Source: Povalibacter uvarum (GTDB lineage Bacteria; Pseudomonadota; Gammaproteobacteria; Steroidobacterales; Steroidobacteraceae). Taken from it: a DNA stretch of 64,000 nt. Below the pieces are notes generated by a model, which was given only the letters and a program-made list of their open reading frames with translations, made no database searches and was not told the origin of the DNA. The translations under genes were made by a program, and so were the position numbers. Shown here piece by piece: positions 1-64,000 of the stretch. Each line of letters opens with the position of its first letter. Position 1 is the first letter of the stretch. The stretch covers positions 434,001-498,000 of the forward strand of contig NZ_JACHHZ010000006.1 of NCBI RefSeq assembly GCF_014202975.1, given 5' to 3'.

Positions 1-63
1 CGCGCGACGCACGGTCCGCAGGACACTGGCCCAGCCTTTTCGGTTTGTCGGCAGATCGCTCAT
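1..63 (-). CDS. 5' end of an unidentified gene, cut by the window edge
   Basis: An ATG on the minus strand at position 63 opens a frame that stays open to the left edge (21 codons, N-terminus MSDLPTNRKGWASVLRTVRR). A weak purine stretch (GAAGA) lies just upstream on that strand. The gene would be divergent from the DUF6445 gene. Too little is present to name a family. The 189 bases up to the next gene show nothing I can name. It could be a chance open frame. Confidence 0.3.
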   Translation of the reverse strand, partial: MSDLPTNRKGWASVLRTVRRA

Positions 64-252
64 TCTTCGTGTATCGCCCTGCACCTTCACGTGCAGCCCC
101 TGTGAACGAAATATGACGCCGCGTCGACGATCGCACAAGAGCAACGTGGACGACTGTGGCGCAACTCTCTGCGCCGCGCGATGATGCAGCGCCTTGCGAG
201 AACACTCACTTCACAGAACGCCACACTCCCATCCTGCGATGGACGATCCTGA

Positions 253-978
253 ATGAGTTCCGTTGCCGCCACTGACGGTGCCCTGCTCATCGGCCGGAAC
301 ATCGAAGTCCGCCTGCAGCAGGTGGGTATCGAGCAGCAACCGCTGATGATCGTCGATCACATGCTCGACGACCCTCACGCCATGATCGAAGCCGCGCGCA
401 CCACACAGTTCTATGTGCCTGAGCACACGAACTATCCCGGCATCAACGCGCGGCTGCCCGATGCGTATTACCGGACCGTGATCGCCACGCTGCGCGGTCC
501 GCTCGAAGCCGCGTTCGGCCTTTCCCGTTCAGCTCACCTGAAGTACTTCGGCTTCTTTGCCCTGGCGACGACGCGCAGCGATGCAGCGCGGCCGATCCAG
601 AAGATTCCGCATCACGACTCGCCCGATCCGGGCAGGCTCGCGATGGTTCACTACCTCTGTCAGGGCGCATTCGGCGGCACCGGTTTTTTCAGGCACAAAG
701 CCACTGGTTTCGAGTCTGTCGATGCGACGCGACGCGACGCTTACGTTGCCGCAGCCAGTCGCGAGCTTGCTCAAAGCAGCGACACCGCCGCTTATGCGGG
801 CCCCGTCATGGCCAACTACGAAATGATCGGCCGCGCCGAAATGATCTTCAACCGGCTCATCGTCTACCGCAGCCACGTCCTGCACTCGGCGCTTCTCGAC
901 GATGTCGCGGGGAGCGCCGATCCCGCCAAAGGGCGACTGACGGCCAACGGCTTCCTAGAAGCCACGACCGGTCCCTAG
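253..978 (+). CDS. DUF6445 family protein, probable 2OG-Fe(II) oxygenase fold
   Basis: The 241-residue protein resembles the DUF6445 proteins found beside TonB-dependent receptors and tryptophan-halogenase-like genes. Visible family features are a hydrophobic strand followed by DDP (residues 32-41), YPG (61-63), an HHD triad at 120-122, a GGTGFFRH turn at 141-148 and YRSHVLHS at 205-212. The HxD plus distal His order is that of Fe(II)/2-oxoglutarate oxygenases, so a cytoplasmic hydroxylase role is possible; this is inference. There is no signal peptide. A GGA lies about ten bases before the chosen ATG, so the ribosome site is modest. It precedes the receptor gene by 279 bases and is read in the same direction. 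Confidence 0.75.
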   Translation: MSSVAATDGALLIGRNIEVRLQQVGIEQQPLMIVDHMLDDPHAMIEAARTTQFYVPEHTNYPGINARLPDAYYRTVIATLRGPLEAAFGLSRSAHLKYFGFFALATTRSDAARPIQKIPHHDSPDPGRLAMVHYLCQGAFGGTGFFRHKATGFESVDATRRDAYVAAASRELAQSSDTAAYAGPVMANYEMIGRAEMIFNRLIVYRSHVLHSALLDDVAGSADPAKGRLTANGFLEATTGP

Positions 979-1257
979 AAGACATACGTCCGCCATCCCC
1001 GACGACAGATTCTTCGGTTTCCCCCACTGAGGTTTTCCCGGGTCTGTTTCGTCTCTGACCTTGGGGAGATGTCGTCCTCATGCTGGTGACGCTAACACGC
1101 ACTGTGAACACGGCTGCGACACTCAACGACAATCGATATCCGCCGCCGCGCTGAGGAAACACCGAACCCCAATCGTCATAGTCACCGGAAAGACGTGCGT
1201 TGCGTTGTCAATCGCCCGCACAGAATCACTATGACCTTCGTAAAAAGGGGAACTCTA
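979..1257 (+). promoter_or_regulatory. Leader region of the TonB-dependent receptor gene
   Basis: This 279-base stretch has no convincing gene. It must carry the 5' leader and probably the promoter of the receptor. A clear ribosome binding site (AAAAAGGGGAA) ends seven bases before the ATG at 1258. An in-frame ATG at 1195 would add 21 residues ahead of an otherwise normal signal peptide and has no good ribosome site, so I rejected it as the start. Confidence 0.4.
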
Positions 1258-4200
1258 ATGTCCATGAAACCCATGGGGACACCCGCGGCGCGCGGGAGTC
1301 GCAATGCGCTCCTGCGCAGTGCGGTACGGCGCGCTGGTGCGCCGTTGCTCACGCTCGCGACGGCTGGCGTCGTCGGCTCTGCCTGGATGCAGACCGCTAC
1401 CGCGCAGGAAGTCGAGGAAGTCGTCGTCGTAGGCCAACGCCAGTCGATGGAGACTTCGCAGCAGATCAAGATGGAGGCCGACACGTTCGTCGATTCGATC
1501 ACCGCAACGGACATCGGTGCCTTCCCGGACAAGTCTGTCGCAGAAGCGTTGCAGCGCGTGCCCGGCATCACGGTGTCGCGATTGCAGTCGAGCGACGACA
1601 GTACGCACTTCTCGGCCGAACCGGCCAGCGTGCTGATCCGCGGCCTCACGTTCGTTCGCACCGAGTTCAACGGTCGCGACAGCTTCTCCGCCGATGGTTA
1701 CCGCGGTCTCAACTTCAACGACATCTCGCCGGAGCTCATGGCGGGCGTGGACTCGTACAAGAACCAGACGGCGGAGATGATCGAAGGCGGCATCGCGGGC
1801 ACGGTGAACCTGCGCACCCGCCTGCCTTTTGATTCCGACGGCCAGGTGATCTCGCTCACAGGTCGCGCCAACTACGGCGACCGCAGCGACGACACCACGT
1901 ACGAAGCGTCCGGCATCTACAGCAACGTGTGGGACATGGACATCGGCCGCATCGGCGCGATGATCAACTACGCCTACTCGCACGTCCGCACGCAGACCGA
2001 AGGCGTTGTCATGCAGCGCATCGGCGCCTTCTGCAACGGCGGCAACAACGATGCGAGCGGCAACCCGATCGTGAATGACGACGGCACGATCCCCTGTACG
2101 TCGACGCCGTACGGCGGCACGGACTGGCAGTACATGCCTCGCCAGGTGAACTTCTCGCAGGTGCTTTACGACCGCGAGCGTCACGGCGGCTCGGCGGCAC
2201 TGCAGTTCGAGAGCGCCGACAAGACCGTCATGGCAACGCTGCAGTACATCGACTCGAAGTACGACAATCCGTGGCTCGAACGCAGCTCGAACGTCGGCTT
2301 CTTCGATCTGTGGGGCGCAGCCGCCTACTCACCGCAGACGAGCTCGAACATCGGGCCCGCGGATGGCACACCTGCGTTCACGTTCGGCCCGAACGGCATG
2401 CTGACCTCCGGTGTTCTCACTCAGCCGTCCGGTGGCTGGGGCGGAAGCACGGCGGACAACGCCGCCCGCGGCTCCGTCGCGCCCGGCGTTCCCTTCGTGA
2501 ACTACTGCGGCGCTGGCGGATGCGCGACCAACCGTCAGGGCCTGGACATCACGAACGAAGCCCGCAACTTCGGTCACACCGAAGGAACGCGCGACATCTC
2601 GGCAAATCTGCGTTGGGACATCGGTGACAAGATGCGCGCGACTTTCGATGCGCAACACATCGAGGCGGAAACCAACAACTACGACATCCTCGTGGCAAGT
2701 CGCACGATGGCGGACGTGCAGTACAGCGTGAACGGCGACGGCACACCGAACATCAAGCTGCTGCCGGGCTCCAACATCAACTACGCCTCCGGTGGTTTCG
2801 CGAACCCGCACAACTACTACATCCCGTTCATCCAGGATCACTGGGAAGACAATGACGCGGAGGAGAACGCATTCCGTGCGGATCTCGAGTACGACATCTC
2901 CGACACGGGCTGGCTCGACTCGCTGAAGGTCGGCGTGCGTCATGCGGATCGCGAGCAGAAGGTGCGCTACTCGACCTTCAACTGGTCGCCGGTTGCGGCA
3001 CCCTGGAACTGCAACGGCCCGGGCTTCAACGTCGACAACACCGCTCCGTCGAACTACGCCGCCTGCGGCGACGCAGGTCGTCAGTTCCTCGGTTACGGCG
3101 CAGGCATCTGGGAATCCACGCCGCTCGATGGCTTCTACAACGGCAGCGTTTACGACAACGGTCCGCTGGTGTACCTGAATCGCCCCACTCTCGCGAACCG
3201 CGATGCGCACATTCAAGCGCTGAGCGGTGCGACGACGGGATCGCCGATGGCCTGGAATCCGCTGTGCGATCGCGCAGCCAACACCGAAGGCTGCTTCGTT
3301 CCGTCCGAACTCGTGAATGTCGATGAGACCAGTAAAGCGCTGTACGCGATGCTGAAGTTCGGCGGTTCGGACACCACGCTGTTCGGCGCGACAGTGCGCG
3401 GCAACGTGGGTGTGCGCTACGTCGAGACCGACGTCACCAGCAATGGCGGCGTGTCGTTCCCGACACCCGTCTGGTACAACAACGCCGCATCCGTGCCCTG
3501 CGGCAACCCGCTGCCGCCGAACGCCGTCACGAACATTTCGTGCTGGCTGACGCCCGACCTGCTGGCCTTCAGCAACGGCGGCGGCGCGGACAACGACCTG
3601 AGCACGACGTACGAGAACTGGCTCCCCAGTTTCAACGTTCGCTTCGGCTTCCTTGAAAACCAGTTCGTGCGCTTCGGCTATTCCCGCGCGATGTCGCGTC
3701 CGGACTTCGGTCTGCTGCGCAACTTCGTCGGCATCCAGGCGCCTGTGCTGAACGTTACGCCCGATTCGCCGTACGTGATCCGCAACTCCGCGGGTGCCGT
3801 CACCGGCTACAACTTCGTGTTCAACGCGGACTCCGGCTACGGTGCACTGAAGCCCATCACGTCCGACAACTTCGATCTGTCGTACGAGAACTACTTCGGC
3901 AAGAGCAGCTCGTTCACGGTCGGCCTGTTCTACAAGAAGATGAACGGGGCGATTGCGTACGGCGAATTCGACCGCGAGTTCGACAACAACGGAACGACGC
4001 AGGTCGTGACGGTTCGCGGTCCTCGCAACGGCGAAGGCGGCGGCACGCTGAAGGGCGTCGAAGTGGCGTTCCAGACGTTCTTCGACTTCCTCCCCGGCGC
4101 CTGGAGCGGCCTCGGTACCCAGCTGAACTACACCCACGTGGATCAGTCGGGCATCAGCAACTCGAACCTGTCGGTGCAGCCGGGCTACGCGGCCGGCGGC

Positions 4201-4617
4201 ACGATTGCGTTCGGCGGCGGCTTGCAGGTCAACGGCGCCGTGCTCGACTCGCATCGTCTGGCCGGCATCTCGGATGACTCGTACAACGTCGTGGCGCTGT
4301 ACGAGTACGGTCCGATCGGCGCGCGCCTGGCCTACAGCTGGCGTTCGGAATTCCTGACCAACAACCTCGACTGCTGTATCGGCCTGCCGATGTGGCAGAA
4401 GGCGAGCGGCTATCTCGATGGCTCGATCCGCTACCAGATCGGCGACAACATCGAGGTGTCCCTGGATGCGTCGAATCTCCTGAACACCACGACGGTCAAT
4501 CAGCAGCAGGTCTTCGGCGATTCGGCGGCGACGCCGGGCGCCAAGCCGGTGCTGATCGATTCGGCCTGGATCAGGAGCGATCGTCGCTACCAGCTCGGCT
4601 TCCGCTTCAAGTACTGA
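1258..4617 (+). CDS. TonB-dependent outer-membrane receptor
   Basis: This is a 1119-residue TonB-dependent transporter that would import a ligand across the outer membrane using TonB/ExbB/ExbD energy. An N-terminal signal peptide with a long n-region ends near ATAQE. It is followed by a TonB-box-like EEVVVVG and a plug domain with IGAFPDKSVAEALQRVPGI and GTVNLRTR. A large 22-strand-type barrel ends in the aromatic terminus YQLGFRFKY. Long Asn/Gly/Tyr-rich loops are typical of the Caulobacter/Xanthomonas-type receptors often tied to complex glycans. The ATG at 1258 was chosen for its ribosome site. The gene is followed by a REP-like repeat and then by halogenase-family genes, so the ligand may be chemically modified by the neighbours. 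The substrate cannot be deduced. Confidence 0.93.
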   Translation: MSMKPMGTPAARGSRNALLRSAVRRAGAPLLTLATAGVVGSAWMQTATAQEVEEVVVVGQRQSMETSQQIKMEADTFVDSITATDIGAFPDKSVAEALQRVPGITVSRLQSSDDSTHFSAEPASVLIRGLTFVRTEFNGRDSFSADGYRGLNFNDISPELMAGVDSYKNQTAEMIEGGIAGTVNLRTRLPFDSDGQVISLTGRANYGDRSDDTTYEASGIYSNVWDMDIGRIGAMINYAYSHVRTQTEGVVMQRIGAFCNGGNNDASGNPIVNDDGTIPCTSTPYGGTDWQYMPRQVNFSQVLYDRERHGGSAALQFESADKTVMATLQYIDSKYDNPWLERSSNVGFFDLWGAAAYSPQTSSNIGPADGTPAFTFGPNGMLTSGVLTQPSGGWGGSTADNAARGSVAPGVPFVNYCGAGGCATNRQGLDITNEARNFGHTEGTRDISANLRWDIGDKMRATFDAQHIEAETNNYDILVASRTMADVQYSVNGDGTPNIKLLPGSNINYASGGFANPHNYYIPFIQDHWEDNDAEENAFRADLEYDISDTGWLDSLKVGVRHADREQKVRYSTFNWSPVAAPWNCNGPGFNVDNTAPSNYAACGDAGRQFLGYGAGIWESTPLDGFYNGSVYDNGPLVYLNRPTLANRDAHIQALSGATTGSPMAWNPLCDRAANTEGCFVPSELVNVDETSKALYAMLKFGGSDTTLFGATVRGNVGVRYVETDVTSNGGVSFPTPVWYNNAASVPCGNPLPPNAVTNISCWLTPDLLAFSNGGGADNDLSTTYENWLPSFNVRFGFLENQFVRFGYSRAMSRPDFGLLRNFVGIQAPVLNVTPDSPYVIRNSAGAVTGYNFVFNADSGYGALKPITSDNFDLSYENYFGKSSSFTVGLFYKKMNGAIAYGEFDREFDNNGTTQVVTVRGPRNGEGGGTLKGVEVAFQTFFDFLPGAWSGLGTQLNYTHVDQSGISNSNLSVQPGYAAGGTIAFGGGLQVNGAVLDSHRLAGISDDSYNVVALYEYGPIGARLAYSWRSEFLTNNLDCCIGLPMWQKASGYLDGSIRYQIGDNIEVSLDASNLLNTTTVNQQQVFGDSAATPGAKPVLIDSAWIRSDRRYQLGFRFKY

Positions 4618-4634
4618 TGAAGCGGTCAACTCCC

Positions 4635-4700
4635 CGTCACTCCCGCGAAAGCGGGAGTCCATCTTCCGGATGGTTTCCCGCTTCCGCGGGAAAGACGGGG
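4635..4700. repeat. REP-like double palindrome, copy 1
   Basis: Two GC-rich hairpins lie head to head: CTCCCGCGAAAGCGGGAG and TTTCCCGCTTCCGCGGGAAA, separated by a short spacer with GTCCATC..GATGG. The same architecture occurs at 26489-26558 and 57262-57331. Here it sits between the receptor stop and the halogenase start, where it could stabilise or terminate the receptor transcript. Confidence 0.85.
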
Positions 4701-4774
4701 AGGATCTTCTCCGCAGGTGGTCGCGCGGCTTGCGACGCGCGTAAGATCGCGCGACCACTCTGCTCCAACGGAAC

Positions 4775-6325
4775 ATGACCTCTCCTCTCCGCATCGTCAT
4801 TGTCGGTGGCGGCTCAGCCGGCTGGATGTGCGCTGCGGCGCTTGCACGCGTCCTGCATCCCGCCCGCTACAACATCACACTCATCGAGTCCGATGAGATC
4901 GGTACAGTCGGCGTCGGCGAGGCCACGCTGCCGCACATCAAGACGTTCAACGATCTGCTGGGCATCGACGAAGCCCAGTTCATGCGCGACACCCAGGCCA
5001 CGTTCAAGCTCGGCATCGAGTTCAGGAACTGGGGACGCACCGGCGATCGCTATATCCATCCCTTCGGTGTGTTCGGCGAGCCCTGGGGCGGCGTCGACTT
5101 CCAGCATCATTGGGTGCGCGCGAAGCAAGCCGGACATGAGTTGGCCCCGTTCCAGGAATACTCCTACGCGATCGCCGCGTGCCGGCGTAACGCGTTCGAA
5201 TTCCCCAATACCGATACCAAGTCGATCCGCTCGACTTACGCCTACGCGTATCACTTCGATGCGGGTCTCTATGCCAGCTTCCTGCGCTCATGGGCAACTC
5301 AGCGCGGCGTGCGTCGCATCGAGGGACAAGTCGCGAATATCGGACAGCACGCGCAGTCCGGTGATATCGAGACGCTGACGCTCAAGTCCGGTGAAAAAAT
5401 CGCGGGTGATCTCTTCGTCGATTGCACCGGCTTTCGTTCGCTGCTGCTCGGCACGACGCTCAAGGTGCAATGGGAAGACTGGAACCAGTGGCTTCCCTGC
5501 GATCGCGCGCTCGCCGTTCCCTGCGACCGTGCCGGCGAGTTCACTCCCTACACGCGCTCGACATCGCAGACCGGCGGCTGGATCTGGCGCATTCCGCTCC
5601 AGCATCGCACCGGCAACGGCTATGTGTTCTCGAGCCGGTTCCTCAGCGAGGACCTGGCGCGTGAGAGGTTGCTCGGTGCGCTCGACGGCGCTGCACGGGC
5701 GGAGCCGAAGCTGCTGAAATTCAGTGCCGGCCGCAGGGTGCGGACCTGGAAGAACAACTGCATTGCCGTCGGGCTCGCGAGCGGCTTCCTCGAGCCGCTG
5801 GAATCGACCAGCATCTTCCTGATTCAGGCTGCGGTGATCGATCTGCTGCGGCTCATGCCGACGCCGGAATCGGCTGGGCGAATCGATCCCCGCCTCGTCG
5901 CAGAGTTCAACCGCTTGAGCGATATCCAATACGAGCGCGTGCGCGACTTCCTGATCCTGCACTATCGCGCGAACCATCACGAAGGCGTGCCGCTGTGGGA
6001 CCACGTGCGGACCATGCCCATCCCGGACAGCCTCGCACACAAGATCAGCCTGTTCGAATCGCGCGGCCACGTGCCGTTCTACAAAGATGGCCTGTTCTCG
6101 CGTGACAGCTGGTTGTCTGTGCTGTTCGGACAAGGCCTGATGCCACGACACTACGACGCTCTCGCCAACGCGGTGCCGATCGACGATCTCGATGCTCGAC
6201 TGCGCGAGTTGCACGCCCGAATTGCCTCGAACGCCGATGCAATGTCGTCGCATAGCGAGTTCATTGCGCACTACTGCGGCGAGACATCCTCCCGAGCAAC
6301 ACAGACGAGCGCCGCCGCGTCATGA
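4775..6325 (+). CDS. Flavin-dependent tryptophan halogenase family protein
   Basis: The 516-residue protein belongs to the PrnA/RebH-like family, which uses FADH2, O2 and halide to halogenate an aromatic substrate. All family landmarks are present: the FAD motif GGGSAG at 11-16, the catalytic lysine K78 in TFKLG (PrnA K79), the WIWRIP signature at 269-274, and the catalytic glutamate E343 in LEPLEST (PrnA E346). Length is normal for the family. Position beside a TonB-dependent receptor is typical of homologues whose true substrate is unknown and may not be free tryptophan. No flavin reductase gene is adjacent. The stop overlaps the next ATG by four bases, indicating translational coupling. 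Confidence 0.92.
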   Translation: MTSPLRIVIVGGGSAGWMCAAALARVLHPARYNITLIESDEIGTVGVGEATLPHIKTFNDLLGIDEAQFMRDTQATFKLGIEFRNWGRTGDRYIHPFGVFGEPWGGVDFQHHWVRAKQAGHELAPFQEYSYAIAACRRNAFEFPNTDTKSIRSTYAYAYHFDAGLYASFLRSWATQRGVRRIEGQVANIGQHAQSGDIETLTLKSGEKIAGDLFVDCTGFRSLLLGTTLKVQWEDWNQWLPCDRALAVPCDRAGEFTPYTRSTSQTGGWIWRIPLQHRTGNGYVFSSRFLSEDLARERLLGALDGAARAEPKLLKFSAGRRVRTWKNNCIAVGLASGFLEPLESTSIFLIQAAVIDLLRLMPTPESAGRIDPRLVAEFNRLSDIQYERVRDFLILHYRANHHEGVPLWDHVRTMPIPDSLAHKISLFESRGHVPFYKDGLFSRDSWLSVLFGQGLMPRHYDALANAVPIDDLDARLRELHARIASNADAMSSHSEFIAHYCGETSSRATQTSAAAS

Positions 6326-7821
6326 CTGCCGCCATGATCAATGAGGTAGTGATCGTCGGCCGCGACGTCCCGTTATGGCTCGCAGCCGGCGTCATTCAAT
6401 CCGCTCTAGGATCGAACGGCGTGAAGGTCACCGCTGTCGAATTGCCGTCGCGATTGCGCGAGCATGACGTCTGCGCCTCGCAACCGGCGCTCGAAGCCCT
6501 GCACCATCGACTGCGGATCGATGAGTCCGTACTCCTCGCCGCGACCGGCGGCGTTTTCTCCCTCGGCCAGAACTTCGTCGATACGTCGAAGTCCACACCC
6601 CCGTTCTTCCACGCATACGGGACGTACGGCGCGCCAATCGATCAGAAAGCGTTCCTGCCTTTCTGGCTCATGGCCCGCAACTTCGGCCTGCAGATTGCGT
6701 TCGAAGATTTCTCACTGACGGCCGCGGCCGCGAAGCATGGCCGCATGCTGATTCCCGACGCGGCGACGGAAACCTACGGTCGTACGGACTACGCCTATCA
6801 TCTTCCCGCACGCGGCTACGCCCGCTGGCTGAGGAATCTCGCGGTAAGACGCGGCGTAACGGCAGTTGAATCCAATGTCGTGCGAGCCGAGCTCGATTCA
6901 GACGGCGCTTCGATCGCAGCCGTGCATCTCGAGGGCGGCCATCGCGTCGGGGGGCAGCTGTTCATCGATGCCTCCGGAAGCGAAGCATCGCTGATGTCCG
7001 CTCTCGGAGTGCAGCGCGAGACGTGGCGCGGCTACTTCGCAGCGGATCGCCAACTGGCAGCCTCCGCTCCTCCGTTCTCCTCCATTCCCCCCTACGCCGA
7101 AGTGCGCGCCTGGAGCGAGGGCTGGCTGTCTTTGATTCCCGATCGCACTCGCACACACATCGTTCAGACGTATTCGAGCAACGAGCGCAGCGACGACGAA
7201 GCGCTGCGGATCGCCTCCAGCATCGCAGGCCTGCGGCTGAGCGACGCAACCGTGATGAACTCCGATCCAGGCCGACTACAGGCCGCATGGGAGCGAAACT
7301 GTGTAGCGGTCGGTGAGGCTGCGTGTACTTTCGATGCGATCCACTGCGTCGATCTGCAGGCCTTGCAGCTCAGCCTCGTGCATTTGCTCTCGCTGTTCCC
7401 GGTGAGCAGCGATCTCCAGGCTGAGCGCGCGGAATACAACCGCATCTCGCGACAGGCGTTCGAGAGGATTCGCGACTTCCAGTCGGCCTTTTACGTGGCC
7501 AACCGCTATCCGCGGTCCTCGTTCTGGACCCAGGCACGCGACGCCCACCGTTCCACCGAACTGACCCACAAGGTCGATACGTTCCGCGCCCGCGGTGAAG
7601 TGCCTCTGTACGAGAACGAATCTTTCGCTCTCGAGAGCTGGCAGGCATTGTTGATCGGTCAGGGCGTAGTGCCGGAGAGCTACGACCCGGCAATCGAACG
7701 CACATCGCCCGAGCAGATGAAGCACGAGTTCCGCCGCATCCTTTCCTTCATCAAGGAGAAGGTGCAGGAGCAGACGACCCACGATTTCTATCTCGCAAAC
7801 GTCTGCGCGGGTCAGCGGTAG
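6322..7821 (+). CDS. Degenerate tryptophan-halogenase-like protein
   Basis: This 499-residue protein aligns by eye along its whole length with the preceding halogenase but has lost the active-site set. The FAD motif is replaced by IVGRDVPLWLAA (residues 11-22). The catalytic lysine position is S80 in VFSLG. The WxWxIP signature is W268-L-S-L-I-P273, with the second Trp replaced by Ser. The LEPLES glutamate is replaced by H341 in FDAIHC. The frame is intact, so it looks like a maintained protein rather than a decayed gene. It may be a partner subunit or may bind the same ligand without catalysis; both are inference. It is coupled to the upstream gene by an ATGA overlap. Confidence 0.85.
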   Translation: MTAAMINEVVIVGRDVPLWLAAGVIQSALGSNGVKVTAVELPSRLREHDVCASQPALEALHHRLRIDESVLLAATGGVFSLGQNFVDTSKSTPPFFHAYGTYGAPIDQKAFLPFWLMARNFGLQIAFEDFSLTAAAAKHGRMLIPDAATETYGRTDYAYHLPARGYARWLRNLAVRRGVTAVESNVVRAELDSDGASIAAVHLEGGHRVGGQLFIDASGSEASLMSALGVQRETWRGYFAADRQLAASAPPFSSIPPYAEVRAWSEGWLSLIPDRTRTHIVQTYSSNERSDDEALRIASSIAGLRLSDATVMNSDPGRLQAAWERNCVAVGEAACTFDAIHCVDLQALQLSLVHLLSLFPVSSDLQAERAEYNRISRQAFERIRDFQSAFYVANRYPRSSFWTQARDAHRSTELTHKVDTFRARGEVPLYENESFALESWQALLIGQGVVPESYDPAIERTSPEQMKHEFRRILSFIKEKVQEQTTHDFYLANVCAGQR

Positions 7822-7834
7822 ACGAGGCCGCGGC

Positions 7835-8848
7835 ATGCAAGACCTGAACGCCCTGCCACGCGTCGCCGTTCGCGAATCTATTTCGCCGCAGGACTTCGCT
7901 GCGGTCGTCGCCGGCGAAACGCCTGTTGTACTGAAAGGCACGATCGATCACTGGCCAGCGTTGGGTGCGGGGCGCGATTCCCCCGCGCGGATGAACGCCT
8001 ATCTCAAGTCGATGGACATCGGCGCGCCCGCATCGGTCATGGAGGCGCCCGCCAGTACGAACGGCTGGTACTTCTATGCACCCGACATGCGCGAGTTCAA
8101 TTTCTCGAAGCGACAGGGCGGCATTCGCGAGACGCTCGACCGGATCGAACAGCTGATCGGCCAGCCGAACGCGCCGTTCCTCGCGATCCAGATGCTGCCG
8201 ATCCTGAGCCACCTGCCCGAGTTCATGCGCCAGAATCCTTCGACGCTGCTGCCCGGCCACGTCATCCCTCGCCTCTGGGTTGGCGGGCCGCTGCGCACGC
8301 AGACGCACAACGATCGCGATCACAACATCGCGTGCGTTCTGGCGGGACGTCGGCGCTTCCTGCTTTTTCCGCCGGAGCAGGTCGCGAATCTTTACGTAGG
8401 CCCGCTCGACAATCCGCCGCCGCTGTCGCTGGTGAATCCGGAGGCGCCCGATATCGACCGCTTCCCGAAGTTTCGCGACGCGCTGAATCACGCCAGCGTC
8501 GCGTATCTCGAACCCGGTGACGCGTTGTTCATTCCGAAGTACTGGTGGCATCACGTCACTTCGCTCGACCCGTACAACGTGCTGGTGAACTACTGGTGGG
8601 GCGACACAGCAACGGGTCTCGAGAGGGCGAATGATTGCTTCCTCACCGCACTGCTGGCGCTGAAGGATCTGCCGCCGGGTGAACGCGCCTACTGGAAGGC
8701 CATGTTCGATGCTTATGTGTTCCGGAGCGAAGGCGGGAATCCTGTCGCTCATATCCCGCCGCATCTGCAATCGACGCTGGGAACGATGAGTCCTTCGCTG
8801 CGCGCGAGACTCAAGCAGCAACTGAAGATGGCGTTTCTGAAATCCTAG
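7835..8848 (+). CDS. Cupin-like (JmjC-type) Fe(II)/2-oxoglutarate oxygenase
   Basis: The 337-residue protein looks like a cupin_8/JmjC-family hydroxylase. The metal triad is visible as H158 and D160 in THNDRDHN, with a distal His at 239 or 240 in KYWWHH. A GRRRFLLFPPEQ strand after the first ligands and ALFIPKYWWHHV near the second are typical of the family. It begins 14 bases after the degenerate halogenase and almost certainly shares its transcript. Such oxygenases recur beside TonB-receptor/halogenase genes. Hydroxylation of a peptide or small ligand is likely; the substrate is unknown. No signal peptide is present, so it acts in the cytoplasm. Confidence 0.88.
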   Translation: MQDLNALPRVAVRESISPQDFAAVVAGETPVVLKGTIDHWPALGAGRDSPARMNAYLKSMDIGAPASVMEAPASTNGWYFYAPDMREFNFSKRQGGIRETLDRIEQLIGQPNAPFLAIQMLPILSHLPEFMRQNPSTLLPGHVIPRLWVGGPLRTQTHNDRDHNIACVLAGRRRFLLFPPEQVANLYVGPLDNPPPLSLVNPEAPDIDRFPKFRDALNHASVAYLEPGDALFIPKYWWHHVTSLDPYNVLVNYWWGDTATGLERANDCFLTALLALKDLPPGERAYWKAMFDAYVFRSEGGNPVAHIPPHLQSTLGTMSPSLRARLKQQLKMAFLKS

Positions 8849-8973
8849 TGTCGAGCGCGAACCCGATGCTGGTACGCATCTGCAGCGGCGAATCTGTCAT
8901 CGGCCGAATCAGGGATTCGCGAATCTTCTAAGAGCGGCGTACACACCAGCGAACGAACACACGGCGACGGCCG

Positions 8974-9720
8974 CTATTGCCTGCCACCAGCGGACTGGGC
9001 TGTGCGGCAACGAATGCCGGGCGTCCGGAACGACCCCCGATCGAGGTGGAAGTGGTCTCGATGCGCCTCGTTGTATTCGGGACCGTATACCGCATCGAAG
9101 AACTGGCAGGCGCCGTCATGGACTTCCCGGAGGAACTGCCCTTCGACGCTGTCGCTTTCCCAATCACGAACGACACGGATCCGCTTGTCGCCGATCACAA
9201 ACCCCGCCACGTCCAGCGCATCCGCAGTTGCGTGGTGACTCATCCTGGCGTTGGGCCGGCCGTACACGCTGCGACATGAATAGCTGCCGAAATGCTCGAG
9301 CTTCGCCACCGGCTCGCCCAGGAGACGCAACGCAGCCGGCTGAACGACATGCTTTTCCCAGAGCGCAAGCGACAACGCTTCGCGGCATGACACGGCGAAC
9401 GCCGGACCAACCTCCATGGTCGTCCGATGAACGCGGACCGCATTTGTGTAGCCACACCCCGGCCGAGTGACGTGGTCCTCGATCGCCACGTACTGCCAAT
9501 CGGCCTGCGTGAGCGCAAGCTGGCATGCCTGCGCGTCCGCCGACGCACGACCAAGTTTGTATCTCGTCAGCAGGTTCGGAGTCTCGCGGATCGACAGCGG
9601 CGCCCAGGGATCGAGGCGAGGAGGGATTTCGAGGAGCCCGTAACGCACCGCGCCAAGCAGCGCGATGGCAAGAAACGGCACCGCGATGAGAATGATCCGG
9701 GCGAGCATGAGTACGAACAC
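8974..9720 (-). CDS. Extensin-like family protein, membrane-anchored
   Basis: The 248-residue protein has an N-terminal hydrophobic anchor or uncleaved signal (residues 3-25) and then the extensin_C-like domain known from many proteobacteria. Characteristic parts are CGYTNAVRV, the SHHATADALDV segment and a terminal HRDHFHLD. The H..D..H pattern resembles metallo-peptidase folds of the M15/VanY type, so a role in cell-wall processing is possible, but no activity is established for the family that I know of. It is convergent with the oxygenase gene; the 125 bases between hold a small palindrome GATTCGCGAATC at 8913-8924. It stands alone on the minus strand. Confidence 0.85.
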   Translation of the reverse strand: MFVLMLARIILIAVPFLAIALLGAVRYGLLEIPPRLDPWAPLSIRETPNLLTRYKLGRASADAQACQLALTQADWQYVAIEDHVTRPGCGYTNAVRVHRTTMEVGPAFAVSCREALSLALWEKHVVQPAALRLLGEPVAKLEHFGSYSCRSVYGRPNARMSHHATADALDVAGFVIGDKRIRVVRDWESDSVEGQFLREVHDGACQFFDAVYGPEYNEAHRDHFHLDRGSFRTPGIRCRTAQSAGGRQ

Positions 9721-9942
9721 AACGCACGGCGAACCGTACAGGTCCCGCCATCAAGCGAGCAGGAACAGCCAAACCAGACGCTTCCCGTCAGTTTTCCACT
9801 ATAACGTCGCATTTGCGCAAAGCCGGGTTCGGCAGCAAGAAGTGGAGTGCTGCCCTTCCCGTGTTTACCGATCATGGCCACACGCCGGTCGTACGGCGAT
9901 CAGCAAGGAATTCCAGTGCGCAGCTCAAGCTCAGATAAACAC

Positions 9943-10926
9943 ATGCAGGCCGCCCTGTTCGGACTCATCGCGACGGCTTCGATCGGCGACGCAGTGGGGA
10001 GCGAAATCTCTTCGGTGAAGCAGTCGCTCGACGATGCGTGGTGGACGGGCCCGATCGTCACACCAGGAGCGGGCACCCTGCCCCAGGGTCATGCGCTCAT
10101 CGAACCGTACTTGTTCGATGTCGTCCGCTACGGTCGCTTCAACAACGAGGCAGACCGTCAGAGCGCGGACAGGACGCACAGTTACGGCTCGCTGACCTAC
10201 ATGCTTTACGGTCTCACCGATCGCTTCACGATCGGCGCGATTCCGACGTTCGGCTACAACGATGCGGGCAACGGACTCGACAGCTCGGGCGTGCAGTTCG
10301 GCGATTTCACGATCCAGGGCCAGTACCGGCTGTCGCAGTTCCGCGAAGGCAGCCGCACGCCAACATCGTCCATCGTCATCCAGCAGTCGTTCCCAACCGG
10401 CAAGTACGATCAGCTCGGCAATCATCCTGGCGACGGTTTCGGTGCCGGTGCGTACACGACGATGATGGGTCTCTACTCCCAGTACTACTTCTGGATGCCG
10501 AACGGGCGGATCCTGCGCACGCGGTTCAACCTGACGTATGCGTTCTCGGGTGATGCGGACATCGAGGATGTCAGCGTCTACGGCACGGGCGAAGGATTCC
10601 GGGGTGAGGCGAGCCCGGGCGATGTCTTCTCGGTGTACTCATCGCTGGAGTACAGCATCACGAGCAACTGGGTCTTCGCGATGGACCTGATCTACCAGCA
10701 CGACGCGAGCACAGGATTGCACGGCACCCAGCCAGATCCGATCACGGGCAGCCCGCAGGCAGTGGACGAGGATTTCGGCACAGCGTGGCGGCTCGGCGTT
10801 GCGCCAGCTATCGAATACAACTGGAATTCCCGCGTCGGCCTGATCGTCGGCGCGCGCTGGTTCTTCGCGGGACGCAACACGGGCGCGACGATCACGCCCG
10901 CGATTGCGATCAACATGGTCTATTGA
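9943..10926 (+). CDS. Predicted outer-membrane beta-barrel protein
   Basis: The protein is 327 residues from the chosen ATG. It starts with a short signal peptide (MQAALFGLIATASIGDAVGS) and then alternates aromatic and polar residues in strand-like blocks, ending IAINMVY. It resembles the MetA-pathway-of-phenol-degradation/outer-membrane transporter type of proteins (GYNDAGNGLDSSGVQFGD, QQSFPTGKYD). An upstream in-frame ATG at 9847 would add 32 non-signal residues, so I prefer 9943, although its ribosome site is weak. It is monocistronic, with a convergent gene 13 bases downstream. The transported compound is unknown. Confidence 0.7.
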   Translation: MQAALFGLIATASIGDAVGSEISSVKQSLDDAWWTGPIVTPGAGTLPQGHALIEPYLFDVVRYGRFNNEADRQSADRTHSYGSLTYMLYGLTDRFTIGAIPTFGYNDAGNGLDSSGVQFGDFTIQGQYRLSQFREGSRTPTSSIVIQQSFPTGKYDQLGNHPGDGFGAGAYTTMMGLYSQYYFWMPNGRILRTRFNLTYAFSGDADIEDVSVYGTGEGFRGEASPGDVFSVYSSLEYSITSNWVFAMDLIYQHDASTGLHGTQPDPITGSPQAVDEDFGTAWRLGVAPAIEYNWNSRVGLIVGARWFFAGRNTGATITPAIAINMVY

Positions 10927-10939
10927 GCGGGCTACCGGC

Positions 10940-11440
10940 TCACTGCGCTCTTGCTTCTTCGAACGCCTTCGCGTCGGCCTCCGGCGTCGTCCGCCAGCGG
11001 TAGTCTGTCACGATGCGCCATCCATCCGGCTGCTTGCGCGAGATCACGTGAGAGCGGGCGTGCCCGACGCGCCGCTCGCCGCGAGCATCCGTGATGATGG
11101 TCTGCAGGACTCCACGCTCGGACGCATACGATCCATCCGTCGTCCGGTCCTCGAACCGCACCTGCATCTCGATGCGAGTGCCCGCCCGCTGCAGCGGAGT
11201 CATCACGCGAACAGCGTCTTCGATGTAGGCGTCGTATCCGAAGAAGCGCTTGCCGTCGACAAATATGGAGTCCTTCGCGCGGACTGCGCCGTACAACTCA
11301 TGATTGAACGTACTGACGCCGCGAACGAACGGCTGCCAGATCGCGCGATCGATCTCCACCCATGTCTGTGCTGAATCCGAAGCCGCCAGCGCGGGAGGAC
11401 CTGTCAGCAGCAACGACAGACTGAGAACGCACCAACGCAT
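10940..11440 (-). CDS. Exported SnoaL/NTF2-like domain protein
   Basis: The 166-residue protein starts with a signal peptide (MRWCVLSLSLLLTGPPALAA). An NTF2/SnoaL-like fold follows: WVEIDRAIWQPFVRGVSTF, FFGYDAYIEDAVRVMTPL, RFEDRTTDGSYASERGV and a DGWRIVTDYRW end. This fold is common in small exported proteins that bind ligands or assist enzymes. The ATG at 11440 has a near-perfect AGGAGGAAGT ribosome site directly upstream, which decides the start; the longer open frame up to 11884 is rejected. It is divergent from the DUF411 gene, with 183 bases between them. No function can be assigned. Confidence 0.75.
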   Translation of the reverse strand: MRWCVLSLSLLLTGPPALAASDSAQTWVEIDRAIWQPFVRGVSTFNHELYGAVRAKDSIFVDGKRFFGYDAYIEDAVRVMTPLQRAGTRIEMQVRFEDRTTDGSYASERGVLQTIITDARGERRVGHARSHVISRKQPDGWRIVTDYRWRTTPEADAKAFEEARAQ

Positions 11441-11623
11441 ACTTCCTCCTCCAGGCCTGGTAAAGAGCCGAGCATGCCGGAAGCGTTCCCTCCGGTACGG
11501 CGGAATGCGACGAAGCAGGTCGCAAGCGCGATGAAACCCGGACGCTCCTGACGCGTCGTACGCGTACTGCATTCGCCACCGAATCGGGATAGGCTTGCTC
11601 ACCCGAATCGAGAGGACCCGTCG

Positions 11624-12067
11624 ATGAATCGCAGAAATCTGCTCCTGCTGCTGGGATCGGCGCCGCTGTGGGCTCGCGCGGCTGGCAAACAGACGATCGT
11701 CGTGCACAAGACGCCGACTTGTGGATGCTGCGGCGTGTGGGTCACGCACCTGGAGACGTCCGGCTTCGCAACCCAGGTCCACGACATGGCCGACGTCACG
11801 CCCGTCAAGACACGACTCGGAGTTCCGCCGCGCCTTGCGTCCTGCCACACGGCGGAGATCGAAGGGTACTTCGTGGAAGGCCATGTGCCTGCGGCGGACA
11901 TTCGGCGAATGCTGAGTGAGAAACCCGCCGCGCGAGGCATCGCAGTTCCCGGCATGCCCGCGGGATCACCAGGAATGGAAGTGCCGTCAGGCCAGGTTGA
12001 TCCCTATGACGTCCTGCTCGTCGGCAAGGACGGCAGCACATCCGTGTTCGCGAGTCACGGCAAGTAG
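11624..12067 (+). CDS. DUF411 metal-binding-type protein
   Basis: The 147-residue protein has a short signal-like N-terminus (NRRNLLLLLGSAPLWARA) and the DUF411 core: HKTPTCGCCGVWVTHLETSGF at 25-45, PPRLASCHTAEIEGYFVEGHVPAADI and a PGMPAGSPGME stretch. The CGCC cysteines and the later Cys-His suggest metal binding; family members often neighbour copper-resistance genes, though none is seen here. It probably acts in the periplasm. It is read alone, with an AGAGGA ribosome site before the ATG. Confidence 0.88.
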   Translation: MNRRNLLLLLGSAPLWARAAGKQTIVVHKTPTCGCCGVWVTHLETSGFATQVHDMADVTPVKTRLGVPPRLASCHTAEIEGYFVEGHVPAADIRRMLSEKPAARGIAVPGMPAGSPGMEVPSGQVDPYDVLLVGKDGSTSVFASHGK

Positions 12068-12069
12068 AT

Positions 12070-12247
12070 AAACGCGATTCCAGCACGATCGGAATCGACG
12101 GGTTCACGCGACCCGGAACGACGCGGTACTGCGACTGGTGCCGCTCATTGCCTTCGGCTTCGATCGTGAGGAGATAGTCGCCTTCGATGAGATTGACGAA
12201 GGCGAACGACGGCCCCGCGGCATCGTCGCGATTCTCGCCCGACACGA
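12070..12247 (-). pseudogene. Coding-like relic downstream of rlmE
   Basis: Between the DUF411 stop and the rlmE stop, one minus-strand frame reads like real protein: FAFVNLIEGDYLLTIEAEG, then QYRVVPGRVNPSIPIVLES. This resembles the end of a carboxypeptidase-regulatory-like or Cna-B-type beta-sandwich. No start codon with a ribosome site is evident and the frame continues as nonsense antisense to the DUF411 gene. I read it as a possible gene remnant. Confidence 0.3.
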
Positions 12248-12868
12248 TCAGCCCTTGAAGCCTTTCGCGACCAGATAGATCTCGCGGGATCGCGAGCGCG
12301 ACGCGGCGGGCTTGCGGATCGACACCTTGTCGAACGAAGTGCGCACTTCCTTGATGTACGACTCCGAGCCCGAGCCCTGGAACACCTTCGCCACGAAATT
12401 GCCCTTGGGCTTGAGCACCTTTCTCGCCATGTCGAGGGCAAGCTCGACGAGGTACATCGACGATGCCTGGTCCGCCGATGCGATGCCGCTGATATTGGGC
12501 GCGATGTCCGAGATGATCAGATCCGGCTTGCGCTCGCCGAGCGCTTCGAGAATCTGGTTGAACACCGCCTCGTCCGTGAAATCGCCCTGGATGAAGTCGA
12601 CGTTGTGGACGTGATCCATCGGCAGGATATCCGTCGCGATCACTCTGCCCTTCTCGCCGACGATCCGCCCGGCCACCTGCGACCAGCCGCCGGGTGCCGA
12701 ACCCAGATCCATCACGAGCATCCCGGGGCGAATCAACCGATCCTTCTCGTTCAGTTCGATGAGCTTGTAGCTGGAGCGCGCGCGATAGCCATCCTTCTGC
12801 GCCTGTTTGACGTAAGGATCGCTGACGTGCTCCTGCATCCAGCGGTGACTGCTCTTCGATCGGGCCAT
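12248..12868 (-). CDS. rlmE: 23S rRNA (uridine-2'-O)-methyltransferase RlmE
   Basis: The 206-residue protein is the FtsJ/RrmJ enzyme that 2'-O-methylates U2552 of 23S rRNA in the 50S subunit. It begins [20 protein letters not shown], matching the family N-terminus. It carries the SAM site [15 protein letters not shown], the DILPMD and QGDFTD segments, and the catalytic K-D-K set around SDIAPNISG and [13 protein letters not shown]. The start at 12868 fits the family length; a longer frame reaching 13078 has an implausible N-terminus. The upstream region lacks a clear ribosome site. It is divergent from the FAD dehydrogenase gene. Confidence 0.95.
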
Positions 12869-13014
12869 GAAAATATCGGGGAGGTATCGCAACGGGCTGG
12901 CCGGGATTGTAGCCGGTCCCGGCCACGAACCGGCCTGAAAATGGGCTTTCCCGCGGGGAAGTCCGCTAAAATGCGAACCTCCTTTGCCGGACAACACCCG
13001 GCCGGAACGTCGAC

Positions 13015-14622
13015 GTGATCCGCATAACCGAACTCTCCCTGCCGCTCGACCACGCGCCCGAGGCGTTGCGCAAGGCAATCGTCAAACGACTGAAGATCAG
13101 CGACCCGGAGTTGCTCGACTTCAGCGTATTCAAGCGCAGCTACGATGCCCGCAAGAAAACGAGCGTCATCACGTTCGTCTATATCGTCGATCTGACGGTC
13201 CGCAATGAAGTCGCCGTCCTGCGCCGCTTCGCCGACGATCCTCACGTACGCCCGGCGCCGGACACGAACTACCATCCCGTTGCTCAGGCACCGGCAGGCC
13301 TGACCGAGCGGCCAGTCGTCATCGGCTTCGGTCCGTGCGGACTCTTCGCAGCACTGATTCTTGCGCAGAACGGGTTCAAGCCGATCGTCCTGGAACGCGG
13401 CCGCGATGTTCGCAAACGAACGAAGGACACCTGGGGCTTGTGGCGCAAGAACACGCTGACGCCAGAGTCGAACGTGCAGTTCGGGGAAGGCGGCGCGGGT
13501 CTCTTCTCGGACGGCAAGCTCTACAGCCAGATCAAGGATCCGAAGTTCTACGGCCGCAAGGTCATGCACGAATTCGTGCGCGCGGGCGCGCCCGAAGAAA
13601 TCCTGTACGTCAGCAAGCCGCACATCGGCACCTTCCGACTGACCGGTGTCGTGTCACGAATGCGCGAGGAGATCATCGCGCTCGGCGGCGAAGTCCGGTT
13701 CGAAAGCAAAGTCGTCGATCTCGTGATCGAGAACGGTCAGGTCGAAGGCGTGACACTCGAAAACGGCGAAACGATCCGCACACGACACGTCGTGCTCGCG
13801 CTCGGTCACAGCGCGCGAGATACGTTCCGGATGCTGGTGCGCCGCAAGGTCTTCGTCGAGCCGAAACCGTTCGCCATCGGCTTTCGCATCGAGCATCCGC
13901 AATCAATGATCGATCGCGCGCGCCTAGGCAAATACGCAGGACATCCGGAACTCGGCGCCGCCGACTACAAGCTCGTGCATCACGCTTCGAACGGACGAGC
14001 GGTTTACAGCTTCTGCATGTGCCCCGGCGGCACCGTCGTCGCCGCGACGTCGGAGCCGCAGCGCGTCGTAACGAACGGTATGAGCCAGTACTCGCGCAAC
14101 GAGCGCAATGCCAATGCCGGTATCGTCGTCGGCATCGATCCGGAGAAGGATTTTCCCGGTGGGCCGCTCGCCGGCGTCGAGCTGCAGGAACGGCTCGAAT
14201 CGCAGGCCTATGTCCTCGGCGGCAGCGACTACAGCGCGCCCGGCCAACTCGTCGGCGACTTCGTTCGCGGCGTCGCGTCGCAAGCGTTCGGCGAGGTCGA
14301 GGCCTCCTACAAGCCTGGCGTGAAACTCGGAGATCTCGCCCCTTCGTTGCCTGACTACGCGATCGAAGCCATTCGCGAAGCGCTGCCGGCGTTCGGCAGG
14401 CAGATCCGTGGATTCGATCGCGACGATGCCGTACTGACCGGTGTCGAAACACGAACCTCGTCGCCCGTGCGCATCACCCGCCACAATGAGACGTTCGAGA
14501 GCCTGAACGTCCGTGGCCTCTATCCCTGCGGCGAAGGTGCCGGCTACGCGGGCGGCATTCTTTCCGCCGGCGTCGACGGCATCAAAGTCGCCGAGGCGGT
14601 GTCCTTGTCGTTAGCCCCGTGA
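13015..14622 (+). CDS. FAD-dependent dehydrogenase (COG2509-like)
   Basis: The 535-residue protein starts at GTG. An N-terminal 90-residue alpha/beta region ([24 protein letters not shown]) precedes an FAD-binding Rossmann fold with [20 protein letters not shown] near residue 105. Later come [24 protein letters not shown] and a C-terminal FAD segment, [22 protein letters not shown]. This is the uncharacterised family of NAD(FAD)-utilising dehydrogenases common in proteobacteria. The substrate is unknown. It is followed 40 bases later by a TrmH-type methyltransferase gene in the same direction, so they may be co-transcribed. Confidence 0.88.
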
Positions 14623-14662
14623 TCCGCGTGGAAATCCGATTCCGACTCCCAGCGAACCTCCC

Positions 14663-15382
14663 ATGAAATTCGACGACATCAAGAAGCTCCATCAGAAGAA
14701 GTACCGCGACGAGCTCGGTCACTTCCTCGTCGAAGGCGAACACCTCGTGCTGGAGCTGCAAAAGGCAGCCGCGACTCAACCGGCGCTGCGAAACTCGAAG
14801 CTCTATGTGACCGACGGGCATGAGAAATGGAGCAGCCCGTTCGAAACTCACGTCGTCAGCAATCGCCGGATGGAAGAAATGTCGGAGACGCGGACGCCGC
14901 AAGGCATCGTCGCGCTCGTTCCGATCCTGCCGGCGCCAGCTGCGAACGCGACTACGCGTGCGATCTATCTGTATGAGATTCAGGATCCCGGGAATCTCGG
15001 CACTGTGTTGCGAACGCTGGCATGGTTCGGAAATCTGCGCTGTCTGCTGAGCCCGGGGAGCGTCGATCCGTACAACTCGAAGGTGCTTCGGGCCAGCGCC
15101 GGCGCGATCTTTCACGTGCCGGTCGAAACCGACGTGCCCGTCGCGGCGCTTGCATCGCGATTTCGTCGCGTCGGGTGTCTGGATATGCGAGGCGAGAGCC
15201 TTCAGTCACCGGGATTCAGGGAATGCGATTGCTACGTCTTCGGCAACGAGGCGCGCGGTGTGCCGCGTGCCGACCTTGAGCCGCTGAAAGCGAGCTTCTT
15301 TTCCATTCCCGGCAGCGGCGCCATCGAGTCGCTGAACGTCGCTTCGGCGGTGAATATGTGCGTGTATGAGATGAATCGCTAG
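14663..15382 (+). CDS. TrmH/SpoU-family RNA 2'-O-methyltransferase
   Basis: The 239-residue SPOUT-class enzyme would methylate a ribose 2'-OH in tRNA or rRNA using SAM. The three family motifs are present: motif 1 IQDPGNLGTVLRTLAWFG (near residue 104), motif 2 CYVFGNEARGVP (near 190) and motif 3 SIPGSGAIESLNVASAVNM (near 213), which forms the trefoil knot. An N-terminal L30e-like region (KYRDELGHFLVEGEHLV) suggests an RlmB/TsnR-like substrate-binding domain. The exact RNA target cannot be told. It ends 13 bases from the convergent metF stop. Confidence 0.9.
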   Translation: MKFDDIKKLHQKKYRDELGHFLVEGEHLVLELQKAAATQPALRNSKLYVTDGHEKWSSPFETHVVSNRRMEEMSETRTPQGIVALVPILPAPAANATTRAIYLYEIQDPGNLGTVLRTLAWFGNLRCLLSPGSVDPYNSKVLRASAGAIFHVPVETDVPVAALASRFRRVGCLDMRGESLQSPGFRECDCYVFGNEARGVPRADLEPLKASFFSIPGSGAIESLNVASAVNMCVYEMNR

Positions 15383-15395
15383 TCCGTCAGCAACG

Positions 15396-16280
15396 TCAAC
15401 GTCGCACACCGCTCGCTTCCAGTATGCCCGGAATGTGCGCTTCCCATCCCATCGCCATCAGGTGCACGCCAGCGCAGTGCGATTTCACCTCGGTGACGAT
15501 GCGGGCACAGATATCCATGCTGGTCTTCAATTCGGCCTGAGCGTCGCCGGCGACACGATCCATCTCTGCGATGAGCGCCTCGGGCACCGCGATGCCCGGC
15601 ACGTTGGCATTCAGCCAGTTCGCCATCTTCGATGACTTCAGCGGAATGATACCCACGAGAACATTCGCGTCGGGTTTGAGCGCGTCGACGAACCTGCGCA
15701 ACGCGTCGGCGTCGTAAACGGCCTGGGTCTGCAGGAACTGCGCGCCCGCATCGATCTTGCGCCGGACGTTCTCGACTTCCCGCTGCAGGTCCGGGCACCC
15801 GGGATTCGCCGTCGCACCGAGGAGAAGCGAAGGACGTCCCTTCAACTCGTTGCCGGCCATGTCCCGGCCTTCCTTCAGCGATCGTGCCGCCTGCAGCAGA
15901 TCGATCGTCGACAGGTCGAAAACCGGCTTCGCTTGCGGATGATCCCCGTTTGCCGGCGGATCGCCGGCCATGAAGACCATGTTCTCGATACCGAGCACCG
16001 CGGCGCCGAGGATGTCGGCCTGCAGCGCGATGCGATTTCGATCCCGCGTCGTGAACTGAACGATGGGCTCGTGACCTCGATCCTTGAGTACCTTCGCGAC
16101 TGCAAGCGGCCCGACCGCAAGACGCGCTCGTGGCGACTCGGTGAGATTGATGCCATCGACGTAGCCGCGCAATGAGTCGGCCTTCGCAAGCAGATCGGAA
16201 AGGTCAGTGCCTTTCGGTGGCGTCAGCTCTGTCGTCACCGTGAAGGTGGACGACTGGAGTTTGTGAGAAAGCGAGAGCAT
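15396..16280 (-). CDS. metF: Methylenetetrahydrofolate reductase family protein
   Basis: The 294-residue TIM-barrel flavoprotein would reduce 5,10-methylene-THF to 5-methyl-THF for methionine synthesis. Evidence includes FTVTTELTPPKG at the start, the DGINLTESPRARLAVGPLA loop, FTTRDRNRIALQADILGA, FMAGDPPANGDHP, and QTQAVYD preceding GIIPLKS. Length matches bacterial MetF. It is last in the minus-strand one-carbon cluster, 12 bases after folD, which agrees with its role. It is somewhat diverged from the enterobacterial enzyme and closer in look to the broader MTHFR family, so cofactor preference is uncertain. Confidence 0.88.
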   Translation of the reverse strand: MLSLSHKLQSSTFTVTTELTPPKGTDLSDLLAKADSLRGYVDGINLTESPRARLAVGPLAVAKVLKDRGHEPIVQFTTRDRNRIALQADILGAAVLGIENMVFMAGDPPANGDHPQAKPVFDLSTIDLLQAARSLKEGRDMAGNELKGRPSLLLGATANPGCPDLQREVENVRRKIDAGAQFLQTQAVYDADALRRFVDALKPDANVLVGIIPLKSSKMANWLNANVPGIAVPEALIAEMDRVAGDAQAELKTSMDICARIVTEVKSHCAGVHLMAMGWEAHIPGILEASGVRR

Positions 16281-16292
16281 GTGGCGCTTCCG

Positions 16293-17171
16293 TCACCTCA
16301 TCCCCGCACGCTGCGTGCCCGTCGCATATCTCTCCGCCGACAGGATCGTGTTGTGCAACAGCATCGTCACCGTCATCTGGCCAACGCCGCCCGGTACCGG
16401 CGTGATGTAAGACGCCTTTTCCTTCACGCCTTCAAAATCCACGTCGCCGACGATCCGTCCATCCGGCAACCGGTTGAAGCCCACGTCGATGACGACCGCT
16501 CCGGTCCGGACGATCTGCGGCACGATCAGATTCGGGACACCCGCCGCCACGACGAGGATATCCGCGAGCAAAGTGAAGTGCCCCAGGTCGCGCGTCTTTT
16601 TGTGGCAGATGACGACCGTTGCGTCCTGCTGCATCAGCATCAGTGCCGTCGGCTTGCCCACGATGTTGCTCGCGCCGACGACGACGACATTGCGGCCTTC
16701 GACCGGAATGTTTTCGTGCTCGAGGATTTTCTGCACGCCATACGGCGTGCACGGCGAGAACACGGTATTTCCCGTAACGAGCCCGCCCATGTTGTAGAGA
16801 TGGAAGCCGTCGACGTCCTTCTCGACCGAGATCGCCTCGAGCACGCTCGACACGCGGATGTGCGGCGGCAACGGCAACTGCACGAGAATGCCGTGAATCC
16901 CGGGATCGTCGTTGAGCGCGTAGATGCGCTCGAGGAGCTGATCTTCCGGCGTCTGCGAGGACAGCTCGATCAGATCAGACCGGATGCCGGCCTGCTGGCA
17001 GGCCTTGATCTTGTTGCGCACGTAGCTGCGCGAAGCCGGACTGTCGCCGACGAGAATGACCGCGAGCCCGGGCGTTACCCCGTGACGCGCCTTCAGATCA
17101 TCGACCCTCAGGTGATACTCGGCGCGAAGCTTGGCGGCGATCGCGGTGCCGTCGATGATTTTGGCGGACAT
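16293..17171 (-). CDS. folD: Bifunctional methylene-THF dehydrogenase/cyclohydrolase (FolD), paralogue 1
   Basis: The 292-residue enzyme interconverts methylene-, methenyl- and 10-formyl-THF. It shows the substrate-site lysine in [39 protein letters not shown], the nucleotide-binding VVVVGASNIVGKP and the C-terminal PVPGGVGQMTV. The usual PGGVGPMT has Gln for Pro here. It lies between purU and metF and so completes a formyl-to-methyl folate route. A second folD is at 32578, and the two differ enough to be separate lineages. Confidence 0.93.
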   Translation of the reverse strand: MSAKIIDGTAIAAKLRAEYHLRVDDLKARHGVTPGLAVILVGDSPASRSYVRNKIKACQQAGIRSDLIELSSQTPEDQLLERIYALNDDPGIHGILVQLPLPPHIRVSSVLEAISVEKDVDGFHLYNMGGLVTGNTVFSPCTPYGVQKILEHENIPVEGRNVVVVGASNIVGKPTALMLMQQDATVVICHKKTRDLGHFTLLADILVVAAGVPNLIVPQIVRTGAVVIDVGFNRLPDGRIVGDVDFEGVKEKASYITPVPGGVGQMTVTMLLHNTILSAERYATGTQRAGMR

Positions 17172-17184
17172 GGAGAAAAGCCTC

Positions 17185-17210
17185 TAGCGGCGAGCTGCGA
17201 GCGACGAGCC
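17185..17210. repeat. Heptamer array between purU and folD
   Basis: On the minus strand the sequence reads GCTCGTC GCTCGCA GCTCGCC GCTA, a short 7-bp tandem array. It lies in the 80-base gap between purU and folD. It belongs to the same loose class as the other GC-starting heptamer arrays of this window but has its own consensus. Confidence 0.6.
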
Positions 17211-17251
17211 GGAAAGGGACATCAGACAAATCGGGGCACAGCGACGGCGGC

Positions 17252-18163
17252 TCACCGCAGGACGACGGTCTTCACGTCGTTGATGAAGACGCGGCGTTCG
17301 GCGTGCCAGCGCACGGCGCGATTCAATACGACGCTTTCGAGATCGGCGCCGATGGTGACCAGGTCTTCCGGCGGCATCGTGTGATCGACGCGCGCGACTT
17401 CCTGTTCGATGATCGGACCTTCGTCGAGATCGGTGGTGACGTAGTGCGCCGTCGCACCGATCAGCTTCACGCCGCGGGCGTGCGCCTGGTGGTAGGCCTT
17501 CGCGCCTTTGAATCCCGGCAGGAACGAATGATGGATGTTGATCGCCTTGCCACCGAAGTACGCGCAGGCATCGGCTGTCAGGATCTGCATGTAGCGCGCG
17601 AGAACCAGCAGGTCGGCTTCCGTTTTCTCGAACAGCTCGATGATCCGCTTCTCCTGATCCGCCTTGCGCCCGTCGATCACGGGGAAATAGTGGAAGGGAA
17701 TCCCGTGCCACTCGGTGAGGCTGCGCATGTCCTGATGGTTCGAAACGACGGCGACGACTTCGATCGGCAGCGTGCCGGTGCTGTATCGATGCAACATGCT
17801 GTTGAGGCAATGCCCATGCTTCGACACAGCGAGGACGGCGCGACAACGACGACGGCCGTCGTGGAACCGATGCACCATCTTGAAGCGCGCACCGACAGTC
17901 TTCGCGAACTCGCGATCGAGCTCCGCAAGCGACGGCGTACCGTGACCGTCCGGATGAAAAACCGTACGCATGAACGACTTCACCGTGTACGGATCGTCGA
18001 AGTGCTGCGCCTCGGTAATGGAACAGTTGTGAGCTGCCAGGAAACCCGAAACAGCTGCGACGACACCGGTCGTGTCCGGGCACGACAGCGTCAGCACATT
18101 GCTGTTGGTCTTGTCGCTGGAGGCGACAGGGGCAGGAACCGGAGTATGAGAATGATCGGGCAT
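17252..18163 (-). CDS. purU: Formyltetrahydrofolate deformylase
   Basis: The 303-residue enzyme hydrolyses 10-formyl-THF to formate and THF, balancing folate pools and feeding PurT. An N-terminal ACT domain (VLTLSCPDTTGVVAAVSGFL, residues 22-41) is followed by a formyltransferase-like domain. The catalytic Asn-His-Asp set is seen in INIHHSFLPGFKGA, GATAHYVTTDLDEGPII. It lies after ahcY in the SAH-riboswitch-led part of the cluster, separated by 168 bases with repeats, so it may have its own promoter. Confidence 0.94.
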   Translation of the reverse strand: MPDHSHTPVPAPVASSDKTNSNVLTLSCPDTTGVVAAVSGFLAAHNCSITEAQHFDDPYTVKSFMRTVFHPDGHGTPSLAELDREFAKTVGARFKMVHRFHDGRRRCRAVLAVSKHGHCLNSMLHRYSTGTLPIEVVAVVSNHQDMRSLTEWHGIPFHYFPVIDGRKADQEKRIIELFEKTEADLLVLARYMQILTADACAYFGGKAINIHHSFLPGFKGAKAYHQAHARGVKLIGATAHYVTTDLDEGPIIEQEVARVDHTMPPEDLVTIGADLESVVLNRAVRWHAERRVFINDVKTVVLR

Positions 18164-18198
18164 TGTCGGGCAGCTGGCGCAAGATCGCCCCCACCCTG

Positions 18199-18224
18199 CC
18201 CTCCCCCGCGATCGCGGGGGAGGG
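18199..18224. repeat. 26-bp perfect palindrome
   Basis: The arms CCCTCCCCCGCGA and TCGCGGGGGAGGG form a perfect inverted repeat just upstream of purU. It would give a very stable hairpin in RNA on either strand and is a form seen as a dispersed palindrome in many high-GC proteobacteria. It may act as a terminator-like or stabilising element between ahcY and purU. Confidence 0.7.
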
Positions 18225-18290
18225 ATGTTCTCTATGACAGCGCGGGAGCCGGAACCCCCTCACTCTGCCTGCGGAAGCACTGGAAGAAAA

Positions 18291-18325
18291 GCGTTCTGAC
18301 TATCCGCCATCCGCTATCCGCCCTC
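18291..18325. repeat. Heptamer array (TATCCGC type), single right-end copy
   Basis: The sequence GCGTTCTGAC is followed by TATCCGC CATCCGC TATCCGC. The same lead-in and heptamers occur at 26569 and 35086, where they face an inverted partner array. Here no partner is visible upstream, so this looks like a solo end. It ends seven bases before the ahcY stop. Confidence 0.75.
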
Positions 18326-18331
18326 TACTTC

Positions 18332-19747
<1,416 letters not shown>

Positions 19748-19767
19748 GATCATCTCCGTTCAAAGTG

Positions 19768-19840
19768 GAAGGGCGCCGTTGCCGTTAGGCAATCCCGCCG
19801 AGCCTGGCAGAGGATTTCTGCTGCAGCGCCCCTCGGCGAG
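19768..19840 (-). promoter_or_regulatory. SAH riboswitch upstream of ahcY
   Basis: Read on the minus strand, the leader contains GCCGAGGGGCGCTGCAGC, a short hairpin loop, CTGCCAGGCTCGGC, and then AACGGCAACGGCGCCCTTCC. GCCGAG pairs with CTCGGC to make P1, the internal hairpin makes P2, and GGGCGC pairs with GCGCCC as the 3' pseudoknot. These are the conserved sequence and fold of the S-adenosylhomocysteine riboswitch, an on-switch class. It ends about 20 bases before the ahcY start codon, so the pseudoknot may control ribosome-site access or an upstream terminator. Confidence 0.92.
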
Positions 19841-19868
19841 TGGAAGGCAAGTATTCTAACCGTGACCA

Positions 19869-19922
19869 GGGACGGGTGACGTGTGACGGGAAGAAACACC
19901 GTCTTTCCCGTCACTCGTCCCC
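19869..19922. terminator. Long hairpin between metK and the SAH riboswitch
   Basis: The near-perfect inverted repeat GGGACGGGTGACG..TGACGGGAAGA and TCTTTCCCGTCACTCGTCCC surrounds a short loop. It lies 17 bases after the metK stop on the minus strand and just before the riboswitch. It would end or attenuate the metK transcript, letting the riboswitch control ahcY separately. Confidence 0.6.
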
Positions 19923-19938
19923 CGCCACATTCCCTATA

Positions 19939-21126
19939 TCAGCCGTTCGCCGCCCGCTTCACCCCGGCATCCGCGGCGAGTGCGTCGGCCTTATCCGTCT
20001 TCTCCCACGAGAATTCCGGCTCCGAACGACCGAAGTGACCGTAGGCCGCCGTCTTCTGATAGATCGGACGCAGCAGATCGAGCATCTGGACGATGCCCTT
20101 CGGACGCAGGTCGAAGTGCTTGGCGACCAGCTCTTCCAGCTTCTCATCCGACACCTTGCCGGTGCCGAACGTGGTGACCATGATGCTGGTGGGCTTCGCG
20201 ACGCCGATGGCGTACGACACCTGCACCTGCGCCTTCGTGGCGAGCCCGGAAGCGACGATGTTCTTTGCAACATAGCGGGCAGCGTAGGCAGCCGAACGGT
20301 CGACCTTCGACGGATCCTTGCCGGAGAACGCGCCGCCGCCGTGGGGTGCCGCACCGCCGTACGTGTCGACGATGATCTTGCGGCCGGTGAGACCGCAATC
20401 CCCCTGTGGACCGCCGATGACGAAGCGACCGGTCGGGTTGATCAGATAGTTGATCTTCTTGCCGATCATTTCCTTCGGCAGGACGGGCTTCACGATCTCT
20501 TCGATCACGGCTTCGGCCAGTGCGGCGTGCTCGATTTCCGGGTGATGCTGAGTGGACAGCACGACCGTGTCGATTTCCTTCGGCTTGCCGTCGACGTACT
20601 TCACCGTCACCTGCGACTTCGCATCGGGACGCAGCCAGTTCAGCTTGCCGGCCTTGCGCAGCTGCGCCTGGCGCTCGACGAGACGGTGGGAGAGATAAAT
20701 CGGCAGCGGCATCAGTTCCGGCGTTTCATCGCATGCGTAGCCGAACATGAGCCCCTGGTCGCCGGCACCCTGGTCGAGGTTCAGGCCGCGGCCTTCGTCG
20801 ACACCCTGCGCGATATCGGGCGACTGCTTGTCGTAAGCGACGAGCACGGCGCAACCCTTGTAGTCGATGCCGTAGTCGGTGTTGTCGTAGCCGATGCGCT
20901 TGATCGTTTCGCGGGCGATCGACTGGTAGTCGACGACGGCGTTCGATGTGATCTCACCCGCCAGCACGACGAGGCCCGTGTTGCACAGCGTTTCCGCGGC
21001 GACACGCGAGTACTTGTCCTGCGCCAGGATGGCGTCGAGGATCGCATCGGAGATCTGGTCGGCGACCTTGTCCGGGTGACCTTCCGAGACGGATTCCGAT
21101 GTGAACAGAAAGCTTGCGGAGCTCAT
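19939..21126 (-). CDS. metK: S-adenosylmethionine synthetase
   Basis: The 395-residue enzyme makes SAM from methionine and ATP. It shows [20 protein letters not shown] with the ATP-site His-Pro-Asp, [15 protein letters not shown], the P-loop-like [19 protein letters not shown] and the C-terminal HFGR..FSWEKTD. It follows the PfkB kinase gene by 87 bases on the same strand and is read before ahcY. The pair metK-ahcY is common in proteobacterial methyl-cycle operons. Confidence 0.97.
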
Positions 21127-21213
21127 AAGATTTTCCCTAGGTCTCGTTGCCTGTGAATACGAACGGGTTTAACGATTGAAATTCGGTAGTGGATCCATTG
21201 CGCATGCGATGGA

Positions 21214-22179
21214 TCAGACGCTGGCCTTCGGCGACAGCGGCCGGCCGAAGCTGGCCTGGAAGCGCTCTTCGAACTGCGACGCCGTGAACGTGTGATTCTG
21301 GGTGCCGCGGGTTTCGATCTTGATCGCTCCGATGAGCGACGCGATGCGACCCGTGGTTTCCCAATCGAGGCCGTGCAGCAAGCCGTGAATGAGACCGGCA
21401 CGATACGCGTCGCCGCAACCGGTGGGATCGACGACCGCCGAGGGCTTTGCCGTCGGGATCACGATCTCGCGACCCTTGGTGTAGATCACGGACCCTTCGG
21501 CGCCGCGCGTCACGATCAGCGCGTCGACCTGGCCGGTGATGTCGGAGGCGGAAAGCTTCGCCTTTTCCTGCACGAGCTGCCACTCGTAGTCGTTCACGGC
21601 AACCCAGGTCGCCTGCTTGATGAACGCGCGGAGATCCTCACCACTGAACAGCGGCAATCCCTGGCCCGGATCGAAAATGAACGGGATGCCCGCGGCCGCG
21701 AACTGCGCCGCGTGCTGGATCATGCCTTCGCGGCCGTCCGGCGCAACGATGCCAATCCCGATGTTGCTGGCATCCGCCACGCTGTTGTGGTGGGACAACT
21801 GCATCGCGCCCGGATGAAACGCCCAGATCTGGTTGTCGTCGAGATCGGTCGTGACGAAGCCCTGCGCCGTATGTTCGGTCTCGATCACCTTCACATGCTC
21901 GGTCGGCACGCCGTTACTGGCCATCCAGTCGCCATAAAGCCCGAAATCCTTGCCGACGGTCGCCATGGGCAGGCCGACGTCGCCGAGCAGCTTCAGGTTG
22001 TACGCGATGTTGCCCGCGCAGCCGCCGAACTCGCGCCGCATCTGCGGGACGAGAAAGGAGACATTCAGCATGTGGATCTTGTCCGGGAGGATGTGATTCC
22101 GGAAACGATCCTGGAACACCATGATGGTGTCGAAGGCGACGGAGCCGCAGATCAGTGCGCGTTTGCTGTTGATGGTCAT
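21214..22179 (-). CDS. PfkB-family kinase, probable adenosine kinase
   Basis: The protein is 321 residues from MTINSKRALICGSVAFDTI. PfkB features are FGGCAGNIAYNLKLLGD near the sugar site and DPTGCGDAYRAGLIHGL with the catalytic Asp. It matches the proteobacterial type found next to metK/ahcY and annotated as adenosine or sugar kinase. Removing adenosine would pull the AhcY reaction forward, so adenosine kinase is the best guess. An in-frame ATG at 22200 has no better ribosome site and adds seven non-family residues. It is first in the cluster. Confidence 0.85.
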   Translation of the reverse strand: MTINSKRALICGSVAFDTIMVFQDRFRNHILPDKIHMLNVSFLVPQMRREFGGCAGNIAYNLKLLGDVGLPMATVGKDFGLYGDWMASNGVPTEHVKVIETEHTAQGFVTTDLDDNQIWAFHPGAMQLSHHNSVADASNIGIGIVAPDGREGMIQHAAQFAAAGIPFIFDPGQGLPLFSGEDLRAFIKQATWVAVNDYEWQLVQEKAKLSASDITGQVDALIVTRGAEGSVIYTKGREIVIPTAKPSAVVDPTGCGDAYRAGLIHGLLHGLDWETTGRIASLIGAIKIETRGTQNHTFTASQFEERFQASFGRPLSPKASV

Positions 22180-22852
22180 GTCTGACGAAAAAAACTCCAT
22201 TGAGGAAGGCGCGATCGAATCCGAAGTGCGCCCTGTTGCCTGGCGATGCGGGACCCTGACGGTGACCGCGCGCCCGGGTAACCCGGGTGCGGGCCGGGCA
22301 CGTTGTCTACGCTGCCGGACCCTCGCTGGCGGGGGCGAATTGTAAAGTAAGCACAGGTCGTCCCGCAGCCGATTTCCGGGCTATTGCGACGGGATTTCCC
22401 CTGAACCGGGGCATTTTGCAGGTTGCGGCGCATGGCAAATGCAACAGTCTGCATAAGGCCATAACCGTCGTTCATCGACGCGTTGCCGATGAGGCAACGG
22501 GTCCCTTCCCGTAGCGCAATGCCACGGGGTCGGTGACTGGGCGAGTCGAAAGCGCGCTTCCTGTTGTAGAAGAAAAAGCATCGATGCATCCGATCGAATC
22601 ACGGCCAACGATCGAAGCGCACGATCGGGCACTCCGACCCGAAAGCACTGGCTCCCTGGGAGCCCTGAGTCATCCCCAACGCCCGGACCATCCGTATCAA
22701 CGACGATGCGACCGTCGACGTTTGTCGGCAATTTATGCGCGCCCTTCCTTGTACGGGTTCGCCTTAACACTCCTCGCTGAAACCCTGTCACCCATCCGTG
22801 CGTTAACAGCGGCGACCACCCGTTATCCGGCCCTTCGAAGCGACGCGAATTA
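22180..22852. other. 673-base divergent intergenic region with many palindromes
   Basis: No credible gene lies here. Visible structures are CCCGGGTAACCCGGG (22273-22287), CGTTGCCGATGAGGCAACG (22480-22498), ACGGGTCCCTTCCCGT (22497-22512) and GGCTCCCTGGGAGCC (22650-22664). On the plus strand GGCAA, a hairpin and then CGCAATGCCACGGGG resemble the core of a c-di-GMP-I aptamer, but the 3' part does not fit well. The region should hold the promoters of the kinase/metK cluster and of the diguanylate cyclase gene. Confidence 0.5.
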
Positions 22853-23863
22853 ATGACAGAACCGATCAGCACGTCTGACGTCACTCCGGACGGACATAAT
22901 CCGGAGTCGCCAGAGTCCACGGACGCGGTATCGATACTCATCGTCGAAGACGAAGGCATCGTCGCGCAGGACCTGCAGGAGACCATTGTCAGGCTCGGCT
23001 ACCGGGTAGCAGGCGTCGCGGGCGAGGGCGTCCAGGCGGTCTACATGGCCGACGAGCTGCGGCCGCAACTGGTCATCATGGATGTCGGCCTGCGAGGCGA
23101 CATCGACGGCATTCAGGCGGCCCAGATGATCCAGGAGCGCGCCCGCATTCCAGTGATCTTCCTGACTGGGCATCGCGACCTCGATACGCTCGACCGGGCG
23201 GTACGCACGGGGCCGCTGGGATATCTCGTCAAACCCTTCCAGGAAGTCGAGCTGCGCTGCTCGATCGAAGTGGCGATCCACAAGCACCGGGCGGAGATCG
23301 CGACGCGTGAGCGCGAAGAAGCGCTGCGCCGGAACGCCGATCTGCTCGTCAGCCTGTCGCTGGTCGACGAGCTCACGCAACTGCGCAATCGTCGCGGATT
23401 CTTCGAGCTGGCGGAACAGGCGCTGAAAGTCGCGCGCCGCGAGCGGCACATGCTCGGCCTCTTCTTCGTCGACCTGAATGGCCTGAAGCAGATCAACGAT
23501 CATCTCGGCCATCTCGTGGGCGACCAGGCTCTGCGCGACACCGCCGATGCGTTGCGCAGCACGTTCCGTGAATCGGACATCGTCGCCAGGCTGGGCGGGG
23601 ATGAGTTCGTCGCACTCGCCCATGTCCAGAACGATACGAGCACGCTGCGCGAGCGACTGCGTGAACAACTGGCGGTGCTGAACGCTGGCGCGGGACGGCC
23701 CTACAAGCTCGACGTCAGCATCGGCACGACCCTGGTGAATGCCGCCTCCAACGAAACCATCGAAGCGTTGATCGCGCTGGCGGACGCCGACATGTACGAG
23801 GAAAAGCGCGCTTCGAGCGGCATCCGTTACGTAGGCGACTTCACCAGCACGAGCGGCGTATAG
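22853..23863 (+). CDS. Response regulator with GGDEF diguanylate cyclase domain
   Basis: The 336-residue protein makes the second messenger c-di-GMP under control of a phosphorelay. A receiver domain (residues about 23-145) has the acidic pair EDE, phospho-acceptor Asp in VIMDVGL, Thr in FLTGH and Lys in LVKPF. The GGDEF domain (about 165-325) has an intact GGDEF motif and an inhibitory RESD (RxxD) site five residues before it. It is therefore likely active and product-inhibited. No partner histidine kinase is adjacent. It stands alone after the long palindrome-rich region. Confidence 0.95.
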   Translation: MTEPISTSDVTPDGHNPESPESTDAVSILIVEDEGIVAQDLQETIVRLGYRVAGVAGEGVQAVYMADELRPQLVIMDVGLRGDIDGIQAAQMIQERARIPVIFLTGHRDLDTLDRAVRTGPLGYLVKPFQEVELRCSIEVAIHKHRAEIATREREEALRRNADLLVSLSLVDELTQLRNRRGFFELAEQALKVARRERHMLGLFFVDLNGLKQINDHLGHLVGDQALRDTADALRSTFRESDIVARLGGDEFVALAHVQNDTSTLRERLREQLAVLNAGAGRPYKLDVSIGTTLVNAASNETIEALIALADADMYEEKRASSGIRYVGDFTSTSGV

Positions 23864-23954
23864 CGAGCGAACGGGACGCCCGTCCCGCCTCCGCATGGCT
23901 TAGAGCGCATGCGCGGCTATCATTGGGCCTGCTTCCAGTCATGCCGGGCCGACG

Positions 23955-25505
23955 ATGCCGTTCTCCGCGCCTTCCCCCCTCGATCCTCTTCATTGGCTCG
24001 ATCGCGTGTTGCAACACGAGCCGGGGCGCCCATTTCTCACGACGCCCGGAGGTCGCACGCTGACTTACGGAGACTTTGACAGCCTGTCGTCGCGCCTCGG
24101 GCAGGCGCTGCTGAAGCGCGGCGTCGAGGTTGGCGATCGGGTGACGGCGCAGGTCGACAAGTCGCCCGAAGCAGTCGCGCTGTACATCGCCTGCCTCAAG
24201 GTCGGCGCGGCGTTCGTCCCGCTGAACACGGCGTACACACTCGTCGAGCTCGAGTATTTCCTTGGCGACGCGCAGCCGCGCGTAGCAGTCGTGCGGCCCC
24301 AGACGCTGGCCGACGTTACTCACCTTCCAGCATCGATTCAGTTCGAAACCCTGGATTCGACCGGCGGCGGATCGCTCATGGACCTTGCCGCACAGCCTGA
24401 AAATGCGAGCCTGCCTGCCGCGATCGCGCCTTCAGCGCTCGCCGCATTGCTGTACACCTCGGGCACGACCGGACGATCGAAAGGCGCGATGCTCACGCGA
24501 AGCAACCTCGCTTCGAATGCGGTGACGCTCGCTTCCGCATGGCGTTTTACCGAGCGCGACGTGCTGCTGCACGCCCTGCCGATCTTTCACGTGCATGGAC
24601 TTTTCGTGGCAGTGAACACCGTTATGGCCTCAGGCAGCTCGATGCTGTTCCTGCCGCAGTTCGACGCCGCCGAGATCCTGCGCCAGCTATCGCAGGCGAC
24701 GGTGATGATGGGAGTACCGACTTTCTATACGCGACTGCTTCAGCAGCCGTCGCTCGGCCGGGACGCCGTTCGCGGCATGCGCCTCTTCGTCTCCGGCTCC
24801 GCGCCGCTGCTGCCCGAAACGCACCGCGAATTCCATGAGCGCACGGGTCACGCCATTCTCGAGCGCTACGGCATGAGCGAGACGCTCATGAACACGTCGA
24901 ATCCCTATGAAGGCGAGCGCATTCCCGGCTCCGTCGGGCCCGCGCTGCCCGGTGTCGAAGTGCGAATCACGAATCCCGAGGATGGCGTGCCGCTCGATGC
25001 CTCGGACACGATCGGCATGATCGAAGTGCGTGGACCGAACGTGTTCAGCGGCTACTGGCGCATGCCGGAGAAAACAGCCGCTGAATTCAGGGCCGACGGA
25101 TTCTTCATCACCGGCGATCTCGGGCGCATCGACTCGCGCGGCTATGTCCACATCGTGGGTCGGGGCAAAGACCTCGTCATCACGGGCGGCTACAACGTAT
25201 ACCCGATCGAAGTCGAGGCGGAGATCGATGCCCTGCCCGGCGTCGTCGAAAGCGCCGTCATCGGCGTACCGCATCCGGATTTCGGCGAAGGGGTGACTGC
25301 GGTCGTCGTGACGAAGCCGGGCGCCGCGGTCGACGAGGACTCGGTGCGCAAAGCCCTCCAATCGCGGCTCGCGAAGTTCAAGCTGCCGAAGCGCGTCCTG
25401 TTCGTAACGGAACTGCCAAGGAACACGATGGGGAAGGTGCAGAAGAACGTGTTGCGGGACACTTACCGTGGGTTGTACGGTACGGAGGAGGCGGTTAGCG
25501 GTTAG
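23955..25505 (+). CDS. Malonyl-CoA synthetase (MatB-like acyl-CoA ligase)
   Basis: The 516-residue ANL-superfamily enzyme activates a short dicarboxylic acid with ATP and CoA. Motifs are LLYTSGTTGRSKGAMLTR, ERYGMSETLMNTSNPYEGER, the hinge ITGDLGRIDSRGYVHIVGR and the catalytic Lys in PRNTMGKVQKN. The MNTSNPYEGERIPGSVGPALPGV stretch is typical of malonyl/methylmalonyl-CoA synthetases. The last codons (A-V-S-G-stop) are formed by a heptamer repeat array, so the natural C-terminus may have been replaced. No malonyl-CoA decarboxylase gene is nearby. Confidence 0.88.
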   Translation: MPFSAPSPLDPLHWLDRVLQHEPGRPFLTTPGGRTLTYGDFDSLSSRLGQALLKRGVEVGDRVTAQVDKSPEAVALYIACLKVGAAFVPLNTAYTLVELEYFLGDAQPRVAVVRPQTLADVTHLPASIQFETLDSTGGGSLMDLAAQPENASLPAAIAPSALAALLYTSGTTGRSKGAMLTRSNLASNAVTLASAWRFTERDVLLHALPIFHVHGLFVAVNTVMASGSSMLFLPQFDAAEILRQLSQATVMMGVPTFYTRLLQQPSLGRDAVRGMRLFVSGSAPLLPETHREFHERTGHAILERYGMSETLMNTSNPYEGERIPGSVGPALPGVEVRITNPEDGVPLDASDTIGMIEVRGPNVFSGYWRMPEKTAAEFRADGFFITGDLGRIDSRGYVHIVGRGKDLVITGGYNVYPIEVEAEIDALPGVVESAVIGVPHPDFGEGVTAVVVTKPGAAVDEDSVRKALQSRLAKFKLPKRVLFVTELPRNTMGKVQKNVLRDTYRGLYGTEEAVSG

Positions 25506-25525
25506 CGGTTGGCGGTTGGCCAGAA
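25491..25525. repeat. Heptamer array supplying the stop of the acyl-CoA ligase
   Basis: Units are GCGGTTA GCGGTTA GCGGTTG GCGGTTG GCCAGAA. The TAG stop of the ligase falls inside the second and third units. The array has no visible inverted partner. The terminal GCCAGAA is shared with the arrays at 41002 and 44322. Confidence 0.85.
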
Positions 25526-25563
25526 ACGCTGCCGACCGCGCCCACCAGCGATGGACGAACTTC

Positions 25564-26448
25564 ATGAGCGAACTCTCCAATCCTGCGGTCGAGCTGATCA
25601 TCGTTCCGCCGACGCGCGACTTGGGCGGGTTCGAGGTCCGGCGGGCACTGCCGAATCGCCGCCGTCACATGGTCGGGCCGTTCATCTTCCTGGATCAGAT
25701 GGGGCCTGCACGATTTCCGGTGGGCGGTGGCGTCGACGTCCGGCCTCATCCTCACATCGGTCTCGCGACAGTCACGTACCTCTTCGAGGGCAGCCTCATG
25801 CACCGTGACAGCGAAGGCAACGCCATCGAGATCACGCCGGGTGCGATGAACCTGATGACCGCGGGCCGTGGCATCGCCCACTCCGAACGAACGCCGGCCA
25901 ACGTGCGCGGGCAGTCTTCGCCGCTGTTCGGCATTCAGAGTTGGCTGGCATTGCCGACTGCCCATGAAGAAGTCGCACCGTCGTTCCAGCGCTTCACGGC
26001 CGACAGCCTGCCCGCCATCGAAGACGGCGGCTTACGCGCCCGCGTCATTGCGGGATCCGCTTTCGGCCAGCGCTCGCCGGTTTCGACTGCATCGGAATGG
26101 CTGTACGCCGAGGTCAATCTCGACGCAGGTACGAGCGCACCGTTCGAAGCGGACCAGGAAGAGCGCGGTGCCTACATCGTCGAGGGCGCAGTCGAAGTTG
26201 CCGGCGACATTTTCGAGGCGCCGCAGCTGATCATCTTTCGCCCAGGCGATCGCATCACGATCACCGCAGTCCGCGATTCCCGCCTGATGCTCCTCGGCGG
26301 CGCCGGAATCGACGGCCCACGCTACATCTGGTGGAACTTCGTCTCCTCCAGCAAGGAACGCATCGAGCAGGCCAAAGCAGACTGGAAAGCAGGTCGCTTC
26401 AAGGCGGTGCCGGGAGAGACGGAGTTCATACCGTTGCCGGATCTCTAA
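25564..26448 (+). CDS. Pirin family cupin protein
   Basis: The 294-residue bicupin matches bacterial pirins, some of which act as quercetin dioxygenases or as redox-linked regulators. Family segments are RRALPNRRRHMVGPFIFLDQMG, VDVRPHPHIGLATVTYLFEG (metal His residues) and AGRGIAHSERTP. The C-terminal WWNFVSSSKERIEQAKADW is also characteristic. The start at 25564 is chosen because the longer frame reads through the heptamer array upstream. It may share a transcript with the ligase gene 58 bases before it. Confidence 0.9.
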   Translation: MSELSNPAVELIIVPPTRDLGGFEVRRALPNRRRHMVGPFIFLDQMGPARFPVGGGVDVRPHPHIGLATVTYLFEGSLMHRDSEGNAIEITPGAMNLMTAGRGIAHSERTPANVRGQSSPLFGIQSWLALPTAHEEVAPSFQRFTADSLPAIEDGGLRARVIAGSAFGQRSPVSTASEWLYAEVNLDAGTSAPFEADQEERGAYIVEGAVEVAGDIFEAPQLIIFRPGDRITITAVRDSRLMLLGGAGIDGPRYIWWNFVSSSKERIEQAKADWKAGRFKAVPGETEFIPLPDL

Positions 26449-26455
26449 GAATTAG

Positions 26456-26480
26456 ATGGCGGATAGCGGATGGTGACTAG
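26456..26480. repeat. Heptamer array, left arm of composite element
   Basis: The sequence GGCGGATAGCGGATGGTGAC is followed by TAG. It begins eight bases after the pirin stop. The same left-arm end, GGATGGTGAYTAG, occurs at 35055. It faces the inverted array at 26569-26605 across a REP-like palindrome. Confidence 0.8.
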
Positions 26481-26488
26481 CCCTCGTT

Positions 26489-26558
26489 CGTCACTCCCGC
26501 GCAGGCGGGAGTCCATCCCGGTCGCTCAGATGGATTCCCGCTTGCGCGGGAATGACGG
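26489..26558. repeat. REP-like double palindrome, copy 2
   Basis: The paired hairpins CTCCCGCGCAGGCGGGAG and ATTCCCGCTTGCGCGGGAAT have the same layout as the copies at 4635 and 57262. This copy is nested between two inverted heptamer arrays, making a composite element of about 150 bases between pirin and the SulP gene. Confidence 0.88.
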
Positions 26559-26568
26559 CGGCGTGCGC

Positions 26569-26605
26569 ATTCCGGCTATCCGCCATCCGCTAGCCGCTAG
26601 CCGAC
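26569..26605. repeat. Heptamer array, right arm of composite element
   Basis: After CATTCCGGC come TATCCGC CATCCGC TAGCCGC TAGCCGA. It is the inverted partner of the array at 26456. It ends eight bases before the SulP start codon, so it lies in that gene's ribosome-binding region. Confidence 0.8.
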
Positions 26606-26612
26606 TTCCCCA

Positions 26613-28277
26613 ATGATTTCCCTCCTCGAAGCACATCGCGCCGGACTTCTCTCCCGGGTGCACTGGACACGGAATATCGTCGCGGGAGCGATCGTCGGTG
26701 TCGTCGCACTGCCGCTGGCGATGGCATTCGCGATCGCATCGGGAGCGAAGCCCGAGCAAGGCCTCTACACGGCGATCGTGGCAGGACTTCTCGTTGCGAT
26801 GTTCGGCGGCAGCCGCGTCCAGATCGCCGGGCCGACCGGCGCCTTCATCGTCATTCTCTCGGGCATCACGGCTCAGTACGGCATCGATGGCCTGCAGATC
26901 GCCACGATACTCGCGGGACTCATCCTGCTGTTGCTCGGCATGGCGCGGCTCGGCGCAATCATCCGTTTCATTCCCGATCCGGTCATCGTCGGTTTCACGG
27001 CGGGAATCGCCGTCATCATCTGGACGGGACAGTGGCAGTACTTCTTCGGTCTGCCCGGCGTGAGCGGTGAGCACTTTCACGAGAAGCTGCTGAGTTCGTT
27101 CGCTGCGTTCCCGAAACTGCACATCGCAACCACGGCGATCGCGACGCTGACGCTTGCGGTGGTGATAGCCATACCGCGCATTCCGGGATTCAAACGAGTA
27201 CCGGGACCGCTGGCCGGGCTCGCGGTCGCAACGCTCCTGATGACTCTGCTTCACCCTGAAGGCGTGGCCACGATCGGCTCTGCTTTCGGCGGCATTCCGC
27301 GCACGCTGCCCAGCTGGCAATTCCCCGAGATCACCGCCGCGAGATTGATCGAACTGATGGGTCCCGCCTTCACGATCGCGATGCTCGGCGCGATCGAGTC
27401 CCTACTGTCCGCTGTCGTCGCGGACGGCATGGCCGGTACCCGGCACGACTCCAACCAGGAGCTGATCGGGCAAGGGATCGCCAACATTTTTGCGCCGCTG
27501 TTCGGCGGTTTCGCCGCGACTGGCGCGATCGCACGCACCGCCACGAACGTGCGCAACGGCGGCAACAGCCCGATCGCAGGAATCGTTCACGCGCTGACGC
27601 TGGTGCTGATCATCGTACTGCTCGCACCGCTTGCAGCGGATGTGCCACTCGCGGCGCTGGCCGCGATCCTGTTCGTCGTCGCCTGGAACATGAGCGAAGC
27701 CCGACACTTCACCCGCATGGTCCGACGCGCGCCGCCGGCAGATGTCGTGATTCTTCTCGTCACGTTCGGGCTGACGGTGTTCGTCGACCTGGTCGTCGCC
27801 GTGAACATCGGTGTGATTCTCGCGACTCTGCATTTTCTGCGCCGGATGGCCAGCAGTGTCGACGTGCACCAGCAATCGCCGCAGGAACTGAATCAGGAAC
27901 TCGAACATCGCGGCCTGACGTTGCCGGAAGGCGTGCTGGTCTATTCAGTGGAGGGTCCGTTCTTCTTCGGTGCCGTCGAGAACTTCGAGCGGGCGCTTGC
28001 AGCCACGCATACTGACCCGAAGGCCGTGATCATCCGCCTCAAGTGGGTGCCGTTCATCGATATCACGGGCCTGCAGACGCTGGAGGAAGTGATCCGCGAT
28101 CTGCAGCGCCGCAAAGTGCGTGTTCTCCTTACCGGGGCCAATCCCAGGGTCGCGGGTAAACTCGAGCGAGCCGGCTTGCGCGACGTCATCGGCACGGACA
28201 ACTATTTCGCGACGCTGCCGGAGGCGTTCGCGGCCATCGATGCCGGTCGCGCCCATGAGCCGGGATCCACGACATGA
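26613..28277 (+). CDS. SulP-family anion transporter with STAS domain
   Basis: The 554-residue inner-membrane protein belongs to the SLC26/SulP family, which carries sulfate, bicarbonate or other anions. About 12-14 hydrophobic segments span residues 20-410. The family signature appears as LYTAIVAGLLVAMFGGSRVQ and ISGPTGAF-like IAGPTGAFIVILSG. A C-terminal STAS domain (about 425-545) contains VIIRLKWVPFIDITGLQTLE. The substrate cannot be told; no carbonic anhydrase is adjacent. The stop overlaps the next ATG by four bases. Confidence 0.92.
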   Translation: MISLLEAHRAGLLSRVHWTRNIVAGAIVGVVALPLAMAFAIASGAKPEQGLYTAIVAGLLVAMFGGSRVQIAGPTGAFIVILSGITAQYGIDGLQIATILAGLILLLLGMARLGAIIRFIPDPVIVGFTAGIAVIIWTGQWQYFFGLPGVSGEHFHEKLLSSFAAFPKLHIATTAIATLTLAVVIAIPRIPGFKRVPGPLAGLAVATLLMTLLHPEGVATIGSAFGGIPRTLPSWQFPEITAARLIELMGPAFTIAMLGAIESLLSAVVADGMAGTRHDSNQELIGQGIANIFAPLFGGFAATGAIARTATNVRNGGNSPIAGIVHALTLVLIIVLLAPLAADVPLAALAAILFVVAWNMSEARHFTRMVRRAPPADVVILLVTFGLTVFVDLVVAVNIGVILATLHFLRRMASSVDVHQQSPQELNQELEHRGLTLPEGVLVYSVEGPFFFGAVENFERALAATHTDPKAVIIRLKWVPFIDITGLQTLEEVIRDLQRRKVRVLLTGANPRVAGKLERAGLRDVIGTDNYFATLPEAFAAIDAGRAHEPGSTT

Positions 28278-28732
28278 AGACACCCAAAGCGCACATCGAA
28301 CTGCTCGCCCGCAAGCTGCAGCAACTCTATTCCATCATCCTGCGCACCGAACGCGAATTCGATTCGGGGCCCGCAGGCCTCGCCCTGCTCGACCGGCTCA
28401 TCAACGATCCGGCCTGGGCGTGGCTGCGTCCCGTATCGCTGCTGACGGCCGAAATCGATCATGTACTCTCGCAAGCCCAGCCGCCTACGGAATACGATCA
28501 CGCGGTCGTGGCCGCTCATCTTCGGGGCCTGCTGATGGGCGAAGGCGATCTGCGCAACGATGCATTCCTCGAACGCTATCGACCCTTGCTGCAGCTGAGT
28601 CCAGAACTCGCGAGCGCGCACGGTGAACTGCGGGCACTACTGCGCGCGGCACCGACGGAATCCGCCAACGAAGCGGAACGATTGCACGCGAGACACCAAT
28701 GGGCGATGCGGTCCAAGCATAAAAGCGTCTAG
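28274..28732 (+). CDS. Conserved hypothetical protein coupled to SulP gene
   Basis: The 152-residue protein is soluble, predicted mostly helical and without recognised motifs (N-terminus KTPKAHIELLARKLQQLYSI). It overlaps the SulP stop by four bases (ATGA), so it is translated with the transporter and may support or regulate it. The C-terminus is basic (RHQWAMRSKHKSV). I do not recognise a characterised family. Confidence 0.8.
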   Translation: MKTPKAHIELLARKLQQLYSIILRTEREFDSGPAGLALLDRLINDPAWAWLRPVSLLTAEIDHVLSQAQPPTEYDHAVVAAHLRGLLMGEGDLRNDAFLERYRPLLQLSPELASAHGELRALLRAAPTESANEAERLHARHQWAMRSKHKSV

Positions 28733-28733
28733 A

Positions 28734-28751
28734 TGCCCCTTTTGGGGGGCA
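28734..28751. terminator. Short GC hairpin after the hypothetical gene
   Basis: TGCCCC and GGGGCA pair around TTTTGG two bases after the stop of the gene ending at 28732. No long T run follows, so termination efficiency is uncertain. Confidence 0.45.
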
Positions 28752-28762
28752 ACAGGCTGAGG

Positions 28763-28801
28763 GCAGCCAGCTAGCCTCCAGCCGGCCAGCAATCAGCCAG
28801 A
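28763..28801. repeat. Degenerate heptamer array (GCCAGNN type)
   Basis: The sequence GCAGCCAGCTAGCCTCCAGC continues as CGGCCAGCAATCAGCCAGAG, with GCCNNNN steps mostly seven bases apart. It resembles the arrays at 33628 and 37974 and ends in GCCAGAG like several others. It lies directly before the NhaA start. Confidence 0.55.
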
Positions 28802-28809
28802 GACAAAGA

Positions 28810-30633
28810 ATGTCCCAATCCACCAACCGCCTTACCCGTCCCGTTTCGAATCGCGATCACTTGCTGGGTCCCCATCGGGCCGCGATCACGCTGGTCGAGT
28901 ACGGCAGCTACGCGTGCCCGCATTGTCGCGCCGCCAATGAACGCATCGCGCAGGTTCGGGATCAGTTCGGCGAGCAGCTTCTCTATGTATTCCGGCATCG
29001 CCCGGTCACCGGAAGCGATATCGCGAGGCGCGCCGCGGAGCTGATCGAACACGCCGACACGCCGGAGAAATTCTGGGCGGCGCACGTCAAGCTGATGACG
29101 CGCTCGGAGACGCTGACCGAGGACGATCTGGATGCGGTCGCCGCCGATCTCGGCGTGACCCAGTACGACGAGCAGCAACTTCATGGTGCTTCGGAGCTGG
29201 CGCGGGAGCGCGTGGAAGCGGACATCAGCAGCGCACGGGACAGTGGCGTGATGATCACGCCCACATTCTTCATCAACAGCCGCCGCTACGACGGTCCATG
29301 GGACGAGAGTTCGTTCGCGGACGCGATGCTGGGGTCGATGGGCCATCGCGTTCGCAGCGCCGCGCTCGACTTCGCACGCTGGGCGCCTTCAACCGGCATG
29401 CTGCTCCTGCTGGCGACAGTACTCGCCGTGATGCTGATGAACTCGACCCTGGGACCCGCCTTCGATGCGTTCTGGGAATCGCATTTCGGGTTCACTTTCG
29501 GCGATCAGCATTTCGCGATGTCGCTGCGTCACTGGGTCAACGACGGTCTGCTGACGATCTTCTTCCTCGTCGTCGGCCTGGAGATCAAGCGCGAGTTCAC
29601 GGTCGGACACCTGGCGAGCCGACGCTCCGCTGCCCTGCCCATTGCAGCCGCAATCGGTGGTATGGCTGTGCCGGCGGCAATCTACGCACTGCTGATTCCC
29701 GCGGGCTCGTGGTCGCACGGCTGGGGCGTACCCATGGCGACCGATACGGCGTTCGCGGTGGCGCTCATCGTCATGCTGGGTCATCGGGTGCCGATCGAAC
29801 TGCGGATCTTCCTCACTGCCGCGGCTATCGTCGATGACATCGGCGCCATCATCGTCGTCGCCGCCTTCTATTCCGGCGAGCTGCACCTCGGCTTCCTCGC
29901 CGGTGCGGTCGCCATCATCGGCGCGCTCGTCCTGCTCAACCGCGCGCATGTGTATCGCACGTCGCCGTATGTCATCCTCGGAATCGTTCTCTGGGTCTGC
30001 GTATACGGCGGCGGGTTGCATGCGACGCTGGCGGGCGTGCTGCTGGCGCTGTTCATTCCTACGCGCCCCCCGCCTGATCTTCGAACACTCATGATGCAGG
30101 CGGATCAGATCCTGGCTGCCGAAGCGCGTCATGGCACCGAGGTGCTGCGCCATGGCCCCTCCGAACCGAGCCTGATGGCGCTCGACGCCATCCACGATCG
30201 ACTGGAGTCACCTGCGGACCGCATGCTGCGACACGTGGGCCCGCGATCGAGTTACTTCGTCCTGCCGCTCTTCGCGCTGGCGAATGCAGGCGTCGCACTG
30301 AGCACCGAAGTTTTCACGGGCCACGAGCCTCTGATGCTCGCGATCACCGGCGGCCTCGTGATCGGCAAGCCACTCGGTCTCGTTGCCGCATGCGCGCTCG
30401 CGGTGTGGACAGGGGTTGCAGTAAAGCCCAGCGAATATTCGTGGCTGCAGCTTCTGGGTGCCGGCGCGCTCGCGGGCATCGGATTCACGATGTCGCTGTT
30501 CATCGCGGGCCAGGCGTTTCCGGCGGCTTCGGATTTCGCGGCGGCGAAGATCGCCGTATTCGCAGCGTCAGTGCTCTCAGCCGTGATCGGCGTGCTCATT
30601 CTGTGGCGCGCCGGCCGAGCACCCGAGATGTAG
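28810..30633 (+). CDS. nhaA: NhaA Na+/H+ antiporter with N-terminal DsbA-like domain
   Basis: The 607-residue fusion has an N-terminal thioredoxin-fold domain (about 10-180) with a CPHC active site in YGSYACPHCRAANE and the cis-Pro region VMITPTFFINSRRYDG. The NhaA antiporter (about 195-600) follows, with ATDTAFAVALIVMLGH and VDDIGAIIVVAAFY holding the ion-site aspartates. NhaA exports Na+ in exchange for protons. Such fusions are known in several phyla, but the role of the thioredoxin part is unclear. Without a signal peptide the N-terminal domain should be cytoplasmic, where a CPHC oxidase would be unusual; a redox sensor is one inference. Confidence 0.93.
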   Translation: MSQSTNRLTRPVSNRDHLLGPHRAAITLVEYGSYACPHCRAANERIAQVRDQFGEQLLYVFRHRPVTGSDIARRAAELIEHADTPEKFWAAHVKLMTRSETLTEDDLDAVAADLGVTQYDEQQLHGASELARERVEADISSARDSGVMITPTFFINSRRYDGPWDESSFADAMLGSMGHRVRSAALDFARWAPSTGMLLLLATVLAVMLMNSTLGPAFDAFWESHFGFTFGDQHFAMSLRHWVNDGLLTIFFLVVGLEIKREFTVGHLASRRSAALPIAAAIGGMAVPAAIYALLIPAGSWSHGWGVPMATDTAFAVALIVMLGHRVPIELRIFLTAAAIVDDIGAIIVVAAFYSGELHLGFLAGAVAIIGALVLLNRAHVYRTSPYVILGIVLWVCVYGGGLHATLAGVLLALFIPTRPPPDLRTLMMQADQILAAEARHGTEVLRHGPSEPSLMALDAIHDRLESPADRMLRHVGPRSSYFVLPLFALANAGVALSTEVFTGHEPLMLAITGGLVIGKPLGLVAACALAVWTGVAVKPSEYSWLQLLGAGALAGIGFTMSLFIAGQAFPAASDFAAAKIAVFAASVLSAVIGVLILWRAGRAPEM

Positions 30634-30644
30634 ACAGGGAGATC

Positions 30645-30692
30645 TCACACGGAGTTCACGGAGACCGGAACTTCATGTCTCCGTGTGAACTT
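30645..30692. repeat. CACGGAG-type palindrome, short copy
   Basis: TCACACGGAG at the left pairs with CTCCGTGTGA at the right around GTTCACGGAG and a TTCAT centre. It is a shortened version of the element at 33480. It lies between the convergent nhaA and cNMP/rhodanese genes, where it could serve as a terminator for both. Confidence 0.8.
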
Positions 30693-30701
30693 CCGGGAAT
30701 C

Positions 30702-31775
30702 TTACTTCCGCGCGATCTCAGTCGCCGACAGCCCGCCCTTGAGCACGCTCGCCTGGAAGCCGCGTTCGGAAAGGATGTACGCGCACGCCGAACTGCGGCG
30801 GCCGGTGTCGCAACAGACGACGTAGTGCCGGTTGCGATCGAGTCCCGCGAGCTTCAGGCGCAGGGAATACAGCGGAATGTTTGCAGCGCCTTCGGCGCGA
30901 TAGTGTTCGAACTCCGAAGGCAGCCGCACGTCGATCCATTGCCCGCCCGAGGCCGCGATGCGCTTCGCCTCATCGAAGTCCACCCAGTGCAGCAGCGGCT
31001 CGTGCAGAAGCTTGCGGAAATCTTCTTTCGCCAGTCGCATCAGGCAGCCGTCCGTGACCATCGTGACGGTGGCATTGCGACGTGTCTCGGAGATGAGGGC
31101 CTCTTCGCCGAAGGTGTCGCCCATGCGCAGTTCCGCGAGCTTGATGCCTTCCTTGTTGAGCGGCGTCTCGCGCGTGACCAGGCAGGTGCCCTTCACGATG
31201 ATGTAGAGGCAATCGCCTTCTCCGCCCTGCTTGATCACGACTTCGCCGGCGCGATAGTCGATGCGCTGCAGCCGCATGAAGACGGCCTGCAGGTTGGCGG
31301 GCGGGATGCGATGGAATGCTTTCGACTGCAGCAGCGCCGTCATCCAGTCATCCGGTGCGGGCTGATTCTCTTCGTCGATCCCGCGCAGCTCGGAGACTTT
31401 GTAGCTGCCTGTCTGGTCCCAGGTCACCACGACGTCGAGGAACTCGCTGTCGATGTGCAGGTATTCGATGCGATCCGAAGTCACGACCGCCGAGTAGGGG
31501 CGCGGCAACGCATGCGCGAGCGGATTCTTCGATTTCGGCGTTCCGCTGCGTACGGTACCGACGACCTCGCCTTCGCTCATCAGGTCGATGGTGCCGCTCA
31601 GCAGGTAGAAGGTGTGCTTTTCCTCGTCGCCTTCCGTGAACAGCAGGCGCCCTCTGGGAGCCTGTAACCGTCTCATTCTCCGGGCGAGCGTGAGGAGGTT
31701 CTCCGGACGCATGGCGTCGAGCGGCGAGAACGTCTTCAGCAGCGCCAGTTCCTTCGAGTTCCCGGAGAGCTCCAT
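30702..31775 (-). CDS. Double cyclic-nucleotide-binding domain protein with C-terminal rhodanese
   Basis: The 357-residue protein lacks a DNA-binding helix-turn-helix. The first cNMP-like domain (about 15-110) includes RGRLLFTEGDEEKHTFYLLSG. The second (about 150-250) has GEVVIKQGGEGDCLYIIVKG and the phosphate-binding-cassette-like FGEEALISETRRNATV. A rhodanese domain (about 262-355) follows, with the active-site loop CCDTGRRSSACAYIL. It could couple a cyclic nucleotide signal to sulfur transfer or persulfide sensing; this is inference. It is convergent with nhaA. Confidence 0.88.
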   Translation of the reverse strand: MELSGNSKELALLKTFSPLDAMRPENLLTLARRMRRLQAPRGRLLFTEGDEEKHTFYLLSGTIDLMSEGEVVGTVRSGTPKSKNPLAHALPRPYSAVVTSDRIEYLHIDSEFLDVVVTWDQTGSYKVSELRGIDEENQPAPDDWMTALLQSKAFHRIPPANLQAVFMRLQRIDYRAGEVVIKQGGEGDCLYIIVKGTCLVTRETPLNKEGIKLAELRMGDTFGEEALISETRRNATVTMVTDGCLMRLAKEDFRKLLHEPLLHWVDFDEAKRIAASGGQWIDVRLPSEFEHYRAEGAANIPLYSLRLKLAGLDRNRHYVVCCDTGRRSSACAYILSERGFQASVLKGGLSATEIARK

Positions 31776-31996
31776 AGACAGTCTTTGTTATCAGTAGGTT
31801 GTCGCAGTATAGGGACGCCCCGCGCTGAAACAGCGATGCATCTCACAGAGCCGCCGCCCGCCCGGCGCAGGGCGCTGCCGGAAAATGCACACTGCGTCAC
31901 AGATGCCGCGGACCCGCGGATTTCCGGGGTCCGGGGCCGTTTTTCATGCCGCAACGCGGGCGTTCGGGGCAGCTTTGCCGGCTAAACTCGCCCGCT

Positions 31997-32503
31997 ATGA
32001 CGACGACACAGGTTCGACTTCTGGTCCCGGACGATGCCGAGTCGCTGTTCCATTTGCGGCGCGCTGCATTGCTCGATTCGCCCCTCGCCTTCTCGGCGAG
32101 CCCCGAGGACGATCGCTATTCGTCGCCCGAAGCGGTGCGCACGCAACTGGGCGAATCGCAGGCGCTGGTCTTTGGAGCGCTCAACGGGAATCTGGTCGGC
32201 ATGCTCGGCATGTATCGCCTGCCGCAGATCAAGACCGCGCATATCGCGATGATCTGGGGCGTCTTCGTCGCACCGTCGGCGCGAGGCCAGGGTGTAGCAG
32301 CCCAGCTTTTCGAGGCAGCCATCGCACACGCCCGTGCGGTTCCCGGAATCGCATCGCTGCAACTCTCCGTGAACGAGACGACGCCAGGCGCGCGGCGGTT
32401 GTACGAGAGAATGGGCTTCCGGGTGTGGGGCGTCGAACCCGACGCCTTGCGTGCGAACGGCCGATCGACCAGCGAAGCTCACATGAGCCTCAGCCTGAAC
32501 TGA
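31997..32503 (+). CDS. GNAT-family N-acetyltransferase
   Basis: The 168-residue protein shows the acetyl-CoA-binding signature [20 protein letters not shown] near residue 90 and the C-terminal [17 protein letters not shown] of the fold. It would acetylate an amine on a small molecule or protein; the target is unknown. The start [17 protein letters not shown] at 31997 fits family length; the longer frame from 31946 has an implausible N-terminus. The 221-base divergent region upstream contains a GGCCCCGGACCCC-type hairpin near 31920-31945. Confidence 0.88.
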
Positions 32504-32577
32504 GGCTCCGCGTCGCAAATCCGGCGCGATCCCCGCACAATAGCCGCCGCAATCCACGCACCCGCAGGGAATCTGAA

Positions 32578-33468
32578 TTGAGCGCCACGATCATTGACGG
32601 CCGCGCGGCCGCCGAACGCCTTCGTCATCGCGTCGCCGGACGCACCGCGGAACTGCGCGCGAACGGTCTCGTACCCGGCCTCGCTGTTGTCCTGGTCGGC
32701 GAGGACCCCGCCAGCAAGATCTATGTCGCGAGCAAGACGAAGCAAGCCGAAGAAGCCGGCATTCGTCATTTCGATCACCGGCTCGCGGCGACGGCGACGA
32801 CCGCCGAGCTGTTGCAACTCGTGCGCGAGTTGAATGCGAATCCCGATGTCCATGGAATTCTCGTGCAGCTGCCGCTGCCGAATGGCGTGGACAGCGCTGC
32901 CGTGCTCGCGGCGATCGATCCCGCCAAGGACGTGGATGGTTTTCACGCGGTGAATGCCGGCAAGCTGGCGCTCGGCGAAGAAGCGACCGTTCCCTGCACG
33001 CCGCTCGGCTGCCTGATCCTGATCCGCGAAGTGCTGCCCGACATGCGCGGCAAGCGCGCCGTCGTGATCGGCAGGTCCAACATCGTCGGCAAGCCGATGG
33101 CGCAGCTCCTGCTCCAGAACGACTGCACAGTGACGATCGCGCATTCGCGCACTCGCGACCTGCCCGCTCTCTGCGCCGAGGCAGAAATCCTGGTGGCCGC
33201 GATCGGTCGGCCGAAGGCGATTCAGGGGGAATGGGTCCGACCCGGTGCAGTAGTCGTGGACGTCGGTATCAACCGCATCGACGACGGGAGTGGCAAATCG
33301 AAGGTGGTAGGCGATGTGGACTTCGCCTCTGCCGTGACACGAGCCGGAGCCATCACCCCGGTGCCGGGTGGCGTCGGCCCGATGACGATCGCGTGCCTGC
33401 TGATGAATACCGTGAACGCCGCAATCCGTTCGCGACTCGGTGCTTCCGTGGAGCTGCTTCGTCCCTGA
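32578..33468 (+). CDS. folD: Bifunctional methylene-THF dehydrogenase/cyclohydrolase (FolD), paralogue 2
   Basis: The 296-residue enzyme begins at TTG, supported by AGGGA eight bases upstream and by the family N-terminus [15 protein letters not shown]. Motifs include [20 protein letters not shown] with the catalytic lysine, [42 protein letters not shown] and the standard [13 protein letters not shown]. It is the more canonical of the two folD genes here and stands outside the one-carbon cluster. It may be the housekeeping copy, with the copy at 16293 dedicated to the methyl cycle; this is inference. Confidence 0.93.
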
Positions 33469-33479
33469 GACCCGCGGAG

Positions 33480-33555
33480 TTTCACACGGAGTTCACGGAG
33501 AGCACGGAGACGAAGACTTCATATCTCCGTGTACTCCGTGAGCTCCGTGTGAAAT
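33480..33555. repeat. CACGGAG-type palindrome, long copy
   Basis: The ends TTTCACACGGAG and CTCCGTGTGAAA are perfectly complementary over 12 bases. Inside are spaced CACGGAG units on the left and CTCCGTG units on the right, with a GACTTCATATCTCCG centre. It shares end and centre with the element at 30645. It lies between the convergent folD and marR genes. Confidence 0.88.
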
Positions 33556-33627
33556 CTTCTCGCCTTCGGCGATGACGTCCGACTGAAGTCGGACCCACAA
33601 ACTGAATCGGACCCGCCTCTTCCTTCT

Positions 33628-33666
33628 TGCTAGCGGCAAGCAAGCCAGCTGGCTAGCCGGCTTCCC
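33628..33666. repeat. GC-rich degenerate array (GCTAGC/GCCAGC)
   Basis: The sequence TGCTAGCGGCAAGCAAGCC is followed by AGCTGGCTAGCCGGCTTCC. It has short palindromes (GCCAGCTGGC) and loose seven-base spacing of GC steps, and matches the style of 28763 and 37974. It ends just before the marR stop. Confidence 0.5.
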
Positions 33667-33667
33667 A

Positions 33668-34222
33668 TCAAACGTCATCCTGCCCAGCGTCCGGATCGCC
33701 GATCACGGCAAAAAGTTTGTCGAGCGTCTGATAGAGCGCCACTCGCTCCGAATCATTCAGCGTCTGCAACATCGACGCCTGACGACGCTGCGCGACCGGC
33801 AGCACCGACTTGTAGAGCGCCTTGCCCTTCGGGGTGATCGACACGCTGACCGGAGCGGCCAGAGCTTCAGCCGAGCGCGAACCGCGCTGAGCGATGATCT
33901 TGGTCTTCGTCAGACCGCGCTTGGTCATGACCCGCAACGTGCGGCTGACCTGTCCCTTGTCCATGCTGGAGCGGTTCGTGAGCTCCGAAAAGCGCAGCGG
34001 TGAGAATCGGGTCACGAGCGCCAGCAGGCGCCACTCGGGCAGGCTCAGATCGAACTCCTCGAGATACCGCTTCGTCATGTTGTTGCGAAGCGCGTTCGAC
34101 AGACGCGTCAGCCGGAAGGTCAGGAAGTCCTCGATGTGCAGGTTTGCACCATTGCGGGACAGCGATACCCAGGGATTCGAGGTACGCGTGCCGGAGGCCT
34201 TCTTGGAAGTGCGCTTTTTCAA
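33668..34222 (-). CDS. MarR-family transcriptional regulator
   Basis: The 184-residue winged-helix protein has the MarR core: FRLTRLSNALRNN, FDLSLPEWRLLALV (residues 57-70), the recognition helix region SSMDKGQVSRTLRVMTKRGL and a C-terminal dimerisation helix (SERVALYQTLDKLF). The N-terminus is long and basic (KKRTSKKASGTRTS). It is closely similar in its core to the MarR gene at 58559. No adjacent target is evident; it is convergent with folD and faces a 610-base empty region upstream. Confidence 0.9.
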   Translation of the reverse strand: MKKRTSKKASGTRTSNPWVSLSRNGANLHIEDFLTFRLTRLSNALRNNMTKRYLEEFDLSLPEWRLLALVTRFSPLRFSELTNRSSMDKGQVSRTLRVMTKRGLTKTKIIAQRGSRSAEALAAPVSVSITPKGKALYKSVLPVAQRRQASMLQTLNDSERVALYQTLDKLFAVIGDPDAGQDDV

Positions 34223-34832
34223 ACGGGGAGTCTCACGGATGGGAAATCAACGGGGTGCGCATTCTGCCGCATCGCAGCGACCGTTGGATAGTGAAACCGC
34301 GTTAAATCAGGGAATTGCCATTCACGCGCGTCTCTCGATGTACACGGACGTTACAACTGCCGAACAAAACTTCACGCCCTTGCGCCGCGGATCGCAAGTG
34401 GATGTTTGCGCACATCCGCCGCACGGCACGCGCAATCCACTCCCTCGACATGTCAACCGGCGGGCAACACGGCGAATCAGACGCCAATTCACATGCAACG
34501 CCGGATCAGTATTTACCGCGATAGGGGCGCGGATCACGGCAGCAACCAATGCGGCGCGATTCAATCGAACAAGAGAGCTTTTTGCGCAGCCATGCCGGCC
34601 GGGCGCTTCGCATGCGCGTTTCAGCAGGGCAACAACGCCAGCGACGAACCTGAACGGCCGCGAAAAGCCCGACGCTATCTTCTTGTTTGAATGAGATGTC
34701 GTGCGGGCAGCGACGGCACACACTGGGTGATGCCACTGTTGTGCTGACAACCCGCGAAGAAATTGAGTGCACAACCTGCGCAGCGCTGCTACTTTCCGCG
34801 CGCGCAATTTGGTCTGAGCTGCGGGAGGGGCA
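34223..34832. other. 610-base region without a recognisable gene
   Basis: No open frame here has a plausible start and protein-like composition. I see no RNA family signature. The region must contain the marR promoter on its left and the promoter of the small ORF on its right. It has fewer palindromes than the other long gaps. Confidence 0.4.
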
Positions 34833-35042
34833 ATGGCACGGCTCGACGAAAAAAAGCGCGTTCTTGAGCAGTGGCTGCAACTACCCGAATCGCGCCGGCG
34901 GGACGCGACCGACGTGGTTGCATTCGCGTATCGACTGCTGCAGGAACGCCCAGAACTCATTGACGACAACCGGCAATCCAGTTTCGAAACGATCGTCGGC
35001 TGGTTGATGCCGCATCTGAAGCTGGAAGCGGATAGCGGATAG
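34833..35042 (+). CDS. Small hypothetical protein, C-terminus inside a heptamer array
   Basis: The 69-residue protein (start MARLDEKKRVLEQWLQLPES) has a strong GGGAGGGG ribosome site four bases before its ATG. It is charged and helical, with no membrane segment. The last codons (G-A-D-S-G-type ending EADSG, then TAG) are formed by the GCGGATA repeat array, so the original C-terminus may have been truncated or changed. I do not recognise a family. Confidence 0.65.
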   Translation: MARLDEKKRVLEQWLQLPESRRRDATDVVAFAYRLLQERPELIDDNRQSSFETIVGWLMPHLKLEADSG

Positions 35043-35055
35043 CGGATGGTGATTA
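35026..35055. repeat. Heptamer array (GCGGATA type), left arm
   Basis: Units GCGGATA GCGGATA GCGGATG are followed by GTGATTAG. The stop codon of the small ORF lies within the units. An inverted partner at 35086-35125 lets the RNA fold back over a 30-base spacer. Confidence 0.88.
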
Positions 35056-35085
35056 GTCTGCGGGGCGGACTCGCATTCGTCGCAT

Positions 35086-35125
35086 TCTGACTATCCGCTA
35101 TCCGCTATCCGCTATCCCCTATCCC
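35086..35125. repeat. Heptamer array (TATCCGC type), right arm
   Basis: After CATTCTGAC come TATCCGC TATCCGC TATCCGC TATCCCC TATCCCC. It is the reverse complement type of the array at 35026 and has the same lead-in as 18291 and 26569. It lies six bases past the ppc stop, so it can act in the 3' end of the ppc transcript. Confidence 0.88.
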
Positions 35126-35130
35126 CTTCC

Positions 35131-37845
35131 TCACGCCCCCTGCAGCGCCTGGCTGATTCCTGTAATGGATGAGAGGAGAGCCGCCAGCATCTCCTTGTCT
35201 TCGCGCCCACCAGCCCGCCACCGCTTCAGCAGATCGACCTGCAGCAGGTGCATCGGATCGATGTAGGGACTGCGCAGCCGGATCGAGCGCTGGATCGTCG
35301 GCTCGCTTTCCAGCAGACACGTGGCGCCCTTCAGCTCCAGCACCCGCTTGCGCGCCAGGTCGTACTCCTCGCGCAGGACCGGAATGAACCGCTGGTACTG
35401 CGGATCCACCAGTTCATCGTAGAAGGCAGCGATGCTGAGATCGGCGCGTGCAAGCGCCAGCTCGATGTCGTCGATCAGGTTCTGGAAGAAGAACCAGCGC
35501 TCGTACATTTCCTTGAGCACCGCGGGACTCACTCGCTCCATCGCCGCTGTCAACGCAGAGCCGACACCGAACCAGCCCGGCATCATGTATCGGCACTGTG
35601 ACCACGCGTAGTTCCACGGAATCGAGCGCAGCGCCGCGATGCCGGTTCGTTCGTTACGCGTCGTGGGCCGCGACCCGATCTGCATGCGTTCGATGACGTC
35701 GATAGGCGTCAGCTGCCGGAAGAAATCATTGAAGGCGGCGTCTTCGTAAGTGGTGGCGCGATAGGTGTTCGCACTCTGGGTCGCCAGGAAATCCATGATC
35801 TCCCGCCACTTCGGATCGACCACTTCCCTGGGCGTCGTGCCGCTGCTCGCGAGCGCGAGCACGTTGAACGCCTGCTCGAAAATTCTGAGCGCGATCGGTC
35901 GCAGCCCGTACTTTTCGTTGATGAGCTCACCGGCTTCGGTGATGCGCAGACGCCCCCGGCTCACACCTTCCGGCGAACTGCGGATGAGCGCCTCGGTCCG
36001 GCCACCGCCGCGTCCGAAACTGCCACCCTGGCCGTGCATGAACGTGAGATCGACATCCGAGCTGGCGGCGACTTCGACGAGCGACTCCTGCGCCTTGCGC
36101 ACGAGCCAGCGTGACATCGCAACGCCCGAGTCCTTGTTGCTCGCGGAGTAACCGATCATCACGTACTGGTGATTGCCGCGACCGTGGAGATGGCGTCGAT
36201 ACAGAGGCTCGTTCAACAACTGGCGCATCAGCTCGCCGCAGCGTGACAACGCTTCCGCGGATTCGAACAACGGCGCGACGTCCACGGGAACGTCGCCGGA
36301 GCGGCGATCGGCAGTGTCTGCCCACCGAGCGAGCAGCAGGACCGAAAGAATATCGTCGACGCCGCGCGTACTGCTGACAACGTAGGGCCCGATCGAGTCA
36401 GGGCCGTTGCGATGACGGCAGTGAGCGAGCGCCTCGAACACCCAGAGCGCGCGCTTGCCCGTCGCATCGAGAATTGCGCACGGACTCTCGTCGCGCTCGA
36501 GTGCGTGGCGCAGGCGCGCAACGCGATCCTCGGCGCTGCGTTCCTTCCAGTTCGAATCACCGATCCCCTGACCGACCACGCCACGATGCACGACAGAGCT
36601 CTGACGGATGTCGAGCGTCGCCAGATGAAAACCGAAAGTACGCACCCGCCGGATCAATCGACTGACCTGGAATGCGCCCGCATGCGCGCCCCTGTTGGCC
36701 ATCAGGCTGTCGTAGATCAGATTGAGATCGGCGAGGAAATGCGAAGCGGATTCGTACTGGGCCTGACGGCCTTCGTATGTCGAACGCAACCGCTCCAGGA
36801 TCTGGCCGAGGAACACGCGATACGGCATGCGGTCGTGCCGGGCCGGCGACAACGATTGCGATTCGGAGAGCAATGTCTGGTAGTGATCGATCCGCGCCTG
36901 CAGCTGCGGCGAGATGCCGATGCGCGTCGCGCTCTGCGACAAGGACTCGGCGAGACCCTGGCACTCGAGGAAGTAGCGATTGACGATGAGCTGCTGATGG
37001 CGGGCGATCGTTTCGCGAATCGTCTTGGCGTTGACGTCCGGGTTGCCGTCCATGTCGCCGCCGACCCACGAGCCGAAACGCAGGATCTCCGGCAGCTCGA
37101 GATCCTTCGCTTCGGGTCCGTACACCTTTACGAGCGCCGCGGTCACTTCTTCGTAGAAGACCGGCACGATCTGGAACAGGATTTCGACGATGAAGAACAG
37201 CGCGTGCTCGCGCTCGTCGGCGACGGTGAGGCGTTCGCGCGAATTGTCGGCCGTCTGCCAGCCCGACGTGATGTCGGTGCGGATGCGCTCCCAGATCGTC
37301 TGCGTCTCGGCAGCGCTGCGCGACAGGCCGATCCGGCCCAGCAACAGCTGAGCGATCTTCTGCTGCTTGCGCAGGATCGTGCGACGTGTCGACTCGGTGG
37401 GATGCGCGGTGAAGACCGGCTCGATCCACATTTCGAGCATCAGCCTGCGAATGTCCGTGAGCTGCAGGCCTTTCTCGCGGAGCGCAATCAGTGCGTCTTC
37501 GATACCGCCCGGCTGCGTCTCGCCCTCATTCATATAGTGACGACGGCGGCGGATGCGATGCACCTTCTCCGCCATGTTCACCATCTCGAACCACGTCGAG
37601 AAGGCACGCACCAGATCGCGCGACAGCGCCGGGGATATCCCGCGCGTGCAGACCATCAATCGAACGGCGCCTTCGGCCTCGCCTTCACGCTGCCCGATTG
37701 CTGCCTGCCGCGCCCGCTCGACCGCCTGGAAGAGCTCCTCGCCTCCCTGCTCGCGAATGACATCGCCGACGAGCGCACCGAGCATGTGCACGTCTTCGCG
37801 CAGATCGGCATCTTTCGATGGGAATACGAGATCGTGACGGGGCAT
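35131..37845 (-). CDS. ppc: Phosphoenolpyruvate carboxylase
   Basis: The 904-residue enzyme carboxylates PEP to oxaloacetate to refill the TCA cycle. It carries the catalytic His in VFTAHPTESTRRTILRK, GSWVGGDMDGNPDV, the second signature MIGYSASNKDSGVAMSRW and FMHGQGGSFGRGGGR. Length is normal. The extreme C-terminus reads ITGISQALQGA rather than the usual NTG ending that packs near the active site, which is a notable deviation. The gene stands alone on the minus strand. Confidence 0.95.
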   Translation of the reverse strand: MPRHDLVFPSKDADLREDVHMLGALVGDVIREQGGEELFQAVERARQAAIGQREGEAEGAVRLMVCTRGISPALSRDLVRAFSTWFEMVNMAEKVHRIRRRRHYMNEGETQPGGIEDALIALREKGLQLTDIRRLMLEMWIEPVFTAHPTESTRRTILRKQQKIAQLLLGRIGLSRSAAETQTIWERIRTDITSGWQTADNSRERLTVADEREHALFFIVEILFQIVPVFYEEVTAALVKVYGPEAKDLELPEILRFGSWVGGDMDGNPDVNAKTIRETIARHQQLIVNRYFLECQGLAESLSQSATRIGISPQLQARIDHYQTLLSESQSLSPARHDRMPYRVFLGQILERLRSTYEGRQAQYESASHFLADLNLIYDSLMANRGAHAGAFQVSRLIRRVRTFGFHLATLDIRQSSVVHRGVVGQGIGDSNWKERSAEDRVARLRHALERDESPCAILDATGKRALWVFEALAHCRHRNGPDSIGPYVVSSTRGVDDILSVLLLARWADTADRRSGDVPVDVAPLFESAEALSRCGELMRQLLNEPLYRRHLHGRGNHQYVMIGYSASNKDSGVAMSRWLVRKAQESLVEVAASSDVDLTFMHGQGGSFGRGGGRTEALIRSSPEGVSRGRLRITEAGELINEKYGLRPIALRIFEQAFNVLALASSGTTPREVVDPKWREIMDFLATQSANTYRATTYEDAAFNDFFRQLTPIDVIERMQIGSRPTTRNERTGIAALRSIPWNYAWSQCRYMMPGWFGVGSALTAAMERVSPAVLKEMYERWFFFQNLIDDIELALARADLSIAAFYDELVDPQYQRFIPVLREEYDLARKRVLELKGATCLLESEPTIQRSIRLRSPYIDPMHLLQVDLLKRWRAGGREDKEMLAALLSSITGISQALQGA

Positions 37846-37973
37846 GGGAGTGTGGGCGCCGACGGCTGGTCAGGCGGCCCGACCCAAAGGGAGGGAATTC
37901 ATAAGGAGGCGCAGTCTACCAGCGGGACCGCCCGACTGCCGATGGCAGAACGCCTACCCCACCAGGATCCTAC

Positions 37974-38005
37974 GGCCAGCTGGCCGGCTAGCCTGCCAGC
38001 CAGAG
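37974..38005. repeat. GC-rich degenerate array
   Basis: GGCCAGCTGGCCGGCTAGCC is followed by TGCCAGCCAGAG. It shares the GCCAGAG end and GCTAGCC core with the arrays at 28763 and 33628. It lies between the ppc start and the PAS gene stop. Confidence 0.5.
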
Positions 38006-38019
38006 CGCGCCTTGCGCGT

Positions 38020-38589
38020 CTACGCCACTCTCGCGGGGAAGGTCTTCAGCAGCGACTGCTTGCAATTGGTGCAGACGCTCCTCTTCAGTCGGGGCAGCGT
38101 TTCCGCGGCCTCGATGCGCAACGTGAGCTGGGCGTTCTCGACTTCTTCCCACGCACCGATCCGGACCTGAATCCGATTGCACCAGGCGCAGAACGGCAAC
38201 TCGTTCGTGTTCCTCGGGTACGCCAGGTCGAGCAAGGCAACCGCCGGCCGCTTCTCCGACCACACGGGTTCGAAGACGTGCCGGATTGCACTCTCCGGCA
38301 ACGGATGCAGCTCGACGTCCCACACGCGACGGACAGCCGCTGCGTCACTGCGCATCGGCACGAACACTGGAGCACCAACCGCACGCACACGCTCGAAGAG
38401 AATCTCCCAGAGCTGACGTACCTGCGTGCCCTCGACGAAATCCCAGAGCGGACGACCGATGACGTCTTCGATGCCGGTCACGCCGGGCACGCGATCGCGC
38501 ACGAGATCCACCCAGGCAGCATTCGCCGACGCGATGCGGTTGCGCGCATCGATCGTGTGCTCCGGGCGATCCTGTGTAACCAGACTCAT
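38020..38589 (-). CDS. PAS-domain protein with C-terminal CxxC...CxxC module
   Basis: The 189-residue protein has an N-terminal PAS-like domain (about 5-115: ARNRIASANAAWVDLVRD, GRPLWDFVEGTQVRQLW). The C-terminal module is CAWCNRIQVRIGAWEEVE followed later by CTNCKQSLL. That module resembles the C-W-C-K-x-I-R...W...C-P-x-C tail seen at the ends of many PAS-containing signalling proteins and may bind metal. No kinase or GGDEF domain follows, so it may be a free-standing sensor. The ATG at 38589 has a GAGGAAG ribosome site. It is divergent from the antiporter gene. Confidence 0.75.
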   Translation of the reverse strand: MSLVTQDRPEHTIDARNRIASANAAWVDLVRDRVPGVTGIEDVIGRPLWDFVEGTQVRQLWEILFERVRAVGAPVFVPMRSDAAAVRRVWDVELHPLPESAIRHVFEPVWSEKRPAVALLDLAYPRNTNELPFCAWCNRIQVRIGAWEEVENAQLTLRIEAAETLPRLKRSVCTNCKQSLLKTFPARVA

Positions 38590-38767
38590 CGACTTCCTCG
38601 AGGGGCAATGTGCCCACAATTCGGCCGCATCATCCTGTAGGGGGTGCAAAAGCAGCCATGAGGTCCGCCCTGATTGCCCGCCCATCCGCCCGCGCATTGC
38701 ACTTGTTACGATGGCTGTGCACGGCGCCAGAATCCCGGCGCCCGGTTACGCGATCGAGGTCACGCTC

Positions 38768-40582
38768 ATGTCACTGCTGGTCTACGCGGCCATCTTCCTC
38801 ACGGCGACCGTGATCGCCGTTCCGCTATGCCGCAAGTTCGGGCTTGCGTCGGTACTGGGGTATCTCCTTGCGGGAATGCTGCTGGGCCCGTGGGGGCTTC
38901 GCCTTATCCAGGACGGCGAAGGTGTGCTGCACGTCGCCGAATTCGGCGTCGTCATGCTGCTCTTCGTCATCGGGCTCGAACTGCAGCCGTCGCGACTTCG
39001 GGCAATGCGCAAGGCGGTGTTCGGGCTCGGCCTCACGCAGGTCGCAGTGACTTCGATCATCGTCGGCGTCATCGCCTGGCTGATGGGCCTGAGCACGCAT
39101 GCCGCAATCGTGGTGGGCTTCGCCCTTTCGCTGTCTTCCACACCGCTCGTGCTGCAATTGCTCGCGGAGCGTCATCAACTCAACACTCAGCATGGACGAT
39201 CGGCGTTCGCGATCCTGCTGTTCCAGGACATCGCCGTGATGCCGATGCTCGCGTTGCTGCCGCTGATGGCGGCGCGGGCCTCCGAACAGACCGTGGTGGA
39301 ATCGCTCCTCGTCGCGGGCAAGGGAATCGCGGTTCTTCTGCTCATGGTCTTCGGCGGACGCTACGTGCTGCGCCCTCTGCTGCGCACTGTCGCCGAGACG
39401 CGCGCCAAAGAAGCATTCACTGCCGCCGCCCTGCTGGTGGTCGTCGCGACCGGCCTGCTGTTCAACGCCGTCGGCATGTCGATGGCGCTGGGTGCATTCG
39501 TCGCCGGCGTGCTGCTCGCCGAAAGCGAATACCGTCACGAACTGGAAGCGGACATCGAACCTTTCAAGGGACTGCTGCTGGGACTCTTCTTCGTCTCGGT
39601 CGGCATGACCGCCAACCTGGGCTCATTGCTCGATCATCCGGGCCGGATCACCGCGCTCGTCGTGGGACTCATGGCGGTCAAGTTCACGCTGATGTGGCTC
39701 ATCGCCCGCTTCATGGGTTACGCAGCGGATGCCTGCCGCGGCATGGCGTTCTCTCTTCCCCAGGGCGGTGAGTTCGCTTTCGTTCTCTTCGCAATCGCCG
39801 TCAGCCACGGGATCATGGCGCAGTCGCTCGCCGATACGCTCGTGATCGTCGTGACCATCACCATGATCGCAAGCCCGCTGCTCATGCGACTGCAGTCGTT
39901 CGTCGAGCTGAAGATGGGTGGAGCGGAACCGCGCGCCTTCGATGAAATCGACAGCACCGACAGCCGCGTGATCATCGCGGGCTTTGGCCGCTTCGGCCAG
40001 ATCGTCGGCCGCGTGTTGCGCATGCGCCGGATCTCATTCACCGCACTCGAATCGGATGTCGCCCAGGTCGACTTCGTTCGCAGATTCGGCAACAAGGTCT
40101 ACTACGGCGATGCATCCCGTCGCGACGTGCTGCAAGCCGCCGGTGCGGAGCGCGCCGAGATCCTCGTGCTCGCCATGGACGATATCGATCTATCGGTGCG
40201 AACCGCCGCGCTGGTCCGGCGTCACTTCCCGCATCTCAAGCTGTTCGCCCGGGCCCGCAATCGCCAGCACGCGATAAGGCTGCTGGATCTCGACGTCCGG
40301 TACGTGATCCGCGAAACGTACCTCTCCAGTCTCGATATGGCGCAGCATGCGCTGGAAGCGCTGGGGCTCTCGCGCGCCGATGCGATCGAGAGCATCTCGC
40401 GATTCGATTCACACGATCAGCGCACGCTGGAGAGGCAACGCGAGGCACGCGACGACGAACAGAAGCTGATCCAGTCTTCGCAGCTGGCTGCCAGGGAACT
40501 GGAACAGCTCTTCGAAACGGATACCGCGACCAGTCATGCGCCAGCACCGGCGGCTGCGCAGTCTGACGCGACAGGCAGCTGA
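38768..40582 (+). CDS. KefB/KefC-type monovalent cation:proton antiporter
   Basis: The 604-residue CPA2-family protein has about 12-13 membrane segments (residues 1-385), including VAEFGVVMLLFVIGLELQPS and LFFVSVGMTANLGSLL. A cytoplasmic TrkA-N/Rossmann domain follows, with VIIAGFGRFGQIVGRVLRMR near residue 400. The C-terminal tail is charged and helical. It would exchange K+ for H+, possibly gated by glutathione adducts or nucleotides. The ATG at 38768 has a GAGGT ribosome site; the longer frame upstream is antisense to the PAS gene. No KefF/KefG partner is adjacent. Confidence 0.92.
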   Translation: MSLLVYAAIFLTATVIAVPLCRKFGLASVLGYLLAGMLLGPWGLRLIQDGEGVLHVAEFGVVMLLFVIGLELQPSRLRAMRKAVFGLGLTQVAVTSIIVGVIAWLMGLSTHAAIVVGFALSLSSTPLVLQLLAERHQLNTQHGRSAFAILLFQDIAVMPMLALLPLMAARASEQTVVESLLVAGKGIAVLLLMVFGGRYVLRPLLRTVAETRAKEAFTAAALLVVVATGLLFNAVGMSMALGAFVAGVLLAESEYRHELEADIEPFKGLLLGLFFVSVGMTANLGSLLDHPGRITALVVGLMAVKFTLMWLIARFMGYAADACRGMAFSLPQGGEFAFVLFAIAVSHGIMAQSLADTLVIVVTITMIASPLLMRLQSFVELKMGGAEPRAFDEIDSTDSRVIIAGFGRFGQIVGRVLRMRRISFTALESDVAQVDFVRRFGNKVYYGDASRRDVLQAAGAERAEILVLAMDDIDLSVRTAALVRRHFPHLKLFARARNRQHAIRLLDLDVRYVIRETYLSSLDMAQHALEALGLSRADAIESISRFDSHDQRTLERQREARDDEQKLIQSSQLAARELEQLFETDTATSHAPAPAAAQSDATGS

Positions 40583-40585
40583 CTG

Positions 40586-40915
40586 TCAGCCGAGAGCCTG
40601 AATGGTGCGCGTGTAAGCGGAGTGAACGAGCGCTTCGATGGTCTTCTCGCTGCGCGGCGCCAGCAGCAACTTCAACAGCACCTCGTCGGCGGGCCGCGCC
40701 GGATCATCGATCAGGATCTGCTCGATGAACCGGGTCACGCGATGCTGGATCTCGTTCACGAAGCGCAGCTTGTTCGCATCGATGTCCTGATTGCTGCCCG
40801 GGCTGTAGAAGTTGCGGGCGTCGAGCGTCAGTTCATACATGAAGCGCGCGAGAAACCGCGCTTTGTCGATCGACGACAGATCGACGAAATTCCTGACCTC
40901 GGAGTCGATATTCAT
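40586..40915 (-). CDS. Small conserved hypothetical protein
   Basis: The 109-residue soluble protein begins MNIDSEVRNFVDLSSIDKAR and is predicted all helical (FLARFMYELTLDARNFYSPG, NKLRFVNEIQHRVTRFIEQIL). I have no functional assignment. The start at 40915 excludes a proline-rich stretch that results from read-through of the heptamer region. It is convergent with the antiporter gene, three bases apart, and lies downstream of the envelope operon terminator. Confidence 0.7.
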   Translation of the reverse strand: MNIDSEVRNFVDLSSIDKARFLARFMYELTLDARNFYSPGSNQDIDANKLRFVNEIQHRVTRFIEQILIDDPARPADEVLLKLLLAPRSEKTIEALVHSAYTRTIQALG

Positions 40916-41001
40916 GGAACGGATGATTGCGGGGGCGGCCTGGGGAAAGCAAGGCGGGACGAGGAACGGCGGCGGCAACGGGATGGGCGGTAGACGGGCT
41001 A

Positions 41002-41031
41002 CTGGCTGCTGGCTGCTGGTTGCTGGCCAGA
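41002..41031. repeat. Heptamer array (GGCTGCT type), left arm
   Basis: Units run GGCTGCT GGCTGCT GGTTGCT GGCCAGA. The consensus is the same as the array inside the gene at 44053. An inverted copy at 41115 faces it across the terminator hairpin. Confidence 0.85.
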
Positions 41032-41085
41032 GCATGAGTCGGAGCTCAGAAGGACAGGCGAATGGATTCTGTCGAATCCGGAAAC

Positions 41086-41112
41086 GAAGAAGGGGCCAGC
41101 GGCCCCTTCTTC
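41086..41112 (-). terminator. Terminator hairpin of the envelope operon
   Basis: GAAGAAGGGGCC and GGCCCCTTCTTC form a perfect 12-bp stem with a three-base AGC loop. It lies 40 bases after the stop of the last operon gene. The pyrimidine-rich arm gives the minus-strand transcript a partial U-rich end. Confidence 0.8.
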
Positions 41113-41114
41113 CA

Positions 41115-41143
41115 TTCTGGCCAGCAGCCAGTAGCCAGCTGCC
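41115..41143. repeat. Heptamer array (GCCAGCA type), right arm
   Basis: TTCTG is followed by GCCAGCA GCCAGTA GCCAGCT GCC. It is inverted relative to 41002-41031 and ends nine bases from the stop of the TonB-like gene. Confidence 0.8.
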
Positions 41144-41151
41144 TTCCTGGC

Positions 41152-42075
41152 CTACGCCGGGAAGAAATCAATCGGCTTCGTCGTCGTAATCGTCTCGACG
41201 TCGCGCGCCTCGAACCGGAACGACTTCACTCGGGCGACCAGCTTGCGCTCGAGGTCCGGATCGTTCAGTTCGCTCGAGACCACACGGCACTGCGTGATTT
41301 CACCCGTCGACGCAATCGTCAGCTCGAGCACGACTTTGCCCTTGAGGTCGGGTTTGTCGCGCAGCGCGCGGCTGTAGAGAGCGTAGATCGCGCCCTTGTT
41401 GCGGTCGAATATCAGCTCGATCTCTTCACGGCTCCGGGCGGCCTTCGTGCTGCCGGCGCCGCGCTTCACGCCGTCGTCGGCCTGCGCTGCCAGCGTCGAA
41501 GACGTCACCTGCGTCGTGGTGTGGCCGGTCAGCGAGCCTGCGCCGCTGCCATAGCCGCGACTCAGTGCCGCGGTGTTGATGCCACCGCTGTTCGAACCGA
41601 CCTTGGACGTGATGAGCGACCGTTCGGAGCTGGTCGTCTCGCCGACCTTGCCGGACAGGTTCTTCGTCATCGCGGCCTTGTCGAGCACCGAGTTGTCGCG
41701 CAGGTCGGCGAGCTGATCCTGCAGCTTGAGCAAGCCGGCGTTCTGCGCCTTCTGGCGCGCATCGGGTTTCGGGGGTTGCGGCTTCGGCTCGATCTTCTCG
41801 ATCGGCTTCGGCACTTCCTTCGGCTCGACCTTGGGCGGCGGAGGCGGTGGCGGCGGAATCTTCTTTTCGATGACCAGCTTCACCACGCGATCCGGCAGAT
41901 CCGGCGCTTTCGCCAGCTTCTTGTCCGGCGTCGGCATGAACGTGATGATCAGCGCGAGCAACCCGAACAGGATGAACAGGTTGCGGACGATGTTGCGGAA
42001 GCGCTTCTCGACCGCCTCGGTCGGCGACCAGGGCAGTTCGTAGAGACGGTAAAACGGGGCGATGGCCGTGCTCAT
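41152..42075 (-). CDS. TonB-like energy transducer with AgmX/PglI-type C-terminus
   Basis: The 307-residue protein has a cytoplasmic N-terminus, one membrane helix (LFILFGLLALIITFMP, about 33-48), a proline-rich periplasmic spacer (KKIPPPPPPPPKVEPKEVP) and a low-complexity Ser/Thr/Gly region. A C-terminal domain (about 215-307) reads GAIYALYSRALRDKPDLKGK, VVLELTIASTGEITQCRVVS. This C-terminal type is found in Myxococcus gliding-related AgmX/PglI-like proteins and differs from classical TonB. It would transmit motor energy from the ExbB/ExbD proteins to outer-membrane or periplasmic TPR partners. It is the last gene of the operon. Confidence 0.88.
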   Translation of the reverse strand: MSTAIAPFYRLYELPWSPTEAVEKRFRNIVRNLFILFGLLALIITFMPTPDKKLAKAPDLPDRVVKLVIEKKIPPPPPPPPKVEPKEVPKPIEKIEPKPQPPKPDARQKAQNAGLLKLQDQLADLRDNSVLDKAAMTKNLSGKVGETTSSERSLITSKVGSNSGGINTAALSRGYGSGAGSLTGHTTTQVTSSTLAAQADDGVKRGAGSTKAARSREEIELIFDRNKGAIYALYSRALRDKPDLKGKVVLELTIASTGEITQCRVVSSELNDPDLERKLVARVKSFRFEARDVETITTTKPIDFFPA

Positions 42076-42088
42076 GTGGTGCGCCCCA

Positions 42089-42643
42089 TCAATTGCGATT
42101 CGCCGCGCTCAGCGACGCGGTGCGATTGGAGTTGAGGCTCGTATTGAGCTCACGCTCCACCACTGCCAGCGAAACCTTGCCGTAGTCGGCATCGGTGCAC
42201 GTCGCCATGACCTTGCGCAGCACTGCGTAAGGCGTGTGGCGATCGCCGAGAATGGTGACCGTACGATCGGCAATGTCCTGTTTCGCGGCATCCGCGAGCA
42301 CTGAATCGCCGACCGACTGCAGCGCCTGCTTCAGCGGCGCGATCACAGTGTCCTGCGCCGCGACGATGTCGGAGACTTTCGCCACCGCACGTCCGTCGAC
42401 CAGCAGGTCTTCCTTCGTGATCATCACGACGACGCTCGGCTCCGGCTTCTTATCGGAGATCGATTCGGGGATCGAGATGTTCTTCGAATTCGGCAGCACA
42501 TCGACGTCCGACGTGTGCACGAGCAGGAAGACCACCAGGATCATCAGCATGTCGATGAACGGCACCAGGGTCATGTGACCGGCCGCTTCGGCACCGCCGC
42601 CCTTACTGCGCTTGCGATGGCGCTTGATGCGATAAGGAGTCAT
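42089..42643 (-). CDS. ExbD/TolR-family motor protein 2
   Basis: The 184-residue protein has a basic N-terminus (RIKRHRKRSKGGG) and one membrane helix, MTLVPFIDMLMILVVFLLV, with the conserved proton-path Asp. A periplasmic domain of about 135 residues follows, longer than usual and Asp/Ala-rich. Its ATG overlaps the stop of the other ExbD gene by four bases. Two different ExbD proteins next to one ExbB are typical of TonB-type systems with TPR partners. Confidence 0.92.
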   Translation of the reverse strand: MTPYRIKRHRKRSKGGGAEAAGHMTLVPFIDMLMILVVFLLVHTSDVDVLPNSKNISIPESISDKKPEPSVVVMITKEDLLVDGRAVAKVSDIVAAQDTVIAPLKQALQSVGDSVLADAAKQDIADRTVTILGDRHTPYAVLRKVMATCTDADYGKVSLAVVERELNTSLNSNRTASLSAANRN

Positions 42644-43146
42644 GTTGGCGCATCTCCAACGGAAACATCAGGAAAGAGTTCCGCGATATCCCACTGCGAA
42701 CCCGGCACCTGGAACACGCGAACCGTATCCATCACCTGCACGAGCGTGTCGTACTGGATGTCCTGCTCGAGCAGAATCGTTGCGTTGAGCGTGTCCGGGT
42801 ACTTCGATTTCACGAGCTGCAGGTATTCCGACAGGCTCTTCAGATCGTACTTCTCGCCGGCGAGCGGCACAGTGCGCAGCACGCCAGTGCCGCGATCAGC
42901 CACTTCGATACCGGCCTTGCGCACGATCACTTCGAGATTCAGTCCCTTCGGCAGATCGGGGACGGCGCTGTCCGCGCCCGGCAGGTTCAGCTCCAGGACA
43001 TTCGTCTTGGTGAACACCGCCGTGAAAATCAGGAAGAACACCAGGATGATCATCATGTCGATCATCGGCACGACATTGATGTCATGTCGCCCACGGTAGC
43101 GCGCGTGATTACGCCGCACGCGCCCCGCGACTTTCGACTGCGCCAT
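42640..43146 (-). CDS. ExbD/TolR-family motor protein 1
   Basis: The 168-residue protein has the membrane helix INVVPMIDMMIILVFFLIF with the conserved Asp, preceded by a basic cytoplasmic end (RRNHARYRGRHD). The periplasmic domain contains VPLAGEKYDLKSLSEYLQ and ATILLEQDIQYDTLVQVMD, the usual ExbD fold. It lies 33 bases after the ExbB gene and overlaps the second ExbD gene. It should form the proton channel with ExbB. Confidence 0.94.
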   Translation of the reverse strand: MAQSKVAGRVRRNHARYRGRHDINVVPMIDMMIILVFFLIFTAVFTKTNVLELNLPGADSAVPDLPKGLNLEVIVRKAGIEVADRGTGVLRTVPLAGEKYDLKSLSEYLQLVKSKYPDTLNATILLEQDIQYDTLVQVMDTVRVFQVPGSQWDIAELFPDVSVGDAPT

Positions 43147-43179
43147 GGCCGTCTCCGTAGCGTCTTGAGCGTTCGATTC

Positions 43180-43872
43180 TTAACCGTGCGCAGAAGCGCG
43201 GCCGCGGGGAGCCGGCGCGGGCGCATCTTCGTCGGTATCCTGGCGACGCTCGACGACGGAGTTCAGGAACTTGACGTTGGCGATTTCGAGGCTGTCGATC
43301 AGCTTCGTGGTCTTGGCTTCGAGGAACATGTGGGCGAGCAGCAGCGTGATCGCGACGAACAGACCCGACGCGGTGTTGTTCATGGCGACCGAAATGCTGG
43401 CGGCGAGGAGGTTCGCCTTCTCCGCCGGGTTCGCCGTCGCGATCGAGGCGAACGCCGCGATCAGGCCGATGACCGTACCGAGCAGACCCGTGAGCATGCC
43501 GATGTTGGCGAGCGCCGAAAGATAGTGCGTGCGCTTCTCGAGCTTCGGAATGATTTCGAGCAGGCTTTCGTCCATCGCCTTCTCGACGTCATCGCGGCGA
43601 CGAGCGCTCGCGAGACGGGCAATGCCGTAGTTGAGTGCGGTTGCGAGCGCAGCGCTCGACTTCTGGGTGACGGTGATCACCTGACGGAAGTTGCCCTGGC
43701 TGATCAGCGGGGCCACCTGCGCCCAGACGCGCCGGTTCACCGTCGTCTCCTTGGTCAGGTACACGAAGCGCTCGATCGCGATCGCCACGCCTACCACGAA
43801 GATCGCGGCGAGCATGTACAGGAAGGGTCCGCCTTCCTTGAAGAAGGCCACCACGTAATCCAGGAAAGTCAT
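43180..43872 (-). CDS. ExbB/TolQ/MotA-family proton channel protein
   Basis: The 230-residue inner-membrane protein has three membrane helices: FLYMLAAIFVVGVAIAIERF (about 18-37), a pair around IGMLTGLLGTVIGLIAAFAS (about 125-145), and VAMNNTASGLFVAITLLLAH (about 165-185). The GLLGTVxG and NxTASGL segments are family hallmarks. It forms a pentamer around ExbD and uses the proton gradient. A 180-base gap with no gene separates it from the upstream operon member, so an internal promoter is possible there. Confidence 0.95.
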   Translation of the reverse strand: MTFLDYVVAFFKEGGPFLYMLAAIFVVGVAIAIERFVYLTKETTVNRRVWAQVAPLISQGNFRQVITVTQKSSAALATALNYGIARLASARRRDDVEKAMDESLLEIIPKLEKRTHYLSALANIGMLTGLLGTVIGLIAAFASIATANPAEKANLLAASISVAMNNTASGLFVAITLLLAHMFLEAKTTKLIDSLEIANVKFLNSVVERRQDTDEDAPAPAPRGRASAHG

Positions 43873-44052
43873 CGCTAGGTACTCCTCTGCCGTCCCGTGC
43901 CGCGCTGCCAGAAGCGCGTGTGAAAATGAAATCTGTTTCGTGCGTCAACCGGCGGGTGCCACGCGCTCTGCGTTGCGCACGTATCGCTCCCGGCCAGTCA
44001 TGCGAGCGTTCTGTAGTGCTTTATCGCCTTAGGTAAAACTGTACGCTGCGAC

Positions 44053-44502
44053 CTACTTCTCAGGACCTGCTTGCGGCGCCTGAGAAGCGGGATTCGCCTT
44101 GTCACCGCCAGACGACACTGCACCGTAGTACGTCACTTCCCGACGAAAAACGTCACGGTCGACCGGCGTCAATGCTTCATCGAGGAGCGTGTTGAAAGGC
44201 TGCGCGGGCAGATCGCCGATATCGGCTTTCTTCCACGGAACGATGTAGAGAACCTTGGGCAGCTCGCGATTGCCCGTCACGACGGTGGTGTTGAGCTCGA
44301 GACGGTCGCCCCGGCGGCCCGAAGCAGGCTGCTGGCCGCTGGCTGCTGGCTTCTGGCCAGAACTCGATGCGCGAGGCGCGGCGCTCTCTGAAAGCGGCTT
44401 CTCCTCTTTCGGCGCATCGGTGTTCGGTGCCGGCGGCTCGGCCGCAATCGCAGCCGTCGCGACCAGGGACAACAGGAAAAAGACCTTGTGAGCTTTCATC
44501 AT
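44053..44502 (-). CDS. Exported protein of the envelope operon, unknown function
   Basis: The 149-residue protein has a signal peptide (KAHKVFFLLSLVATAAIAAE) and a low-complexity linker. The conserved-looking part is LNTTVVTGNRELPKVLYIVP, followed by WKKADIGDLPAQP and a C-terminal VDRDVFRREVTYYG. The linker SGQKPAASGQQPASG is encoded by a heptamer array, so its length probably varies among strains. The ATG overlaps the stop of the upstream TPR lipoprotein gene. I do not recognise a family; its place in the operon suggests a periplasmic subunit of the machine. Confidence 0.8.
   Translation of the reverse strand: MMKAHKVFFLLSLVATAAIAAEPPAPNTDAPKEEKPLSESAAPRASSSGQKPAASGQQPASGRRGDRLELNTTVVTGNRELPKVLYIVPWKKADIGDLPAQPFNTLLDEALTPVDRDVFRREVTYYGAVSSGGDKANPASQAPQAGPEK
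44322..44360. repeat. Heptamer array inside a coding sequence
   Basis: On the minus strand the units are GCCAGAA GCCAGCA GCCAGCG GCCAGCA GCCTGCT. They lie in frame in the gene at 44053-44502 and encode a Ser/Gln/Pro/Ala linker. The consensus is that of the intergenic arrays at 41002 and 41115. Confidence 0.85.
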
Positions 44503-45260
44503 TCGGCACTCGCACTGCGCTGCTGGCTGCCCAGCCGCGTCTTCAGTTCGGTGACCCATGCAGCCACCTTTGCGTCCGGCGATGCGGACAACGAGAGGTA
44601 GCGCTCGTAGGACTCCAGCGCACGCTGCGGCTGCTGGAGATACAGATCGCACAGCACACCCAGATTGAGGTGCGCGAGTGCGTAGTTCGGATCGATCTGC
44701 AGCGCCCGCTGGTACGCCTCGTCGGCCTCCTTGAAGCGGCCCATGCGGCGATTCACGATGCCCAGCTGGTTGTACGCAGCGGCACTGTTGCTGTTGCGCG
44801 CGATTGCAGAACTCAGCGTCTTCTCGGCATCTTCGAGCTTGCCTGCCTTCGTCTGCAGGATCGCGATATTCAACAGCGGCCCCGCGTAGGCCGGATAGTT
44901 ATCGCCGAGTGTGCGAAAGGTCTGTTCAGCGGCCGCCGCGTTGCCTGCCATCGCAGCGACCGCACTGTCGAACTGCTGCTGTGCTTCGGGCGGAACCGGA
45001 ACCTCCACAGGCGCGGCAGCTCCAGTGGCCGCATCAGCAACAGCCGTCTTCGATTGGGCAGCCGCGCTCGACGACTTCGCAGTCGGCGCCGCAGCCGCCT
45101 CTGTCGCCTGCGGAACAGCGTCCGGCTTCCTCGGCTCGGATCCACAAGCCGCGAGCCCGAGCAGCGCGCTCGCAACGAGAACACCATTCAGCAGAGCTGC
45201 GCCACTCTGGCTCACAGCTCGCTGCTCACAGCTCACAGCTTCAGCGAATCGCCTGAACAT
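44499..45260 (-). CDS. TPR-containing lipoprotein of the envelope operon
   Basis: The protein is about 253 residues. After an N-terminal stretch comes a lipoprotein signal, VLVASALLGLAACGSEP, with a lipobox (LAAC). An Ala-rich linker follows, then three to four TPR units (AAYNQLGIVNRRMGRFKEAD, ALAHLNLGVLCDLYLQQPQR) from about residue 130 to 235. It would sit in the membrane facing the periplasm and bind partner proteins. The start at 45260 overlaps the upstream gene by 20 bases; the residues AVSCEQRAVS are encoded by a heptamer array, so the true start may lie further in. Confidence 0.85.
   Translation of the reverse strand: MFRRFAEAVSCEQRAVSQSGAALLNGVLVASALLGLAACGSEPRKPDAVPQATEAAAAPTAKSSSAAAQSKTAVADAATGAAAPVEVPVPPEAQQQFDSAVAAMAGNAAAAEQTFRTLGDNYPAYAGPLLNIAILQTKAGKLEDAEKTLSSAIARNSNSAAAYNQLGIVNRRMGRFKEADEAYQRALQIDPNYALAHLNLGVLCDLYLQQPQRALESYERYLSLSASPDAKVAAWVTELKTRLGSQQRSASAE
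45210..45243. repeat. Heptamer array (GCTCACA type) at a gene junction
   Basis: Units are GCTCACA GCTCGCT GCTCACA GCTCACA GCTTCAG. The stop codon of the 940-residue TPR gene and the N-terminal codons of the lipoprotein gene both lie in the array. Confidence 0.85.
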
Positions 45261-48063
45261 ACTCTTCACCAATCTCAGCCTTCGCGTAGCGTGCCGGCTT
45301 GAGTTTCGCGAGCACATCGAAGCTGCGCTGCACCCACTCGTCGTAGACACCGTCGCCCGTGCGGGCGGCATTCGTTTCATGCAGCTCGATCGCCTTCTCT
45401 TCGAACGGGAAAGCCTGTTCTTCGAGCAGCACGTCGTACTGTTCTCGCGATTCTTCGTCGAGACCTTTCGGCCGCTCCGACGTCATCAGGTCGGCCGCGA
45501 GCTGACGATAGAGCTCAGCCATGCCGTAGTTCGACGCGGTCGTGACTTCCGCCACGCCGTAGTCGAGTGCCTGTCCATACGTCGCCAGCACCTTCTCCAT
45601 TGCGCCACGCTTCGCCTTGAGAGACTTGTCGAGCGGCACCACGAGCTTGATCGAGGTAAACATGGCGACCTGGGGCTCAGCCGTCTCGAGCGTCGCCTTC
45701 GCCGCGAGGTACTTGCTGCGATCCGTGCGTGCCGCACCCGCGGACTTATCGGCCACGATGATCTCGTTGATCCACTGCGACCGTACCCGCACGTCGTTCT
45801 GCGCCTTGGCCATATCGGCCAGACGCTGACGTGCGTTCTGCGCCGGATCGAGCGGCGATGGGAATTGCTTGACATAGTTGGCATAAACACGCGCGGCATT
45901 AGCCTGCGAGCCCGCCTTCTCGTACAGGGTTGCCGACTGCCACAGCGCTTCGCGACGAACGTCCGCCGGCTCTTCGGTGCGTCCCGCGATGCGCTCGAAC
46001 TCGGCAGCCGATTCGCCGGCGCGGCCCGTTTCGAGATACGCGACTGCGAGCGAGCGAGTCACATCGGGATTGAGCTGATGCCCCGGATACTTCCGGCGGA
46101 AGCTCTCGAGCACCTGCGAGGCGCGATCCCACTGCTTGTTGTTCAGCAGGATGCTCGCCGCGTCGTATTCGGCATTCGCGCTGACCTTTGCGTTCGGCGC
46201 GAGAACCGCTACACGCAGGAAGTCGTCGACCGCACCAGTCGCATCGCCCGCGGTCTGCTTGGCTTCGGCCTGCTTGTAGACCGACGCTGCGATACGCTCC
46301 TCGATCGCAGGACGATCCGGATCATTCGCGGGCAGGAAGCCCTGCACACGGATGTAGGCAAGCTCCGATTCCGCGAACCGGCCACGATCGAACAACGAAT
46401 GCGCGAGCAGCGTCGACGCCGTGCGCTGGAACTGGGTGCTGACCGGAGGCTTGCGCTCGAGGATCTGCTGCGACACTTCGATCACGCGATCGAAATCGTT
46501 CAGCGCGAACAGCTCCTGGTCCGCCTTCGTCAGCACGCGGGCTGATTCGGGATGCTCAGGGAAGCTCGTCGCGAACATGACCTGGCTTTCGATGCCCTGG
46601 CGATGCCACAGAGCCTTCGATTCACCGGTGATCGTCGCTTCGTGCTTCGTGTAAGCGACCAGCGCCGCATAACCCGCGGCAGCAGACTTCGCGTGCGCCG
46701 GGTAGTCGTACGCCGTGCGCTCGTATTCCTTCGCCGCTTCCGCGAAGCGCCCGGATTCGAACAGCACTTCACCCAGCAGGTAGCGCGTGGCGGGTGCCTC
46801 TGCATCCTGCGGGAACGAATCGAGCATCGCGCGATACCAGCGCGCCGCAACTGAGTAGTCCTCGGGCTTCTTCGATTTCTGCGCCTGCGCGTGGTAGTAC
46901 TCGGCCAGATCTTTCTGGTTGGCTTTCAGCTGCGCGGCGACTTCCGGTGCGTCCTGCACAGTGCGGTTCGCCCAGAACGCGGAGCCGAACGCGTAGCGCT
47001 CCACGAAAGCCTGCTTGCCTTCCAGCACCAGCGAGGCGAAGCCGCCCTTCTGGTACGCCTCGATCGTGCGCATCTGCAACGACGGCGCAAAGCGATCGTC
47101 CGGGCGACGTTTCGCGAACGCTTCGAACGCGAGCGCCGCGTCCTGATAACGTTCCTTCTCGATGTAAAGATTGCCGAGACTCTCGTAGAGCAGGTGTGCG
47201 TAGACGGGATCACCGCGCTGCTTCAGGAACGCATCGAGGGACGCGGGTCCGTCGATGTCGTAGAACGTGATCGCCACGGCGCGGAATGCATCGTCCGTCA
47301 ACTCGCGCTCGGGCCGCTGGAGCGAATCGCGCTCGCGGAGCTTGCCGTCGCGGGTGAGCACGCGGTCGATGACTTTCAGGAACGAACCAACGCTCTCCTC
47401 GCCCCGGCCCTGCTTGAACAGCGACCAGCCATGCTTGTAGAGGCCCTGGTCGTAGTAGCCGCTCTCGGGTCCCGCGGCGACGACAGCTGCGTACGCGCGT
47501 TCGGAATCCTTGTAGCGAGCCGCGCTGAACAGAATTTCGCCGCGACGGAACTGGGCTTCGGTGGCCCACTTGCTGTTCGGATAGTTCGTGACCATCTTGT
47601 CGAGAACGGCCAGCGCTTTCTCCGGTTGCGCCTCCGACTCGTATGCACGCGACAGCTGGTACATCACGGCATCGTTGCGTTCGTACTTCGGATACGCAGC
47701 GAGCAGCGATTCGTACAACTTGATCGCTTCCTTGTTCTCGAGGCCATTGAAGTCGTCGCCACCGGCGGCACGCGCCGCTTCGTCGACTTCGACCTGCAGG
47801 TCACCGAGACGACGCATCGCTTCCGCGCGCATCTTCTCGTTATCGGACTGCAGCTCGAGGAAGCGCTTGTACTGCTCGATCGCCTGCTGTGGCTGGACGT
47901 TCGTCGGCGGATCCTTGTCGATCTGGATCTGACGCGTCTCGAGATCCTTGATCGTGCCGGTCGGCTTCGGCTTCTTTTCCGCCGAGTAGACCGGCGAAGC
48001 ACCGAGCGCCAGTGCAACGGCTCCGGCGACGAGTGCGGATGCCAGGGTATTGCGCGCCTTCAT
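45241..48063 (-). CDS. Large periplasmic TPR protein, operon scaffold
   Basis: The 940-residue protein has a signal peptide (RNTLASALVAGAVALALGAS) and then TPR-like helical repeats over nearly its full length, for example QAIEQYKRFLELQSDNEKMR, AIKLYESLLAAYPKYERNDA and RFAEAAKEYERTAYDYPAHA. Such proteins bind partners and often connect inner- and outer-membrane parts of envelope machines. It overlaps the upstream TPR gene by four bases. It recalls the large TPR proteins next to AglRQS/Tol-type motors in Myxococcus, but assignment to that system is inference. Confidence 0.88.
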   Translation of the reverse strand: MKARNTLASALVAGAVALALGASPVYSAEKKPKPTGTIKDLETRQIQIDKDPPTNVQPQQAIEQYKRFLELQSDNEKMRAEAMRRLGDLQVEVDEAARAAGGDDFNGLENKEAIKLYESLLAAYPKYERNDAVMYQLSRAYESEAQPEKALAVLDKMVTNYPNSKWATEAQFRRGEILFSAARYKDSERAYAAVVAAGPESGYYDQGLYKHGWSLFKQGRGEESVGSFLKVIDRVLTRDGKLRERDSLQRPERELTDDAFRAVAITFYDIDGPASLDAFLKQRGDPVYAHLLYESLGNLYIEKERYQDAALAFEAFAKRRPDDRFAPSLQMRTIEAYQKGGFASLVLEGKQAFVERYAFGSAFWANRTVQDAPEVAAQLKANQKDLAEYYHAQAQKSKKPEDYSVAARWYRAMLDSFPQDAEAPATRYLLGEVLFESGRFAEAAKEYERTAYDYPAHAKSAAAGYAALVAYTKHEATITGESKALWHRQGIESQVMFATSFPEHPESARVLTKADQELFALNDFDRVIEVSQQILERKPPVSTQFQRTASTLLAHSLFDRGRFAESELAYIRVQGFLPANDPDRPAIEERIAASVYKQAEAKQTAGDATGAVDDFLRVAVLAPNAKVSANAEYDAASILLNNKQWDRASQVLESFRRKYPGHQLNPDVTRSLAVAYLETGRAGESAAEFERIAGRTEEPADVRREALWQSATLYEKAGSQANAARVYANYVKQFPSPLDPAQNARQRLADMAKAQNDVRVRSQWINEIIVADKSAGAARTDRSKYLAAKATLETAEPQVAMFTSIKLVVPLDKSLKAKRGAMEKVLATYGQALDYGVAEVTTASNYGMAELYRQLAADLMTSERPKGLDEESREQYDVLLEEQAFPFEEKAIELHETNAARTGDGVYDEWVQRSFDVLAKLKPARYAKAEIGEEYVQAIR

Positions 48064-50015
48064 TGCGCACCTCCCTGGCTACCCGACGACTCCGCGGGCA
48101 CGTTCGTGCTGCTCGTGCCGGAAGCGGCGCGATCGTAGATCGACGCCAACGCGAAGCGCGCCTGCAGCGAGTACGCCGCCAGCCGCTCCTTCTGCGATTC
48201 GAGCTCGCGCACCGCTACCGATGCGAGGTATTGATTCTGGGCATCAGCGGTCGCGCCAAGACGGGCCATGAGGCCATCGATGCGAGGACGCAGTGCCTCG
48301 ACGCGCTTGGCGAACGCTTCAGTCCGCGCGGGGTACTCTTCACGAGCCCGCTCGATCAGCACCCAGCGACGGCGTGCTTCCTTGTACGCGACGTCGAGCT
48401 CACGCAGTTCCTTGCGAGCCTTCCACAGGCGCGCCTTATGGCTCGACGAGAAATCCCACGTGAGACGGCCGCGCAGCAGACGCACTTTCTCGCGCATCTC
48501 CTGAACCATCGGATCGGAAGGATCGGCCTGCGCCAGCACCTTCTCGATTCGCTGCACTTTGTCCCACTGTTCGAGCTCGCGACTGCTCGCGAGACCGGCT
48601 GCATCACCTTCGCGCTCGATCGCCGCCAGGCGGGATTCGAGCTCGGTACGCCGTGAATCGAGCGCATCGAGATCGACGGTGTCGAGCGTCTGCTGCAACT
48701 GCGGCAGCCGCTGCGCGAATGCTTCGCGCCGGTTGTCGACCATGTCGTCGAACGCCGTGATGCTGAGCTGCCATGTCGCGAGATTGCGCTGCATGAGCCG
48801 CAGGTCGCGATAGTTCTTCAGGCCTTCCTGGAACTCGTTCGTTGCCAGCAGGTGGTAGAGGTAGCGCGTTTCGGGCGCGTCCGGCAGTTCCTGCAGCTGC
48901 CAGAACCAGCCGGCCTGATCAGCCTTGTCGTTCTCGGCAATCGCGTCCAGCAGGCGACCGCTGCGAATCGCGGCGATCGATTGATCGATGCGCGCAGCTT
49001 CGTCGCCGAACGCGTTCACCGCGAGCGTGTACTGTTCGACGGCCTGGCGATTGGCTTCGAGCTGTGCGTAGGCATATGGGATCGCGAGATAGGATTCCTG
49101 CACAGCCGCATCGAGCATGTTGCGGTCACGCAGCTCCATCCAGGGAACCAGCGCCTTCGTGAACTGCTTCTCCGCCGAGTCGGCCCAGCCGACACCGAGC
49201 AGCGCCTTGTTCGATTGCGGACCTTCGAGGCGGACCCGCTGCAGCACGGTTTTCGCGTCGGCCGGACGATTCGCCTTCAGCCATGCAAAACCGAGTGCGA
49301 GGTTCGCCTTGTCGCGCAGCGCCGCGAGTTCGTCGGTCGGCGCCGAGATCTGCCCCACTTCATCGAGCAGCTTGGCCGCATCGTCGAGCCGATCTTTCCG
49401 GACCAGCGCAACGCCGATGTTGAAGCGGGCATACGCGGACCATGCGTCGGAACGATCACCCACCGGCTGCCAGCGCTCGAGAGCGGCGATGGCTTCGTCG
49501 TAGCGATCGAGGTACATCAGCACCTGTGCGTGCAACAGGTGACGCTCAGGCTCGAGCTCACCGGGCAGCGCGCCATGAATCGAAGCAAGCGCGTCCGCGG
49601 CCTGCTCGAGATAGTCGCGCTGGTACCAGACCTTCGCCAGGTAGAACCACGCGCGGTTGCGGACGTCGAGCGGCACATTGTCGTTCAGCAAGGCCTTGAA
49701 GATGCGGCCGGCTTCTTCGTGCTGGCCCAGCGACAGGTACAAACCGCCTTTGAGCAGTTCGGCCTCGACCGTGTGATTGCCGATGCGATCGAAATCCTGC
49801 GAAGCGCCCAGCCGCGTGAGCGACTGCACGTAGTCGCCCTGGTAGAAATAGAACAGCACGTCGCCCCAGTGCAGATCCTTCACGACTTGTGGCGTACCGA
49901 CGAGGGGCTTCTCCTCCGTCTGCTTCTCGCCCGCGATCGCGGGCGAAGCCGCAACGGCGGTCAGCGCCGCGGCGACGAGGACGGATGCGAGACGATGGCG
50001 CAGGCAATTCGGCAT
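48060..50015 (-). CDS. Periplasmic TPR/coiled-coil protein
   Basis: The 651-residue protein has a signal peptide (RHRLASVLVAAALTAVAASP) and TPR repeats in the N-terminal half (DVLFYFYQGDYVQSLTRLGA, EAGRIFKALLNDNVPLDVRN, DEAIAALERWQPVGDRSDAW). The second half is a long charged helical region with probable coiled coil (about 430-640). The start at 50015 gives the signal peptide; the longer frame to 50120 does not. It is coupled to the 940-residue TPR gene by an ATGA overlap, so the two are probably made in equal amounts. Confidence 0.88.
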   Translation of the reverse strand: MPNCLRHRLASVLVAAALTAVAASPAIAGEKQTEEKPLVGTPQVVKDLHWGDVLFYFYQGDYVQSLTRLGASQDFDRIGNHTVEAELLKGGLYLSLGQHEEAGRIFKALLNDNVPLDVRNRAWFYLAKVWYQRDYLEQAADALASIHGALPGELEPERHLLHAQVLMYLDRYDEAIAALERWQPVGDRSDAWSAYARFNIGVALVRKDRLDDAAKLLDEVGQISAPTDELAALRDKANLALGFAWLKANRPADAKTVLQRVRLEGPQSNKALLGVGWADSAEKQFTKALVPWMELRDRNMLDAAVQESYLAIPYAYAQLEANRQAVEQYTLAVNAFGDEAARIDQSIAAIRSGRLLDAIAENDKADQAGWFWQLQELPDAPETRYLYHLLATNEFQEGLKNYRDLRLMQRNLATWQLSITAFDDMVDNRREAFAQRLPQLQQTLDTVDLDALDSRRTELESRLAAIEREGDAAGLASSRELEQWDKVQRIEKVLAQADPSDPMVQEMREKVRLLRGRLTWDFSSSHKARLWKARKELRELDVAYKEARRRWVLIERAREEYPARTEAFAKRVEALRPRIDGLMARLGATADAQNQYLASVAVRELESQKERLAAYSLQARFALASIYDRAASGTSSTNVPAESSGSQGGAQ

Positions 50016-50067
50016 CAGCACACCGGTGACTTGGGGGCCGTGGGCTTTGGAGCCAGGGGCCACTGCG

Positions 50068-50682
50068 TCATTCCCATTCCTTGATGACGAACTCGGGCTG
50101 CGCCTTCGAAGCCCGGTCACTGATCTTCAGCTCGACGTACTTCGCGCCGACACCCTTGTTCAGCTTGATCGTCGCCCCGCGACGATAGTCGCGCACATGC
50201 GGGCCCTGCCCGGTGAACAGCGCAATGAGCTCGTGATCACCGGACTTGAGGTTGCCGACGAACACGCGATGCACGCCGCCCTTCAGCAGGGCCTGCGCTT
50301 CACGCTCGGTGTAGAGGTAGTTCGCGACTTCCTTGTTGTCGAGCTTCAGCGTCACCGAGTCGACCGCGAAGTACTCGCCGACGTCCATCGACACGAACAC
50401 GGCGACCTGCGTGTTCGCGGGGAACAGCAGTTCTTCTTCGAGCACGAAGAGCTCGCGATTGAGATCCAGCACTTCCTTCTTCAGGGACTGCACTTCCTGA
50501 TCGAGGCTCTTGAAGTCGCCGCCCGCGGCCGGATCGGCCGCGGCAACAGCTGGCGCCGTGGCCTCCTGCGCCGTCAGCGGAGTCGCGAGCACGAAGAATG
50601 TCAGCAGCGACAGGAAGGCGTGACGAAACATGGTGCGTACCCGGTTCATGCGGTCGGCGAAAATGGAATGAATTGCGTTCAT
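50068..50682 (-). CDS. Exported coiled-coil protein of the envelope operon
   Basis: The 204-residue protein has a signal peptide (HAFLSLLTFFVLATPLTAQE) and a coiled-coil stretch (FKSLDQEVQSLKKEVLDLNR, ELFVLEEELL). A beta-rich C-terminal domain follows: FVSMDVGEYFAVDSVTLKLD, GGVHRVFVGNLKSGDHELIA. The C-terminal part resembles small Ig-like or PEGA-like folds. Three in-frame ATGs (50682, 50649, 50631) could start it. It is the second gene of the operon and is likely periplasmic. Confidence 0.8.
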   Translation of the reverse strand: MNAIHSIFADRMNRVRTMFRHAFLSLLTFFVLATPLTAQEATAPAVAAADPAAGGDFKSLDQEVQSLKKEVLDLNRELFVLEEELLFPANTQVAVFVSMDVGEYFAVDSVTLKLDNKEVANYLYTEREAQALLKGGVHRVFVGNLKSGDHELIALFTGQGPHVRDYRRGATIKLNKGVGAKYVELKISDRASKAQPEFVIKEWE

Positions 50683-50698
50683 GCGTTGGGGCGCCGGC

Positions 50699-51256
50699 TC
50701 ACTCGTCGTTGAGGAGCTTGCGCAGCTGTTCGGTATAGCGCTTCTCGTAGCCGGGCTTGAAGCCTTCGGAGACGTAGCGCACGACGCCTTCGCGATCGAT
50801 CAGCACGGTGACCGGCATCGATCCGACTTCGTAGGCGCGGCTGACTTCCTTGCGCTCGTCGAAAAGCACCGGATAAGTGACCTTCAGCGTTCGCGCCATC
50901 TCGGTCGCGCGCTCGGACGTGTCGTCGATATTGATGCTGAGCAGCGTGAGGCCCGCGAGCTTGTACTTGTTGTAGATCTCATCGAGCAACGGCATCTCCT
51001 GCCGGCACGGTCCGCACCAGGTCGCCCAGAAATTGATGATGATCACGTCGCCGAGGTGCTCGGACAGCCGCAGGTTGGCATCGCCCAGCGAGCGCAGCGC
51101 GAAATCCGGTGCAGGCTGACCCACGAGCCCTTCGGCATGGGCACCAACCGGCGCCGACAGAATTGCCGCAACGCAGACAGCGCGCAGGACGCGCTCCACG
51201 AGCGTGCATCGCAGCGAGCGCCGCGGAACATCACGAATCGAAGTCTGATGCAGCAT
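50699..51256 (-). CDS. TlpA/ResA-like thioredoxin-family protein
   Basis: The protein is about 185 residues from ATG 51256, or 203 from a GTG at 51310. A hydrophobic signal (RVLRAVCVAAILSAPVGAHA) precedes a redoxin domain with the CxxC motif in INFWATWCGPCRQEMPLLDE, LLSINIDDTS and the cis-Pro segment VGSMPVTVLIDREG. It would be a periplasmic disulfide reductase, possibly keeping an operon partner reduced. It is the first gene after the c-di-GMP riboswitch. The start is uncertain because no strong ribosome site is seen. Confidence 0.85.
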   Translation of the reverse strand: MLHQTSIRDVPRRSLRCTLVERVLRAVCVAAILSAPVGAHAEGLVGQPAPDFALRSLGDANLRLSEHLGDVIIINFWATWCGPCRQEMPLLDEIYNKYKLAGLTLLSINIDDTSERATEMARTLKVTYPVLFDERKEVSRAYEVGSMPVTVLIDREGVVRYVSEGFKPGYEKRYTEQLRKLLNDE

Positions 51257-51383
51257 CGAACTGAGGTACGCCGATCGCAGTGAATGGTTGCAGCCGAATA
51301 CGCTGACCACGGAGGGCGGAACGCCGCAGACGCAGAGGAAGGACAGTCGGCCCGGTAAACCCCGATGAACGGGCTCGCCGAAA

Positions 51384-51468
51384 CGCTGGCAACCCCGCTG
51401 TCCTAGGAAGTCCCCGTAGACCGGTGGCTTTGCGTCCTCACCTTTCGGTGAGTTTGCCTTTGCGATGA
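51384..51468 (-). promoter_or_regulatory. c-di-GMP-I (GEMM) riboswitch leading the envelope operon
   Basis: On the minus strand the leader reads GCAAAGGCAAACTCACCGAA and AGGTGAGGACGCAAAGCC, then ACCGGTCT, a second hairpin and GACAGCGGGGTTGCCAGCG. The GGCAAAC...GACGCAAAGCC core, a CACC-GAAA-GGTG hairpin with GNRA tetraloop, and the closing GGGGTTGCC match the class I cyclic-di-GMP aptamer at every conserved block. It ends about 75-130 bases before the first gene, leaving room for an expression platform. GAGCCCG..CGGGGTTTACCGGGCC pairings downstream could form one. Confidence 0.95.
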
Positions 51469-51592
51469 GGCGGTTTCGCCGCCATCAAACGCGCGAGTTA
51501 GGGTGCCAAACGGCGTGCAAATATGTCAACGAACGAAATGTGATCCCGGCGGCGCAAATCTGCGACGACATGTGACTCCGCGCACACTTCAG

Positions 51593-51620
51593 CTCGTTGT
51601 CTGTGTCTACAGACAACGAG
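51593..51620. terminator. Perfect 12-bp hairpin downstream of the small secreted gene
   Basis: CTCGTTGTCTGT and ACAGACAACGAG pair exactly around a GTCT loop. It abuts the next hairpin without a gap. Both lie between the stop at 51669 and the riboswitch. No T run follows. Confidence 0.6.
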
Positions 51621-51660
51621 AGGCGTGCAGCGCGACCGGGGTAATCGGCGCTGCACGCCT
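51621..51660 (-). terminator. 13-bp hairpin after the small secreted gene
   Basis: AGGCGTGCAGCGC and GCGCTGCACGCCT pair perfectly around a 14-base loop, eight bases beyond the stop of the gene at 51669. With the adjoining hairpin it probably insulates the small gene from the riboswitch-controlled operon. Confidence 0.65.
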
Positions 51661-51668
51661 TCGGCGGT

Positions 51669-51875
51669 TCAGAGAGGAACGCGCGGTGCGATGTAGTCCG
51701 TGCTGGTCGCCGTGGCCTTCCACATCGCGATCATCTCCGGCGTTGCCTCACCCTGCATCGCGGGTGCTGCCTCGACGACCGCCTGCGCGCTCGCCTGGCC
51801 GTAGAGCATGGAACCGGCCACTGCCGTGCCGAGCGTGAGGAGGAGTGCCGCACCGATAGCGATTCGAGTCTTCAT
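51669..51875 (-). CDS. Small secreted hypothetical protein
   Basis: The 68-residue protein starts MKTRIAIGAALLLTLGTAVA, a good signal peptide with likely cleavage after ASA. The mature part is short (QAVVEAAPAMQGEATPEMIA, then MWKATATSTDYIAPRVPL). GGAGAAG lies upstream of the chosen ATG; another ATG at 51893 would add six residues. It follows the repeat protein gene by 53 bases on the same strand and may be co-transcribed. No family is recognised. Confidence 0.7.
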   Translation of the reverse strand: MKTRIAIGAALLLTLGTAVAGSMLYGQASAQAVVEAAPAMQGEATPEMIAMWKATATSTDYIAPRVPL

Positions 51876-51928
51876 GATGATCTTCTCCGTCAAATTCTTT
51901 GCTGGTCAGATTCGTTTTGGCCGATTTT

Positions 51929-52396
51929 TCAGACGAGCTGCGGACGCTTCACGTCCACGGCATCGGTGAGCTGCGGACGCTTCACATCAACCGCGTCAGC
52001 AAACTGGGGACGCTTCACGTCGACTGCATCAGCAAGCTGCGGGCGCTTCACATCGACTGCATCGGCAAACTGCGGACGCTTCACGTCGACTGCATCGGCA
52101 AGCTGCGGACGCTTCACATCGACGGCATCGGCGAGTTGCGGACGCTTCACATCGACTGCATCGGCAAGCTGCGGGCGCTTGATGTCGACGACATCGGCGA
52201 ACTGGGGACGCTTCACATCAACGGCATCAGCAAGCTGCGGGCGCTTGATGTCGACGACGTCCGTGAGCTGCGGACGCTTCACGTCGACTGCATCAGCGAA
52301 CTGAGGACGCTTCACATCGACCACGCCGTCTGCCGTGGCCTGAGCCGAAGCGGCGAGAGCAGCAAGAACGAAGGAAGCGACGATTGCATTGCGCAT
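51929..52396 (-). CDS. Secreted protein of tandem 11-residue repeats
   Basis: The 155-residue protein has a signal peptide (RNAIVASFVLAALAASAQAT) and then eleven full copies plus one partial copy of VDVKRPQLADA, so twelve KRPQ motifs. Variation is limited to V/I at position 3, L/F at 8, A/T at 9 and A/V at 11. At DNA level the repeat is 33 bp with mostly silent differences. The Pro and Lys-Arg in every unit argue against a plain helix. No known family is recognised. The ribosome site is weak. A consensus CRP-type site lies 102 bases upstream. Confidence 0.82.
   Translation of the reverse strand: MRNAIVASFVLAALAASAQATADGVVDVKRPQFADAVDVKRPQLTDVVDIKRPQLADAVDVKRPQFADVVDIKRPQLADAVDVKRPQLADAVDVKRPQLADAVDVKRPQFADAVDVKRPQLADAVDVKRPQFADAVDVKRPQLTDAVDVKRPQLV
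51932..52320. repeat. 33-bp coding tandem repeat, about 12 units
   Basis: Uninterrupted 33-bp units underlie the 11-residue repeats of the secreted protein. There are no spacers, which excludes a CRISPR array. High similarity between units predicts copy-number change by slippage or recombination. Confidence 0.92.
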
Positions 52397-52817
52397 GACT
52401 GAAAACCCCGTGGAAAAGTGAGAGAGAGTACAAATGGAATATGTAAATAAACCGTCCGACGTCAGTTGTCGGTTCAACGGCATAAGCGACGTGCCTGTGT
52501 GATCCCCATCACACGCGCTACTGGACATTAGGACAAATTGGCCAACAATCAGCGCATGGCGGATGAGTATGCGGGGGAAATCCCTTACAGAGGGCAAACG
52601 GCCGGGTGAGGGTTCGTCGTAGACGCATTGCGGGCACCAGCACGCAGTCGTCCGACGGCCAGCCATGCCAGAATCGCGTTCGGGAGCCCACATCGCCGGC
52701 CAATTCATTTAAATTCCGGGGTGGGTATCCGGACTTACCCGGATCTACGGGACAGCGGAGCTTTTTCTGAGCAATACGATCGCAGCGGCGATTCCCCAGA
52801 CCGACCGGCAAGAGGCG
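52397..52817. other. Divergent control region between repeat protein and sigma factor genes
   Basis: About 370-420 bases without a gene. It contains the CRP-type palindrome described separately and should hold promoters for both directions. In frame with the sigma factor a CTG at 52767 has GGAG six bases upstream and may be its true start. Confidence 0.5.
52498..52513. promoter_or_regulatory. CRP/Clp-type binding site
   Basis: TGTGATCCCCATCACA matches the CRP consensus core TGTGA-N6-TCACA exactly and extends as GTGTGAT..ATCACAC. It is 102 bases upstream of the repeat-protein start and about 255-305 bases upstream of the sigma factor start, so either gene could be the target. Confidence 0.65.
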
Positions 52818-53411
52818 GTGACCCGCCTTCTGTCTGCCTGGCAGTCCGGGGACGCGCTCGCCCTCGAGCGGCTGACGCCGCTCATTTATGAGGAGCTGCG
52901 CGATCGTGCCCGCCGCTACATGAAGAACGAGCGGGCCGGGCATACCCTCCAGGCCACCGCGGTCGTCCACGAAGCCTTCGTCAAGCTCGTGGAAATGAAC
53001 ATTTCCTGGCAGGACCGGGCTCACTTCTTTGCTGTCGCCGCCCGCCAGATGCGCCGGATCCTGGTCGACCACGCCAAGGCCCGCTATCGAAGCAAGCGCG
53101 GGGGCACGAATACGACGACCACCGGGATGATCGACGAGCTGCCGATGACCGAATCCATGGGAATGGGTCCGGTTACCTCCGGCGACATCGACGTGCTGGA
53201 GATCGATGAGGCCCTTCAGCGCCTGGCGACCCACAACCTGCGGCTGTCCGAGATCGTCGAACTGCACTACTTCGGCGGCCTGACTTACCAGGAGCTCGCC
53301 GAGACCCTGAAGGTCTCGGAAGCCACCATCGACCGCGACCTGCGCCTGGCCAAGGCCTGGATTCTGCGGCAGATCCGGCCGCAACGCCCCAGGGATCCCG
53401 AGGGCGTATGA
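52818..53411 (+). CDS. ECF sigma factor paired with a Ser/Thr kinase
   Basis: The protein is 197 residues from GTG 52818. It resembles the ECF43-like sigma factors (LLSAWQSGDALALERLTPLI, YEELRDRARRYMKNERAGHT, VVHEAFVKLVE), with region 4 as IVELHYFGGLTYQELAETLK and VSEATIDRDLRLAKAWI. No anti-sigma gene is present. Instead, its stop overlaps the ATG of a Ser/Thr kinase, matching sigma/kinase pairs such as EcfK-PknS of Xanthomonas, where phosphorylation activates the sigma factor. A CTG start at 52767 would add the N-terminus SNTIAAAIPQTDRQEA with a better ribosome site. Confidence 0.9.
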   Translation: MTRLLSAWQSGDALALERLTPLIYEELRDRARRYMKNERAGHTLQATAVVHEAFVKLVEMNISWQDRAHFFAVAARQMRRILVDHAKARYRSKRGGTNTTTTGMIDELPMTESMGMGPVTSGDIDVLEIDEALQRLATHNLRLSEIVELHYFGGLTYQELAETLKVSEATIDRDLRLAKAWILRQIRPQRPRDPEGV

Positions 53412-56245
53412 ACATGAGCTCAGGGATGAACTCCGCCGCCGAAGGGCCAGTGAACGGCGACACCCCACCCAGCGAGAAGACCGGCGAGAACCGCTCCATT
53501 TCCGAGCGCTGGGACCGGCTGCAGCATCTGTTCGAAACGGCGATCGCCCTGCCGCCCGGGGAATGGCCGGCCTTCGTGGAGCGCGAGGTTCCGGACGACC
53601 CGGAGCTGCGCACCGAGCTGCTGGAACTGCTCAAGTACGATCCGGGTGACCACACCTCCCCTCTGACGCACGCCCTGGGCGCGGCTCTGAACATCACTTC
53701 GCGCGACCGCCGCCGCCAACTGGTGGGCAAGGTCGTCGCGAACTACCGCCTGAAGCAGGTCATCGGCCACGGCGGCACGGGCACCGTCTACCTGGGCGAG
53801 CGCGCCGACCGGCAGTATTCCGCGCAGGTGGCCATCAAGATCGTGGACGGCGCCGCCGTCTACGACACGCTCGGCCAGCGCGTCCGGGCGGAACGCCAGA
53901 TCCTGGCGAGCCTCAACCATCCGAACATCGCGCGACTGCTCGATGCGGGTGAAATCGACGACGGCCGGCCCTACCTGGTCATGGAGTACGTCCATGGCCA
54001 GCCGCTCGATCGCTTCTGCGACGATCCCAAGGTCCGGCTGGACCTGCGGGGGCGGCTCGAGCTCTTCATCCAGATCTGCGCGGCCGTCCAGTACGCCCAC
54101 CAGAACCTGGTCGTCCACCGCGACCTGAAGCCCGCGAACATCCTCGTCACGGCCGGCGGCGATCCGAAACTGCTCGACTTCGGCGTGGCCAAGCTCCTCG
54201 ACGCCGGCAGCGCTGGCGCAACGCTCGCCCTTACCCGGCTGAGCGACCGGTTGCTGACACCGGAATACGCCAGCCCTGAACAGATCCTCGGCCGCACCGT
54301 AACGACGTCGAGCGACGTGTACGGACTCGGCGTGGTTCTCTATGAGCTGCTGACGGGTCTGCGGCCGTATGTCGTGCCTGCCCAGGCCACGCAGCTTCAG
54401 CTCGAGGGATTGATCTGCGTCTCCGATCCCCTGCGTCCCAGCTCGGCGGTGCGGAGGGTCATCGATGCCGGCGACAGCGCCGCGCAGAGTTCACTCGTCG
54501 ATATCGCCAATTGCCGGCACCTGACGCCGGAGCGCCTCGCCCACCGCCTCGAAGGCGATCTCGATGCGATCGTCATGCGCGCTCTGCGCAAGGAACCGAA
54601 CAGTCGTTACGGCTCGGTCGAACAGTTCGCCGAAGACATCCGCCGGTTCCTGAACAACGAACCGGTACAGGCGCGGCAAGGTAACTGGATCTATTACTCG
54701 CAGCGGTTCGCCCGTCGTAATTCGCTCGCCGTCGCCGCCGCCAGCGTGTTCATCCTGTTCCTTGCGACATTCGGCATCGTCATGTCGGTCCAGCGTCAGC
54801 ACATCGCGGAGGAACGCGATCGCGCCACGGCAGAAAGCGAGCGCGCCGAGCGCGTATCGGACTTCATGCTGCGCGTCTTCACTGCTGCCGATCCCTTCGA
54901 GAACAACGGCGAAGTGCTGACAGCCAGCCAGCTCCTCGACCGCGCCGCCGGTACGATTCAAAGCGAACTGAACGAGCAGCCCGAAGTCAGGGCACGACTG
55001 CTCGAGGCTATCGGGCGCGCTTACCGGCGCCAGAGCCAGCCGGAGCGAGCTGTTACGTTCCTCCAGGAATCACTGCGCGTACGTCGACAGGCCGGCGTCG
55101 CCGAAACGGCGCAGACCGGTCAGCTCTTCACCGAGCTCGCGATTGCACTGCGCAACGCCGGCCGCTTCGCCGAATCGGACCGTGCCTTCCAGGATGCGCT
55201 GCGCATCGCGCAACAATCCGGCAGCGAAAACCCTCTCGTGCAGTCGCGCCTGCTGGTCGATCTCGGAAGGCTGGAGATGTTCCGCAGCAACGTGGATGCC
55301 GCGCAGAAGCACTTCAGCGATGCACTGCGCATCACCCGCCAGGCGCTCGGCCCGCGCAACCAGGACGTCGGCGAGATCCTGCTCGAAATGGCCAACATCC
55401 TGTCGTGGCGCGACGACCTCGACGGCGCTGAAGCCGCAGCCCGCGAAGCCCTGAGCATCTATCGCGAGCTCGTGCACCCGCAACATCCGGACAGCGTGAT
55501 GGCGAGCATCCGGCTCGCAGGCGTGCTGCTGCTGAAGGGACAGACAACGGAAGCCGGCACGTTGTACGAAGGCGCCATCAACATGCAGCGCGTGCTGTAT
55601 GGCCCCAACAGCAGCCAGGTGGCCGATTCGCTGGATTCGCTGGCCCAGGTGCGCCTGGCGCAGAACAATCTGAAAGACGCCGAGCAACTGACACGCGATG
55701 CCATCGCCATCAACAAGGAAGCGCGCGGCGACAACTTCTATATGACGGGCTATCTGCAGACGTCGCTGGCCCAGATCCTCTCGCGACAGGGACGCTACGC
55801 CGAGGCCGAGGCTCCGCTGCGAGCTGCACTCGATCTGTACGGACGCACTCTGCCGCCTGATCACCAGTACGTCGCCGCCGCCGAATATGTGCTCGGCGAA
55901 GTCCTGCTCGCGACCAACCAGCTGAGCGACGCGGAAGCCGTGCTCACCGCATCGATGAATCGCTGGCGTCGTACCGATGCCCCCGCGTGGCGCGCTGCCC
56001 GCTCGGCGAGTGCACTGGGCGAAGCGCTCTATCGCGAGGGGCACATCCAGGATGCGGAGAAGTATTTGCTCATGGGCTATCGCGAGCTCTCGACCGAGAA
56101 CAGCGCCGACAAGACCACGCGACAGAAAGCGCGCGATCGCGTCACCCGCTTCTACACGGAGCGAGGCGAGCCCGACAAACTGCGACAGCTCCTGATCACG
56201 ATGGAGCCGAGCACTACGACGGTTCGAGACACGCGAAACAACTAA
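53408..56245 (+). CDS. Transmembrane Ser/Thr protein kinase with TPR domain
   Basis: The 945-residue protein has a Hanks-type kinase domain (about 115-420): glycine loop IGHGGTGTVYLGERADRQ, VAIK lysine, catalytic HRDLKPANIL, DFGVAK and SPEQ. One membrane helix follows (SLAVAAASVFILFLATFGIV, about 440-460), then a periplasmic TPR region (about 500-930) with AIALRNAGRFAESDRAFQDA-type units. It likely senses a periplasmic ligand and phosphorylates the adjacent sigma factor. Overlap with the sigma gene (ATGA) supports coupling. Confidence 0.93.
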   Translation: MNMSSGMNSAAEGPVNGDTPPSEKTGENRSISERWDRLQHLFETAIALPPGEWPAFVEREVPDDPELRTELLELLKYDPGDHTSPLTHALGAALNITSRDRRRQLVGKVVANYRLKQVIGHGGTGTVYLGERADRQYSAQVAIKIVDGAAVYDTLGQRVRAERQILASLNHPNIARLLDAGEIDDGRPYLVMEYVHGQPLDRFCDDPKVRLDLRGRLELFIQICAAVQYAHQNLVVHRDLKPANILVTAGGDPKLLDFGVAKLLDAGSAGATLALTRLSDRLLTPEYASPEQILGRTVTTSSDVYGLGVVLYELLTGLRPYVVPAQATQLQLEGLICVSDPLRPSSAVRRVIDAGDSAAQSSLVDIANCRHLTPERLAHRLEGDLDAIVMRALRKEPNSRYGSVEQFAEDIRRFLNNEPVQARQGNWIYYSQRFARRNSLAVAAASVFILFLATFGIVMSVQRQHIAEERDRATAESERAERVSDFMLRVFTAADPFENNGEVLTASQLLDRAAGTIQSELNEQPEVRARLLEAIGRAYRRQSQPERAVTFLQESLRVRRQAGVAETAQTGQLFTELAIALRNAGRFAESDRAFQDALRIAQQSGSENPLVQSRLLVDLGRLEMFRSNVDAAQKHFSDALRITRQALGPRNQDVGEILLEMANILSWRDDLDGAEAAAREALSIYRELVHPQHPDSVMASIRLAGVLLLKGQTTEAGTLYEGAINMQRVLYGPNSSQVADSLDSLAQVRLAQNNLKDAEQLTRDAIAINKEARGDNFYMTGYLQTSLAQILSRQGRYAEAEAPLRAALDLYGRTLPPDHQYVAAAEYVLGEVLLATNQLSDAEAVLTASMNRWRRTDAPAWRAARSASALGEALYREGHIQDAEKYLLMGYRELSTENSADKTTRQKARDRVTRFYTERGEPDKLRQLLITMEPSTTTVRDTRNN

Positions 56246-56430
56246 GAGCCTCGTTCGCACGAAGAAGGCTCACAGCGGATGCAGGTACTGCAGAGCGCGC
56301 TGAACGTTTCGTATCTGCTACAGTCCCACTTCATGAGCCCGATCCCTACATCACGTGGGAACAGGGCCCGCGGATCCCACGTTAGTGGAGTGCCGCTTCC
56401 CGCACTCCGACAAAGAGGTGTCAAGCAACG

Positions 56431-57255
56431 ATGCGAGCGCAATCCTTCCTGAGCCGGCTTCTGATTCTGGCGACAGCTTTGGCTTTCAGCGCGGCGTCGG
56501 TCGCAGGCGAGCGACAGGACGCGCGGCTTCTCACATCCACGCAAGTGCTCGATGAGCTCATGGGGATGCCCGAGCAGAACATCCCGACCTGGCTGCTGCA
56601 GCGTGCTTATGCCATCGCGGTGGTGCCGGACGTCATCAAGGTCGGCCTGGGTATCGGCGGTCGCCGCGGCAAGGGCGTGATGATCGTGCGTCGTGACAGC
56701 GGAGCGTGGAGCAATCCGGTCTTCGTGAATCTCACGGGCGGCAGTTTTGGATTTCAGGTGGGCGTGCAGTCGACGGACGTCGTGCTCGTCTTCACGTCGC
56801 GCAAGAGCATCGAAGGCATCGTGGGCGGCAAGATCACGCTGGGTGCGGATGCATCGGTCGCGGCGGGCCCCGTCGGGCGGCAAAGCTCCGCGGCTACCGA
56901 CATCGGCCTGACGGCACAGGTGTATTCGTACTCGCGCGCCAGCGGCCTGTTCGCAGGCGTAGCGCTCGATGGCTCCGCTCTGACGATCGATCAGCGATCG
57001 AATGAGGCTTACTACGGCAAGCCGAGCGTGCTGGCCAGCGACATCATCCGGGCGGATGCCCCTTCCGCGCCATCGACCGGCCAGGACTTCATCGCCGCCG
57101 TTCAGCGCGCTGCGGGTTCGCCTGTCGCCAGCACCGCGGCACCGGCGAATTCACCGGCTCCGACGAACACCCCCGCACCTCGCGCCGCCGACGAAGGCTC
57201 GCTGACGACGTATCCGATGGAGGATGCGAATCCGGGGTCGGAGCCGCCGCAGTAA
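56431..57255 (+). CDS. SYLF-domain lipid-binding protein, exported
   Basis: The 274-residue protein has a signal peptide (LSRLLILATALAFSAASVAG) and a SYLF/Ysc84-like domain (about 45-200): AYAIAVVPDVIKVGLGIGGR, RGKGVMIVRR, LTGGSFGFQVGVQSTDVVLV and SIEGIVGGKITLGADASVAA. The C-terminus is Ala/Pro/Thr-rich. SYLF proteins bind phosphoinositides in eukaryotes; bacterial roles are not settled. The 185-base upstream gap has an ACGTGGGA/TCCCACGT inverted repeat at 56353-56382. It is monocistronic. Confidence 0.9.
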   Translation: MRAQSFLSRLLILATALAFSAASVAGERQDARLLTSTQVLDELMGMPEQNIPTWLLQRAYAIAVVPDVIKVGLGIGGRRGKGVMIVRRDSGAWSNPVFVNLTGGSFGFQVGVQSTDVVLVFTSRKSIEGIVGGKITLGADASVAAGPVGRQSSAATDIGLTAQVYSYSRASGLFAGVALDGSALTIDQRSNEAYYGKPSVLASDIIRADAPSAPSTGQDFIAAVQRAAGSPVASTAAPANSPAPTNTPAPRAADEGSLTTYPMEDANPGSEPPQ

Positions 57256-57261
57256 GCTGAG

Positions 57262-57331
57262 GTCAACCCCCCGCAAGCGGGGATCCATCTTGTCGAGAAG
57301 GATGGACTCCCGCGTGCGCGGGAGCGACAAC
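57262..57331. repeat. REP-like double palindrome, copy 3
   Basis: ACCCCCCGCAAGCGGGGATC, a short spacer and GGACTCCCGCGTGCGCGGGAG repeat the layout of the copies at 4635 and 26489, with the order of spacer words GGATCCATC and GATGGACTC conserved. It sits between the convergent SYLF and hppD genes. Confidence 0.85.
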
Positions 57332-57336
57332 CCGTC

Positions 57337-58422
57337 TCAGATCACTCCGCGGCGCATCTGATCGAGCTCGATCGATTCGAACAGCGCCTTGAAGTTGCCC
57401 TCGCCGAAGCCGTCGTTGCCCTTGCGCTGAATGATCTCGAAGAAGATCGGGCCGATGACGTTCTGGGTGAAGATCTGCAGCAGCACGCCTTCGTTGTTCG
57501 CGGGATTCCCGTCGATCAGGATGCGGCGCGACTGCAGTTCTTCCAGCTTCTCGCGGTGACCCTGCACGCGCGCATTTACACCTTCATAGTAGGTATCCGG
57601 CGAGTCCTGGAACTGCACGCCCTGGTTGCGCAGCACATCGACGGTCGAATAGATGTCGTCCGTACCGAGCGCGATGTGCTGGATACCTTCGCCCTGGTAC
57701 TCGCGCAGATATTCTTCGATCTGCGACTTGTCGTCCTGCGATTCATTGATCGGAATGCGGATCTTGCCGCACGGGCTCGTCATCGCGCGACTGAAGAGAC
57801 CGGTCTTCTTGCCTTCGATGTCGAAGTAGCGGATCTCGCGGAAATTGAACAGGCGCTCGTAGAAGCCTGCCCACTTGTTCATATTGCCGCGCGCGACGTT
57901 GTGCGTGAGATGGTCGATGTAAGTGAGGCCCGGGGACCGCTGCGAAGCCGCCGATGCGACCGGCACGAAGTCGACGTCATAGATCGTGCGTTCGCCGTAG
58001 CGATCGACGAGATAGATGAGACTGCCGCCGATCCCTTCGATAGCGGGAATCTGCAGCTCCATTGGGCCCACACGGGTTTCGACGGGCTTCGCACCGAGCT
58101 CGACGCAGCGACGGAATGCGGCAGACGCATCCTTCACGCGAAACGCCATCGCGCAGGCCGACGGTCCGTGCGCCTGCGCGAAACGCTGACCGAAGCTGCC
58201 TGCTTCCGCGTTGATGATGAAGTTGATGTCGCCCTGACGATGCAGCGTGACGTTCTTGCTGCGATGCCGCGCTACCGCCGGAAATCCCAGGCGTTCGAAC
58301 AAAGTGCGCAGCAACTCGGGATCGGGCGCCGTGTATTCGACGAACTCGAATCCGTCCGTGCCCATGGGATTTTCGAAAGTGAACTCGCCGGGACTGCCGG
58401 CAGTTTTCGATTTCGCATTCAT
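57337..58422 (-). CDS. hppD: 4-hydroxyphenylpyruvate dioxygenase
   Basis: The 361-residue Fe(II) enzyme converts 4-hydroxyphenylpyruvate to homogentisate in tyrosine catabolism. It has the two-domain vicinal-oxygen-chelate fold with metal ligands in YIDHLTHNV, EGIQHIALGTDDI and GPIFFEIIQRKG. The C-terminal helix GEGNFKALFESIELDQMRRG gates the active site. Length matches bacterial HPPD. No hmgA or fahA gene is in the window. It is divergent from a MarR gene that probably regulates it. Confidence 0.95.
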   Translation of the reverse strand: MNAKSKTAGSPGEFTFENPMGTDGFEFVEYTAPDPELLRTLFERLGFPAVARHRSKNVTLHRQGDINFIINAEAGSFGQRFAQAHGPSACAMAFRVKDASAAFRRCVELGAKPVETRVGPMELQIPAIEGIGGSLIYLVDRYGERTIYDVDFVPVASAASQRSPGLTYIDHLTHNVARGNMNKWAGFYERLFNFREIRYFDIEGKKTGLFSRAMTSPCGKIRIPINESQDDKSQIEEYLREYQGEGIQHIALGTDDIYSTVDVLRNQGVQFQDSPDTYYEGVNARVQGHREKLEELQSRRILIDGNPANNEGVLLQIFTQNVIGPIFFEIIQRKGNDGFGEGNFKALFESIELDQMRRGVI

Positions 58423-58507
58423 TGGGTGTCACCTGGCATTGCAGCGCGACATTGCATACCGAGTCAACGCGCGCACGTGAACGATGCGGGCGATATTGCA
58501 GCAAGTA

Positions 58508-58521
58508 GTTACAATTGCAAC
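58508..58521. promoter_or_regulatory. Candidate MarR operator between hppD and marR
   Basis: GTTACAATTGCAAC is a near-perfect 14-base palindrome (one mismatched pair) in the 136-base divergent gap. Nearby TTGCAGCAA and a further TTGC repeat the half-site. Placement between the two starts fits autoregulated control of hppD. This is inference. Confidence 0.45.
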
Positions 58522-58558
58522 CATTGCCGCCGTACGAGGCGGCCCACAGCCGGCACTC

Positions 58559-59032
58559 ATGCGTAAAAACAAGACCTCGCCGAGCCCGCGAAGCGACCGG
58601 CTCCATCTCGATCGCTTCATCCCCTATCGACTCTCCGTGCTAAGCAACACAGTGAGCATGAACATCGCGCGCGCGTATGCGCGCGAGTTCGACCTGTCCA
58701 TCCCGGAGTGGCGCGTCCTCGCCGTGTTGGCGCGCTACCCCGACCTCTCGGCGGTCGACGTCGCCGAGCGTTCGGCGATGGACAAGGTCGCCGTGAGCCG
58801 TGCCGTGCAAAGTCTCCTCGCCTCGAAGCGTCTCGTGCGCTCGTACGACAAGGTGGATCGACGACGCAGCGTGCTCAGACTCTCCGCCGCAGGGCAATCT
58901 GTATACACGCGCGTGGCCCCGCTCGCGCTGGGCTACGAGCAGCGGTTGATGTCCGCGCTGTCAGCCACCGAGCGACGCTCGCTCGATCGGTTGCTGTCGG
59001 TCCTGCTCGAACGTGCGCAGCAGATGAAATGA
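58559..59032 (+). CDS. MarR-family regulator, probable controller of hppD
   Basis: The 157-residue protein from MRKNKTSPSPRSDRLHLDRF has the MarR winged helix: FDLSIPEWRVLAVLARYP, RSAMDKVAVSRAVQSLLASK and a wing with DRRRSVLRLSAAG. It is a paralogue of the MarR protein at 33668 (shared FDLS-PEWR-LA and MDK-VSR cores). Start 58559 is chosen over 58484, whose extra residues overlap the presumed operator. Divergence from hppD suggests control of aromatic amino-acid degradation, as for HpdR/HmgR-type regulators. Confidence 0.88.
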   Translation: MRKNKTSPSPRSDRLHLDRFIPYRLSVLSNTVSMNIARAYAREFDLSIPEWRVLAVLARYPDLSAVDVAERSAMDKVAVSRAVQSLLASKRLVRSYDKVDRRRSVLRLSAAGQSVYTRVAPLALGYEQRLMSALSATERRSLDRLLSVLLERAQQMK

Positions 59033-59209
59033 TCGTCATCCCGGCCGCGCGGCGCGTGGTCTGCGAAGCACTTCGCAGACTGCAGCGGAGACTCGAAGAT
59101 AGCCACGCTGCCGGCGACGTTCCGGCTCGCCACCTTCTCCACCGGATAAACCCCAGTCGACTTGGCTATAATCTCGCGGCTTCGACTTGGCCTTGAAGGA
59201 GAGCGCCGG

Positions 59210-60295
59210 GTGAGAACGGTGGCGGAGTTCCGGATTGAGTACCTGCAGTACCTCGACGCGCAGGGCAATGTCACGGGCGAGTTGCCGGCGTTTGCAGCCG
59301 ACAATGCCGAACTGCTGAAGATGTACGCGGCCATGCTGCGTGCACGCACCTTCGACGCCAAAGCTATCAATCTTCAGCGCACGGGCAAGCTCGGCACCTA
59401 TGCACCCTGCCTGGGGCAGGAAGCGACGCACGTCGGCGTCGGCGCCGCGATGCGCCCCGAGGACTGCCTGTCCATCGTCTACCGTGAGATCGGTACCCTC
59501 TTCTGGCGCGGCGTGCGCATGACCGACGTGCTGCTCTACTGGGGCGGCGATGAGCGCGGCAATGACTTCCACGGCCCAGCGCACGATTTCCCCTGGTGTG
59601 TTCCGATTGCGACGCAGACGTTGCACGCCGCTGGCGCCGCGATGGCATTCAAGGTCCGCAAGGAACCGCGCTGTGCCCTCGCCTACATCGGCGACGGCGG
59701 CACTTCCGAAGGTTCCTTTTACGAGGCGATCAATCTCGCCGGCGCTCGCCAGTTGCCCGTCGTGTTCATGATCGTCAACAACAAGTGGGCGATCTCGGTA
59801 CCGATCGAAGAGCAGACGGCAGCCGAGACACTCGCGCAGAAGGCCATCGCGGCCGGTATTCCCGGCGTCCAGGTCGATGGCAATGATGTGATCGCAGTAC
59901 GCGACTGCGTCGACCGCGCGCTCGCGAAGGCGCGAAGCGGCGGCGGCCCGACCGTGATCGAGGCAATGAGCTATCGCCTGAGCGATCACACGACGGCGGA
60001 CGACGCGTCGCGCTATCGCGCCGAGAGCGAAGTCGCGGCCGCGTGGGAACACGAGCCCATGATCCGGCTGCGCAAGCTTCTCGTTGCGCGCGGTGCACTG
60101 GATGAAGCACGCGAGCAGGCGCTGAAGGCGCAGTTCGCACAAGAAGTCGAAGCAGCGGTGCAGGAATATCTCGCGACATCGAAGCAATCGACGGACGCGA
60201 TGTTCGATCACCTGTTCGCCAATCCACCTCCTTATATAGAAGCGCAGAAAGAGATGGCGCGACGCTATGCCGGTACAGGCCGGCCTTCGCACTAG
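59210..60295 (+). CDS. pdhA: Pyruvate dehydrogenase E1 component, alpha subunit
   Basis: The protein is 361 residues from GTG 59210, chosen for its GAAGGAG ribosome site. It is the thiamine-diphosphate subunit of a 2-oxoacid dehydrogenase. It shows GTYAPCLGQEATHVGVGAAM, the TPP motif GDGGTSEGSFYEAINLA..NNKWAIS and the phosphorylation-loop-like SDHTTADDASRYR. RTGKLGTYAP and YWGGDERGN fit the PDH-type alpha family better than branched-chain E1, but the latter is not excluded. It leads the pdhA-pdhB-pdhC operon. Confidence 0.9.
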   Translation: MRTVAEFRIEYLQYLDAQGNVTGELPAFAADNAELLKMYAAMLRARTFDAKAINLQRTGKLGTYAPCLGQEATHVGVGAAMRPEDCLSIVYREIGTLFWRGVRMTDVLLYWGGDERGNDFHGPAHDFPWCVPIATQTLHAAGAAMAFKVRKEPRCALAYIGDGGTSEGSFYEAINLAGARQLPVVFMIVNNKWAISVPIEEQTAAETLAQKAIAAGIPGVQVDGNDVIAVRDCVDRALAKARSGGGPTVIEAMSYRLSDHTTADDASRYRAESEVAAAWEHEPMIRLRKLLVARGALDEAREQALKAQFAQEVEAAVQEYLATSKQSTDAMFDHLFANPPPYIEAQKEMARRYAGTGRPSH

Positions 60296-60307
60296 GCCGA
60301 TTCGTCC

Positions 60308-61282
60308 ATGCCAAGAATAACGATGATCGAAGCCATTGCGATGGCGCAGGCGTGGGAGCTCGCGCACGACCCAAGCGTGGTCGTGCTCGGCGAAGACGTC
60401 GGCCGCAGCGGCGGCGTGTTCCGCGCGACGGCTGGATTGATGGAACGCTTCGGCAGCGATCGCGTGCAGGACACGCCGCTCGCGGAGAACATGATTGCCG
60501 GCATGTGCGTCGGCATGGCAGCGCAGGGACTCAAACCCGTCGCCGAAATCCAGTTCATGGGTTTCGTCTACCCGGCGATCGATCAGATCGTGAATCACAT
60601 GAGCCGTCTGCGTCATCGCACGCGCGGCCGCATGAGCTGCCCGGTCGTGATGCGCATGCCTCATGGCGGCGGCATTCACGCACCGGAACATCACTCCGAA
60701 GCGGTCGAGTCGATGCTGGCCCATGTTCCCGGCATCCGTGTTGTGTGCCCCTCCTCTCCCGCGCGTGCTTATGGACTGTTGCTGGCGGCAATCCGCGAAC
60801 CGGATCCCGTCGTGTTCCTCGAACCGACCCGCATCTACCGGTACGTCAAACAGGACATCGCCGATGATGGCGCCGCATTGCCCCTCGACGTCTGCTATGT
60901 GCTGCGCGAAGGCGAAGACGTGACGATCGTGACCTGGGGCGCGATGACGGTGGATGTACTGCAGGCAGCGGAGCAGCTCGCTGCTCGAGGCATCAGTGCC
61001 GAAGTCATCGATCTCGCCACGATCAGCCCGATCGATTCAGAGACAATCCTCGAATCCGTCGCGAGAACTGGCCGGCTCGTGATCGTTCACGAAGCGGCAC
61101 GCAACTGCGCCGTCGGGGCGGAAGTCGCGGCGATCGTCGCCGAGCATGGCTTGTTCGACCTGGTCGCACCGATCAAGCGCGTCACCGGCTACGACACCGT
61201 CGTACCGCTGTACCGGCTCGAGAACGAATTCATTCCGAGCGTTGTCCGCATCGTCGATGCGGTGAAAGAAGTGATCGAATGA
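60308..61282 (+). CDS. pdhB: Pyruvate dehydrogenase E1 component, beta subunit
   Basis: The 324-residue transketolase-like subunit pairs with the alpha subunit to decarboxylate the 2-oxoacid. Typical parts are VVVLGEDVGRSGGVFRATAG, DTPLAENMIAGMCVGMAAQG, PHGGGIHAPEHHSEAVESML, FLEPTRIYRYVKQ and EVIDLATISPIDSETILES. The gene starts 12 bases after pdhA and its stop overlaps the ATG of the E2 gene by four bases, so the three subunits are coupled. Confidence 0.93.
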   Translation: MPRITMIEAIAMAQAWELAHDPSVVVLGEDVGRSGGVFRATAGLMERFGSDRVQDTPLAENMIAGMCVGMAAQGLKPVAEIQFMGFVYPAIDQIVNHMSRLRHRTRGRMSCPVVMRMPHGGGIHAPEHHSEAVESMLAHVPGIRVVCPSSPARAYGLLLAAIREPDPVVFLEPTRIYRYVKQDIADDGAALPLDVCYVLREGEDVTIVTWGAMTVDVLQAAEQLAARGISAEVIDLATISPIDSETILESVARTGRLVIVHEAARNCAVGAEVAAIVAEHGLFDLVAPIKRVTGYDTVVPLYRLENEFIPSVVRIVDAVKEVIE

Positions 61283-62460
61283 ACCAGCACACTTTCAATC
61301 TCCCCGATCTCGGCGAAGGTCTTCCGGAAGCGGAAATCGTTTCCTGGCATGTGAAGGAAGGCGATCAGGTCCAGCTCGATCAGCCGATGCTGTCCGTCGA
61401 AACGGCGAAGGCAGTCGTCGAAGTACCGAGCCCCTACTCCGGCAAGATCGTGCGTCTCCATGCGAAAGTCGGCGACACCGTGAAGACGGGCAAGCCGCTC
61501 GTCGAATTCGACCTCCCCGCAGGTTCCGGCCCGTCACCCGTCACCGGTCACTCACCGGCCGCGGGCCAGGGAATGGTCGTCGGCCATATGGCCTCCAGCG
61601 ATCAGGAATTCGTCGACCGCGCCATCGTGCGTCGCTCGCGGGGCGCTGCCGCTCCCGGACGTGTGCGCGCAGCGCCCGCCGTCCGGATGCTCGCGAAGCG
61701 ACTTGGCATCGATCTCAACACGTGCAAGGCAACCGGCCGTCACGGCCTGATCAGCGTCGACGACGTACTCGCTCGCGCGAACGTCTCAGGTGGCGCTTCG
61801 AGCGCGCCCGTCGTACCGGGTCTCACAGACGCGGATCGTCTTCGCGGGGCACGCAAAGCCATGTCCGCCAGCATGTCGCTTTCGCGAGACCAGATCGCGA
61901 TGTGCACGATCTTCGACGACGCCGATATCCAGTCGTGGCACGGTCGCGCGGACATCACCGTTCGCGTCATCCGCGCCATCGCTGCGGGTGTGCGCTCCGA
62001 GCCCGGCTTGAATGCCTTGTTCGATCCGTCGGGTCCGTCGCGAAAGATCATGGCACAGCTGCATCTGGCCATCGCGGTGGACACTGCGGATGGCCTCATC
62101 GTGCCGGTGTTGCGCGATGTCGCCTCGCAGACGCCGGAGCAATTGCGCGCGGCGCTCAACGATCTCAAGGAGCGCACGCACAACCGTACGGTCGCTCCGG
62201 ATCAGATGCGCGACTACACCTTCACGCTGTCGAATTTCGGAACCATGGCGGGACGCTATGCAACGCCGCTCGTGGTGCCGCCGACAGTCGCCATCCTGGG
62301 TTCGGGCCGATTGCAGCGCGACGTCGTCGCCGGCGAGACCGGTCCGGAGATCCATACGCGGCTGCCGCTGTCCCTGACCTTCGATCATCGATGCATCACC
62401 GGAGGCGAGGCCTGCCGTTTCCTTGGGGCAGTGATCGCCGATCTGCAGTCGCCCGGCTGA
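61279..62460 (+). CDS. pdhC: Dihydrolipoamide acyltransferase (E2) with one lipoyl domain
   Basis: The 393-residue E2 core subunit has one lipoyl domain (about 1-80, lipoylated Lys in VETAKAVVEVPSP), a linker and an E3-binding domain (RAAPAVRMLAKRLGIDLNTC, ATGRHGLISVDDVLA). The catalytic domain follows. The active-site motif reads FDHRCITGGEACRF, where the usual HxxxDG has Thr for Asp, a form seen in a subset of E2 proteins. No E3 gene follows, so lipoamide dehydrogenase must come from elsewhere. Confidence 0.9.
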   Translation: MNQHTFNLPDLGEGLPEAEIVSWHVKEGDQVQLDQPMLSVETAKAVVEVPSPYSGKIVRLHAKVGDTVKTGKPLVEFDLPAGSGPSPVTGHSPAAGQGMVVGHMASSDQEFVDRAIVRRSRGAAAPGRVRAAPAVRMLAKRLGIDLNTCKATGRHGLISVDDVLARANVSGGASSAPVVPGLTDADRLRGARKAMSASMSLSRDQIAMCTIFDDADIQSWHGRADITVRVIRAIAAGVRSEPGLNALFDPSGPSRKIMAQLHLAIAVDTADGLIVPVLRDVASQTPEQLRAALNDLKERTHNRTVAPDQMRDYTFTLSNFGTMAGRYATPLVVPPTVAILGSGRLQRDVVAGETGPEIHTRLPLSLTFDHRCITGGEACRFLGAVIADLQSPG

Positions 62461-62581
62461 CCGCGCCGGGCCGTTCCGGGCAGGATGCCCGGTACCTGGA
62501 TTCTGCGAGGGATGACTACGAATTGCGGCGGTTCGCACCTGCTCGACATCATCGTTCAACTCCAACTACTCCCCTACTTCC

Positions 62582-64000
62582 ATGCACGGCACTATTCCCG
62601 CTGCCCGAAAGAAGCTCATCGAACAGATTGCCGCATCGGCGCGGCGTCTCCAGAAGCGATCCGACCGCGTCAGCGCGCCGGATTTCGTCCGTCAGTACTA
62701 CCGCGGCGTCGCCGAAGAGGACCTCGCGCAGTACGAGAAGTCCGCCCTGGCGGCCGTGGCGCTCGGACAACTGCGCTTCGCATCGACCCGGCGGCGCGAC
62801 CGCGCAGCGGTTCGGGTCTTCAATGCCGACCAGGCCCGCGACGGCTGGTCATCGACGCACACGATCGTCGAAGTCGTCGTGGAGGACATGCCCTTCCTGG
62901 TCGATTCGATCGGGATGGTGCTCAGCCAGGCCGGCCTCACGATCCAGCTGATGATTCACCCGATCATCGACGTTCGCCGCGACGCCGGCGGACGGCTGAC
63001 AGACGTCGATGACGGCTCCACGACCGAGGGCAAGTTCAAGCGGGAGTCGTGGCAGCACATCGAGATCGATCGCATTGCCGATCCCCGCCGGCTCGAGGAG
63101 CTCGAACAGAAGCTTCATCGCATCATCGAAGACGTACGCTTCGCCGTCCTGGACTGGAAGGCGATGCTCCAGAAGGCGCTCGAAATCGCGAAGGACATCG
63201 ACACGCTCTCGACACCGGTGCCTGCCAACGAAGCACGCGAAGTCGCCGCCCTGCTCGAGTGGATGGAGGCGAATCACTTCACGTTCCTGGGGTACCGGGA
63301 ATACAAGCTCCAGCGCGGCCGCAGCGAAGACACGCTGGTCCCGCTGCCCGAAACCGGCCTCGGCATCCTGCGCCAGCGCCGCAACCAGAAGCTGACGCCG
63401 ACGACCCTGACCGGACATCTGCGGGATCACGCCCGCGAGCGCGACCTGCTGACGATCACGAAGGCGAACTCGGTGTCGACCGTGCATCGCGCTTCCTATC
63501 TCGACTACATCGGCATCAAGACCTTCGACAAGTCGGGCAAGGTCACGGGCGAACGTCGCTTCCTCGGCCTTTTTACTTCGACCGTCTACAGCCGCAGTCC
63601 GCGCGAAATTCCGCTGCTGCGCCACAAGATCGAACGCGTGATCGAACACTTCGGCCTCGATCCTGCAAGCCACGACGGCAAGGCCGTCATGCATGTGGTG
63701 GAAACTTATCCTCGCGACGAACTGTTCCAGGCCAGCGTCGCCGACCTGATCCGCATCGTCCGCGGCATCGTGAATCTGTACGAACGCCATCGCGTTCGCG
63801 TGTTCATGCGCCGGGATGCATTCGACCGGTTCTACTCCGGCATGATCTTCGTACCGCGCGACCGCTACAGCACGCAGGTTCGTAACAAGATCGAAGCCCT
63901 CGTCCGTGAGCGATTGCAGGCGACCGGGATCGAATCGCAGGTCCAGCTCTCCGAATCCGCGCTGGCCCGCGTGCATATGATCGTGCGTCTGCCGCCGGAC
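62582..64000 (+). CDS. Large NAD-specific glutamate dehydrogenase, N-terminal part
   Basis: The frame begins at ATG 62582 and is open to the window edge (473 codons). The family is the 1500-1600-residue GdhB-type enzyme that deaminates glutamate to 2-oxoglutarate. The N-terminal regulatory region is recognisable: VEVVVEDMPFLVDSIGMVLS, TIQLMIHPIIDVRRD, LLEWMEANHFTFLGYREYKL, VYSRSPREIPLLRHKI, HVVETYPRDELFQ and YSGMIFVPRDRY. The catalytic domain lies beyond the window. It is downstream of the PDH operon by 121 bases and probably separately expressed. Confidence 0.93.
   Translation, partial: MHGTIPAARKKLIEQIAASARRLQKRSDRVSAPDFVRQYYRGVAEEDLAQYEKSALAAVALGQLRFASTRRRDRAAVRVFNADQARDGWSSTHTIVEVVVEDMPFLVDSIGMVLSQAGLTIQLMIHPIIDVRRDAGGRLTDVDDGSTTEGKFKRESWQHIEIDRIADPRRLEELEQKLHRIIEDVRFAVLDWKAMLQKALEIAKDIDTLSTPVPANEAREVAALLEWMEANHFTFLGYREYKLQRGRSEDTLVPLPETGLGILRQRRNQKLTPTTLTGHLRDHARERDLLTITKANSVSTVHRASYLDYIGIKTFDKSGKVTGERRFLGLFTSTVYSRSPREIPLLRHKIERVIEHFGLDPASHDGKAVMHVVETYPRDELFQASVADLIRIVRGIVNLYERHRVRVFMRRDAFDRFYSGMIFVPRDRYSTQVRNKIEALVRERLQATGIESQVQLSESALARVHMIVRLPPD

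Follow-up and report, generated by a model that had tools for sequence, protein, structure and literature searches.

A class I c-di-GMP riboswitch ahead of an Agl-Glt-like operon in Povalibacter uvarum points to an envelope machine of surface life

Agl-Glt core complexes of gammaproteobacteria have been described previously (Luciano et al. 2011, PMC3169522; Wartel et al. 2013, PMC3858216). In the 2011 account, the core complex occurs in many gammaproteobacteria and is the origin of the gliding and sporulation machines of Myxococcus, and its function in gammaproteobacteria was called unknown at that time; the words riboswitch and c-di-GMP are absent from its main text (PMC3169522). Among the RNAs with a GEMM-I fold, the pilM riboswitch of Geobacter metallireducens stands before a type IV pilus gene, and it is presented in PMC9262584 as binding c-GAMP and acting as a transcriptional ON-switch. 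Among the matches listed in the literature searched, a scope with most subscription journals outside it, none links a c-di-GMP riboswitch to the core complex, and none gives an operon of the type described below as a class I riboswitch target.

Here, we analyzed a stretch of 64,000 nucleotides from P. uvarum, a member of the Steroidobacter group (the window; contig NZ_JACHHZ010000006.1, positions 434,001 to 498,000), and found ten co-directional genes on the minus strand (51256-41152). They encode an Agl-Glt-like core complex, similar to the central part of the gliding motor of Myxococcus. The first gene (50699..51256) encodes a TlpA/ResA-like thioredoxin-fold protein (AhpC-TSA, 6e-28; Redoxin) with a signal peptide recognized by eye. 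Its longest open reading frame opens at a GTG at 51310, and the start was placed by leader comparison at the conserved ATG at 51256. The second gene (50068..50682) encodes P2, a secreted protein with a coiled coil and a beta-sandwich, which belongs to no Pfam or NCBIfam family; 58 of the 274 class genomes have it, its own genome counted. The Foldseek search with P2 returned nothing under E 0.001, and no convincing sequence relative was found in the PDB. VIA-align gave Z scores up to 9.3, to the PepT2 extracellular domain and transthyretins; this likeness is a common sandwich arrangement, and a known fold for P2 was dropped.

Two periplasmic TPR proteins follow, one of 651 aa from its ATG (48060..50015; profile search), present in 44/60 genomes including its own, and one of 940 aa with YbgF/CpoB-like repeats (45241..48063). 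The next genes encode a GltE-like TPR lipoprotein (44499..45260; lipobox LAAC by eye), whose best NCBIfam match is GltE at 43.6 bits, below the cut-off of 225, and a small secreted protein without a family, P6 (44053..44502). The motor genes encode an AglR-like proton-channel protein of the MotA/TolQ/ExbB kind (43180..43872; profile match 5.6e-24) and two ExbD/TolR-like proteins (42640..43146, 1.6e-18; 42089..42643, 3.9e-15). The last gene (41152..42075), whose stop codon ends at 41152, encodes a GltG-like TonB protein with an AgmX/PglI C-terminal domain (NF033768, 65.9 bits, cut-off 40). It also scored 24.8 with TonB_C (cut-off 24.6), and 43.2 with the full-length GltG model, which does not reach the cut-off of 650.

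The Agl-Glt features found are one ExbB/TolQ-like protein with two ExbD/TolR-like proteins and a transducer of the GltG/AgmX/PglI type. All machine genes lie in one cluster, outside Deltaproteobacteria, and at the mapped loci of relatives the genes that were detected keep the same order, although some loci yielded fewer than ten. The machine is of a known kind, a name absent from the original prediction. The same motor families also serve Tol-Pal and TonB-ExbBD, and an ordinary device for envelope upkeep or uptake, for which a c-di-GMP link would say little about surfaces, has some points in its favor: all four PDB matches of the ExbB-like protein are TolQ structures, and the YbgF-type repeats of the 940-aa protein score 120.3, above the model cut-off of 90.1. 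However, the models specific to these systems fell far below their cut-offs (TolQ 52 of 221, TolR 37.7 of 127.3, exbB2 27.7 of 135, exbB 21 of 206, ExbD 31 of 216), neither TolB nor Pal is among the ten proteins, and the AgmX/PglI domain exceeds its own cut-off. On these grounds the cluster does not classify as Tol-Pal or as a TonB-ExbBD uptake system, and we consider the upkeep or uptake reading unlikely.

Directly upstream of the Agl-Glt-like operon, on the same strand, we identified a class I c-di-GMP riboswitch aptamer (51384..51467), 127 nt before the ATG. The original prediction had called it a textbook aptamer and proposed a covariance search, which agrees: the aptamer scores 80 bits with RF01051 (gathering 35), and the Rfam cmscan call for 51467-51384 is c-di-GMP-I-GGC (RF03167, 69.9 bits, gathering 59, E 1.7e-14). 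Our own model R1, trained without the window copy, gives 86 bits and places the 5' edge at 51468, so that the ends predicted for the whole unit, 51468 and 41152, were right. The ligand-contact letters G20, A47 and C92 are the ordinary ones as read from alignments, in Vc2 numbering, which we take to map onto the window aptamer, and G at position 20 is the mark of c-di-GMP binders. The roles of these three letters in ligand contact are described in PMC9049102.

The best-E label, RF03167, and two degraded copies in the genus would suit an aptamer that is a GGC variant with another ligand, or one that is worn out. Yet the consensus lines of the two families differ at GACGC[G/A]AA, where RF03167 has GACGCG and RF01051 has GACGCA, and the window aptamer has the ordinary A. 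The GGC label is probably wrong because of this letter, and the variant-ligand reading was rejected on it. The name GGC presumably stands for letters 20, 47 and 92, and the G in GACGC[G/A]AA presumably defines RF03167. Together with the RF01051 score and a core that is much alike in the other genus rows of the leader alignment, this makes a variant or worn-out aptamer very improbable, and we infer that c-di-GMP is the ligand bound.

Ahead of the aptamer lies a promoter-like block conserved in the genus. Its -35-like TTGACA (51524..51529, minus strand), seen in the sequence as part of the presumed promoter TTGACATATTTGC...GCACCCTA, is present in 7/7 rows reaching that site in the 11-row genus leader alignment, and some letters of the block after it fall in invariant or nearly invariant columns. 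A simple sigma-70 scan of the region reported nothing, this proposed promoter included. For the leader between aptamer and start codon (51257..51383), we used leader comparison and folding tests. The terminator scan found no intrinsic terminator in it, and the predicted fold of the whole leader does not surpass those of shuffled sequences (z -0.5). A test for structures competing with the aptamer gave a weak signal over the 31 type-A leaders minus the degraded L044 (30 leaders, combined Z -2.4), with 16 of 200 shuffles as good as the window leader; an anti-aptamer hairpin as expression platform is suggestive only. The original prediction had considered that the riboswitch might end before an unannotated short gene only. 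No other gene was seen before the TlpA-like gene, and no short one is apparent in the 127-nt leader.

The intergenic gaps are, in gene order, 16, 52, -4, -20, -4, 180, 33, -4 and 13 nt. The description of the genes as overlapping or closely spaced thus holds for eight gaps (-20 to 52 nt) but not for the 180-nt gap before the ExbB-like gene (44052-43873). This only long gap contains TAAGGCGATAAAGC (44018..44031, minus strand), a possible internal promoter or RNA element, which is present in the window and in 5/6 genus gaps compared, and absent from L046. A second promoter could lie here, and the influence of the riboswitch would then be largely confined to the leading genes (TlpA, P2 and the TPR proteins) while the motor genes follow their own promoter. 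Against such a division, 100 loci of relatives (counting duplicates and type B) show a median spacing of 67.5 nt ahead of the ExbB gene, with values down to -4, and the sigma-70 scan, which also missed the proposed main promoter, found no site in the gap. In addition, the scan of 40900-51700 found no minus-strand terminator-like site within the operon, between first genes and motor genes or elsewhere; the only one on that strand is a 12-pair hairpin after the last stop codon (41086..41112), in a region with 7 such sites on both strands compared with 8.5 expected from shuffles. We regard separate control of the motor genes as rather unlikely. Control of all ten genes by the leader is likely, with a reservation for the one 180-nt gap, which carries a partly conserved element.

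To compare relatives, we searched for the aptamer at other loci of the operon. It lies directly ahead of the first gene in 13/13 same-genus operons found (own genome counted), two of them carrying the degraded copies (27.3 and 46.6 bits with R1). Given how many aptamers each of these 13 operon-bearing genomes carries and how large each genome is, chance would place an aptamer within 400 nt upstream in 0.003 genomes. The original prediction had also proposed a check for the riboswitch before this operon in relatives. Among the type-A loci of all relatives examined, 31 of 98 assessable ones have the aptamer before the operon, 63 do not, and in four it appears only about 5 kb upstream, one of these doubtful (L107, 20.3 bits, E 0.08). 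This count merges 18 duplicates and leaves out L054 and L089, which have no P2 match; loci with less than 1.5 kb upstream were counted only when an aptamer was present and were otherwise classed as not assessable (8), which gives a small upward bias. One locus set is made up of the 80 top-ranked relatives from at least 490. For type B, 4/6 assessable loci have the aptamer.

Model R1 found no aptamer upstream at any of 60 loci of the wider class (drawn from 70 outside the order with the ten weakest left out, a few of the 60 having less than 2 kb upstream), nor did an Rfam scan of 20 of them; universal pairing across the class is ruled out. The machine does not need the aptamer, since it is missing in the 63 type-A relatives and all 60 wider-class loci. 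At nine family-level loci without the aptamer, no other Rfam element was over cut-off. On the TPR-protein tree, the label "type A with aptamer" changes 7 times compared with 26.7 in shuffles (0/500 as low); the tree is of a quick kind without a mixture model, gave long-branch warnings, cannot distinguish gain from loss, and lacks three aptamer-less rows dropped for short alignments. By these sequence comparisons, the pairing is kept throughout one genus and recurs in its order.

The genome itself has ten class I aptamers, which mostly head envelope or surface genes. Besides the window copy, they stand before a paralogous machine and the giant secreted protein belonging to it, before pilM and before the genes of three Ig-repeat proteins, among others. 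In the paralogous operon, one class I riboswitch stands at the head of the machine, and a second follows right after the TonB gene, heading a 1348-aa SdrD_B/DUF11 protein; the next gene encodes a giant protein that has an OmpA domain and a C-terminus resembling a barrel. It is possible, as a tentative extension, that c-di-GMP commands the Agl-Glt-like core as a surface machine for delivering or moving giant surface proteins, with machine and cargo answering to one signal through separate RNA switches. The original prediction also pointed to an intact diguanylate cyclase at 22853. The gene is as described (Response_reg and GGDEF, motif intact), but it adds nothing specific because it is one of 36 GGDEF matches in the genome, and no ground was found for a special role.

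Recurrence of the aptamer before the operon, and the surface-related genes behind other aptamers of the same genome, support the view that c-di-GMP controls a surface-related machine. We propose that the ten genes form one transcription unit whose 5' leader carries the riboswitch, that c-di-GMP would bind this RNA, and that the leader would set the level of the ExbB/ExbD-type proton motor, the TonB-like transducer, the periplasmic TPR proteins and the TPR lipoprotein. The machine may then move, or pass on, surface material in attached life, alongside type IV pili and secreted Ig-repeat proteins that the same signal would govern. Such control of an Agl-Glt-like core serving attached life is, in our judgment, the probable reading; what was observed is an aptamer in this position, the order of the genes, the return of the pairing in relatives, and the genes that other aptamers of the genome precede. 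The pairing thus points to the surface-life role that the original prediction gave the TPR machine, although it is not universal.

An ON-switch, with more machine at high c-di-GMP, is somewhat more likely than an OFF-switch, and only because pilM and the adhesin-like genes share the signal. The opposite direction, in which c-di-GMP lowers a machine of motile or exploring cells, would be expected if the machine drives gliding-like movement. Some class I switches are OFF, for example Cd1 of C. difficile as given in PMC9262584, and no clear expression platform was found in this leader. The position of pilM and the three Ig-repeat genes behind such aptamers speaks weakly against the OFF direction, because the direction of switching can differ from one aptamer to the next, and this direction keeps a smaller, still considerable share of the probability. 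For the core complex, the riboswitches before it, its paralog and the giant protein of that paralog are, to our knowledge, the first concrete handle on its function.

Compared with class I c-di-GMP riboswitches (GEMM-I, RF01051), the window aptamer matches in sequence core, P2/P3, tetraloop, ligand-contact letters and 5'-leader place, whereas the RNA has no clear terminator or ribosome-site platform. As in Geobacter metallireducens, pilM of this genome follows an aptamer of this fold; unlike the Geobacter pilM RNA, position 20 is G here, as in c-di-GMP binders. Unlike Tol-Pal and TonB-ExbBD, the ten genes include no TolB, Pal or receptor. The closest likeness is to the gammaproteobacterial Agl-Glt core, with its ExbB-like, two ExbD-like and TonB-like AgmX/PglI proteins, TPR lipoprotein, TPR proteins and extra genes, and its occasional duplication in a genome. 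The two large TPR proteins stand where Agl-Glt has GltC/GltD and are putative counterparts, and the GltE and GltG models are matched far below their cut-offs. The window operon differs further from that core in its TlpA-like first gene and in the c-di-GMP riboswitch at its head.

The Rfam scan found one c-di-GMP aptamer in the window, at 51467-51384 on the minus strand. Its top label was c-di-GMP-I-GGC (RF03167; 69.9 bits against a cut-off of 59), and the same RNA reached 80 bits with the ordinary class I model RF01051 (cut-off 35). In alignments of the window and related copies, the conserved core of the consensus line is GACGCG for RF03167 and GACGCA for RF01051. The window RNA carries GACGCA, and its G20 and C92 are ordinary letters too. 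We take its distinguishing core letter to be A47 in Vc2 numbering, and we infer that "GGC" names the letters at positions 20, 47 and 92. An excerpt of PMC9049102 describes A47 of the class I aptamer as stacked between both guanines of the ligand. Based on the GACGCA core and the ordinary G20 and C92, the class I identity stands, in agreement with the original prediction of a textbook class I aptamer, and the RNA presumably binds c-di-GMP. The GGC label should go, as the core letter is A, not G. Under Rfam clan competition, A-bearing class I copies receive this label, as seen in three of the seven copies inspected (the window, L001 and L003). The competition between RF03167 and RF01051 is a possible cause of mislabelled class I aptamers elsewhere.

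The aptamer directly precedes operon A, ten minus-strand genes at 51256-41152. By comparing the genus leaders, we chose the ATG at 51256 as the likely start codon of gene 1, which encodes a TlpA/ResA-like thioredoxin. It is followed by P2 (gene 2, secreted, without known family), two large periplasmic TPR proteins (genes 3 and 4), a TPR lipoprotein (gene 5), the small secreted protein P6 (gene 6), a MotA/TolQ/ExbB protein (gene 7), two ExbD/TolR proteins (genes 8 and 9) and a TonB-like protein (gene 10); signal peptides and the lipobox were called by eye. Counting our own, 58 of the 274 class genomes carry P2, and its predicted structure is a long helix with a beta-sandwich (pLDDT 79.5, pTM 0.62). 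In two relatives (L053 and L115), the CxxC cysteines of the TlpA-like protein are gone by eye, with WAGPS or WAGDS replacing WCGPC; thus its role there may not be redox.

The intergenic gaps of operon A are, in order, 16, 52, -4, -20, -4, 180, 33, -4 and 13 nt. The terminator scan found no terminator-like sites on the minus strand within the operon, and a 12-pair terminator-like hairpin lies at 41112-41086, just past the last stop codon. The aptamer probably controls the whole operon; the main doubt is the 180-nt gap upstream of the ExbB gene, which is long for operon A. In relatives this gap has a median of 67.5 nt with two overlaps (100 loci, duplicates and type B kept in). In the window, the gap contains the block TAAGGCGATAAAGC at 44031-44018 (minus strand), also present in 5/6 genus gaps inspected; it could represent a promoter or a processing site, or have no role at all. 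In some relatives, TAAGGCGATAAAGC sits by eye within a short hairpin.

A TTGACA block lies about 60 nt upstream of the aptamer and occurs in all seven rows reaching that far in the 11-row genus leader alignment, although it was not picked up by a simple promoter scan. Immediately 5' of the aptamer and overlapping its 5' edge, we found a hairpin, GATGGCGG...CCGCCTCATC, at 51486-51464 (minus strand). This hairpin belongs to the leader's minimum-energy fold and could compete with P1. Leader folding was no better than that of shuffles. A leader segment could pair with the aptamer 3' end (AGGACAG / CTGTCCT), and over 30 leaders the competing pairing gave a weak signal (combined Z -2.4; 6/30 below -1.5). 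The nine other own-genome leaders pooled gave no such signal (combined Z 0.2), and one of them, L009, had a strong competing pairing (0/200 shuffles as good). Since the window leader has no U-rich terminator, switching may equally well act by translational or Rho-dependent control. We lean slightly toward an ON switch over an OFF switch.

To assess relatives of this Steroidobacter-group genome, covariance model R1, trained on 27 copies with the window copy left out, was applied to 52 sources and 80 further loci (the best 80 of at least 490 matches to the P2 profile), giving 112 loci after merging duplicates. Within the genus, 13/13 operons carry the riboswitch at their head, two in degraded form (14 genomes including our own, one without a TPR protein match; chance expectation 0.003 of 13). 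Among 98 assessable type A loci (those with operon A), it was directly upstream of the TlpA gene in 31, more than 5 kb upstream in four and absent in 63 (five further loci were not assessable), and R1 detected it at 0/60 class loci outside the order. A class I aptamer anywhere in the genome was present in 49 of the 274 genomes of the class draw, own included. On the TPR protein tree (101 rows), "type A with aptamer" required 7 changes versus 26.7 under shuffled labels (8 with both types counted, 12 if far aptamers count). The aptamer thus tracks descent, having been gained or lost several times. The far aptamers include those of G045 (L267 12620-19615), G058 and G059, each about 5 kb from TlpA. 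In G045, the interval between aptamer and TlpA encodes an HZS_alpha/cytochrome-like protein and two others whose OMP_b-brl matches fall just below cut-off, and a DUF3570 protein directly follows TlpA.

Our genome contains ten class I aptamers. Three are at the head of operon A, at the head of its TlpA-less paralogue operon B (L040 and L263, C1 ~1420800-1440900), and ~55 nt past the TonB match end of operon B. Type B loci have an upstream aptamer in 4/6 assessable cases (three not assessable). Past the TonB gene of operon B lies the gene for a secreted protein of 1348 aa that carries SdrD_B and DUF11 domains; homologues follow in 8/8 type-B loci reaching that far (own included; nine in all), with an aptamer between in 7/8. 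In all five type-B loci covered over a longer stretch, our own among them, a giant protein comes next; its OmpA domain was checked in the own copy only. In the stretches available for 40 type-A loci, neither protein turned up. The remaining aptamers precede three He_PIG Ig-domain proteins (one tandem pair, two singles), pilM, an M23 peptidase and a SPOR-domain protein. These genes look mostly envelope- or surface-related, supporting the predicted role in surface behaviour. The intact diguanylate cyclase at 22853 was confirmed, though it is one of 36 GGDEF places in the genome.

The only other Rfam match over cut-off in the window was an SAH riboswitch (19840-19764, minus strand), directly followed by an ORF at 18332-19753 that is adenosylhomocysteinase-like by eye, an ordinary arrangement. 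Near operon A, a 33-base repeat (51936-52321, 11.7 copies) encodes VDVKRPQLADA-like units in a 259-aa ORF (51929-52708, minus strand) that matched no Pfam family. Divergent from the operon, 52818-56245 (plus strand) encodes an ECF sigma factor, then a Ser/Thr kinase with TPRs.

The class I aptamer and the Agl-Glt-like core are each of a known kind. Their pairing was not found among the matches listed in the literature searched, with subscription journals mostly outside. An excerpt of Luciano et al. 2011 (PMC3169522) defines the core complex as gltC, gltD, gltE, gltG and aglR, aglQ, aglS, which cluster with one extra gene in gammaproteobacteria, sometimes in duplicate, and whose function in these bacteria it calls unknown; an excerpt of Wartel et al. 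2013 (PMC3858216) considers the core a possible basal transport machinery. The pairing makes its role outside myxobacteria, an old question, directly testable. Operon A proteins fell short of the Tol-Pal and TonB-ExbBD models; the exception is the TPR protein of 940 aa, which exceeded the YbgF repeat cut-off. The TPR lipoprotein had GltE as its best NCBIfam match, scoring far below cut-off, and the C-terminus of the TonB-like protein exceeded the AgmX/PglI domain cut-off (65.9 bits against 40). In its motor set, AgmX/PglI-type transducer, TPR lipoprotein and clustering, operon A resembles the Agl-Glt core.
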